Shown here one piece after another: positions 1-36,973 of a stretch of DNA of 36,973 nt. Under the pieces are notes generated by a model. It was not told where the DNA came from and ran no database searches. It saw nothing but the letters and a program-made list of their open reading frames with translations. A program made the translations under genes and the position numbers. Source of the DNA: Rhodospirillales bacterium 69-11 (lineage in GTDB: Bacteria; Pseudomonadota; Alphaproteobacteria; Acetobacterales; Acetobacteraceae); the NCBI GenBank assembly GCA_001898425.1, contig MKTV01000102.1, forward strand, positions 1 to 36,973. The letters run 5' to 3'. Within the stretch, counting starts at the first letter, position 1. The number at the start of each line of letters is the position of its first letter.

Positions 1-110
1 CGCCCGCTCCCAATCGTCGCATGAAGGGCGTTCTTCACGGACAACTACATCCAGATCAGCGAGTCCTACCGGCGGTGACACTCCGACACGCTGGATTTTT
101 CTGCAACCTG
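1..110. other. left-edge sequence, no gene recognised
   Basis: All three forward frames are short or interrupted and no family is recognisable. It could be the tail of a gene cut by the window edge, because a short open stretch ends at a stop near position 78, but nothing supports a name. Confidence 0.3.
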
Positions 111-836
111 TTAAGTCCCCAATTCGTAGAACAAATTCTCACCCTTCCGGTATTTTGAGCGATATCGACCAGCCAGAGCTGCTTCCACGGCAGCCGAAGA
201 ACCCGGCTTAAAGCTGTCGTGCACCTCAATGGCAAGAAGGTCGGATTTGCCAATCCATTTCGCATCCTTGGCTTCGAACACTTCTTTCTCGGCACCTTCG
301 ATGTCGACTTTGACAAAGCCGAAGTGATCAACTCCGTATTGAGCCATTATGGAGTCAATTGAGAAACACTGAGTGCGCGTCTCGCCTCCCTCAGTCGCAG
401 CCACCGTCCGGGTTCCCCAGGACTGCAGGGATTTACCATCAGCCTCCATCTGCAGCACCAGTTCCCCATCCTCCCGCCATAACGCCCCGTGGATGAGCTG
501 AACATTCCGGAGATGACCACAGTTAAACTTCAACCTCTCGAAATTTGCGGGATTTGGCTCCAGTGCTATGATTTGCGCGCTTGGATACTGAGCTGTGAAC
601 CACAGCGTGGCATAACCCACATTTGCTCCTGCATCTAATATCCAGCGGGGTTCGACAGGATCTCTTGGCCTGTACTCATTTTCCAAAAAAATTTTCTGGA
701 AAACAATCTGGTCTGTGTCATGCGTTCGAATGTAAACGGGCTTTTCAAGGCCATTTACCTTTGCTGCTACTTCTACAATTTCCGCGTTTTGAAGGATGCT
801 TCCCCAAAAGCGGCTCCTCCCAACATTAATATACAC
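111..836 (-). CDS. FkbM family SAM-dependent methyltransferase
   Basis: A 241-residue class I methyltransferase of the FkbM type. Visible signatures are the SAM-binding motif I ILDAGANVGYATLWF (about residues 66-80), the acidic motif II ALEPNPANFERL, and the FkbM post-motif VKVDIEGAEKEVFE (about 175-188) followed by AIEVHD. Family members usually O-methylate sugars or polyketides, often within glycan biosynthesis or glycosyltransferase clusters. The start used is a GTG; no clear ribosome binding site precedes it, so the true start could differ slightly. It lies next to a divergently unrelated stretch and then the secreted beta-helix protein on the same strand, about 180 bp away. A role in decorating a surface glycan is inferred from the nearby GT61 and lyase-like genes. 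The substrate cannot be read from sequence. Confidence 0.85.
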   Translation of the reverse strand: MYINVGRSRFWGSILQNAEIVEVAAKVNGLEKPVYIRTHDTDQIVFQKIFLENEYRPRDPVEPRWILDAGANVGYATLWFTAQYPSAQIIALEPNPANFERLKFNCGHLRNVQLIHGALWREDGELVLQMEADGKSLQSWGTRTVAATEGGETRTQCFSIDSIMAQYGVDHFGFVKVDIEGAEKEVFEAKDAKWIGKSDLLAIEVHDSFKPGSSAAVEAALAGRYRSKYRKGENLFYELGT

Positions 837-1015
837 TATATAGGTGCCCTTTCCCCAGGTTTGCGCAACCGAAGGGGTGATACAGTCAGGGCACCATAGG
901 TGTCTAGAGCGTGGCAGCGGAACTCCACCACTCCGGGGCAGAGACCTTGATTGATGCGACCGGCTGCCTCACCACAAAGCCGCCGAGCTTTCGCCTGCGG
1001 CCGGTGCGATCGCGC

Positions 1016-3238
1016 TTATCCTACCTCGCTTCCTCGGCACGATAGCAGCCAATGTATCTCTTTCCCCGCCAGCCCAATGGCAGTCGCATTCAGACCGCCG
1101 TTGGTTGTGTCCGCCGAGATGTACAGCAAAATTCCGGCCATCCCTGGCGTCGTCGCGGCCGGCGTCTGCGCCCCAGCAATCAGCAATCCTGTCCCGCTCA
1201 GAAGCGCCGTGCTGGCGTTGTTGGCATCACGGGTTATGCCGATTGGCGGGAGCAGCCATACCGCACGGTCAGCTGACCCATACTTCTGCGCCGTCGCTGT
1301 GCAAGACAACAGGACGGTCTCGTATGTGTATGGAATATTGAACACGGTCGACGCGCCGGCCGCTTGATTGTAAGGCTGCGTAGTCATTCGCCTCGGAGTA
1401 GCGTCTGTCGTCACCGCCGCGAGGGACGATATATAAGACTGTCCGTCGCCAGCTTGTTTGAAGGAACCGTTTGAATAGAAGAATCCCTGCCGCGTTCGAT
1501 CATGGGCATGAAAGCCAGCAACAAGCGATCCCAGCCCGGATGCGAAATTTTGGTCACCGAGCGCGATGCTGGCAAAGCCCGACGCACTATTGCGGTATCC
1601 CTGCGACACCGAAAATCTGTTTGCCGGTATCCCGGAGTTCGCCGCATCGTTCACTATGGCTATCGTCCATGGCTGCGCGCCTCCGTCCTGTCGAAACCCG
1701 TTTGCGCCCCAAGCAAGGGGGACCGTCATGCTTGCGACTTCGACCAGATATTTCACGGGGCTTCCATTTAATATAAAGTTGTTCCCCGCGATGTAAGTGG
1801 CGCCAGTATTGTTCAGGATGATGTCGGAGTAGGCCCCGCTCCTCAGCCGCGAGTTGGTTGAGAATTGCATGTTGGTAATGCTGTCAGCCATTCCGGTACC
1901 GAACCGGGACAGCATAATCGCACCCATGTAGTTGGCGTTAAACTCGCCGCCGGAGAGACGGACGATATTGGCCGAGGAGGATACCACCACAGTTGCGATC
2001 TGATTGTTCCATCCCGTGGTGTCATTGAAAAAATTCGACGCGGTCTGCTGCGCAAAAATACCGTGTGAAGCGAGCCTGGCAGTCCCTCCGCTCGTGTAGG
2101 CGGCGTTCACGCCGGAGCGTTGCAGGTCAAAATGGGTATGGTCGACTGCGGTCACGACCCACGTCCCGTTGGCACTGGTCATGCCTTGCACGTCGCGGAT
2201 ATGAACGTGCTGCCCGGTGGCAAAGCCATGGGGCGTGCTGGTGGTGATGCGCACCAGGCCCGAACCGCCATCAGCGGCCCCGGTGATCTGCGCTTGCCGA
2301 TAAACCCACCCATTCCCAGTGTAACCGGTCGCGTAAGTGCTCCCTTGCAGGTCGAAATGGGTTGTATCAATCACAGTAACAGTCCACACGCCTTGGGATG
2401 CCGTGCTTCCGTTCGGTCCAAGTATTTCCACTACATCGCCGGTCGAAAGACCGTGTGCCGTGCTGTTGGTTACGCGGATAAGTCCAGATCCGTTGTTGGC
2501 GATGGCCGACACCGGAATGCCGGCACGCTGCGCACCGTAGGTCTGCACACCATTAAACCGCCAGTCCGCGCCGCTCGCCAGATAGATGCCATGACGGCCG
2601 GGGTGCGCGATCCAGAGATTGTCTGCATGCCCTGCATTCGCGCCGTTGATAACGAGCCCATCACGGCCCGCAAACTTGATCGTGACATTGTGGAAGTCCA
2701 TGGCTTGCGGATAGGAGGCTCCTACCGCGCCGTTCTCGACCACACAGTCCTGTCCGATCGAACTGCAATCGAAGGCCATGTCGCGCGCGACCGGTCGCGC
2801 CTGGTTGCCGAAACCTGCGTTGATTATGACTGTGAAGCCGCTGCCGGTGCTGGAGGCTTTTCGTTTCAGCACGGAGCGGCCGGCACCCACCCCCTCAATT
2901 ACAACGCCTCCGTCGCTGTTGGTGCGCGCGGTGAGGTCGAATGTCAGGCTAGTGTATAAACATGTGCCAGCTGGCAGCCGAAGGCTGGAGGCAGTTGCCG
3001 AGCCGGCTAGCGCGTTCAGCGCAGACTGTAATGATACCGTGTCATCCGTGGTGCTGTCGCACTTCGCACCGAAGTCCTCCACACTCATGGAATCCGCAGC
3101 CCGGTCCTGGGGCAAGAGCACGGGCGTGGGGCCCGTCTCAGCGTAAGGCAGGTTCGGCGCCGTAGAATCGAACGCATCCGCCCAGGCACTGTGCCCCAAC
3201 ACGACCGCAAGCAGCGCGGCAACGGCGAACTTCTTCAC
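1016..3238 (-). CDS. secreted pectate-lyase-like beta-helix protein with phage tailspike-type modules
   Basis: The longest frame begins at 3298, but a GTG at 3236-3238, preceded by GGGAAAGAG, starts exactly at a clean signal peptide (VKKFAVAALLAVVLGHSAWA), so that start is preferred (740 residues). Using the longer-frame numbering, residues 72-110 (MSVEDFGAKCDSTTDDT, LRLPAGTC) are the entry strand of a pectate-lyase-3 right-handed beta-helix. Two tandem modules of about 70 residues (263-335 and 337-410, cores HGLSTGDVVEILG and HGFATGQHVHIRD, each ending THFDLQ) interrupt the helix. They resemble the FCCH-like beta modules of phage tail proteins. Residues 567-598 (SASGFASIALGDQNFASG) look like YadA-head repeats. 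The C-terminal about 130 residues are unassigned. Likely exported, and polysaccharide-binding or cleaving. Catalytic residues cannot be assigned. Confidence 0.8.
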   Translation of the reverse strand: MKKFAVAALLAVVLGHSAWADAFDSTAPNLPYAETGPTPVLLPQDRAADSMSVEDFGAKCDSTTDDTVSLQSALNALAGSATASSLRLPAGTCLYTSLTFDLTARTNSDGGVVIEGVGAGRSVLKRKASSTGSGFTVIINAGFGNQARPVARDMAFDCSSIGQDCVVENGAVGASYPQAMDFHNVTIKFAGRDGLVINGANAGHADNLWIAHPGRHGIYLASGADWRFNGVQTYGAQRAGIPVSAIANNGSGLIRVTNSTAHGLSTGDVVEILGPNGSTASQGVWTVTVIDTTHFDLQGSTYATGYTGNGWVYRQAQITGAADGGSGLVRITTSTPHGFATGQHVHIRDVQGMTSANGTWVVTAVDHTHFDLQRSGVNAAYTSGGTARLASHGIFAQQTASNFFNDTTGWNNQIATVVVSSSANIVRLSGGEFNANYMGAIMLSRFGTGMADSITNMQFSTNSRLRSGAYSDIILNNTGATYIAGNNFILNGSPVKYLVEVASMTVPLAWGANGFRQDGGAQPWTIAIVNDAANSGIPANRFSVSQGYRNSASGFASIALGDQNFASGLGSLVAGFHAHDRTRQGFFYSNGSFKQAGDGQSYISSLAAVTTDATPRRMTTQPYNQAAGASTVFNIPYTYETVLLSCTATAQKYGSADRAVWLLPPIGITRDANNASTALLSGTGLLIAGAQTPAATTPGMAGILLYISADTTNGGLNATAIGLAGKEIHWLLSCRGSEVG

Positions 3239-3320
3239 AATCTCTTTCCCGTAGCGGCGAAGGGCATAAATCCACACGAGCCTAGACAATCCTCCCATAC
3301 ATCCGGCTTCCCGGTGGCGA

Positions 3321-3953
3321 CTAACTATTCTTCTTTGTTCCCGGAGGCGTCTTTCGCAGCATTTTTACGAACCTATGGCTGGCCTCGGCATACGAATCAG
3401 CCACGCGGGGATCAGCGCTTCTCGCACTTATGCTGTCCATCGCTTCCCGCATATGATCGAGTGCTGAGATGATTTCGGATCGAGTGTCCGCCGGCAACCC
3501 GCGGCACATTGCCCAAACTGCTGTCTCCAGCGCTCCCACCCGGCCCGCCAAAGTCTGCACGGGATCATGTACTATGCCCCAGTAGGAGCGAGGCGTAGTG
3601 ATCGAGACTTGGACCCCCGCCACCTCTCGTGAGAGCGATAGAGAACCTCGAAATTTGCTCACTTGGGATTCAACCCAAGACAATTTGGTTGGATCAAGTG
3701 CCAGGCCTGATGAGGCATCACCCCAGATCGTCAGGATCACTTCATCCTCGTGCTGCTCCAGAGTGATCAGTGACCGGGTGGAGGCGTTAAGAACGACCCA
3801 CTCCAATGCGCCCTGCACAGCTTCCCCCAGCTCTCTACTCGCGCGCTTCTCGAGCTCAGGGTCCAGCGCAACGACAACCTTCACCCCTCGGGTCGCTGCC
3901 AGAAGTGCAACACTAGCTACCACATCACGAATCGACCGTCGGCTCTGGTTCAT
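3321..3953 (-). CDS. unknown protein with a degenerate histidine-kinase-like ATPase fold
   Basis: The frame is open from 4004, but the ATG at 3951-3953 has AGGAAAG six bases upstream, giving 210 residues starting MNQSRRSIRDVV. The first about 130 residues have the layout of a HATPase_c domain: a long helix with GEAVQGALEWVVLNAS in the N-box position, then a beta-rich part VILTIWGDASSG where a kinase would show DxGxG, and a terminal strand VQVSITTP. The N-box Asn and G1 glycines needed for ATP are not convincing, so it may not bind nucleotide. The last about 70 residues are helical. It sits 83 bp upstream of the secreted lyase-like gene on the same strand. The function is unknown and the fold assignment is an inference from pattern only. 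Confidence 0.55.
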   Translation of the reverse strand: MNQSRRSIRDVVASVALLAATRGVKVVVALDPELEKRASRELGEAVQGALEWVVLNASTRSLITLEQHEDEVILTIWGDASSGLALDPTKLSWVESQVSKFRGSLSLSREVAGVQVSITTPRSYWGIVHDPVQTLAGRVGALETAVWAMCRGLPADTRSEIISALDHMREAMDSISARSADPRVADSYAEASHRFVKMLRKTPPGTKKNS

Positions 3954-4108
3954 TCGTTCTTTCCTGACCGCAAATGTCGCATCACTTGCGGGAAGCGCCG
4001 CCACGTAACTCAGGAGAGCGAGCTTTCCCTGGCGTCGAGCCTATTGGCACCGGGTCTCCGATAGCCAGCCCTTGTCTCTCGCCTGGAGCCCTGCGAGAGA
4101 GGCGAATG

Positions 4109-4303
4109 GTCGCTCCCTCTCCCACCCCGGTGCACAACGAGCGAATTAAGCTGCTGGCCGGAGCGATAAACAACCTGGCGCTCGCGGTGATCGTGGCAGG
4201 CTTTGTAGCACCGGCAGTGACGGGGCATTTGGGCGGCCTGCCGCAGCTCCTCGTGAGCCTCGCTTGGCTGGGGATGGGAGTCGTCCTACATTTGGTCGCA
4301 TAA
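4109..4303 (+). CDS. small two-helix membrane protein
   Basis: The probable start is the ATG at about 4109 (MVAPSPTPVHNERIKL), about 64 residues. Two hydrophobic segments are visible, NNLALAVIVAGFVAPAVTG and LPQLLVSLAWLGMGVVLHLV, joined by a short loop. The longer frame reaching upstream to 3974 has a proline- and arginine-rich N-terminus without a start signal and is less likely. A second, even shorter hydrophobic frame follows 23 bp later on the same strand, so the two may be co-transcribed. I do not recognise the family. Such short HNERIK-type membrane proteins occur widely in proteobacteria without known function. Confidence 0.5.
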   Translation, partial: VAPSPTPVHNERIKLLAGAINNLALAVIVAGFVAPAVTGHLGGLPQLLVSLAWLGMGVVLHLVA

Positions 4304-4326
4304 GCCGCGCTGGGGAGACTAAAGCC

Positions 4327-4425
4327 GTGACATGGGACCAGGTTGTATCTTGGTTGCTGATCCCGGGTGGACTGACCTTGTTGGTGGCCGTCCTGGGGCT
4401 GGTGGGCGCCCGCCTCATCCCTTGA
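4327..4425 (+). CDS. very small single-span membrane peptide (32 residues)
   Basis: A GTG-started frame encodes VTWDQVVSWLLIPGG followed by LTLLVAVLGLVGARLIP and a stop. Nearly all of it is one transmembrane helix with a short polar start. It begins 23 bp after the preceding two-helix protein and on the same strand, which supports translation of the pair. It is too short for ordinary gene finders. The function is unknown, and the call rests on hydrophobicity and position only. Confidence 0.35.
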   Translation: MTWDQVVSWLLIPGGLTLLVAVLGLVGARLIP

Positions 4426-4505
4426 TCGCCGCCAGCCTCGGTGAAGTGCGTGACCTGGTTCAGCAGGTGCCTGTCTCCACATCTAGCTGTCCCCGCCCGA
4501 ACTCA

Positions 4506-4892
4506 TCAGACAGAAAATTGGTCGCGGTTTTTTCCTTCTGCCTCCAAGGCCTTGAGCCAAGAAGGCGTTCGACCACGGCCAGTCCATTCCTCACCATTCG
4601 GTCCGCGGTATTTCGCGGGGACCTTCTTGCCGCTGCTAGCGGTTTTGGCTGAGCCGGATGCCGGCTTGGATGCCACCAGGCCTTCCAGCGACAAGCCCAG
4701 ATCCGACGCTCGCTTGCGGAACTCGGTCAGCAGCTCCTCGCGAGCCGCCTCCTGTTTATGTCGCTGGGTCTGCTCGGCAAACTCGATCAGGGCGGTTATC
4801 TCTGGTACAGTCATTTTTTCGATGGCGGTGCGCAGCGAGTGCTTCACCGCTTCAGCCGAGGCTTCTCCGTCTCGTTCCACTCGTTCCGACAC
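4506..4892 (-). CDS. H-NS family nucleoid-associated protein
   Basis: This 128-residue protein has the two-part H-NS/MvaT-like architecture. The N-terminal helical oligomerisation region (about residues 15-65) is followed by a flexible Ser/Ala/Lys linker and a C-terminal DNA-binding domain with YRGPNGEEWTGRGRTPSWL (about 95-113). This matches the family loop that reads the minor groove of AT-rich DNA. H-NS paralogues on mobile elements usually silence newly acquired AT-rich genes and reduce the cost of a plasmid to its host. It stands alone, convergent with the small membrane genes to its left. The AT-rich patches in this window (the GT61 C-terminal half, the XRE gene) are plausible targets, which is inference. 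Confidence 0.9.
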   Translation of the reverse strand: MSERVERDGEASAEAVKHSLRTAIEKMTVPEITALIEFAEQTQRHKQEAAREELLTEFRKRASDLGLSLEGLVASKPASGSAKTASSGKKVPAKYRGPNGEEWTGRGRTPSWLKALEAEGKNRDQFSV

Positions 4893-4896
4893 AAAC

Positions 4897-5293
4897 TTAT
4901 CTCCCGATTCGCGGGTGAGAGAATATCGGTAAGCCGGTCACCCTAAAAGGGTATCTTGCGTCACGAGGGCGAGTGAAATGGCAGGGCCAATTAGAGCCAC
5001 CCCAAAAAGAAGCTCGACAGCGCTTATACGCACCGGCACCCGTTTGATCACTAGGCCGCGGCCTTACCTGGAAGCTTGGGATAAACACGACCGCCTCCGA
5101 CAAGTGCCCCAGGGCATCCTCGGGTGAGATGGCAATCAGCTCGCCGCCCTGACCCCGGGCCGGCGACATGCATGCCTACCTCAATCGCAGCACGTAGACT
5201 ATCGATTTGCCAAATTGCTAACAGCTCGGCAAGTGATGATTGCCAGCTTGCCGGCAATTTTCGTTTGGAGACGCGGTCCTGGATCGAAGTCAA
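4897..5293 (-). pseudogene. possible frameshifted small gene, unknown
   Basis: On the minus strand one frame reads a plausible protein start (MTSIQDRVSKRKLPASWQSS, then LAELLAIWQIDSLRAAIEVG). A second frame then continues with GGELIAISPEDALGHLSEAV and VVFIPSFQ. The switch falls near 5160, over a G/C-rich run. The two halves read more like protein than the alternatives, suggesting one gene broken by a frameshift. No family is recognised. It could equally be non-coding, and confidence is low. Confidence 0.22.
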
Positions 5294-5366
5294 TCAAACT
5301 AACGGTCTGGAGTTGGCGTTAGTCAACTCTGGGTCTGATCGGGATTTTCCGACCTAAAGGCTAAAT

Positions 5367-5397
5367 CCTACTTCGCTGACGAGTTTGGCGAAGTAGG
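5367..5397. other. perfect 10-bp inverted repeat (hairpin)
   Basis: CCTACTTCGC at 5367-5376 pairs with GCGAAGTAGG at 5388-5397 around an 11-base loop. The element is flanked on both sides by the octamer CCTAAAGG or a close match. Neither side carries a T-run, so it is not a standard intrinsic terminator. It overlaps the 3' end of the weakly supported minus-strand frame at 5368-5592. Confidence 0.5.
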
Positions 5398-5592
5398 CCC
5401 TAAAGGCCATCGCCCCGCTTCGTGCTTCGCCAGGGGCGACGCGGGGCACCCCAGCCCCAGGCAAGTTCTCTCGGCGCCAGCGGGGCACGCGCAGTCCGGC
5501 GCGCCATGCGTCGTCGTTCGCGCAATAAGGCGCTCGAGCTCGGCAATCAAGCCGGCCAGGCGGCGCCTTTCCTCGGGTTCATCGCCGCCCAC
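5368..5592 (-). CDS. small unknown protein, Cys-containing
   Basis: A GTG at 5590-5592 with GAGAGG six bases upstream gives a 74-residue frame. It begins GGDEPEERRRLAGLIAELER (a short amphipathic helix), followed by a segment with three cysteines (PDCACPAGAERTCLGLGCP) that could bind a metal or form disulphides. The frame ends inside a perfect hairpin. No family is recognised. The helix plus Cys-cluster layout is the only support. Confidence 0.3.
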   Translation of the reverse strand: MGGDEPEERRRLAGLIAELERLIARTTTHGAPDCACPAGAERTCLGLGCPASPLAKHEAGRWPLGPTSPNSSAK

Positions 5593-5766
5593 ATGCGACC
5601 TCTCTCGACCATCCGCCCGGTTCTCAGGCGGCGCGCAGCATAGTACTAGGCTGGCACGCCCGCCCAACCAGAAATCGATTAAACGTCCAAAAAATAGCCC
5701 GCTTCACCTCTTGTCCCGCCTCTATGGACGTTGATAATACAAAACAACATCCGCCCAGGAGCGACC

Positions 5767-5946
5767 ATGCGTCATATTCTCATTTGCCTCCTGATCGCGA
5801 TCAGCCTTGCAGCCTGTAATCGGGCTTATCGCCGGAGCGCTACCGCTGCGCAGGCACAGATTGACAAGGACTATGCCGCCTCAAGGCAGCACCCGTTGCC
5901 GGCTGCTGAAAGCGCGGGCTCACAAGCCTCCACGATGTCGCCGTGA
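5767..5946 (+). CDS. small lipoprotein
   Basis: The ATG at 5767 follows AGGAG with good spacing. The 59-residue product starts MRHILICLLIAISLAACNRA, a classic lipoprotein signal with lipobox LAAC, so the mature protein would begin at Cys17 and be lipid-anchored. The remaining about 42 residues are polar and probably unstructured (DKDYAASRQHPLPAAES). It has no co-directional partner close by. Short lipoproteins of this kind include entry-exclusion or lysis-type peptides and many with no known role, and nothing here distinguishes them. Confidence 0.6.
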   Translation: MRHILICLLIAISLAACNRAYRRSATAAQAQIDKDYAASRQHPLPAAESAGSQASTMSP

Positions 5947-6294
5947 TGACGGGGCGCGCCTAGACGCTAGTCAGTCCGTAGGACTTGGACCAGCCGGCGG
6001 AATCCGATGCGCAACCAATGTGGCGAGACACCACTGTGGCCGAGTGTGGCTTCCCTGGTTCCGCTGCTGAAGCCGCAGCTCGAAGCAAAAGGAGAGCGCG
6101 CCCGGCTTTCCACCGGGCTGGGGGGTAGCAGACGGAAGCACTCAGTGCCCTGGCCCCTAAATCCCTCTGCCTACCAGGGAGCGATTGCGGGGAGATCCTT
6201 GGCCGGGAGTTCCGGCAGCGGCCCTCGTTCAGCGGACCGGAATAGAGCAGAGATTGTCTTCCCGTACCATCCTAAAAACGCAGGAGGAGCGACT

Positions 6295-6546
6295 TTGCCG
6301 CACCTGCAGGGTTTCCTACCCTTCCCCGATGCGGAGGCACGGCTCAGATTTCTCATTGCAGACTCCGAAGCGGACGCCCGGGAGCAGTTTGGGATGTCTT
6401 CTTGGCAGATATTGCTGAGGAGGCTGAGAATGGTGCCTGGATTGGCACACACGATCGTCTCGCTCAAGCGCGTCCCTTCTGGCCAGGTCCGGGGTGAACT
6501 GCGCGCGATCAGGGATGACGGGCGCTTCTTCGATGATGAAGAGTAG
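6295..6546 (+). CDS. small unknown protein (83 residues)
   Basis: The open frame extends back to 6007, but the upstream part is Arg/Ser/Gly-rich and start-poor. A TTG at 6295-6297 is preceded by a strong AGGAGGAG with proper spacing, giving an 83-residue protein starting LPHLQGFLPFPDAEARLRFL. It is mostly charged and helical, ends in an acidic tail (DDGRFFDDEE), and shows no membrane segment or known motif. The zinc-finger gene begins 28 bp downstream on the same strand, suggesting a short operon. The function is unknown. Confidence 0.45.
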   Translation: MPHLQGFLPFPDAEARLRFLIADSEADAREQFGMSSWQILLRRLRMVPGLAHTIVSLKRVPSGQVRGELRAIRDDGRFFDDEE

Positions 6547-6574
6547 GTCTTGGGCGAAGCGAGGGGCAGGATGC

Positions 6575-6964
6575 ATGCTGCTCGCCATGGTGGAAAAGTT
6601 CAGACAACTCGATCTGTTCGCCCCTCCTCAGGCGCGTTCGAAGCGCGTGAAGTGCCCGAACTGCGGTGGGACGGGCACCGTCGCGTTCTGGGCCAGGCCT
6701 GGCGTTGATGTTGTGGGCGGAAAGCAAATCCCCTGCGAGGTTTGCGCAGGAGCGGGGCGAATCAGTGCTTCGAGCCTTGGCTCAAGGACGGCTCCCGAGC
6801 CAGGCGAGCTTAGCGACAGCAGCAAGCACTGTAACCCACGTAAGATTGCTGCGCCTTCGGCAGTTTCCGGTGTACGCCGCCAGGTCCACCCGATGGGCGC
6901 TGATGGGAGGAGTTCGCCCTCGAGTCGCACGACCTGCGAGCCGGGAAGTCGCCGAGTACGTTGA
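6575..6964 (+). CDS. small protein with paired CxxCxGxG zinc-finger motifs
   Basis: The preferred ATG at 6575 has AGGGG eight bases upstream; a second in-frame ATG lies at 6587. Two DnaJ-type cysteine motifs, CPNCGGTGTV (about residue 30) and CEVCAGAG (about 55), flank the stretch GVDVVGGKQIP, so one four-Cys zinc site is likely. The N-terminus carries RQLDLFAPP, also seen in a broken homologue at 17478. The C-terminal half (after about residue 62) is low-complexity and lies opposite another conserved small gene on the minus strand, so it may be only an overlap read-through. Probable role: protein or nucleic-acid binding. The precise function is unknown. Confidence 0.5.
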   Translation: MLLAMVEKFRQLDLFAPPQARSKRVKCPNCGGTGTVAFWARPGVDVVGGKQIPCEVCAGAGRISASSLGSRTAPEPGELSDSSKHCNPRKIAAPSAVSGVRRQVHPMGADGRSSPSSRTTCEPGSRRVR

Positions 6965-6995
6965 GAAGCTCATAGATTCCGGAAACTGGTGCCAT
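6628..6995 (-). pseudogene. frameshifted copy of the SGIYELLNVLG small-protein family
   Basis: The minus strand reads MAPVSGIYELLNVLGDF from 6995, then needs a one-base shift at a CCCGGC run near 6943. It continues as VRLEGELLPSAPIGWTWRR and ETAEGAAI, running parallel to the intact copy at 20525-20764 (VRTEGEPLPPTPIGWSWRR, TAGGAAI). Upstream codons VPGEA also match the intact copy, but no start codon precedes them before a stop. Similarity continues past the intact copy's stop, on DNA that is antisense to the zinc-finger gene. It is a decayed or translationally shifted paralogue. Confidence 0.6.
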
Positions 6996-7110
6996 TGCCT
7001 CGCCCGGGACGAATGGATACCTGTTGAAGGGCTTGCTTATCCACTAGCCCTCGCGCGATTCCACAAACTGGGTGGCGGCCGCTACCAGGTGATCTAGGAT
7101 TCAGTTGATC

Positions 7111-9150
7111 ATGGCCAAAGCATTTGGCGCGGGCATCATCCAACTTCAGGAGAAGTGCGAGGTCTGTGGCCTCCTGGTGAATTCACCGGTCGGCATCATC
7201 CACTCGGAGCAGGGGAAAATCGTCTCCAGCATCGTCTATCTGAATGACGCTGATCTGACTGGGTTCGCGACCCACTGTAAGCACCGGACTGTCGACGCGA
7301 CGAGTCGCTTCCCGAGCTGTGAGGTCCTCACTGCGCGCATTGCTGAGAAGTGGGCCTTTAGATCTGTACCAACACCGAGCCGTCCCAGTCCGCGAGCGCG
7401 CCTTGACCTTCAGTCGATGCTGCACGCCTTTCAGAGCATTGGGGATAACTGCGAGTACGGGTTCGTGCAGAGGTGGGCAGGAGCCGAGCCGCTTGACCTT
7501 CTGAGATTTGCGGGCTTTGCGGCGCGTCCTGAACATCGCCTCCAGCTTACGATTGCGGCGCTGGAAGCAGGCTTTGAAGGCCTTGGAGCTGAAGGATCGG
7601 TGACCTGCGAATTGCAGGGTAGCAACCAACAACGAGAGTTCATCGTGCGCGAGAACCGGTGGAACTTGTCGTTGCACACAGGAAAGCACGAGGGTGAAGT
7701 TGATCCGCTGGCATTACCCCGGGAGCAGCAGAGGGTTCTCTCTTTCAAACGCAGGGAGCTCCTGGAAGATCTGAGAACGGCGCACCGCCCCTTCCTCTGG
7801 AAAGCCGACAGTGGGAATGCCGAAGGCGAAATCAGGCAACTCGTCCAATGCTTACGGGCCTACGGCCCGAACCTCCTACTCTGGGTGCGCCTCTCCGATG
7901 CCGAACACTCAGCGGAAATGGTCGAATACGCCGGTGAGGGTCTCTTGATCGGCTATGCGAGCCGCTTTGCGCCGTATGAGGCTGTGGAGGAAATTGATCT
8001 CGCCTCCTGGCACACGTTGATCCCTCGTGCCTGGCGAGCCTCGGGACTTCTACGACTGCTCGGCGAGTGGGGAGGAGATCATCGCAAACCGGAGCCGCCT
8101 CTGGCAGAAGTCGACATTTCCGATACGGCCGATGCTACGGCTGAGTTCGAACCTGCTGGCCAGGTGGGGGAGACCGGCCCGGTTTCAATTGGCCTGTCGT
8201 TTCGAGACGACGCAGCCCGCGCGTGGATGCAGGAGCGCCCGAGCAGTGTAAGCATCAGTACTTTTCGGATTTCTAATGCGCTGCTTGATAGCGCCTGTGC
8301 CATCTTAATAAAAGATGGACACAAAATAAAGGAGACAAGATATCTCTTGGATAATGAGGACTATACGAAAATGATGCCCCATCTACGCGGGCTTCAGTTT
8401 TTTGGGCGCAGAATGGCAGTGCTCGGGTTCAATAGACCGTATAGAAATTATTATCACTGGATGACGCAATGTCTTCCCGCCATTGAGTCCAGCCTAAAGA
8501 TGGTCCAGGGTGATGAGGCAATTCTCATCCTGCCTAAGCTTGCGGCTTGGCAAGAGCAAACTCTCCAGTGGCTCGGATTGGGACAGGTTCCTCGCGTCAC
8601 GATTGATTTCAAGCGACACTATGCATTCGAGGAGATCGTCTACTGTGATATCTTGAACGGCAAAGCTGCGTTTTCACTGTCCCCACTCGCAGTCAGCTCG
8701 CTACAGCGACTGGCATATGTCATCCCCCAGGCCGGGGCCTCCCACAAGCGCCTCTATGTTTCCAGAGGCGATTCTCATCAAAGATTACTCAGGAACGAGC
8801 GGGAACTCGAGGCCCTGATGCAGGATGCAGGATTTCAGGTTGTGATCCCGGGAGAGTTCTCCGTCGCACAACAGGTCGAGCTGTTCCGAAAGGCTGAAGT
8901 GGTTGTTGGGCCACATGGCGCAGGCCTGACGAACATTGCTTTCTGCAGGCCCGGCACAACGGTTTTGGAGCTGATGCAATCCAGCTTTGTCAATCCGTGT
9001 TTCAATCGCATCGCTCAAACATGCCGGCTCAACTATCACGCTGAATGCTTTGAAAGTCGCAGCGGACCAGATCCGCATCGCCAGGACTGGTCGATAGATC
9101 TGGACCGCATCTGGCACATGCTGGCTGCGGTTGGGATCACGCCGCACTGA
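7111..9150 (+). CDS. glycosyltransferase family 61 protein with N-terminal accessory domains
   Basis: The frame can start at TTG 7105 or ATG 7111; the ATG is preferred. With 681-residue numbering, residues 440-660 form a GT61 (DUF563-type) catalytic domain: NRPYRNYYHWMTQCLPAI (443-460), KRLYVSRGD (548-556) and VVGPHGAGLTNIAF (600-613). Residues 104-320 form a separate domain with SIGDNCEYGFVQRWAGAEPL and DLLRF, a block often found attached to glycan enzymes in alphaproteobacteria. The first about 90 residues are a third segment with paired Cys (CEVCGLL). The coding DNA becomes clearly AT-richer from about 8240 to 8480, at the join to the GT61 part, suggesting a recent domain fusion. It probably transfers a sugar during surface polysaccharide assembly in the cytoplasm. 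Confidence 0.85.
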   Translation: MAKAFGAGIIQLQEKCEVCGLLVNSPVGIIHSEQGKIVSSIVYLNDADLTGFATHCKHRTVDATSRFPSCEVLTARIAEKWAFRSVPTPSRPSPRARLDLQSMLHAFQSIGDNCEYGFVQRWAGAEPLDLLRFAGFAARPEHRLQLTIAALEAGFEGLGAEGSVTCELQGSNQQREFIVRENRWNLSLHTGKHEGEVDPLALPREQQRVLSFKRRELLEDLRTAHRPFLWKADSGNAEGEIRQLVQCLRAYGPNLLLWVRLSDAEHSAEMVEYAGEGLLIGYASRFAPYEAVEEIDLASWHTLIPRAWRASGLLRLLGEWGGDHRKPEPPLAEVDISDTADATAEFEPAGQVGETGPVSIGLSFRDDAARAWMQERPSSVSISTFRISNALLDSACAILIKDGHKIKETRYLLDNEDYTKMMPHLRGLQFFGRRMAVLGFNRPYRNYYHWMTQCLPAIESSLKMVQGDEAILILPKLAAWQEQTLQWLGLGQVPRVTIDFKRHYAFEEIVYCDILNGKAAFSLSPLAVSSLQRLAYVIPQAGASHKRLYVSRGDSHQRLLRNERELEALMQDAGFQVVIPGEFSVAQQVELFRKAEVVVGPHGAGLTNIAFCRPGTTVLELMQSSFVNPCFNRIAQTCRLNYHAECFESRSGPDPHRQDWSIDLDRIWHMLAAVGITPH

Positions 9151-9605
9151 TCGATAAGCAGAGGACGCGACCTGGGCGACTTCTCCATTGCCGAGAGAGG
9201 CGCGGTATGGCCCGACTCCTCGGGAGCGCCTTGCGTGAACTCGGCTCCCTTCGCCCGCATAAGGATCGACATCGGAGCGAGTGATGCTCAAGCCCCTCAC
9301 TTGGCAGTAGGACGGCTTGTAGCTGATTAACCAGGAGGGCCGGGAGGCACGACCCTGTGGCGCCTCATGCGATCGAGCAACATGCAGCATCGCCGTTCCT
9401 ACTTCGGGTGGCCGCTCCGCTGGCACTGAAGTCTGGATCGGGGAGGGCGGCGCCTTCGAGCAGCAGCCCGGCCAGCATATGCGGGTCAGCTTCGCCATCG
9501 ATCGCTCGACCCGTCGCTGCGTGCGCCGGCAGTGTCCTCGGGGTCCGAAGCCGGGGCTGCAGGTAAGCAGCATCAGCCTGGCCTCTGAGGAACATCGATC
9601 CCCAG
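9151..9605. other. 455-bp gap without a recognised gene
   Basis: Overlapping minus-strand frames read fragments such as GEADPHMLAGLLLEGAALP and WLISYKPSYCQVRGL in different frames. These could be remains of a decayed gene, but none shows a start signal or a known motif. No terminator hairpin was identified after the GT61 gene. Confidence 0.3.
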
Positions 9606-9881
9606 TTAACCCAGCAGCGCCTCCAACAGTCTGGTCCGACGGGGCGCCTCCCGCATCGTTCCGGATGCCTGCTCGGGATGGTTGCTATTGAACTCCACCC
9701 ATGCCGCGAGAAGTGCCTCGCGAGACATCCCTTCAATTGGGAGGTCAATCCGCTTGTCGGCGCGGCGCATCAGGTATCGAGAGCGGGCGCGAGCAAGGAC
9801 TGAACCCGAGGGATCGGACACAATGAATCCCTTCATGACCAAATCCACTGCTTCTTCCGGCGGAAAGGCGACTCGGCTCAT
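9606..9881 (-). CDS. small unknown protein (91 residues)
   Basis: An ATG-started frame with a charged, soluble composition: MSRVAFPPEEAVDLVMKGF, then VSDPSGSVLARARSRYLMRR, RIDLPIEGMSREALLAAWVE and a basic tail. No membrane segment and no cysteine pair are seen. The ribosome binding site is weak (GGGA). It is followed on the same strand by nothing recognised. It reads as a genuine globular protein but the family is unknown. Confidence 0.5.
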   Translation of the reverse strand: MSRVAFPPEEAVDLVMKGFIVSDPSGSVLARARSRYLMRRADKRIDLPIEGMSREALLAAWVEFNSNHPEQASGTMREAPRRTRLLEALLG

Positions 9882-10125
9882 CAGTTTTGTCCCAAAAACG
9901 ATCCTTTGATCACTATCGGAACATTTTCATTCGGAGTCAAGAAGAGTTGTGCCCGCATTGGTGGGATGCCCTCTTCGTTCTGTATGTGCATCAGTATGGT
10001 TTTGGGGGTTGGCGCGCGGGCTGTCGCCGCAGGCCTCAATCCGCTGCTGTCTCCTGTCAGCTAGGGCCGCAATCCGGCTTACCTGCACCCGCTGGAGAGC
10101 CTACCTTGGGTTCTCGAACAACGGA
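9882..10125. other. intergenic stretch, nothing recognised
   Basis: This 244-bp stretch lies between two minus-strand small genes. No repeat, hairpin or RNA signature stands out. It probably carries the promoter for the 9606-9881 gene at its left edge. Confidence 0.3.
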
Positions 10126-10335
10126 CTAGTCCGCCTCACCCGCAAGCGCACTTTCAACACGCGCTCGCATCATACGAAGGCGATGCTCGACTTCATCAGG
10201 CGGCACCTGCTTGAGCTGGATCTGCTCAAGCAGGCAACTCAAGCTGGCCTCGAGCCACCGAATCTGGGCAAGAGCAAGCGATGCTTCGGTGGAGGGGAGT
10301 GATCTGAATGTAACCTTGGGTAGCACGTTGTCCAT
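10126..10335 (-). CDS. small helical unknown protein (69 residues)
   Basis: The ATG at 10333-10335 has AGGG five bases upstream, preferred over the upstream GTG at 10347. The product is almost entirely helical: STEASLALAQIRWLEASLSC, then LLEQIQLKQVPPDEVEHRLR and a basic end. It lies just downstream of the RTX-like gene on the same strand and could be co-transcribed with it. It resembles the 11986-12216 protein in size and helical character, but I see no residue-level match. The function is unknown. Confidence 0.45.
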   Translation of the reverse strand: MDNVLPKVTFRSLPSTEASLALAQIRWLEASLSCLLEQIQLKQVPPDEVEHRLRMMRARVESALAGEAD

Positions 10336-10390
10336 CTTTACCCTCACTCAGCTCGCCTCAGTCCATCAACTCAAGCCCAGGTGTGAGCTC

Positions 10391-11407
10391 CTAGTGCTTG
10401 TCGAACTTGGTCAGGTCGGTGAACGTCACGTGCAGGGTGTCGAAGAATCCGGCGCTGCCCATTAGATCCCCCTTGGGACCGTTTGCATCGTGTGCCGCCG
10501 GCATTGTCCCAAGAAGGTGCGACACAGGGATGATTTCCGCTTTCCCATGTTGCGCGATCATGGTCCCGACTGCCCCCACGACACTCGAGAGGGATGTCGT
10601 CAGCGCGCTGGCGGCGCGAAGGGTCTCGTTGCCCATGGCAGCGAAGAACTTCTCGGCACCGTTCGATCCGGGGAACCCGATCTGGTCGTGCGATCCCCGG
10701 CCGTGACCGCCATGATCGCCATGGTGCGACGCCCCGCCGCCACTGACCGATCCGGCATCCTGATCGAGGAATGTCACATGAGCCGACCCGAGCAGGACCA
10801 CGTCATCCTCATGGGCGCCGACAATCGTCACGTGCGCGTTCGGCGTGGCGAAGATCGTGTCTTGGCCGCCGACCGTGATGACATCGCTGCCGCCCCCCAG
10901 GAGGATCAGGTTGTTGCCACCGCCGGCGTCGATGGAATTGTGGCCGTTGCCGAGTGCGAGGATGGTGTCATTCCCGTTGCCGGTCTCCACGAGCCATGAG
11001 CGCTGGGCGTTGGACCCCAATATTAGCCGGTTGTCGCCACCGCCGGCGTCGATGGTCCCTGATCCGTGGAGATCGAAATAGGTCAGATTGCCGGCGCTCG
11101 AGAGCACGGTCTCGTCCCGCGCACCTGAACCGACGATCGTCGCATTTGAGGCGACATTGACGACGGCATCGTAGCTCCGCGGCAGCCACGTGAAGCCGTC
11201 GGTCTTCTGGACGAATTCGCCATGCTGCCCGGGCGGAAGCAGCGGGGGCGGTCCGTCCTGGCTCGATGCCGGATGCAGTTCGCCACCTTTGACTGCGTTG
11301 GTTACCGCTGCTGCGAGAATGCGAGCCACCTGTGCATGTGATTCGAGATCGTAGTTGAGCGTCTCCACAGAAGAATGGGTGCCTAGCACTGTGACGGCTG
11401 ATACCAT
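10391..11407 (-). CDS. glycine-rich RTX-like (hemolysin-type calcium-binding) protein
   Basis: The ATG at 11405-11407 is preferred over a TTG at 11419, giving 338 residues. The central part (about residues 95-215) is made of degenerate nonapeptide-style repeats (GSGTIDAGGGDNRLILG, GNGNDTILALGNGHNSIDAG, GGGSDVITVGGQDTI) typical of RTX beta-rolls that bind calcium. A Gly/His-rich linker (GGGASHHGDHGGHGRGSHD) follows, then about 100 residues of unknown fold. There is no N-terminal signal peptide, as expected for type I secretion substrates. No type I exporter is in the window. Its place among polysaccharide genes suggests a surface or biofilm protein, which is inference. Confidence 0.65.
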   Translation of the reverse strand: MVSAVTVLGTHSSVETLNYDLESHAQVARILAAAVTNAVKGGELHPASSQDGPPPLLPPGQHGEFVQKTDGFTWLPRSYDAVVNVASNATIVGSGARDETVLSSAGNLTYFDLHGSGTIDAGGGDNRLILGSNAQRSWLVETGNGNDTILALGNGHNSIDAGGGNNLILLGGGSDVITVGGQDTIFATPNAHVTIVGAHEDDVVLLGSAHVTFLDQDAGSVSGGGASHHGDHGGHGRGSHDQIGFPGSNGAEKFFAAMGNETLRAASALTTSLSSVVGAVGTMIAQHGKAEIIPVSHLLGTMPAAHDANGPKGDLMGSAGFFDTLHVTFTDLTKFDKH

Positions 11408-11419
11408 GATATTTCCCAA

Positions 11420-11985
11420 TTATAGTGATTCTAAGTTGCTGATATTTTTTACGGGCAAGTCAAAGATGTCAAACTCGAATTCCTAAAGTAATAACGATGA
11501 GTAACGAAAATACATCGGATTTGTCTCGTGCAAAATTGCAGCGATAAAGGGTCCTCGTGCGCACCGTTGTGCGCATCTCGATCCAATCTTCGATCTGAGG
11601 GGGGTGTCAGGCCGCGAAAGTGGGCCTTAAACTTAGGATTCCGCTCTTTTTCGGCTTTGTGTCACGATTAATCAGTTGCGTCACACCAAGGTGATCGAGC
11701 AACCGCTATTACATTCTTTAGTGGGAAGTACTCTTACTGAGTGCTGCCTCGCACCCTGATCGTCCGCCCGCGAAGCTACCTAGCGCTATCTGACGTCCGC
11801 GCCTCTCCGACGAACTTAGTTCCTTCTGACCAGCTGGCCGTGACGGATAGGGGCGGAACCGCTGGCACGAGGTTACGTCCAGCGGGCGCCTTGATCGCAC
11901 CCGCGCTACGATCTCCCTTGTCCCCTTGCAGCTATTCCGAGAGCCGGTCCGGCTTCGAATTTTACATAGATATAAAACGGCAATA
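11420..11985. other. 566-bp gap, probable promoter region only
   Basis: The part nearest 11420 is AT-rich (positions 11415-11520) and suits a promoter for the minus-strand RTX-like gene. The rest has short frames in several registers with no recognisable protein. No RNA gene or intrinsic terminator was identified. Confidence 0.3.
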
Positions 11986-12216
11986 TCACTCAGGTAGATC
12001 CTCGATTGATCTCTCAGAGAGTGTCAGGCTTGTATCGGCAACTGCTCGCATCTGCTGCCTCAGCTCACTTGCGCCTGCCAGGCGAAGCTGGAGGGTCGCG
12101 AGTAGCAGCTCGTCCTCGGGCTGTGAGGTTCCATTTTGTATCCGAAAGCAGACTTCCGTCATCTCTTGCATAAGCTCTTGGAGAGAATCTTGGAGTTTGT
12201 CGTCCATCGTCGTCAC
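11986..12216 (-). CDS. small acidic helical protein, unknown
   Basis: A GTG at 12216 or an ATG at 12207 can start it; AAGG lies three bases before the GTG, so the choice is uncertain. The 73-76 residue product is strongly helical and acidic (MDDKLQDSLQELMQEMTEVC, FRIQNGTSQPEDELLLATLQ, LRLAGASELRQQMRAVADTS), suggesting a coiled-coil or dimeric regulator. It is divergent from the hybrid kinase gene starting about 320 bp away. No family is recognised. Confidence 0.5.
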   Translation of the reverse strand: MTTMDDKLQDSLQELMQEMTEVCFRIQNGTSQPEDELLLATLQLRLAGASELRQQMRAVADTSLTLSERSIEDLPE

Positions 12217-12536
12217 GTGCCTTGGGGAGAGCGTCCTAGCAAGAGAGCCAAAAAGCCAGGCAACTCATTCCAGCGGGATTGTTGCTCAAAGCGCTCATCG
12301 CGAGGATCCGAGCTTGTTCGGGCCTCGCTGGCTAACGCAGTACATGGCACGTCCGATACGCGTGCACGAGCCCGCCTCGGCGATCAAACTCCTTCGCATC
12401 GGCCACTCAGGACCTGAGCACCCTCCTCCTTTGCGGACATGACACGTCATTCGGCGTATGCTGAATGATGTACTGGTGCTGCCGCTTCAGTCGGTGCGCA
12501 CCAGGAAGACCGTCCAACCGGTGCGATGCATGTGAG
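12217..12536. other. 320-bp divergent intergenic region
   Basis: It separates the small minus-strand helical gene from the plus-strand hybrid kinase and should contain promoters for both. No clear operator repeat was seen. Frames that cross it look like antisense shadows. Confidence 0.3.
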
Positions 12537-14828
12537 ATGAGCGTGAGTGGACAGTATAATTTCTGGTTGGTCGCCCTTTCGATCCTGATCTCGATCGTGG
12601 CCTCCTATACGGCGCTCGATCTAGCCGGACGGATACGAGCGAGTGCCGGCGGTAATCGCGCTGGTTGGCTCGGGACGGCCGCGCTCGCCATGGGAGGCGG
12701 GATCTGGGCCATGCACTTTGTGGGCATGCTCGCGTTCCATATGCACGGTATGGATATGGCCTACGAACCTGGCCTGACGCTCGTGTCCCTGCTGATCGCA
12801 GTGGCGGCGACTGGGCTGGGGTTCAGCGTCACTGCACGCTCACATCTCTCCATTCCCGCTTTGTGTGTCGCCGGCCTCTTCATGGGTCTGGGCATCGCCG
12901 CGATGCACTACACCGGCATGGCGGCGATGCGGATCCCTGCGCACATCCGGTTCGATCCAGCTTGGATCGTCATTTCCGTGCTGATCGCAGTCGTCGCTTC
13001 CACCGTGGCACTGGGCCTTTCGGCCCGCACCCATAGTCTCGGTGTGAAGGCAACAGCAGCCGTCGCAATGGGCGCAGCTGTAGCAGGCATGCACTACACC
13101 GGCATGGCGGGTGTGATTTTCATTCCCTACGAAGGTCGCCCCGCACCGACCGGGGCCACTCTGACAGCGCCCACCCTCGCGATCGGGATTTCTACCGCGA
13201 CGCTCCTCATCCTGCTTCTGGGCCTGGTCGCAGCGATGGTGGATCGGCGATTGGCGCTGATGGCGGAGCGTGAAGCGGCGGCGCTGAGATCCAGCGAGGA
13301 ACGGTTCCGGCAGCTGTATAAAAGGACGCCGTTACCCCTGTATGCGTTGGACGAGTCTGGGGGCCTTGTACACGTCAGCGATGCATGGCTCGCTCTCCTA
13401 GGTTATCGCCGCAGCGACGTCCTCGGGCGTCGGCTCATCAATTTCATGACCGAATCTTCCGCGCGCCAGATGATCGACATCGATTGGCCTGCGCTGTTGC
13501 GAGAGGGTGTGGTCGTCGGCGCCGAATATCGGGTGGTTACCCGCGACGGGACCTTCCTCGACGTGGTTGGGTCGATGAGCATCGACCGCGAACAGGCCGG
13601 AGCGCCCCTGCTTGTGCTTGGCGGCTTGACGGACATCACGGAGCGCAAGCGGGCGGAGGATGCGCTGCGTCAGGCACAACGGTTGGAAGCAATCGGCCAG
13701 CTCACCGGGGGTGTCGCGCATGACTTCAACAACCTTCTCTCAGTGATCCTCGGCAACCTCGAATTGCTGGCCAGGCGCTTTCAGTCCGATCCCAAGACCC
13801 TGAAGCTCGTCGAAAGTGCTCAGCAGGGCGCCCTACGGGGTGCCAGCCTCACGCAGCGCTTGCTGGCCTTCGCCCGAAAGCAGGAGTTGCGACCTGAGGC
13901 GGTCGAGGTGCCGGCTCTGGTGCACGGCATGAGCGAACTGCTGCAACGCTCGCTCGGGCCCCGCGTGCAGGTCGAAACGCAGTTTCCGCTCGGTCTTCGC
14001 CGAGTGCATGTGGATGCACATCAACTCGAGCTCACGCTGCTCAATCTTGCATTGAATAGCCGAGATGCGATGCGCGACGGCGGGACGATCACGCTGGCCG
14101 CAGTGGAGCGAGACATCACGGCCGACAGCGTCCTGCCCTCAGGGCGTTACGTCTGCTTATCGGTGACGGATACCGGGATCGGCATGGACGCTGCGACACT
14201 CGCGCGCGCGACGGAGCCGTTCTTCACCACCAAGGGCGTGGGAAAGGGCACCGGTCTCGGCCTGTCGATGGCGCAGGGTCTCGCTGAACAATCAGGTGGC
14301 CGCCTTGAGCTCTCAAGCGTGCTCGGCCGCGGCACAACGGTCACGCTCTGGCTCCCCGTGGCAGCAGAAACGCAGGCCCAAGTGCCCGATGCTCCTCAGT
14401 CAGAGGAACGCGAGACGTCAGGTCCCCCGCTGCGCATCCTGGTGGTGGACGACGACTCACTCGTCCTGGCCCAGGCCCGGGCGATGTTGGAGGAACTGGG
14501 GCACACCGTTCGCGAGGCTTGCTCTGGCGAGGAGGCATTAGGAGCGTTGTCAGAGGTCGATTCCCTGGACCTGCTCCTTACCGATTACCTGATGCCTGGC
14601 ATGACGGGACTGGAGCTGACGGAAGCGGTGCGGACCCGGCGCCCGGGAATGCCGATCCTCCTGATGAGCGCCTTCGCCGATCTGCCATCTGGTGCCCCTG
14701 CCCTGTCGAGGCTGGCAAAGCCATTCACCCTACAGCAACTCGCATCGGCGATTGCCGCCATTCAACCGCTGGCCGGCCGCGGGAACGTGACCAGGCTCGA
14801 TCAATTCGCTCGGCCGCGTACGACTTGA
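12537..14828 (+). CDS. MHYT-PAS hybrid sensor histidine kinase / response regulator
   Basis: The start chosen is the ATG at 12537 (MSVSGQYNFWLVALSIL), where the MHYT membrane domain begins; the frame is open from 12465. The 763 residues contain, in order, an MHYT domain of about seven helices with the repeated motif (WAMHFVGM, AMHYTGMAAM, GMHYTGMAGV), a PAS domain (about 260-375), a HisKA domain with phospho-acceptor His395 in GGVAHDFNNLLS, a HATPase_c domain (N-box NLALNSRDAM, G1 DTGIGM, G2 GKGTGLGLS), and a receiver with phospho-acceptor Asp683 in LLTDYLMPGMTG. MHYT domains are proposed copper-linked sensors of oxygen, CO or NO. It is convergent with the c-di-GMP gene at 14868, leaving only 39 bp, and has no separate partner regulator nearby. 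Confidence 0.92.
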   Translation: MSVSGQYNFWLVALSILISIVASYTALDLAGRIRASAGGNRAGWLGTAALAMGGGIWAMHFVGMLAFHMHGMDMAYEPGLTLVSLLIAVAATGLGFSVTARSHLSIPALCVAGLFMGLGIAAMHYTGMAAMRIPAHIRFDPAWIVISVLIAVVASTVALGLSARTHSLGVKATAAVAMGAAVAGMHYTGMAGVIFIPYEGRPAPTGATLTAPTLAIGISTATLLILLLGLVAAMVDRRLALMAEREAAALRSSEERFRQLYKRTPLPLYALDESGGLVHVSDAWLALLGYRRSDVLGRRLINFMTESSARQMIDIDWPALLREGVVVGAEYRVVTRDGTFLDVVGSMSIDREQAGAPLLVLGGLTDITERKRAEDALRQAQRLEAIGQLTGGVAHDFNNLLSVILGNLELLARRFQSDPKTLKLVESAQQGALRGASLTQRLLAFARKQELRPEAVEVPALVHGMSELLQRSLGPRVQVETQFPLGLRRVHVDAHQLELTLLNLALNSRDAMRDGGTITLAAVERDITADSVLPSGRYVCLSVTDTGIGMDAATLARATEPFFTTKGVGKGTGLGLSMAQGLAEQSGGRLELSSVLGRGTTVTLWLPVAAETQAQVPDAPQSEERETSGPPLRILVVDDDSLVLAQARAMLEELGHTVREACSGEEALGALSEVDSLDLLLTDYLMPGMTGLELTEAVRTRRPGMPILLMSAFADLPSGAPALSRLAKPFTLQQLASAIAAIQPLAGRGNVTRLDQFARPRTT

Positions 14829-14867
14829 GCCCCACCTTGAACGGGTGATTGGCGTTGCCCTCGCGGC

Positions 14868-17393
14868 CTACAGATGGGTTCGGGGCCGTGGAGCTTTGCT
14901 GCGCCTCCCAGGGTCGGCCTCTACTCCCGGCAGGATTTGAAATTGCCGGCCCAGCAGAGAGGCCACTTCTGTTCCTGGCACTGGCCGGCTGAACACGTAT
15001 CCCTGCGCCTCTGCGCAGCCCTGGCGACGGATCATTGCCAACTGCTCAGCAGTCTCCACCCCTTCCGCAGTGATGCTGATACCAAGCCCACGACCGATAC
15101 TGGCGACAGCGCGAACGATGGCCTTCGATTGCACGCTCCCGGGTAGCTCCGCGATGAACGAGCGGTCGATCTTGATCCGGTCGACGGCAAACCGAAGCAG
15201 GTAACCGAGTGAGGAGAAGCCCGTCCCGAAATCGTCGATGGCGATGCGCACGCCAAGTTCGCGGAGCGCCCGGAGAACGGTCAGGTTGGCCTCGCTGTCA
15301 TGCATCAGCACTGACTCAGTGATCTCGAGCTCTAATCGCTCGGGCGGCAGGCCAGATGCCGCAAGCGCCTCCGTCACACTCCCCAGCAGCTGGGGATCGC
15401 GGAATTGGACGGGCGAGAGATTGACGGCAACACGGGCCGCTTCCGGCCAGCGAACTGCCTCGTTGCATGCAGCATGCAGCGCCCAGCGACCGAGCCGACC
15501 GATGATCCCGCTTTCCTCTGCTACCGGGATGAACTCGGCCGGGGAAACCAGACCCTGAGCGGGGTGCTGCAGACGGGCGAGCGCTTCAAAGCCGGTCACC
15601 CGACCGGAGCGCAACGAGACGACCGGCTGGAAGAACAGCGCAAACTCATCGCGCTCCAGGGCCGTCCCCAGCCCCGCTCTCAGCTCCTCCTTACGTTGGA
15701 TCGCTTCGGCCATCGTAGGCTCGAAAAACCTGAACGTGCCCCGCCCCTCTGCCTTGGCGCGGTAGAGGGCAATATCCGCATCGCGGACCAAATCATCCGC
15801 AGTGCTGGCATGCCGGGGGGCCAGGGCAATGCCGATGCTAATCCCCGTGGTGACCTGACGGTCCGCAAGTTCGAACGGAGCGGCGAATGCGGCGATCACA
15901 TGAGCGGCGAGAGTTGCCGCATCCTCCGGTGCGTGAACGCCGGTCTGCAGAATGGCGAACTCGTCACCGCCGAGACGAGCGACCACGTCGCTCCGCCGCA
16001 CGCAGCGGCGAAGCCGATCAGCGGCCTGCTGGAGCAGCGCGTCGCCCACCAGATGACCGAGGGTGTCGTTCACTGCCTTGAAATGGTCGAGGTCAATGTA
16101 ATGCAGTGCGATCTGCTCGCCCAACACCGTCCGGGTCAGCGCAAGCCCGAGTTCCTGCCGCATGAGACGACGGTTTGCGAGATCAGTGAGCGCGTCCTGA
16201 TATACCAGTCGCGTAATCTGCTCCTGGGCGGACCGCTTCTCGGTGATGTCGCGCGAAATGGCCAGGATGCGGGTGACCGCACCCTCGTCATCGGAGATCG
16301 GCGAGACGATGACGTCCCACCATTTGGGAACGTCGCCCACATGAGAGTGGCCCGTGAACTGGACTGATTGGCCGTCTTTCGCGGCAGCAATCGCATGCTC
16401 CACCTCGGCTACCATCGTCCCTGGCAGCAGCGAGGCCCAGTACCGCCCGGCGACTAACGCGAAATCGCGGAGGTCGTGCCGCCGAAGGGCCGCCGAGTTC
16501 ATGAAGAGCAGCCGGCCCTCGAGATCCAGGACCTTGATGCATTCCGTGCTGCTTTCGACGACGCTGCGCGCAAAGGCTTCGCTCTGGCGCAGAGCCAGGT
16601 CAGCCAGCTTGCGCGTGTGGATGTCCTCGATCGTGCCGTACCAACGGATGATGGCGTCATTCGTGTCTCGGCGGGGTGCTGCACGACTGCGGACCCAGAG
16701 ACAATTGCCATCCTTGCGGCGAAGACGGTACTCGATATCGAAGAGCTTTCCGGTTTGAACCGAGCCGTTCCACGCCTCATGGACGGTCGGAAGGTCGTCG
16801 GGATGGATTGCTGCGGGCCACCCATCGAGCCCTTCGGCGACCGGCATGCCCGTCAGAGTCTCCCACCGCGAACTCGCATCCAGGATCTTCCCCTCTGGAT
16901 CCGCAGTCCATGACACCAGGGGGCTGAACTCGACCGTGTGGCGATAATGGTCCTCGCTCTCGCGGAGCGCAGCCTCGGCCAATTTGCGTTCGGTGATGTC
17001 GAGGGCAGAGCAAAGCACGGCACCGACGCCTTCTTCGCCCGGAATCGGTTCGAGAGAGACCAGGAAGATGCGGCCTTCGCAGACGGTGCCCACCAAGGTG
17101 CCGCGCAGCTCCACGTCAGCCACTCTCTCACCACGCAACGCACGACGGAGCTGCGGCTCGAGTTGCGCAGCCACGCCGGGTGTTACCTCTTCCAGGGTAC
17201 GGCCGATATCTTCCTCAGCAGGTCGGCCGGTCAGCTCGGCCATCCGGCGGTTGAGGCTGAGAAAACGGAGATCAGGGCTGATGATGCAGAGGCCGACCGG
17301 CACCGCGTCGTAGATGTCAGGCAGGGATGTTGGGCTTCCGCCCACACACAGAGCGGTATCGTGAACCGCAACCGCGGGAAAGGCGGTGTTCAT
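14868..17393 (-). CDS. PAS-PAS-PAS-GGDEF-EAL cyclic-di-GMP turnover protein
   Basis: An 841-residue soluble signalling protein with no transmembrane segment. Three PAS domains lie at about residues 25-140, 145-265 and 270-390, each ending in a DITER/DIHTR/DITEK-type tail. The GGDEF domain (about 395-560) has an intact GGDEF signature near 473 and an RxxD inhibitory site (RRSD) just before it, so it should make c-di-GMP and be product-inhibited. The EAL domain (about 580-825) keeps GFEAL (near 602), NLSPVQF, LEITESVL, DDFGTGFSSL, KIDRSFI and ITAEGVET, so phosphodiesterase activity is also expected. Which activity dominates cannot be read from sequence. Its convergence with an oxygen- or gas-type MHYT sensor kinase suggests a linked surface or biofilm control unit. 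Confidence 0.92.
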   Translation of the reverse strand: MNTAFPAVAVHDTALCVGGSPTSLPDIYDAVPVGLCIISPDLRFLSLNRRMAELTGRPAEEDIGRTLEEVTPGVAAQLEPQLRRALRGERVADVELRGTLVGTVCEGRIFLVSLEPIPGEEGVGAVLCSALDITERKLAEAALRESEDHYRHTVEFSPLVSWTADPEGKILDASSRWETLTGMPVAEGLDGWPAAIHPDDLPTVHEAWNGSVQTGKLFDIEYRLRRKDGNCLWVRSRAAPRRDTNDAIIRWYGTIEDIHTRKLADLALRQSEAFARSVVESSTECIKVLDLEGRLLFMNSAALRRHDLRDFALVAGRYWASLLPGTMVAEVEHAIAAAKDGQSVQFTGHSHVGDVPKWWDVIVSPISDDEGAVTRILAISRDITEKRSAQEQITRLVYQDALTDLANRRLMRQELGLALTRTVLGEQIALHYIDLDHFKAVNDTLGHLVGDALLQQAADRLRRCVRRSDVVARLGGDEFAILQTGVHAPEDAATLAAHVIAAFAAPFELADRQVTTGISIGIALAPRHASTADDLVRDADIALYRAKAEGRGTFRFFEPTMAEAIQRKEELRAGLGTALERDEFALFFQPVVSLRSGRVTGFEALARLQHPAQGLVSPAEFIPVAEESGIIGRLGRWALHAACNEAVRWPEAARVAVNLSPVQFRDPQLLGSVTEALAASGLPPERLELEITESVLMHDSEANLTVLRALRELGVRIAIDDFGTGFSSLGYLLRFAVDRIKIDRSFIAELPGSVQSKAIVRAVASIGRGLGISITAEGVETAEQLAMIRRQGCAEAQGYVFSRPVPGTEVASLLGRQFQILPGVEADPGRRSKAPRPRTHL

Positions 17394-17477
17394 GCCGGTC
17401 TACCTGATGCTTGGACGTAATCTTTGCTCGCTAGCATCCAGGGTGCATGCGTAACAAGCGGAGATCTCGTCTTCGAT

Positions 17478-17595
17478 ATGGCGAGAGATCCAGCCAACCA
17501 GATTTGTTTGTTCGATCCTCCTCCCGAGCCGCACAAGCTGTCCGAACTGCGCGGGGACAGGCACCGTTGCCGAGATGATGAAAGATGAGCCCTGA
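17478..17595 (+). pseudogene. frameshifted, truncated copy of the CxxCxGxG zinc-finger gene
   Basis: One frame reads MARDPANQICLFDPPPEPH, matching RQLDLFAPPQ of the protein at 6575. A one-base shift then gives CPNCAGTGTVAEMMKDEP and a stop. The first Cys pair is kept but the second is lost. It is a decayed paralogue, which explains why cysteine-rich codons appear here without an intact frame. Confidence 0.5.
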
Positions 17596-18123
17596 CGTCC
17601 GCGGGATAACCCGGAGTCACGCCCATAGAGTCCACAGAGAGTGCCTGGTGAGGCCACACATGAACTGTAGGAATCGCAGCTCTTTTTGACTGGCGAGGGG
17701 CATTGGCTCACTGACGCGCAGGATCTCGTGTCCGAGTTGGAGAAGGCACAGGCTTTGTGGACGCTCACCCGGAATGTCTGCCCCTCTGAGGCGTATGAGC
17801 GGTGATCAGTGGCGCCTGAGTGGTGCTGAGTGGACACTCAGCGGGTGTGGAGCGGTGGTCGAAGCGGATTGAACCAACGTGGAGCCCTGCTGAGTGTCGG
17901 CGTAAGCACCTCGGGGAATAGTTTACCGTCATTCATGTGTGGTTGGACGATGTACCAGCCCGACACATAATCATCAGAGTTCGCCCAATCCTTGCCCCAA
18001 AAAATGCTGACGCAGATACCCTTCTGCAGATTTCCTGGGGGACAATCAGAGCGTTGTTGGCCTCCCTGGTTCCAGCTTAGGTGTTTGATTTTGCTTGGGA
18101 TTGGGGCGAAGCTCGATTGATCA
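17596..18123. other. gap without a recognised gene; 18-bp palindrome inside
   Basis: No convincing protein was found on either strand. A near-perfect palindrome, GCTGAGTG-GA-CACTCAGC, occupies 17825-17842, with further TGAGTG copies nearby (about 17816 and 17891), which could be a small operator cluster. No T-run follows, so it is not an intrinsic terminator. Confidence 0.35.
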
Positions 18124-18149
18124 TGAAGACTGGGTACTCCCAGTCTTCA
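18124..18149. other. perfect 11-bp stem hairpin
   Basis: TGAAGACTGGG at 18124-18134 pairs with CCCAGTCTTCA at 18139-18149 around a TACT loop. A second imperfect stem (CTTCTCTT / AAGAGAGGAAG, about 18167-18202) and a TCCCCGGGGGG palindrome follow within 70 bp. No T-tract is present on either side. It may be part of a structured RNA or a recombination site. Confidence 0.5.
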
Positions 18150-18509
18150 GGCATACCTCTCCCACCTTCTCTTCTCTTAGTGAATTTAAGAGAGGAAGTC
18201 CCCGGGGGGTAGCTGCAACGGGTGCGAAAGGATGGTCGGATCGGCATGTAGCCCCTTTGGTTCAGCGGCTCAAGAGGCTTGGGGGCAGCGTCGGTGCCTG
18301 GCCCGAGAGCCATGGCCTTGGCGGAGGGCATTGATACCCGGGAAGGGGTGTGGACTCTGCCGACCAGGTGCCATGCCAATTTGGGAGCTGGCTTGCTCGT
18401 TCGGGAGGCAAGTTCTCGAGGCTCACGCGGGCGGACACGATCCCTGATCTTCGCACCATGCTCCACAATCCCCTTTGAGAGATCATGGGCGGCCTGAAGG
18501 TTGATCCAC
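18150..18509. other. non-coding, structure-rich stretch
   Basis: Frames here belong to no known family and show no codon regularity. The left half contains the second stem and the C/G palindrome described with the 18124 hairpin. The right half leads into a repA fragment. No tRNA signature was found. Confidence 0.3.
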
Positions 18510-18515
18510 AGCTCT

Positions 18516-18703
18516 GGGCGCCACAGGGCACACCACACGTCACGATCTTGCCTCGTGACTTCATGCGGCCCGGTTCGACCCAGAGGGTGACTTGATAGCC
18601 CTTCTTCTCCCATGTCTGGTCGTCTGAGAGGCGCTTGTGCGGCATTCACGAGTTTCACGTGCTGCGCCGGGCTGAACAGGGGAGGCCTCCAACTTAGAAG
18701 CAT
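18516..18703 (-). pseudogene. repA fragment (central part only)
   Basis: The minus strand encodes PHKRLSDDQTWEKKGYQVTL, then WVEPGRMKSRGKIVTCGVPC and GA. It is almost identical, in DNA as well as protein, to residues about 80-125 of the intact repA at 24993-25931. After that the reading is unrelated, and before it a differently framed start-like segment (RPPLFSPAQHVKLVN) occurs. The 120-bp near-identity indicates a recent duplication followed by truncation at both ends. Confidence 0.75.
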
Positions 18704-18715
18704 CCTGTTGTCAAT
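18650..18715 (+). repeat. short dispersed repeat shared with 26259-26325
   Basis: A segment starting CACGAGTTTCAC and containing GCTGAACAGGGG recurs with a few differences at about 26259-26325, in the same orientation. At both places it adjoins repA fragments and TTGCC/GGCAA-type motifs. It probably marks a former replicon segment, perhaps a repA 5' end read on the minus strand (RPPLFS..VKLV). Confidence 0.5.
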
Positions 18716-18855
18716 TGCCTAAATGCTGGCAATGAGGCTTAATAATTTGCTGGCAAGGCTAAGCACCGATGCACCCCGCCATCGGGCTACGGCGAGGCGC
18801 CAGTCTTCGCCAAAAGATACCTCAAACCTTGGGCCCACGATGTCGTCTCCCGCTG

Positions 18856-19344
18856 TCATGGCTGCTTCATCTGGAGGATCGTCCTGGCCGTCTCCGACGT
18901 CACGTCCGCGACCAGCTTGACGGTGGTGTCGTAGGCCGGCTGCCCGAGCACGCGCAGCATCCGCCGCAGCTGCAGCGCCGCCATCTCGGTCCGCGCGGTC
19001 TCCGCGCCGATCAGCCAGATCAGCGCGATCACCTCGCTCGGGATCCGGCCCCCCAGCTCCGTCTCGAGGGCGGCGATCGCGGCCACGATGGCGCTCCGGC
19101 GCCACGGATAGGCGGCGCCGCAAGCATGGCAGTGGGTCGGCACTGGGATCCGGCGTGTCGCGACGACGCCGTGCACCCGACAGCGACCCCGGATCGGCGC
19201 GTCGCAAGTCGGACAGGCCATGATCGTCTTCTCACCACAGCAGGGACAACGCGGCTTGGTGAGATGCGGGTTGGTTCTGGCGGACGGCGTGATCTGGTGA
19301 CCGTTCAGGCAAACCTGCTGGACGTCGTAGCCGCTGCTAGACAC
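18856..19344 (-). CDS. DUF2321-like zinc-ribbon protein
   Basis: This 162-residue protein opens with YDVQQVCLNGHQITPS and carries three zinc-ribbon-type Cys pairs (CPCCGEKT, CPTCDAPIRG and CHACGAAYPW, all within residues 30-80). This is the order known in DUF2321 proteins. The C-terminal half is helical with no catalytic motif. The family's function is unknown; it is scattered in bacteria and often lies on mobile DNA. It is isolated, with a strong hairpin immediately upstream (19365-19394), which suggests a self-contained inserted cassette. Confidence 0.75.
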   Translation of the reverse strand: MSSSGYDVQQVCLNGHQITPSARTNPHLTKPRCPCCGEKTIMACPTCDAPIRGRCRVHGVVATRRIPVPTHCHACGAAYPWRRSAIVAAIAALETELGGRIPSEVIALIWLIGAETARTEMAALQLRRMLRVLGQPAYDTTVKLVADVTSETARTILQMKQP

Positions 19345-19364
19345 CTCCGGTCCCTACCCTCCCC

Positions 19365-19394
19365 TGTGTCCGGAAAGAGAAATTTCCGGACACA
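19365..19394. promoter_or_regulatory. perfect 12-bp inverted repeat upstream of the DUF2321-like gene
   Basis: TGTGTCCGGAAA (19365-19376) pairs exactly with TTTCCGGACACA (19383-19394) around six bases. It ends 21 bp before the ATG at 19344 on the minus strand, so it could be an operator or a leader hairpin. TGTCCGGAAA is also like the ends of several insertion sequences, so a relic of joined IS ends is an alternative. No transposase is nearby. Confidence 0.5.
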
Positions 19395-19670
19395 TGAGAG
19401 ATAAGGGAGCCCGGCCCTGCCCCGCAACGACGCCAGTCTCACGTGGTCGAAATGCTCGCGAGCACCGCATCGCCGGCCCTCGCCACCTCACTCCGGCTGG
19501 CTCACTCCGCTTGGCGCTGGGTCGGAGATCGTAGGAGACCCATTCGCAATCGAGGACTCGCCCCCCCCTCCTGCTGCCAAATTCAGCTCGCCCTAGCGCA
19601 TCCGGTGATCTTCGAAGGAGCGGTTCACCGTCACAATCCAAGTGGCTCGCGCCCACGCGACTCGACAGAG
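19395..19670. other. gap, nothing recognised
   Basis: No protein family, RNA gene or repeat was recognised between the 12-bp inverted repeat and the GGGACTTT repeats. Frames on both strands are short and low in regularity. Confidence 0.3.
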
Positions 19671-19927
19671 TTGGGACTTTAGCGTCACCCCATATTCGGG
19701 CCGTTGTCCACAGACAGGCACTTTATCCAGGGGACTTTGGCGTCGCGGAGCCGGGACTTTAGGCGCACGCGACTTCAGGGCCACGGATTGTCTGAAGCTT
19801 GCTCTGGCCGTCTATCCGGAGGCGAACGTCAGCGTCACGCAAGCCGGCCTCACCTGCATCCGTCAGCGCCGGCGGTGCCAAAAGCGGAAGCCAGACGGTT
19901 GGGAATTGGCTGACGCTAAAGTCCCAA
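19671..19927. repeat. third iteron-like family (TTGGGACTTTAGCGTCA)
   Basis: TTGGGACTTTAGCGTCA at 19671-19687 recurs as a perfect 17-bp inverted copy at 19911-19927. Two direct partial copies start at 19731 (GGGACTTTGGCGTC) and 19753 (GGGACTTTAGGCGC). A repA 3' fragment lies between the direct copies and the inverted one. The arrangement is that of an iteron origin whose initiator has been largely deleted. Confidence 0.55.
19785..19912 (+). pseudogene. repA 3'-end fragment
   Basis: The plus strand reads CLKLALAVYPEANVSVTQAG followed, after a one-base shift, by LHPSAPAVPKAEARR. It matches the C-terminal end of the RepA proteins here (LALAVYRDARVEITETGV and LQPSPPPVRK at 26800-26950; YPEARLSVSDAGVTLYPAQP in the intact copy). 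Everything upstream of this C-terminal piece is missing. It is embedded in GGGACTTT-type repeats. Confidence 0.6.
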
Positions 19928-20080
19928 GGCGTGACATGGATCCCCACGGCTCCCAGCCGCTCCAGCCGAAACATGCCTTTGCGCGTCAGCTTCAGACAGG
20001 TGAGGAGCGAAGCGACAGGGACCGCCGCGCCATCGAAGCTGCCATTCAGTACATGGCCGACGAGGACGCGTCCTTAGTGA

Positions 20081-20660
20081 TGAGCTGCGCGGAGTAGGAA
20101 GCTGAGCAGCCGAGGTCATTGCCGGCAGCACGGCAACACGGCAACACGGCATGATGGCAATTAGCGGCCAAAGCGTCCCGTGGGTTCCGAAGCCACGTGG
20201 CGACTGGAAATTCGTCATCTGGTCACAGGCGAGCCGGGCACAGGCACCCGCCAGTTTTATCAGCATCAGGGCTGTGGATCCTTCTTGGCGGCTCGCTGGT
20301 TTCCGCAAAGGCCGACAGCGTCCGTCGCTGGCATCGCATTTGCCATCATTATTGCTGGCAATGCGGCAAGCACGGAATTTTGGCAATGCGGCAATATGGC
20401 AGCCGCGTCTCCGACTTCTCGACAAAAAATTCTCGATCCCCGCGCCCGTGATAGACGCTCAGGTCCCTACGTACGGAAAAACCCGGAAAGACGGAAACCG
20501 CTGATCCGGCTTAAGGATCTGTCCATGGCTTCCGATTTCGAACTGCCTGGGGAGGCACCGGCACCAGCCTCGGGCATCTATGAACTCCTGAACGTGCTTG
20601 GGGCGTTTACCGGCACGCGGACCGTTCGGACTGAAGGCGAACCACTCCCGCCCACGCCCA
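20081..20660 (+). repeat. long dispersed repeat, copy A
   Basis: About 580 bp that recur at 23804-24380 (copy B), with a shortened copy C at 27052-27184. It begins with GAGCTGCGCGGAGT, has a cluster of GGCAA units, the block GTGGGTTCCGAAGCCAC, then GTCATCTGGTCACAGGCGA. It runs through a TACGTACGG box into the 5' part of the SGIYELLNVLG gene. Reading frames are not conserved between copies in the first 420 bp, so that part is probably non-coding (leader, partition site or regulatory RNA). Confidence 0.7.
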
Positions 20661-20764
20661 TCGGCTGGTCCTGGCGTCGTACGACGGACACTGCTGGAGG
20701 CGCAGCAATCATCCGCGAGCTGGAGCGGTTGCTGCTATCACGAGGATCGCCGGGTCAGGGCTAA
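20525..20764 (+). CDS. intact member of the SGIYELLNVLG small-protein family
   Basis: The ATG at 20525 follows AAGGA with good spacing; the product is 79 residues. Core features are PASGIYELLNVLGAF, VRTEGEPLPPTPIGWSWRR and a helical end (AIIRELERLLLSRG). It has no membrane segment and no cysteines and is probably a small soluble protein. Two further copies in the window (6628-6995 minus, 24219-24404 plus) are broken by frameshifts, and this is the only intact one. Just downstream, the opposite strand carries a remnant of the zinc-finger gene (DVVGGTQVPCKACAGAG). This is the same convergent pairing as at 6575-6995. The function is unknown. Confidence 0.55.
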   Translation: MASDFELPGEAPAPASGIYELLNVLGAFTGTRTVRTEGEPLPPTPIGWSWRRTTDTAGGAAIIRELERLLLSRGSPGQG

Positions 20765-20767
20765 CCC

Positions 20768-20880
20768 AAGGGTCGAGACACTGGTCCGCCCTGCCCCTGC
20801 GCAAGCCTTGCAGGGAACCTGGGTTCCTCCCACGACATCAATGGCCGCGCAGTCCCAATCCCCGGAGCTTTAGCCTTACT
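20768..20880 (-). pseudogene. remnant of the CxxCxGxG zinc-finger gene, convergent to the SGIYELLNVLG gene
   Basis: The minus strand reads AIDVVGGTQVPCKACAGAGR and TSVSTLGL, aligning with VDVVGGKQIPCEVCAGAG and RISASSLG of the protein at 6575. The first Cys pair is not readable and no start survives, so only the second half of the zinc site remains. Confidence 0.45.
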
Positions 20881-21184
20881 TGGCCGCACCGCGAGCGGGG
20901 CGTCATCTTGCAGCCATCCAAGCCGGCGGTCGCCGCTCGCGGGTAGGCGTCACCAGAGTCCACACCACCCCTGCCCCAGCGCTACCCACGAGGAGAGGGG
21001 ATGAGACGGATCCTCACAGCGTGGAGGCTGAGCGGATGTGTACTCCCGAACCCTGGAGCTGCACGGGTGCGCTCTCACTCTCCAAGGGCTCACGCTCACC
21101 CGGGGTTGCTTTCGGAGAGCTGCCGAATGCTGCTCTTCAACATTCCGACGCCCGCAGTCTGCGGGTGGAGCGGCATGTCCGCTG
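20881..21184. other. 304-bp gap, nothing recognised
   Basis: Frames on the plus strand are arginine- and proline-rich with no family resemblance. No repeat or hairpin with strong arms was noted. Confidence 0.3.
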
Positions 21185-21397
21185 CTAGGGGTTGCGCCTG
21201 TCCGCAAGCGTTGGTCGAAGGTCGGCGCTCGCGGCCCGGATCGCCGCAGCCTTGGCAAGCACCTGCTCAGCCATTTGGCGACTACGGAGGGCTTCCACAC
21301 GAAGGCGAGTGATCTCCTCCCGGACAGCAGCCACGTCCGGAATTGGCGCCGAGCGCACCGGCGCCAACGATTTCAGCTTGTCGATGAAGCGCAGCAT
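21185..21397 (-). CDS. small basic helical protein, unknown
   Basis: The ATG at 21395-21397 is preferred over a TTG at 21403; a G-rich stretch precedes it. The 70-residue product (MLRFIDKLKSLAPVRSAPIP, then DVAAVREEITRLRVEALRSR and QMAEQVLAKAAAIRAASADL) is almost all amphipathic helix with Arg/Ala heptad-like spacing, so a coiled coil is likely. It is probably a real short gene. No family is recognised. Confidence 0.45.
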   Translation of the reverse strand: MLRFIDKLKSLAPVRSAPIPDVAAVREEITRLRVEALRSRQMAEQVLAKAAAIRAASADLRPTLADRRNP

Positions 21398-21613
21398 CCC
21401 CAACCCGCCTAAGTGTTGCTACATAACAACCACTGCTTCCCCGAAAGAGAATCCATTGCAAATACCATCCAGGCTGCGCGAAGGCTTGATGCTCGCGAGA
21501 TCGCAGTCGAACCGTTTGTCATGGCTTACTCAGATGATCGATGGCCGTGCTTGCCGAGGGATGCCGCAGAACACGTTACCTACCTGGAGCAGAACGCACC
21601 TGGAGAAGGAGCG

Positions 21614-21823
21614 ATGCCCCAACATCGAAAGCAAGAGAGTGATCCGGCGCGTGTTACGGCATGCTTCTGGGGCGGCGTCGGGCTGCTCATCGTGGGACTG
21701 CCAGTTCGTCCCGTATGGCCTTCCATGGGGGTGGGCCGCCCTTGCAGCGAGTGCAGCCGGCTCTGCATTCGCTATCGCCAGGGACGGGAAATTGAGGCTC
21801 GGAGAGAAGGATCCAGAGAATGA
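21614..21823 (+). CDS. possible small membrane protein, perhaps frameshifted
   Basis: The ATG at 21614 follows GGAGAAGGAG. The frame gives MPQHRKQESDPARVTACFWG with a hydrophobic stretch VGLLIVGLPV, then turns basic and Cys-rich. An overlapping frame continues with a second convincing hydrophobic hairpin (PYGLPWGWAALAASAAGSAF) and a polar tail (GKLRLGEKDPENEPHLGS). A one-base shift near 21700 would join them into a two-helix membrane protein of about 75 residues. The gene may therefore be broken. Confidence 0.35.
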   Translation: MPQHRKQESDPARVTACFWGGVGLLIVGLPVRPVWPSMGVGRPCSECSRLCIRYRQGREIEARREGSRE

Positions 21824-21970
21824 GCCTCATCTAGGGTCGACCCGGGCCCCAATCTCATCGCGCCGCACCGCGGCCTGTGGGGCCGGATGTCCCGGTCCAA
21901 CAGCAGCGGTCTGCGAACGCAAACATCTGCTTCGGCATCAACAGAGGCACGGCCGTCGGGCAGCTGATCG

Positions 21971-22792
21971 TCACGATCTCCGGCCAGCGCCGATGTAGTA
22001 AGAAATCGGGATCTGCAGTCCTGCAGCTGCACGATAGGCCTCGGCACGCCGCGCAAGCACATGCCGCGCTCGGGCCTGCGTGGCAGTGTTCTGAGCAGCG
22101 ATGGCGCTGGCCGTTACGGCCATGCCTCCCATACCGATGTTCCATAAGGCATCGGCATCCGGCACCATATAGAAGGCGCGGCAGGCCGTAACCGCCACCT
22201 CCATCAATCCAGCCGCCCGCAGGAGCTGGGCGAAGGCCTTCGGATCGGAGAACCGGAGAGTGTCATGGCCCTCGGGCACCGCTGGATGGGGCGGCAATTC
22301 CAGCTCGGCGATCGTCTCCCGGAACAGCCCCTGCACGCGCTGGCGGTCGGGGTGGTCCCACCAACTGAACGCAAGCATTCCTCCGGCGGCCAGCACGCGC
22401 ACGCACTCCGCCAATGCCGCTTCCGGTTCAGGGAAGTGGCCCAGAGCGAAGTTGCAGAGCACGGCATCGAAGGCGCCGTCCGCAAACGGTAGTGCCAGGA
22501 CATCAGCCACGTGGAACTCGATGTCCGGGTGGGTCTTCTGTGCCAAGGCGACCATCCCAGCGGAGACATCCACCCCAGTTGTGACCGCCCCGCGCTCCTT
22601 CGCGGCCGCTGCCGCCACCCCTGGCCCTGTGGCGACGTCCAGCACGCGCCTACCCGGAGTGATGCGCGCTGCTTCGACCAGCGGCATCACGGCAAAGCTC
22701 GTCAGGGGAGCGAAGTGCTCGGAGTAAGAGCCGGCGATCCGATCATGCGCCGAGCTCTCAAACGCCGTGAAGGCACGTGCATCGAGTGCCAT
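21971..22792 (-). CDS. class I SAM-dependent methyltransferase (UbiE/Methyltransf_11 type)
   Basis: The ATG at 22790-22792 (MALDARAFTAFESSAHDRIA) is preferred because GGGAG lies eight bases upstream; the frame is open to 22843. The 273-residue protein has motif I VLDVATGPGVAAAAA, motif II GVDVSAGMVALA, motif post-I FHVADVLALPFADGAFDAVL and motif III VRVLAAGGMLAFSWW. These are the classic small-molecule methyltransferase features. The substrate is unknown. It stands alone among replicon debris, so it is likely passenger cargo. Confidence 0.88.
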   Translation of the reverse strand: MALDARAFTAFESSAHDRIAGSYSEHFAPLTSFAVMPLVEAARITPGRRVLDVATGPGVAAAAAKERGAVTTGVDVSAGMVALAQKTHPDIEFHVADVLALPFADGAFDAVLCNFALGHFPEPEAALAECVRVLAAGGMLAFSWWDHPDRQRVQGLFRETIAELELPPHPAVPEGHDTLRFSDPKAFAQLLRAAGLMEVAVTACRAFYMVPDADALWNIGMGGMAVTASAIAAQNTATQARARHVLARRAEAYRAAAGLQIPISYYIGAGRRS

Positions 22793-22842
22793 CTTGCCGT
22801 CTCCCACACCGGGGCGGTCGCTCGCACGACCGGTAACTTCCA

Positions 22843-23149
22843 TTTAAGTGATGGGGCTGGGCAGTCGGCATTCAATTGTGAGCGCGCGTTCTGCCTTTGT
22901 GAGCCATTTGCACGAAATGTGTTCCGCGGATTTCTGCTGGGAGACTTCGGAACAAATCAGGAATGCCAGCGGCGTTCTTGCGTCGGTCATCATCGACGCG
23001 AATGTGCTCGGCACGATCGGTCGATTTCACTCCATCCGATGGTGATCCCACTTGGGCCACGCAGCCCCACGAGGGTCTCCCGAGGTCGGCGGGTAGCGTG
23101 ACCTAGAGGGATTCACAAAGCCACCGTGCTTCGCCTAGAATCCTGGCCC
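22843..23149. other. gap; possible PIN-domain remnant
   Basis: The plus strand at about 22980-23045 reads ASVIIDANVLGTIGRF, which resembles the first strand of a PIN-type nuclease toxin (one Asp and a VLG-type loop), but it stops after a few more codons. No antitoxin partner is visible. No other gene was found in this stretch. Confidence 0.25.
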
Positions 23150-23392
23150 ATGCCGACCGTCCGATTTACTTGGAACGCTCAGTTGGTCGATGTGCGACGC
23201 GAGGTGTGCCGCCGGGCACGCTGGGACAAAGCAGCGCGTGCTTGGGCGATGACCCCGTCAGAGGCAGAGGCTTTCGTGATTGCCGGCCACTTAAGGCTCG
23301 ATCTTCTCAAGATGCATGCGGAGATCGCGGTCGATGATACCCGATGGTGTGTCGGCTTTGTGAGTGGTGCTCCGGAGCGGCTGTCGGCTTAA
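23150..23392 (+). CDS. small unknown protein (80 residues)
   Basis: The ATG at 23150 (MPTVRFTWNAQLVDVRREVC) starts a compact soluble protein with Trp/Arg-rich pattern RRARWDKAARAWAMTPSEAE, a helix AEAFVIAGHLRLDLLKMHAE and a strand pair IAVDDTRWCVGFVSG. The alternating strand-helix-strand-strand layout suggests a small alpha/beta fold. It reads as a genuine conserved-type gene, but I do not recognise a function. It sits between a decayed repA piece and the methyltransferase. Confidence 0.55.
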   Translation: MPTVRFTWNAQLVDVRREVCRRARWDKAARAWAMTPSEAEAFVIAGHLRLDLLKMHAEIAVDDTRWCVGFVSGAPERLSA

Positions 23393-23499
23393 CGGTCGAC
23401 TCGCAGATCCTCGCCAACGGATATCCGCCGGTGACGATTGGCCTCGGCATGATGATGTGTAGTGCGGCGAGGCTTTGCCCTTGAGGCGCACCTCAAGCC

Positions 23500-23760
23500 G
23501 ACCTTGAAGTCAGCCTGACAGTCGATCGAAATCCCGGTTTATAATTAAGATGTATTGAGTAGTGATAAGCGGATGAACGCTCGCTGTGGTTGTGTTTGTA
23601 CGCTGAACGAAGTCCTGGGATAGGGAGTGGTTCGCTGAGTTGATGAGAGCACCAACTCCATCGTTGATGTCGGCCGACATAAGGCCGCACTCATACAGCC
23701 GATTACGATTGAGCCGACAGAGTTGGAGATACTCGGCGAAATACGGCGAATGAGCATCGG
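23500..23760 (-). pseudogene. strongly decayed repA C-terminal fragment
   Basis: On the minus strand, shifting frames give RLYECGLMSADI and then YVGRHQRWSWCSHQLSEPLP. These line up with LRDRSMSLDIYVWLAWRCHQ and LSKPTPISW of the intact RepA at 24993-25931. The DNA match (CTGAGTTGATGA, then GATGTC followed by CGACATA) is clear, while several indels break the frame. It is an old relic, more diverged than the 18516 fragment. Confidence 0.5.
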
Positions 23761-23803
23761 TGTCTGAGGGCACGCTGGGACAAGGGAACACGTCCCTGGG
23801 TTA

Positions 23804-24380
23804 TGAACGGCGCGGAGTAGGAGGCTGAGCAGCCGAGGTATTGCCGGCAACCCGGCAACCCGGCAACCCGGCAAAATGGCAATTAGCGGCCAAAGCGTCC
23901 AATGGGTTCCGAAGCCACGTGGCGACTGGATTCGTCATCTGGTCACAGGCGAGCCGGGCACAGGCACCCGCCAGTTTCATCAGCATCGGGACTGTGGATC
24001 CTTCTTGGCGGCTCGCTGGTTTCCGCAAGGGCCGACAGCGTCCGTCGTTGGCATCGCATTTGCCGTTCATTTTTGCTGGCAATGCGGCAATCTGGCCGCC
24101 ACTCCTCCGACTTCTCGACAATAGATTCTCGATCCCCGAGCCCGTGATACGCGCTCAGGTCCCTACGTACGGACAACCCGGAAAAACGGAAACCGCTGAT
24201 CGGCTTAAAGATCTGTCCATGGTTTCCGATCTCGAACTGCCTGGCGGGGCACCGGTACCGGCCTCAGGCATCTATGAACTCCTGAACGTGCTTGGGGCGT
24301 TTACCAGTACGCGGACCGTTTGGACTGAAGGCGAACCACTCCCACCCACCCCCATGGCTAATCCTGGCGGCGCACCACGG
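23804..24380 (+). repeat. long dispersed repeat, copy B
   Basis: Collinear with copy A at 20081-20660 and clearly similar through the whole length. It differs in the GGCAA cluster, which here is a clean tandem array of the octamer CCGGCAAC (23844-23875, three exact units plus one variant). It also lacks about 25 bp near 24085. The copy ends inside a broken SGIYELLNVLG gene. Confidence 0.7.
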
Positions 24381-24404
24381 CCGCTGCGGGGGAGTGACAT
24401 TTAG
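24219..24404 (+). pseudogene. truncated copy of the SGIYELLNVLG small-protein family
   Basis: The ATG at 24219 and the first 45 codons match the intact copy (PASGIYELLNVLGAF, EGEPLPPTP). One base is missing in the codon run after PPTP, so the reading becomes MANPGGAPRPLRG and stops. The homologous DNA ends just after this point, about 100 bp short of the intact gene. Confidence 0.6.
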
Positions 24405-24421
24405 GAAGTCGAGCGGTGGTC

Positions 24422-24505
24422 GTGGGGTTAACCGACCGCAGTCAGTCGAGCATGGGCGGTTGGGCGAGGTGGTCGAGGTATGGGAGTTGGCTTGCTGGGT
24501 GCAGA
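24422..24505 (-). pseudogene. internally deleted repA 3' tail
   Basis: The minus strand ends ARLTAVG with the stop inside GGTTAACCCCAC, exactly as in the intact repA at 24993. The match jumps directly to the stretch around 25190 (GGAGTTGGCTT). The tail and a mid-gene piece are joined with the intervening part deleted. It forms a direct repeat with 24987-25015 that brackets the toxin-antitoxin remnant. Confidence 0.55.
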
Positions 24506-24560
24506 CTTCGTCCCGGCACTACACAATTGTAGCCATCTACTGAGTACAAGGACTCTTCGC

Positions 24561-24803
24561 ATGGGCGTTCGGATCTCAATCCGACTTGACGACGACGTGC
24601 ATGCCGAACTTGAGGCTCAAGCCCAGTCGCGCGGGATGGGCTTGGCGGCCCTACTACGTGATCTCGCGACGGAAGCGGCACGGGCGGCGTGGCGAGAGCG
24701 CATCCGTCAGGCCAGTGCGATCGTCGCCGCGCACGCTGCAGCCCATCCCGAGGGAAAGGCCTTCTATGAGGGCTGGGGTATGCCGCGCGCTGATGCCGGT
24801 TGA
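24561..24803 (+). CDS. ribbon-helix-helix-type antitoxin
   Basis: The ATG at 24561 gives 80 residues. The N-terminus MGVRISIRLDDDVHAELEAQ has the strand-then-helix pattern of MetJ/Arc/CopG regulators, followed by SRGMGLAALLRDLATEAARA as the second helix. The C-terminal part is helical and ends AFYEGWGMPRADAG, suitable for wrapping a toxin. It overlaps the downstream toxin-like frame by 11 bp, the normal arrangement of type II systems. It lies between two copies of a repA tail, in the replicon-debris region. Confidence 0.65.
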   Translation: MGVRISIRLDDDVHAELEAQAQSRGMGLAALLRDLATEAARAAWRERIRQASAIVAAHAAAHPEGKAFYEGWGMPRADAG

Positions 24804-24975
24804 GGGTGCGCCGTTCAGCCCACGGGCTGGCCAGATCGTGCTTGCCGACTGGCCCGGCGATGCGCGGGCCAAGGAGCCCAACAAGCGGCGGCTGAGCGGT
24901 CGAGCTGGGTTGGCGGCTTCAGTGGTAGTCCACAACCCCAGCTCGCAGATCACTCAGTGCGCCGACAGCAACTAG
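24793..24975 (+). pseudogene. truncated PemK/MazF-like toxin
   Basis: The ATG at 24793 overlaps the antitoxin. The first part, FSPRAGQIVLADWPGDARAK and EPNKRR, has the opening beta-strands of a PemK/MazF ribonuclease, where a family member would continue PAVVV. Here it reads LSGRAGLAASVVVHNPSS and stops at residue 60, about half the normal length. The rest of the fold is absent, so ribonuclease activity is unlikely. Confidence 0.6.
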
Positions 24976-24992
24976 ATAGTCCAACCGTGGGG

Positions 24993-25931
24993 TTAACCGA
25001 CCGCAGTCAGGCGAGCGATTGGCGGCTGGGCGGGGTAAAGCGTCACCCCCGCATCGCTGACGCTGAGTCGCGCTTCGGGGTAGGCGGCAGCGGCGGCGCC
25101 AAGTGCTTCCAGAAAGCTAGGTTTGAAGTGCTTGATCGCCTTGAATCCTGCCCCGAACTGGGCATGAATGGCCGGCCAGGATATAGGAGTTGGCTTACTG
25201 AGTTGATGACAGCGCCAAGCCAGCCATACATAGATGTCTAGCGACATACTCCGATCCCGGAGTTGCCTTATGGCTGCCTCGAGCAGTGGGACTGGATGGT
25301 CCCGCAGAGCCTTCCAGAAGGTTTCATCAAGGACCACCCGCTCTTCCCAAAGCGAGCCCTGATCGCCTTCCGGCACCTTGAATCTCAGTCCTGATGTGAC
25401 GATTGCTCCGCGTGCCCAACCTTCCTGCGCTTCGTTTTCCCAGAAGAATTTCAAGGTGCAGGCCGATATCCGTGCGGCTTGCTCCCGTAGGCCACGGGCG
25501 GTCTCGCCGCCTATAGAAAGCCCCATCCGCTCCATCCAGTCTCGCATAGAGCGCCCGAGGGCTACCTCTCGACTGCCCGTTCGCACGGCCTGGGTTTGTA
25601 GGTAGAGCAGGATCATCCGGGCGCGGGCTCCATAGGGCACACCATACGTCACGATCTTGCCTCGCGACTTCATGCGACCTGGTTCGACCCAGAGGGTGAC
25701 TTGATGGCCCTTCTTCTCCCATGTCTGGTCGTCTGAGAGGCGCTTGTGCGGCAGGCTAGTTAGGCAGAACCCAGTGTAGCTGATGCCGATCCGCTGGCTT
25801 TCGTCAGCCATCACTTCCGCAGCGATGTCGACGAAAGGTCGTTGTCTTTCTGGGACCATTTCCCGAGCACGTTCGCGGCCGTGAAGAAGCACTAGCTGAT
25901 GCAGCCTATTGGCTGTCTCGTCGCGATCCAC
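24993..25931 (-). CDS. repA: plasmid replication initiator RepA (intact)
   Basis: Start: the frame is open to a TTG at 25988, but the GTG at 25929-25931 has GAGGG four bases upstream, and the TTG lies against an iteron, so the GTG is preferred (312 residues). The protein belongs to the RepA family with a C-terminal initiator domain. Conserved stretches are FVDIAAEVMADESQRIGISY, LPHKRLSDDQTWEKKGHQVT, a central block with ILLYLQTQAVRTGSREVALG, and a winged-helix-like C-terminus (MSLDIYVWLAWRCHQLSK, FGAGFKAIKHFKPSFLEALG). It should bind GGTTAACCCCAC-type iterons: five lie just upstream at 25991-26174 and one overlaps its stop codon. Together they form a self-contained theta-type replicon. Whether it works alongside the second repA is unknown. 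Confidence 0.88.
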   Translation of the reverse strand: MDRDETANRLHQLVLLHGRERAREMVPERQRPFVDIAAEVMADESQRIGISYTGFCLTSLPHKRLSDDQTWEKKGHQVTLWVEPGRMKSRGKIVTYGVPYGARARMILLYLQTQAVRTGSREVALGRSMRDWMERMGLSIGGETARGLREQAARISACTLKFFWENEAQEGWARGAIVTSGLRFKVPEGDQGSLWEERVVLDETFWKALRDHPVPLLEAAIRQLRDRSMSLDIYVWLAWRCHQLSKPTPISWPAIHAQFGAGFKAIKHFKPSFLEALGAAAAAYPEARLSVSDAGVTLYPAQPPIARLTAVG

Positions 25932-25990
25932 GTCGCCCTCATGAGCAATAGTCCAGGCAACCTGCCCGGCAGAAATAGCTGGTGTCAACT

Positions 25991-26174
25991 GTGGGGTTAA
26001 CCGACCGAGCTATTTGAAGACTAGTAGGTCTTACTAGTAGTTTGGCCGGTTCTCCCCACGGGAAAACATGGAGTCGCGCCGGTTCTCCCCACAGCTGAGG
26101 CCGGTTAACCCCACGGGGTAATTCTCCTGCGTGAGGACGACTCGGGAAAGCATTCGACGGTCGGTTAACCCACA
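25991..26174. repeat. iterons / putative origin for the 24993-25931 repA
   Basis: Five copies of a 16-18 bp element: GTGGGGTTAACCGACCG at 25991 (inverted), GGCCGGTTCTCCCCACGG at 26044, GCCGGTTCTCCCCACAG at 26078, GGCCGGTTAACCCCACGG at 26099, and GGTCGGTTAACCCACAC at 26159. A further copy overlaps the repA stop (24987) and another lies at 24422. The region between (26007-26040, TATTTGAAGACTAGTAGGTC) is AT-rich. This is the layout of an iteron-controlled origin directly upstream of its initiator. Confidence 0.7.
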
Positions 26175-26328
26175 CGCCCGAGTCGCTTGTTTGATTCGAG
26201 ATTGGTGCCTAGTTCCTCACGATGCCGAGGAATTGCCAGCAACGCGGCAACTCGCAGCATGCACGAGTTTCACCTGCCGCGCCGAGCTGAACAGGGGCGG
26301 ACGCCCATCCAGGAGCATCTTATTGCCG

Positions 26329-26951
26329 CAGGCAGCGATCATTTATCTGCAGTCCGAGGCGCTGCGCACAGGCAGCCGTGATATCGAGCTCGGAGGGAGC
26401 CTGCGGGCCTTCCTCGGGCGCCTGGAACTGCCGGTAGGTGGCAAGACGACCAAACTCGTCCGCGAGGAGGCCGATCGCATCAGTCGGTGCCGCCTGACCT
26501 TCCATGCCAAGCGGCAGGGGGAAGCCTGCTGGTGAACCAGAACATCGTGGATGTGGCGATGTTCGTCGACGACCCTGGGGCGGCTGGGCAGGGCACACTG
26601 TTCGTCGAGACCGCCCGGTTGAGCGAAACCTTCTTCCAGCAGCTCAAGAAGCACGCCGTCCCGCTCGATGAGGCCGCGATCCGCCACATACGCACCTCCT
26701 CAATGGCGCTCGAAGTGTACTGTTGGCTCGCCTACCGGTTGCACTCCCTCGTTGCGCCGAAGCCGATCACCTGGGCGGCGCTGGCTGGCCAGTTTGGCGC
26801 GGGCATCAGGCTGCGGAAGCATTTCAAGCCGGCCTTCGTCGAAAGCCTGGCCCTGGCGGTGTATCGCGACGCTCGGGTCGAGATCACAGAAACAGGGGTG
26901 CTGCTGCAGCCCTCGCCACCGCCGGTTCGCAAGCTCCTGAAACAGGGGTAG
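26329..26951 (+). pseudogene. repA with a frameshift and no 5' end
   Basis: The plus strand reads IIYLQSEALRTGSRDIELGG, then SLRAFLGRLELPVGGKTTKL, up to FHAKRQGEACW and a stop. Shifting one base within a GGGGG run near 26517 gives LLVNQNIVDVAMFVDD, FVETARLSETFFQQLKK, a DEAAIRHIRTSSMALEVYCW block and a full C-terminus (LALAVYRDARVEITETGV). The N-terminal about 100 residues are absent. A single-base change in a homopolymer could be a sequencing error, but the missing 5' end argues for a real relic. Confidence 0.7.
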
Positions 26952-27575
26952 GCCAGGACGGCAAAGTTCACGTACGTAATATCGTTAGGCGATGCAGCGC
27001 TCGCCGTTGCGGACGATCCTGGTGGCCGAGCATCCAACTAGCGTGCCTGGGTAATGAGCTGCGCGGAGTTGGAAGCTGAACAGCCGAGGCCATTGCCGGC
27101 ATCATGGCAATGAGCACCCAAAGTGTCCCGTGGGTTCCGAAGCCACATGGCGATTGGAATTCGTCATCTGGTCACAGGCGAACCGTGTGGAGATGTAAGT
27201 GCTGTTTTCCGGCGACCCTCTCTGGTTCAGGTCTGCCTCAACGTCGTGATCACGCCCGGCTCGGGCGCGTCGTTTCGGCCTGATTGGGCGCTGGGTTATC
27301 GGTCTCTCTTTTACCGCCGCATTGCCGCCTTGCCATGATGCTGCATTGCCAGCAAAAGGAGCCAACATTGCACGTCAGTTCGGCAGAAATTCGGGAGCAA
27401 ACCTTGGCCGCGGCCTTTAGAGCGTCGGCAGCCCGCCGATAGCCGATTTCATGGACACAGGGCGCTCTATGTAAGCGCCGGCCACCTTTGCGGCCTGTTC
27501 ACGGGCACAGCAGCTGCCTTCGAACCAGCTCAATTGAGATTGCGGCTCGCAAATGCGTCAAATATGCTCACTTGC
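26952..27575. other. leader region of the second repA operon, with short repeat copy
   Basis: It holds copy C of the dispersed repeat (27052-27184), and further TTGCC and GGCAA motifs around 27314-27354. Otherwise no gene was recognised. It is likely to contain the promoter and copy-control sequences for the HTH-repA pair that starts at 27576. Confidence 0.4.
27052..27184 (+). repeat. long dispersed repeat, shortened copy C
   Basis: Matches the first about 170 bp of copies A and B (GAGCTGCGCGGAGTTGGAAG; CATTGCCGGC; GTGGGTTCCGAAGCCACATG; TCATCTGGTCACAGGCGA) with the GGCAA array reduced. It then stops, without the SGIYELLNVLG gene. It lies upstream of the second intact repA operon. Confidence 0.65.
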
Positions 27576-27827
27576 ATGGTGGGATTGCAAAATGACTTAC
27601 TAACACCGGCACAGTGCAGAATGGCACGGGCTGGGCTCGGCTTGTCTATCACTGAGGCCTCGAAGGCGTCGCTCGTGAGCCGCGCCACAATTACGCGCTT
27701 CGAGAACGGGAACGACATCAAGCCGGTGCTCCGATCGGCGCTGCGTGCCGCGTTCGAGCGCCTTGGGGCAGTGATTACAGAAAGCGGAGTCGAGATCACG
27801 CAGAAGCGGGGGAGGGAGGGGGCATGA
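27576..27827 (+). CDS. small XRE-like helix-turn-helix regulator in the repA operon
   Basis: The frame is open from a TTG at 27534, with ATGs at 27564 and 27576; the 27576 start gives 83 residues and fits the domain best. The motif LTPAQCRMARAGLGLSITEA followed by SKASLVSRATITRFENGN is a clear HTH of the XRE type. The C-terminal part (RSALRAAFERLGAVITESGV) is typical of short HTH proteins that sit in front of genes they control. Its stop overlaps the repA start (ATGA, 27824-27827), so it is translationally coupled and probably represses the operon or sets copy number. Confidence 0.75.
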   Translation: MVGLQNDLLTPAQCRMARAGLGLSITEASKASLVSRATITRFENGNDIKPVLRSALRAAFERLGAVITESGVEITQKRGREGA

Positions 27828-28738
27828 CGGAGGAGACCGATCAAGGCGATTTCCTCGCCGGCCTCAAGCTGCCCCGCACTGCGGCGAGGATTCTGAAATT
27901 CGCGCACGAGATCCAGGACGCTCGACCGGAAAGGCCCGACTACCTGCATAGTGTTCTCTGCCAGGTAGGTCTGCCGCGCAGTGAGACGAAAGCTTTAACG
28001 TTCGAACGGACCAACGGGAACGCCTCGCTGCTCATTGAGGCGGGAAAGTTGTGGAACGGGACGACATGGATGCAGCAGCCGCTGCCGTGCGGCACGCGGC
28101 CTCGCCTTGCTCTTGTGCATGTCAGCAGCGAGGCGGTCAGGTCTCAATCGCCGGTAGTCGAGATTGGAGGCTCTGTTAGGGAGTTCCTGATCCGCCTCGG
28201 AGTGGATACAGGCGGGCGGGAATACGCAACATTTACCAAGCAGATGCGCGCGTTATCAGCTTGCCGGATGAGTCTAGGGTTCGGAACCGAGACAATCGAT
28301 GCCAAGCCGATTGAGCGCTTCAACGCATGGACCGATGCTGAGGGCGACCGCCATAGCCCTGGCGTAATCGAGCTGACCCCAAAGTTTTTTGCTTCGCTGA
28401 CCGAGTTCGCTGTTCCGCTGGATGCACGCGCCCTGGCAGCGCTGAAGCACAGCGCTTTGGCGCTCGATGTCTATACCTGGCTCGCGCACCGCTTGCTGAG
28501 GGTGAAGCGTGTAACCGGCGAGCGGGTAACGTGGAAGAACCTGCGTGATCAGTTCGGGCAGGAGTATGCTGACCCAAAGAACTTCAAGCGTAAGATGGTC
28601 GCCACCCTGCGCTCAGTCCTCGCCGTCTACCCCGACGCGCGGATCGAGCCAGTGCTAGGCGGCTTGATCCTCCTCCCATCTCAGCCGCCAGTGCCCAAGA
28701 TCGCGCACCAGATCATCACCAAAGAGATCGGGAAGTAG
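27824..28738 (+). CDS. repA: second plasmid replication initiator RepA (intact)
   Basis: 304 residues starting MTEETDQGDFLAGLKLPRTA. It belongs to the same broad RepA family as the 24993 gene but is clearly different. Matching landmarks are LALVHVSSEAVRSQSPVVEI, RVTWKNLRDQFGQEYADP and the C-terminal VYPDARIEPVLGG with ILLPSQPPVP. It overlaps an upstream HTH regulator by 4 bp. Directly downstream are six copies of a 19-bp iteron, so this gene and the array together look like the functional origin of this replicon. The neighbouring conjugation operon is collinear and intact, which also suggests this is the live replication system. Confidence 0.9.
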   Translation: MTEETDQGDFLAGLKLPRTAARILKFAHEIQDARPERPDYLHSVLCQVGLPRSETKALTFERTNGNASLLIEAGKLWNGTTWMQQPLPCGTRPRLALVHVSSEAVRSQSPVVEIGGSVREFLIRLGVDTGGREYATFTKQMRALSACRMSLGFGTETIDAKPIERFNAWTDAEGDRHSPGVIELTPKFFASLTEFAVPLDARALAALKHSALALDVYTWLAHRLLRVKRVTGERVTWKNLRDQFGQEYADPKNFKRKMVATLRSVLAVYPDARIEPVLGGLILLPSQPPVPKIAHQIITKEIGK

Positions 28739-28740
28739 CG

Positions 28741-29050
28741 TTCGGGCATTTGGTACCCCCGTGGTCGGCCGGGCTACAACCACACGGCAGTCGTTCGGGC
28801 ATTTGGTACCCCTCGGCCGGATTCCTTCAACTTACCCTCTATCAGGGGTCCGACACGTGGCCTGCGCCTTTCGGGCATTTGGTACCCCTGAGCCTGTCCA
28901 GCACAGGAAGGGCGTAGCGGGGCCGAAGCCGAGCTGGCCCCCTGTGGATCGGGAAAGCTATCCACGGGTGGTTGGTACCCAGCATTCGGGCATTTGGTAC
29001 CCCAGATTTCGGGCAGATGGCACCCGTTCGGTTCGGGCATTCGGCACCCC
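28741..29050. repeat. iteron array / putative oriV of the second repA
   Basis: Four exact copies of TTCGGGCATTTGGTACCCC start at 28741, 28794, 28870 and 28985. Two variants (TTCGGGCAGATGGCACCC at 29008 and TTCGGGCATTCGGCACCCC at 29032) follow. Spacings are 53, 76, 115, 23 and 24 bp. Between copies three and four lie two DnaA-box-like sites in opposite orientation (TGTGGATCG at 28943 and CTATCCACG at 28958). The array begins 2 bp after the repA stop. This is a typical iteron origin, where RepA and DnaA would open the DNA. Confidence 0.85.
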
Positions 29051-29302
29051 CTAAACCGATAGCTACTTCCTCTAGACTCCCTTTAGCCTTTTCCGATGAT
29101 GGCGACCGAGGATGTGGATCCTTTCCGCCGACGGCGAAGGACGGCCACATTTGGCCCGCAGAGCATCGCGCCGCTTGAGGAAGCGGAAGGATACGGATCT
29201 AGCGGTCACGGGGTTGGGATGGCACCAGACCCACGGGTACGTGACATGTTTCGGAGGCTTGATAAAAGACGAACGTGAATACACGCGCAGAGACCCGATT
29301 CG

Positions 29303-29701
29303 ATGGCGAAAGGCCGACCCAGCACATCATCCAGGTCGTCACGTTTCCAGTCGGACCGAAAGGTCCGCTCGCCGCCGCTGATTGCGCAGGCTCCCAAAGA
29401 AGGTAGAGCCGGTAAGCACCCTTCTTCTCCGGACGCAGAGATCTGCGCCGCCGGAGAGGAATCACAACTCGAATTCCAGCGAATATTCGGTGTTAACCTG
29501 AGGTCTGCCCGACTAAAATCGGGCCTAAAGCAATCTGAAGTTGCCATAATCACCGGACTCACTCAGCAGTATCTGTCGTTGATTGAGGCTGGACAACAAA
29601 ACCTCACGATAAGAACCATGGCTATTCTTGCGAAAGTTGTCGACCACGATTTGCTCGACCTTCTCAAAAAGGTGGTCGACACACCGCCGAAGCCCGAGTA
29701 G
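29303..29701 (+). CDS. XRE family transcriptional regulator upstream of the trb operon
   Basis: 132 residues. The first about 55 are basic, Ser/Pro-rich and probably disordered. Residues 60-125 form a Cro/C1-type domain with FGVNLRSARLKSGLKQSEVA, the recognition part ITGLTQQYLSLIEAGQQNLT and a final helix. The DNA is AT-richer than its neighbours, a possible sign of separate origin. It is 55 bp upstream of trbB, and a perfect palindrome (29736-29753) sits between them over the trbB start, so it is a strong candidate for the repressor of conjugation genes. Confidence 0.85.
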   Translation: MAKGRPSTSSRSSRFQSDRKVRSPPLIAQAPKEGRAGKHPSSPDAEICAAGEESQLEFQRIFGVNLRSARLKSGLKQSEVAIITGLTQQYLSLIEAGQQNLTIRTMAILAKVVDHDLLDLLKKVVDTPPKPE

Positions 29702-29735
29702 CCACACCCAACCTTTCGCTTGCCGAGTGTCGACG

Positions 29736-29753
29736 CACATGTTTTAACATGTG
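29736..29753. promoter_or_regulatory. palindromic operator candidate over the trbB start
   Basis: CACATGT (29736-29742) and ACATGTG (29747-29753) are perfect 7-bp arms around TTTA. The site is next to the end of the XRE gene and overlaps the GTG and nearly reaches the ATG of trbB. XRE dimers bind such short palindromes, so it is a natural place for repression of the trb operon or autoregulation. Confidence 0.5.
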
Positions 29754-29756
29754 GTT

Positions 29757-30755
29757 ATGGCCGAGGACACTCATCCTTCAGCGCGTGAAGAGCAAGCCCG
29801 GCGGCTCGCCGAGACGCTGCGCCGCCAGCTCGGACCCACTCTTTGCGGGCTCCTGCAAGCGCCTGAGGTGGTCGAGTTGATGCTGAATGCGGACGGCCAG
29901 GTGTGGGCAGACCGGCTGGGCAGAGACATGGAGCCCGTCACCCAGATGGCTCCTGCAGCCGCGGAATCGCTGATTGCGACCGTAGCCAGTACGATCCGCA
30001 GCACGGTCACGCGCGACAACCCCATTCTCGAGTGCGAGCTCCCGTTGGCAGCGCCGTTCAGTGGCGCACGGTTCGAGGCCGTCATTCCGCCGAACGTCTC
30101 ACCGGGCCCGGTCTTTACCATCCGACGGAAGGCCTCCGCAGTTTTCACCCTGGACCAGTATGTGGCGGCCGGCATCATGACGCCGAGCCAGTGCGCCGCG
30201 ATCAAGCGGGCTGTCCGGGAGCGCCTAAATATCCTCGTCGTCGGCGGCACCGGCACGGGGAAGACCACCCTGACGAACGCCATCCTCGCCTACATGGCCG
30301 AGGCCGCCGCGGCGCACCGCCTGGTCATCATCGAGGACACGTCGGAGATCCAGTGCTCCGCCGAGAACGCCGTTATCCTGCGGGCGACGGATAACGTCAC
30401 CATGCTCCGTCTGCTGAAGACCACAATGCGGTTGCGGCCGGATCGGATCATCGTGGGTGAGGTCCGGGGTGGCGAGGCCCTGGCATTGCTTAAGGCCTGG
30501 AACACCGGACATCCCGGCGGGGTCTGCACCGTCCACGCCAACACGCATGCGAACGCTGCCCGCGCAGGTCTGACCCGGATCGAGCAGCTCATCCAGGAAG
30601 CCAGTAGCTCCCCCATGCGCGAGCTGATCGCCGAGGCCGTGGACCTGATCGTGTCCATCGCCAAGGCCCCCAACAAACCCGGCCGCCTCGTCCAGGAGGT
30701 CGTGGCCGTCAACGGCATCGTCGACGGTGTCTACCAGCTTGCCAACACGGAGTGA
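29757..30755 (+). CDS. trbB: conjugal transfer ATPase TrbB (VirB11 family)
   Basis: The ATG at 29757 is preferred over the GTG at 29751, giving 332 residues. VirB11-type hexameric ATPase features are a Walker A VVGGTGTGKTTLTNAI (about residues 161-176), an Asp box IIEDTSEIQC, a Walker B RLRPDRIIVGEVRGGEAL and a His box GGVCTVHANTHANAA. It powers pilus assembly and substrate transfer at the cytoplasmic face of the mating-pair apparatus. It is the first gene of a tight trb operon; trbC follows within 8 bp. Confidence 0.95.
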   Translation: MAEDTHPSAREEQARRLAETLRRQLGPTLCGLLQAPEVVELMLNADGQVWADRLGRDMEPVTQMAPAAAESLIATVASTIRSTVTRDNPILECELPLAAPFSGARFEAVIPPNVSPGPVFTIRRKASAVFTLDQYVAAGIMTPSQCAAIKRAVRERLNILVVGGTGTGKTTLTNAILAYMAEAAAAHRLVIIEDTSEIQCSAENAVILRATDNVTMLRLLKTTMRLRPDRIIVGEVRGGEALALLKAWNTGHPGGVCTVHANTHANAARAGLTRIEQLIQEASSSPMRELIAEAVDLIVSIAKAPNKPGRLVQEVVAVNGIVDGVYQLANTE

Positions 30756-30763
30756 GACGACCC

Positions 30764-31105
30764 ATGCAGCGAACCCGAGCCTTCATCCGCAAGGCCTGGA
30801 AGCCAGCCCTGGGCGGCATCGCCTTGGGTGCCCTGACCTGCCATCCGAACCTTGCCCACGCGGCGAATGCCGGCGGCGCCCTGCCCTGGGACACGCCTCT
30901 GACCACGCTAAGGAACGACATCACCGGTCCCGTCGCCTTCACCATCTCACTGCTCGCGATGGTGGCTTGTGGGGCCGCGCTCGTGTTCGGCGGCGAGATC
31001 AATGAGTTCATTCGCCGGCTCATCATGGTGGTCCTCGTGGCCGCCTTCCTGGTCGGCGTGACCAACCTTGCCTCCGCACTCGGCATCACCGGGGCGATCG
31101 TGTGA
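30764..31105 (+). CDS. trbC: conjugal pilin TrbC
   Basis: The ATG at 30764 (a GTG at 30752 is also in frame) starts a 113-residue pro-pilin. A long signal sequence runs to about residue 37 (cleavage near HAANA). Two transmembrane segments follow (ITGPVAFTISLLAMVACGAA and RLIMVVLVAAFLVGVTNLAS), and the C-terminus is short. This matches the TrbC/VirB2 class that forms the conjugative pilus. Its stop overlaps the trbD start. Confidence 0.9.
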   Translation: MQRTRAFIRKAWKPALGGIALGALTCHPNLAHAANAGGALPWDTPLTTLRNDITGPVAFTISLLAMVACGAALVFGGEINEFIRRLIMVVLVAAFLVGVTNLASALGITGAIV

Positions 31106-31455
31106 GCCTGCGGCGCACACCTTTCTTCCGGGTCCTGCACCGTCCGAAGCTGTTCCTGGGCGGTGAGCGAGAGCCGACGCTCATGATGGCGATCGTCGCG
31201 GCCGGACTTGCCGTCAGCGGGCAGAATCTGGTCACGCTCACCGTGGCCGCGGTCCTCTGGTTCGGATGCATCGGTATCTTCCGCCAGATTGCAAAGGCAG
31301 ACCCGCAGATGAGCCGGGTCTACCTGCGGCAGCTCAAATACCGAGGCTACTACCCCGCACGCTCCCGGCCTTACCGAGGCGCGGAGGCCTCCTCGCGCGG
31401 CTTTACCGTCGGGCTCGCGGCAGTGGCGGTCATGCTGATGGTGTGGGTGCTCTGA
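31102..31455 (+). CDS. trbD: conjugal transfer protein TrbD (VirB3 family)
   Basis: GTG-started, 117 residues, overlapping trbC by 4 bp (GTGA). It has the VirB3 N-terminal signature (RRTPFFRVLHRPKLFLGGER) followed by a hydrophobic hairpin (TLMMAIVAAGLAVSGQNLVT, then LTVAAVLWFGCIGIFRQIA). A further hydrophobic helix lies at the C-terminus. It is an inner-membrane partner of the TrbE ATPase, whose gene starts 3 bp after its stop. Confidence 0.9.
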   Translation: MSLRRTPFFRVLHRPKLFLGGEREPTLMMAIVAAGLAVSGQNLVTLTVAAVLWFGCIGIFRQIAKADPQMSRVYLRQLKYRGYYPARSRPYRGAEASSRGFTVGLAAVAVMLMVWVL

Positions 31456-31458
31456 CCG

Positions 31459-33918
31459 GTGCTCGCGCTCAAGCATTTCCGGGACAAGGCTGCGGGGGTC
31501 AGTGACCTCCTGAACTGGGCGGCGCTGTTCGAGGACGGCATCGTCCAGTGCAAGGACGGCTCCTTCCTGGCAGGCTGGTATTTCCAGGGGCCCGACATCC
31601 AAAGCAGCACGGATGGCGAGCGCGACTGGCTGGCCGGCCGCGTCAACGCGGCCCTCTCGCGCCTCGGCGCCGGGTGGGCGACCTGGACGGAGGCGATCCG
31701 CACGCCTGCGGCGTCCTACCCGCCTCCCGAGCTGTCGCATTTCCCCGACCCGATTTCGCGCCTGGTCGACGAGGAGCGGCGCCGGCAGTTCATGCGCGAA
31801 GGCGCTCACTTCGAGAGCCGCTACGCCCTGCTGATCCAGTACACGCCGCCTCTGCGCCGGAAAAGCAAGGTCGCGGACTTGATCTATGACGACGATCCGA
31901 CCGAGCGCCAGAGCCCGGCAGACCGCGTGTTGCAGGCATTTCAGAAGGCAATCAGCGACTTCGAGGACGCGATCGGCGATGCCGTCCGGCTCGAGCGGAT
32001 GCGGACCTACATCGTCACCGACCGGCATGGCCGGGACCACCTGCGGGACGAGCTGGTCAACTACCTGCAATTCGCGCTGACCGGCGAAGCCCTCGAGCTG
32101 AATATCCCGCCCGCCGGGGCTTATCTCGACGCCGTCCTGGGTGGGCGTGAGCTATGGGCCGGCGACACACCCAAGCTCGGGGAGCAGTTCATCGCCTGCG
32201 TGGCAATCGAGGGCTTCCCGATGGAGTCCTGGCCGCAGATCCTGGATGCGCTCGACCATCTGGCCATCCCCTACCGATGGTCGTCGCGGATGATCTACCT
32301 CGACCAGCACGAGATGTTGGCCGAGCTGCGGCAGTTCCGGCGCAAGTGGAAGCAGCAGGTCCGCGGCTTCGTCTCGCAGATCTTCCGGACGCAGAGCGGC
32401 ACCATCAACGAAGACGCCCTGCTGATGACGCGGGAAGCCGAGGCCGCGATTGCGAAGACCAGCTCCGGCCTGTTCGGCGCCGGCTACTACACGCCGGTCA
32501 TCGTCCTCATGGGCGCGGACCGGGCGGAGCTGCTGGAAAACGGGCGCCTCGCCGTCCGGGAAGTCCTACGTGAAGGTTTCTCGGCGCGTGTCGAGACGAT
32601 CAACACCATGGAGGCATGGCTGGGCAGTCTGCCCGGCCACGCCGTGCCGAACGTGCGCCGTCCCCTGATCCACACCGACAATCTCGCCGATCTCCTGCCT
32701 TTGGCGAGTGTGTGGACCGGCCGCGATCACTGCCCTTGCCCCTACTACCCCGAGGGCTCGCCGCCTCTCGCGCATGCTGCGACCGTCGGCGGGACGCCGT
32801 TCCGGCTGAACCTGCACCAGGGCGATGTCGGTCACACCCTGGTCTTCGGGCCAACCGGCGCCGGAAAGACGACACTCCTTTGCACCGTGGCGATGCAGGC
32901 CCTCCGCTACGCCGGCATGCGGATATGGTCGTTCGACTACAAGCGCGGGATGCTGGCCACGTCCAAGGCCGTCGGTGGTCAGCACTATGACATCGCCGGT
33001 GAGCACGGCGGCCCTTCGTTCTGCCCCCTGTCCGTCCTTGAGAGCGAGGCAGACCTGGCTTGGGCCGAGGATTGGATTGCCGCCTGCTTTGAGTTGCAGA
33101 CCGGCCGGCCGCCGCAGCCTGGCGAGCGGGATGCCATCCATCGCGCGATGCTGCTGCTGCGCCAGGCCGGCAGCGAACGCACCATGACGCACTTCGTGTC
33201 GCAGGTGCAGGACGAGACCATCCGTGCCGCACTTCGCTACTACACGCTCGAAGGCGCGCTCGGTCGTATGCTCGATGCCGAGCACGACAGCATCAGCTTC
33301 GGCCGGTTCATGGTCTTCGAGATGGAGGACCTGCTGGCGCTGAAGGAGCAAGCGGCCGTCCCTGTGCTGCTCTACCTGTTCCGCCGTTTCGAAAAGTCGC
33401 TCGACGGCACGCCCTCGCTGCTGATGCTGGACGAAGCCTGGACGATGCTGGGGAAGCCGGCCTTCCGGGACAAAATTCACGGCTGGTTGCGGCTCCTGCG
33501 CTCCAAGAACTGCGCTGTCGTCATGGCGACTCAAAGCCTGTCGGACGCGATCCGCTCGGGGATCATGGACGTGCTGATCGAGTCCTGCCCGACCAAGATC
33601 TTCCTGCCGAACGAGGAGGCCGGCGTCACCGGCACGCCCGAGAACCCTGGACCAAACGACTTCTACCGAGCGCTTGGGCTCAACGAGACGCAGGTGGAGA
33701 TCATCCGCACGGCGACGAAGAAGCGGCACTACTACCTGGTGTCACCCGAAGGCCGTCGGCTGTTCGACCTTGGGCTCGGTCCGGTCGCCCTCGCCTTCGC
33801 AGGTGCGACTTCACCAGACGACATCGCGCGCGTCCGCGATCTGGAGCGCATTCACGGCCGCCAATGGCCCTTCACCTGGCTGAACGAAAAGGGGGTGGCG
33901 TATGAAGCGCTGCAGTAA
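31459..33918 (+). CDS. trbE: conjugal transfer ATPase TrbE (VirB4 family)
   Basis: GTG-started, 819 residues, the normal full length. The Walker A FGPTGAGKTTLL is at about residues 462-473 and the Walker B LLMLDEAWTML at about 654-664 (Asp658, Glu659). The N-terminal CagE/TrbE/VirB domain covers about residues 50-400. Late motifs ATQSLSD and IFLPNEEA are typical of VirB4. It energises pilus assembly at the inner membrane. The start of trbJ overlaps its 3' end by 17 bp. Confidence 0.95.
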   Translation: MLALKHFRDKAAGVSDLLNWAALFEDGIVQCKDGSFLAGWYFQGPDIQSSTDGERDWLAGRVNAALSRLGAGWATWTEAIRTPAASYPPPELSHFPDPISRLVDEERRRQFMREGAHFESRYALLIQYTPPLRRKSKVADLIYDDDPTERQSPADRVLQAFQKAISDFEDAIGDAVRLERMRTYIVTDRHGRDHLRDELVNYLQFALTGEALELNIPPAGAYLDAVLGGRELWAGDTPKLGEQFIACVAIEGFPMESWPQILDALDHLAIPYRWSSRMIYLDQHEMLAELRQFRRKWKQQVRGFVSQIFRTQSGTINEDALLMTREAEAAIAKTSSGLFGAGYYTPVIVLMGADRAELLENGRLAVREVLREGFSARVETINTMEAWLGSLPGHAVPNVRRPLIHTDNLADLLPLASVWTGRDHCPCPYYPEGSPPLAHAATVGGTPFRLNLHQGDVGHTLVFGPTGAGKTTLLCTVAMQALRYAGMRIWSFDYKRGMLATSKAVGGQHYDIAGEHGGPSFCPLSVLESEADLAWAEDWIAACFELQTGRPPQPGERDAIHRAMLLLRQAGSERTMTHFVSQVQDETIRAALRYYTLEGALGRMLDAEHDSISFGRFMVFEMEDLLALKEQAAVPVLLYLFRRFEKSLDGTPSLLMLDEAWTMLGKPAFRDKIHGWLRLLRSKNCAVVMATQSLSDAIRSGIMDVLIESCPTKIFLPNEEAGVTGTPENPGPNDFYRALGLNETQVEIIRTATKKRHYYLVSPEGRRLFDLGLGPVALAFAGATSPDDIARVRDLERIHGRQWPFTWLNEKGVAYEALQ

Positions 33919-34657
33919 GCGACTGGCTTTGCTAGGAGCCGCCGCGCTCGTCGCTGTGGAATTGGCACCTCACACAACGGCAGCGCAGCTTCCGGTGACC
34001 GATGCTGCTGGTCATGCGGAGTGGGTGCAGCAGACCCTCACTCAGATCAAATCCTTGGCTCAGCAGGCGCAGTCCTATGCGACCCAGATCCAGCAGTATC
34101 AGACCCAGCTTCAGCAATACGCCAACATGGTGACCAACACCGTCGCCCTCCCTCAGGAGGTCTGGAGCACGGTGCAGAGCGACATCATGCGCGTGCAGGC
34201 GCTGTCCAATGCAGCATCATTGCTGTCGGGCAACTCGGGCTCGCTCATCTCGCGGCTGCAGAACGCTTCGGCTTACGCCAGCCAGGCCGGCAGCCTTGAC
34301 AGCATCCCTGGCCAACTCACCGGGTACCAGCAGTCGATCGGCAACAACCTGAGCACAATGGGCAAGCTGCTCGGCATGCAGCAAGGCATGGAGACGAACA
34401 ACACGGCGCTGCTCGCAACCCTTGAGCAGCACTCGCAATCGGCTACTGGGCAGATGCAGGCCATCCAGGCTGGAAACGAGCTGGCGCACGCTCAGGCGAC
34501 GCAGCTGATGCAGATCCAGGCGACCCTGTCCGCAACCGCGCAGATGCAGGCGACGCAGATGGCTGTGGATGCCGATCGTAAGGCAAGTCAGGACGCAGCC
34601 ATGCAGCATTTCGCCCAACCCTCGACCATCGCGACAACCGGCTATCAACAGTGGTGA
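33902..34657 (+). CDS. trbJ: conjugal transfer protein TrbJ (VirB5 family)
   Basis: 251 residues with a signal peptide (MKRCSKRLALLGAAALVAVE to about residue 28). A Gln-rich helical region follows (LTQIKSLAQQAQSYATQIQQ and repeated heptads), typical of periplasmic TrbJ/VirB5 that caps or decorates the pilus. The C-terminal part is Gln/Met/Thr-rich helix. It lies between trbE and trbK in the canonical order. Confidence 0.88.
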   Translation: MKRCSKRLALLGAAALVAVELAPHTTAAQLPVTDAAGHAEWVQQTLTQIKSLAQQAQSYATQIQQYQTQLQQYANMVTNTVALPQEVWSTVQSDIMRVQALSNAASLLSGNSGSLISRLQNASAYASQAGSLDSIPGQLTGYQQSIGNNLSTMGKLLGMQQGMETNNTALLATLEQHSQSATGQMQAIQAGNELAHAQATQLMQIQATLSATAQMQATQMAVDADRKASQDAAMQHFAQPSTIATTGYQQW

Positions 34658-34671
34658 TCCGCACCTTGATC

Positions 34672-34881
34672 ATGAAAACTTCGGTTGCCGTCACCGCTAT
34701 GGTAGCCACGGCGGTACTTTCGGCTGGCGCCGGGTATGCCATCTCACAAGCGACGATCACGACGCATGTCGCCGTCTCTTGCCCGCCCCCTTCGTCGTCT
34801 ACTCAACCAACCACTCCGAGATCGAGCGCATTCCCTCCGCTTGGCGATCTTCCTCCTACTACCGGTGGGAAGAAATTTTGA
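34672..34881 (+). CDS. trbK: small exported protein, TrbK-like (entry exclusion)
   Basis: The ATG at 34672 (MKTSVAVTAMVATAVLSAGA) is preferred over the GTG at 34651, giving 69 residues. It has a signal or membrane anchor at about residues 4-25, one Cys in the mature part and a Ser/Pro/Thr-rich tail. Its place between trbJ and trbL is where trbK sits in RP4- and Ti-type operons, so the name rests mainly on position and size. TrbK of RP4 prevents entry of like plasmids, and the same role is inferred. Confidence 0.6.
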   Translation: MKTSVAVTAMVATAVLSAGAGYAISQATITTHVAVSCPPPSSSTQPTTPRSSAFPPLGDLPPTTGGKKF

Positions 34882-36119
34882 GAACCCCGCTCATTCGGCT
34901 GGGTCTACTGTCGGTGATTCTGATCCTTGCCGCAGAGTCATCGGCGCATGCGCAAGCGGTGAATGTCCTTGATCAAGTCGTATCGCAGTTCCAGCTGCGA
35001 TCTGCAGGTTGGCAAGCGGGCCTGACTTCATTTGCCATCAACACCTTCGGCATTCTTGCCGGCATCGATCTCACCTGGTCAGCGCTTCGACTCGCTTTCA
35101 AGGGGGCCGACGTCAGCGAGTGGCTGGCCGAGATCGTCAGTCAGATCCTCTTTCTTGGGTTCTTCCTTGCGCTGCTACAAAACGCAGTCACCTGGGACAC
35201 CGCAATCGTCAACAGCTTTAGGCAAGCTGCGAGTTCTGCCGGCGGTGTGGGAATCGCACCTTCGGATGTGTTCGCAGCAGGTGTGAAATTGGCCGCCACG
35301 GTGCTCAGCCAAATGAGCATCTGGCACCCAGAAGCAAGCGCCGGCCTCATTATCGCAGGCCTCATCATCGAGGTGTGTTTCGCGCTAATGGCAGCGTTCA
35401 TGGTGCTGGCTCTGGTCGAGAGCTACCTCGTCATCTCCATGGGCGTCTTGTTCATGGCCTTTGGTGGATCACGCTGGACCAAGGACATCGCCGTCAGCAC
35501 GGTGCGCTATGCCGTTTCGGTGGGTGCGAAGCTGTTCGTCCTGCAGCTGTTAATCGGCATTGGGACGGGGCTCATCCAGTCCTGGGCCGACTCCTTCGTC
35601 GATGTCACTGATGCCTCTCTCTGCATCCTTATAGGTTGCTCGATCGTGATGCTGGCACTGGTAAAGGTCCTCCCGGATACCATCCAGAGAATCGTCAACG
35701 GATCCAGCATGGCAACCGGCTCAGCCCTGACAGGAGCGGCCGCGGCTGTTGGCGGTGCCGTAGGTGGCGTCGGTCTCGGTATGCTGGGCGCAGGCGCGAT
35801 GACCGGGCAAGCTTATCAGCTCGCGTCGGCGCAGATGCAGGCTGCCGACAACAAGGCCGCTGAAGCGAATGGGGGACAGGCGCCGGAACGCTCTCGCATT
35901 GCTCGTGCGGCTGCCCTCACGGGCGGCACGGCCCGCAACATGGCCGCAGCACCCGCCCGAGATGTTGGGCGCAGGCTGGCCGGTGACATCGGCTCGCGTC
36001 ATGGCGTCGCGACCTGGCGCATGGCGGCCGACCTCGCCAACCGGCGTCGCCTGTTGGACGACGATGCCGGCAAGCCGAAGCCGCCTCAGTCGTCCTCAAC
36101 AGCCAACACCATCAGTTAA
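34878..36119 (+). CDS. trbL: conjugal transfer protein TrbL (VirB6 family)
   Basis: The open frame reaches back to 34569 but overlaps trbJ and trbK. A TTG at 34878, preceded by GGTGGGAAG and overlapping the trbK stop, begins a clean signal or anchor sequence (RTPLIRLGLLSVILILAAES), giving 413 residues. At least six hydrophobic segments follow (FAINTFGILAGIDLTWSALR, QILFLGFFLALLQNAV, AGLIIAGLIIEVCFALMAAF and others). A Gly/Ala-rich stretch and a polar cytoplasmic tail end it. It is the polytopic inner-membrane channel component. trbF starts 11 bp later. Confidence 0.92.
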   Translation: MRTPLIRLGLLSVILILAAESSAHAQAVNVLDQVVSQFQLRSAGWQAGLTSFAINTFGILAGIDLTWSALRLAFKGADVSEWLAEIVSQILFLGFFLALLQNAVTWDTAIVNSFRQAASSAGGVGIAPSDVFAAGVKLAATVLSQMSIWHPEASAGLIIAGLIIEVCFALMAAFMVLALVESYLVISMGVLFMAFGGSRWTKDIAVSTVRYAVSVGAKLFVLQLLIGIGTGLIQSWADSFVDVTDASLCILIGCSIVMLALVKVLPDTIQRIVNGSSMATGSALTGAAAAVGGAVGGVGLGMLGAGAMTGQAYQLASAQMQAADNKAAEANGGQAPERSRIARAAALTGGTARNMAAAPARDVGRRLAGDIGSRHGVATWRMAADLANRRRLLDDDAGKPKPPQSSSTANTIS

Positions 36120-36130
36120 GCGGAGCCCCC

Positions 36131-36823
36131 ATGAAGCGGCCGTCCAAGGCCACGCTGCTCGATCCGAGCAGCCCGCACTCGGCTGTCTACCTCGCGGCTC
36201 GCCGCGAGTGGAACGAGCGCTACGGTGACTACATCGCCCAGGCGAACAACTGGCGCCTGACCGCCATCGCTGCGCTCGGCGTGGCAGCTGTCGCGGTCGC
36301 CGGCAACGTCTGGCAGTCGTCCCAGAGCCGCGTGCAGCCCTACGTGGTCGAGGTCAACAAGCTCGGGGACGCGCTTGCAATCCAGCGTGCCGATGTGGCC
36401 TCGCCGATTCCGGTCGGCGTCATCCGCGCGCAGCTCGCCCGCTACATCCAGGACGTGCGCACGGTCTCCATTGACGTCCAGGCGGAGCGGGCCTTTATCA
36501 GCGAAGCCTACGCGATGGTGGACAAGAACAGCGGTGCGCTGACGTTCCTCAACGGGCACTTTGCGGCAAACGATCCATTCAAGCGGGCCGCGACAGAGAC
36601 GGTGACGGCGCACGTAGAGTCCGTCCTCCCACTGCCCGGCGGAAAGACGTGGCGAGTCGAATGGCGCGAGGACACGCTCGCCCGGGATGGCCGCCCGGAG
36701 TTCTCGAAGCATTGGGAAGCCACCCTGACCATCAGCCTCAACCCTCCCTCGACCGAAGCGGGGGTGTTGGTCAATCCGACCGGCCTGTTCGTGGAAGCGT
36801 GTTCCTGGGGCGAACGCCTGTGA
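36131..36823 (+). CDS. trbF: conjugal transfer protein TrbF (VirB8 family)
   Basis: 230 residues. It has a short cytoplasmic N-terminus containing AARREWNERYGDYIAQANNW, one transmembrane helix (LTAIAALGVAAVAVAGNVW), then a periplasmic VirB8-like domain with VNKLGDALAIQRADVASPIP and a late WRVEWREDT strand. VirB8 proteins nucleate the inner-membrane assembly. It is complete and in canonical order before trbG. Confidence 0.93.
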   Translation: MKRPSKATLLDPSSPHSAVYLAARREWNERYGDYIAQANNWRLTAIAALGVAAVAVAGNVWQSSQSRVQPYVVEVNKLGDALAIQRADVASPIPVGVIRAQLARYIQDVRTVSIDVQAERAFISEAYAMVDKNSGALTFLNGHFAANDPFKRAATETVTAHVESVLPLPGGKTWRVEWREDTLARDGRPEFSKHWEATLTISLNPPSTEAGVLVNPTGLFVEACSWGERL

Positions 36824-36840
36824 AAACGGGGAGGAACAGC

Positions 36841-36973
36841 ATGAAGCACGTACTCGGTGCCGCCCTGGTCGCCTGCCTGCCTGCCTTTGCCGAGGCGGAG
36901 ACGCAGGTGCCAGCCATCCAGGCGAGCGCGACAGCATCGGCCAGTGCAGCCATCCCGGGGCCAACCGACCACC
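36841..36973 (+). CDS. trbG: conjugal transfer protein TrbG (VirB9 family), cut by the window end
   Basis: The ATG at 36841 follows GGGGAGGAACAGC, an excellent ribosome binding site. Only 44 codons are visible: a signal peptide (MKHVLGAALVACLPAFAEAE) and an Ala/Ser/Pro-rich start. The identity comes mainly from position after trbF. The gene continues beyond the window. Confidence 0.75.
   Translation, partial: MKHVLGAALVACLPAFAEAETQVPAIQASATASASAAIPGPTDH

Follow-up and report, generated by a model that had tools for sequence, protein, structure and literature searches.

Our analysis of the window (the whole stretch of DNA that was analysed, 36,973 nucleotides) reveals two intact RepA_C initiator genes, each with its own iterons, lying among broken repA pieces, partition-like pieces and recurring repeat modules. 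The window is the start of an 89-kb scaffold (88,951 bases) of Rhodospirillales bacterium 69-11, which is most likely a conjugative plasmid, because trb-type transfer genes, a coupling protein, a relaxase and two ParA-like genes are present on it. In particular, relaxase, coupling-protein and mating-pair genes all occur on the scaffold (MobA/VirD2-like relaxase, T4SS-DNA_transf, TrbI, TrbL, a VirB4-like protein and a T2SSE-type ATPase). The scaffold would be a free plasmid, and may alternatively be an integrated element. It contains N gaps at 36974, 60129 and 72606, none of them inside the window, so that gene order outside the window depends on scaffolding. Contig C116 of this genome carries another RepA gene. 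An Rfam scan of the window returned nothing reaching the gathering score.

The first initiator gene, repA1 (24993–25931, minus strand; PF04796, E 3.6e-27, 96.2 bits versus a cut-off of 26), encodes a protein with 83% amino-acid identity to the RepAs of relative loci L027 and L075; against L027, dN/dS is 0.056, with dS saturated at 2.2. Iterons GTGGGGTTAACCGRCC and variants occupy 25990–26115 (copies at 25990 on the plus strand and at 26044, 26078 and 26098 on the minus strand), and one further iteron (24986–25003) overlaps the repA1 stop codon; three shuffles of the sequence gave 0, 0 and 1 match to GTGGGGTTAACCGRCC. The iteron also lies upstream of repA in L027, L075 and L076, with one exact copy in L077, and has no match in viral contigs. 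As in an iteron replicon, direct repeats sit beside rep, and they hold the same places in L027, L075 and L076 (the repeat spacings of L076 are those of L027, and the two are probably one record), with the copy that overlaps the stop codon kept in L075 and L076. A second repA1 3′ end, comprising the last codons of a repA1 copy and one iteron, is present at 24421–24470 (minus strand; 51 bp, 90% DNA identity, E 9e-11). Between the two 3′ ends lies a plus-strand segment (24560–24890; DNA 76.6% identical to plasmids of Roseomonas mucosa) with an antitoxin-like ORF (24561–24803) and the opening portion of a disrupted PemK/MazF-type toxin gene. L027 has another gene between two repA1 iterons.

The second initiator gene, repA2 (27824–28738, plus strand; PF04796, E 1.3e-12, 48.8 bits versus a cut-off of 26), encodes a protein 67% identical to the RepA of R. 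mucosa pTT14-9; against its relative, dN/dS is 0.131, with dS saturated at 2.0. Its iterons, TTCGGGCATTTGGTACCCC, lie behind the gene (28741–29050, plus strand; four exact and two variant copies), with one stray elsewhere on the scaffold (52573) and 0–1 matches in three shuffles. TTCGGGCATTTGGTACCCC is not found in pTT14-9, even allowing five mismatches. By eye, a different repeat lies behind repA of pTT14-9. A small ORF, HTH-like by eye (27534–27827, plus strand), overlaps the repA2 start. RepA1 and RepA2 are both intact, lie 1.9 kb apart with no N between them and fall on separate branches, as in a multireplicon; one or both may drive present-day replication.

To locate broken pieces, 29 RepA proteins or protein pieces were compared by tblastn with the whole 88,951-base scaffold (E limit 0.01), yielding matches at nine places, versus zero on the reversed scaffold, and a RepA HMM was searched against the scaffold (E below 1), for which the reversed control gave one match (E 0.45). 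An internal repA1-like scrap (18511–18645, minus strand; codons 60–104; tblastn E 2.9e-21) is 94.6% identical to repA1 over 129 bp, its seven differences comprising four silent and three residue-changing. Joined to it is a 72-bp repeat (18639–18710, plus strand; 79% identity), the second copy of which (26254–26325, plus strand) lies directly before the largest repA piece. A C-terminal scrap of a third repA (19702–19910, plus strand; tblastn 5e-8; HMM match at 19771–19857, E 4e-4) is accompanied by iteron-like repeats GGGACTTTAGCGTCAC within 19673–19925 (copies at 19673, 19731 and 19753 and, reversed, at 19910; 0–3 mismatches); on the scaffold, these four are joined by one stray at 9281 (three mismatches), and three shuffles give 0. 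An N-terminal repA scrap (19936–20076, plus strand; ATG at 19936 assigned by eye) ends where an array module begins. Its matched part (20011–20076) is detected by tblastn (6.6e-6) and by a 60-bp DNA match (90%) with the repA genes on R. mucosa plasmids; the HMM alone (E 0.34) does no better than the reversed control. The largest piece, a repA pseudogene (26335–26948, plus strand; HMM 3e-25 and 7e-54), lacks its N-terminus and is broken in frame; the part at 26.5 kb scores 49.7 bits with PF04796 (cut-off 26). Beyond the window, the scaffold carries a repA at 67.4 kb with one internal stop (72.4 bits versus the same cut-off) and two further scraps. The scaffold as a whole thus holds four lineages of one RepA family and six scraps, of which four fall in the 10-kb stretch at 18516–28738. 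Different repA segments have different iteron-type repeats beside them. The two scraps that resemble repA1 (95% and 90%) may have been copied from the repA1 already present.

These results correct the count in an earlier note, which had claimed two intact repA genes and five broken ones in a dense 10-kb cluster. The cluster is real, and both intact initiators stand. Four of the five pieces were recovered (18516, 19785, 26329 and 24422), the last at the DNA level, as about 50 bp of final repA1 codons plus an iteron, and not at the protein level, where tblastn and the RepA HMM leave it undetected; the fifth, at 23500, was not confirmed, and the N-terminal scrap, which had been missed, was added. 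Pieces do lie on both strands, as the note had it. Its proposal that the pieces differ greatly in age is weakened. The distance between the 26.3-kb copy and RepA1 reflects membership of a separate RepA lineage, and the changes that set this copy apart from its closest relative are still mostly silent (dN/dS 0.19 and 0.21); the supposedly heavily decayed piece, at 23500, is unconfirmed. The idea that one replication system was kept is not shown, there being two intact initiators, both with iterons, and a third repA (67.4 kb) with a single stop.

The repA pieces are interspersed with repeat modules, several of which carry GGCAA/TTGCC arrays. Specifically, a module core with an array (20119–20160) spans 20068–20236 (plus strand); the module at 20248–20858 (plus strand; second array 20340–20394) recurs at 60269–60876 (94%) and partly at 23968–24390; the module at 23081–23537 (plus strand) recurs at 58718–59173 (93%) and carries an 80-aa ORF (23150–23392) whose 80 codons show four silent and two changing differences from its copy; and 23800–24390 (plus strand; array 23841–23882) is a diverged copy of 20077–20697 (86%). 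A relic at 27041–27357 comprises a shortened array core followed by the beginning of a parB-like gene of RHH type (minus strand), with TTGCC repeats, too few for the array threshold, upstream of the parB-like start. Within it, 27057–27357 is 86.5% identical to 61069–61366, and 27264–27354 is 74% identical to 68768–68864, a segment across which the resident parB-like gene begins. A third zone contains an inverted relative of 20546–20841 (6705–7007, minus strand; 73%), and another array lies at 5207–5257. Modules of the window thus appear in another order at 58.7–61.4 kb.

Seven GGCAA/TTGCC clusters are present on the scaffold versus 0.06 expected, for a motif picked after viewing the sequence and with a raw cluster number that ties seventh among scaffold 5-mers, those above or level with it consisting of G+C only. 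Two arrays (68448–68492 and 68832–68926) lie by a ParA gene (68.9–69.9 kb) and an RHH protein gene, and the order repA, array, opposite-strand parB-like gene, array is common to 67.4–69.9 kb and the relic at 26.3–27.36 kb. Such arrays occur in none of nine loci with ParA relatives (two of the nine with a ParB relative), which makes any partition role of the arrays putative. Each of the four aligned copies of the array core has different left and right neighbours, and two of the four lack 24 bp. Between the 20.1- and 23.8-kb arrays every difference, as read from the alignment, falls outside the GGCA cores. One pattern for the array core had no exact match across the genome contigs searched.

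A RepA tree of 29 rows, six from this genome (RepA1, RepA2, the C116 RepA, a pseudogene part and two halves of the 67.4-kb RepA), supports the placement of the four longer RepAs on separate branches, three well supported and one moderately. RepA1 groups with L027 (support 100/97), beside Acidiphilium; RepA2 groups with pTT14-9 (96/89), beside the C116 RepA; the C-terminal part of the pseudogene (26.6 kb) groups with the RepA of Pseudoroseomonas cervicalis pL11-A (96/98); and the 67.4-kb RepA forms a fourth group (91/91), its halves pairing with different relatives. The short scraps are too short for placement. The tree bears out the earlier suggestion of different sources, and a single tandem amplification is excluded for the four longer RepAs because they fall in different branches.

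Comparison with relatives supports the note's view that the density is unusual. Ten named plasmids (2.1 Mb together), picked as good RepA hits and searched with a 12-row alignment that contains them and leaves out the genus loci, gave 13 RepA matches, one or two per plasmid and never clustered, with at least 50 kb between matches where there were two. A second RepA piece (E below 0.01) was found in none of eight repA1 relatives (39–84% identity, not all independent; 5.6–16.9 kb examined per relative). This scaffold is not alone in having fragments and extra copies, because three other genus genomes (G006, G017 and G025) have single partial RepA pieces, and among 941 RepA places in 902 PLSDB records some records have two or three among the matches listed. 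PLSDB contains no near match to 18000–29500, the distant mode giving patches only; searches there found neither a plasmid carrying these modules in unfused form nor an intermediate plasmid.

We propose, with a probability of about 0.72, serial replicon fusion and loss of redundant replicons, leaving two complete ones. The segments themselves, the separate lineages of the four longer ones, the distinct iteron-type repeats and the reordered module copies elsewhere on the scaffold are direct observations; the source of the segments would be fusion, and, as the earlier note suggested, cointegration and deletion of related plasmids would have been involved. The stretch would house the replication and partition functions of a conjugative plasmid and would result from repeated fusion of that plasmid with RepA_C plasmids related to it. 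Surplus repA and par genes, free to go because one replicon is enough after each fusion, would then have been deleted and rearranged, mainly through joins at short repeats, shared iterons and arrays included. The complete replicons that remain would be those of repA1 and repA2, both of which have iterons of their own. The scanned ORFs of 18–29 kb, a partial search, include no transposase, which counts against the proposal.

Internal shuffling could have produced much of the same pattern from few imports, with one or two fusions followed by duplication, inversion and deletion making most of the scraps, and iterons, arrays and other short repeats serving as recombination substrates. The reordering of the 20.2-, 23.1-, 23.8- and 27.1-kb modules at 58.7–61.4 kb (84–94%), the changing neighbours of the array core, the repA1 3′ end and iteron on both sides of the antitoxin fragment, and the gene between two repA1 iterons in L027 are all consistent with such shuffling. 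It alone cannot, however, make separate lineages of the four longer RepA segments, and we regard it as unlikely. Still less probable, judged from sequence features, is that the leftovers are kept in use, iterons and arrays of rivals being retained while their proteins rot, so as to titrate or handcuff incoming initiators as incompatibility determinants or to add partition sites. The excess of GGCAA/TTGCC clusters and the confinement of array differences to positions outside the GGCA cores point that way, as does the FIB replicon, in which one iteron block alone cured a related replicon in trans, although the other block alone had no effect (PMC11983097). Against it, the 18.5-kb scrap is mid-gene and contains no iteron of the matching type, the 24 bp are missing from two of the four array copies, concerted change within arrays would look alike, and arrays are absent from the ParA-relative loci. 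Short-read scaffolding of several plasmids' pieces, to which the N gaps and the C116 RepA lend something, is very improbable, given that the window has no N and that a scaffolder would presumably not make many small joins of varied identities within 10 kb.

Serial fusion and trimming is best read as an instance of multireplicon plasmid evolution, and not as a new system; the process is known, and the density here is unusual. Klebsiella multireplicon plasmids are explained by fusion (PMC8579121), and bi- and trireplicons of A. baumannii contain rep pseudogenes or truncated rep genes, partly ascribed to sequencing or assembly (PMC7315799). As there, several replicons of different lineages occupy one plasmid; here, by contrast, four lineages of one RepA family and six scraps share one scaffold, broken par-like pieces lie alongside, and the kin are Acetobacteraceae. 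The F plasmid FIB replicon has iterons on both sides of rep (PMC11983097), and repA1 resembles it in having iterons upstream and one at the 3′ end, with those of repA2 downstream of the gene; the family here is instead RepA_C (PF04796), and the stop codon of repA1 lies within an overlapping iteron copy. Short modules are likewise reordered within and between Acinetobacter Rep_3 plasmids, sometimes via cointegrates, at pdif sites (PMC13141974), whereas the joins here look by eye like short-repeat joins. The locus offers a readable record of a conjugative plasmid gaining and discarding replicons, in which four RepA lineages, together with their iterons and partition-like pieces, have been lost to differing degrees. 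It also provides a concrete case for asking whether the remaining iterons and arrays do nothing or continue to govern plasmid coexistence; were they retained for titration, handcuffing or partition, the graveyard would consist of incompatibility determinants that still act.

Two candidates were rejected. The repeat module was considered as a gene family through a 79-aa frame (20525–20761), which has no PLSDB match (E limit 0.01), matches in three of 33 genus genomes, its own included, and a frameshifted copy at 60.5 kb, and is therefore treated as relic DNA. The supposed repA piece at 23500 has no protein match by tblastn or HMM, and its best DNA alignment (score 59) lies inside the shuffle range (mean 43, maximum 70; 300 shuffles). 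Part of that stretch (23662–23751) instead matches 56003–56097, upstream of the relaxase gene.

Our search of the 88,951-base scaffold C102, of which the window forms bases 1–36,973, reveals repeated RepA genes and gene pieces. In particular, tblastn at E 0.01 with 29 RepA proteins or protein pieces (including three frames of the 67-kb locus itself and two entries for the RepA of C116, another contig of the same genome) identified nine places on C102 and none on the reversed sequence: 18511–18645, 19702–19910, 20011–20076, repA1 (24993–25931, minus strand), repA2 (27824–28738, plus strand), and a pseudogene at 26.2–27.0 kb within the window; and 60971–61051, 66926–67480, and 67224–68432 outside it. 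The last two spans are stretched, because some queries came from that locus; a RepA HMM gives 66980–67120 and 67365–68303. The HMM supports all places except 20011–20076 (E 0.34, no better than the sole reversed-control match at 0.45) and 60971–61051, which is absent from the HMM list and detected by tblastn alone (4.7e-6). The former has a tblastn E of 7e-6 and matches the repA of three Roseomonas mucosa plasmids over about 60 bp (90% DNA identity).

The earlier note had described two intact and at least five broken repA genes in 10 kb. Both RepA_C proteins exceed the curated Pfam cut-off, in agreement with the intact pair. The cluster itself is real, with its piece counts corrected: 18511–18645, 19702–19910, and the pseudogene are recovered by tblastn and HMM; 24421–24470 amounts to only about 50 bp, from the repA1 3′ end; the piece placed at 23500 found no confirmation by tblastn, HMM, or DNA alignment and is removed; and 20011–20076 is added. 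The best reading, with a probability of about 0.72, is serial replicon fusion and trimming. A fourth RepA at C102 67392–68285 (10419–11312 of L010, a retrieved part of C102) is open over its matched length bar one internal stop, and has an iteron-like repeat within the gene at about 68100.

A RepA tree of 29 rows, with the pseudogene entered by its C-terminal part and the 67.4-kb RepA as two halves, has some long branches and a partly unsettled inner order. Specifically, RepA1 groups with L027, its closest retrieved relative (100/97), with Acidiphilium next (97/94); RepA2 groups with the RepA of R. mucosa pTT14-9 (96/89), adjoined by the C116 RepA (100/100); the pseudogene part groups with P. 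cervicalis pL11-A (96/98); and a fourth group of four rows (91/91) contains the 67.4-kb halves, each beside a different relative (92/85 and 85/12). The scraps at 19.7–20.1 kb are too short for placement. Between repA1 and the 18.5-kb scrap there are 7 differences over 129 sites, three of them residue-changing, and the scrap has a silent-site distance to L027 similar to that of repA1; it may be a copy of resident repA1 or derive from a close relative. The pseudogene, compared with pL11-A in two parts, differs mainly at silent sites (dN/dS 0.19 and 0.21), which suggests that it need not be old.

Three modules of the window recur at 58.7–61.4 kb in a different order: 20248–20858 matches 60269–60876 (94%), 23081–23537 matches 58718–59173 (93%), and 27057–27357 matches 61069–61366 (87%). 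Segment 20546–20841 has an inverted copy at 6705–7007 (73%), and the array core has different neighbours among four aligned copies, two of which lack 24 bp of array. From module order, neighbours, and deletions, the joins appear to be located at short shared repeats. No transposase was found among the scanned 18–29 kb ORFs; elsewhere C102 has a tyrosine recombinase and an IS66 transposase. Between the two repA1 3′ ends, 24560–24890 holds an intact antitoxin-like ORF, whose PemK/MazF-type partner is broken off after its first part, and an intact-looking methyltransferase gene (21971–22843) stands amid the relics. An 80-aa ORF is open in both copies of one duplicated module (23150–23392 and C102 58788–59030), with six codon differences, four of them silent. 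Segment 23662–23751 is a 73% inverted match to C102 56003–56097 (19030–19124 of L009, also part of C102), whose position, with the relaxase on one side and a ParA-like gene on the other, suggests that 23662–23751 may be a scrap from a transfer origin region.

The genome comprises 6.48 Mb in 124 contigs, and C102 has N runs at 36974–36981, 60129–60268, and 72606–72615, with none in the window. C102 encodes a T2SSE-type ATPase, VirB4-like, TrbL/VirB6, and TrbI proteins, a type IV coupling protein, and a MobA/VirD2-like relaxase, together with a ParA-like gene near 56.4 kb and a second ParA and an RHH-type protein at 68.5–69.9 kb. By these transfer and ParA-like genes C102 is most likely a conjugative plasmid, although it may be an integrated element rather than a free plasmid; the genes searched have their nearest plasmid relatives in Roseomonas, Pseudoroseomonas, Acidiphilium, and Azospirillum. 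Ahead of the replication genes, 111–17393 carries, as cargo, FkbM methyltransferase, pectate-lyase-like, glycosyltransferase 61, MHYT-PAS kinase, and GGDEF/EAL genes.

The repeat GTGGGGTTAACCGACC is present in copies upstream of repA1 and in one copy at its 3′ end, across the stop codon, with the same positions around repA1 in L027, L075, and L076 (L076 is probably the same record as L027, because the repeat spacings are identical). Among further repA1 relatives, L077 has an exact copy on either side of repA, L078–L080 retain one copy with two mismatches, and the repeat is absent from L081 and L082. Downstream of repA2, TTCGGGCATTTGGTACCCC occurs in four exact and two variant copies. The 19.7-kb scrap has other repeats alongside it, as does the 67.4-kb gene; yet another repeat adjoins the 60.97-kb scrap and recurs at 61.4 kb and 20.95 kb, and again at 18.35 kb with two mismatches (0–2 in shuffles). 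This association of repeats with scraps indicates that several scraps are replicon pieces, beyond gene pieces alone. At L027 482–1501, a gene assigned by eye to a PAP2-like membrane protein adjoins repA and has a repA1 iteron on each side, the two being about 1 kb apart, as if iterons were able to bracket extra genes.

Clusters of GGCAA/TTGCC (at least four motifs, spaced by no more than 35 bases) are located on C102 at 5207, 20119, 20340, 23841, 60378, 68448, and 68832, compared to a mean of 0.06 and a maximum of 1 in 50 first-order Markov simulations, and are absent from all ten further loci compared, of which nine belong to named plasmids and one to C116. The arrays at 68448 and 68832 flank a resident RHH parB-like gene, the start and upstream repeats of which are matched at 27264–27354 (74%) and 61272–61363 (78%). 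The former match indicates that 26.3–27.36 kb is a decaying stretch in the order of the 67.4–69.9 kb replicon, its own arrays being too short for the cluster threshold. The arrays are putative partition sites; none occurs in nine loci with ParA relatives, two of which also have a ParB relative. FIB iterons work in trans (PMC11983097). It is very improbable that the non-coding leftovers here are still used against rival plasmids or for partition.

Related literature covers A. baumannii bi- and trireplicon plasmids with rep pseudogenes (PMC7315799) and further fusion-plasmid work (PMC13141974 and PMC8579121); the matches listed included no title on the plasmid family of C102, and the literature library searched yielded no paper on a RepA replication initiator of Roseomonas plasmids. 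Very short scraps may escape all of the following comparisons with plasmids, genomes, PLSDB, and repA1 relatives. A single RepA model gave 13 matches in ten named plasmids of 14.6–430 kb, chosen as good RepA matches and themselves part of the model (1–2 each, pairs at least 50 kb apart), and seven on C102, five of them (four loci) inside 10.2 kb. At E below 0.01, a second RepA piece is absent from all eight repA1 relatives (39–84% identity, 5.6–16.9 kb per locus). Among 33 genus genomes, that of C102 included, a Pfam search found RepA_C in nine, and listed more than one match per contig only on C102. C102 is a dense example of an already known kind, and its uniqueness is countered by RepA fragments and extra copies elsewhere: with RepA1 as query, partial pieces lie in genus genomes G006 (C100, two adjacent parts; C113; C86 and C81, at contig ends), G017 (C490), and G025 (C114), and PLSDB holds 941 RepA places across 902 records, with two or three in some Xanthomonas records.
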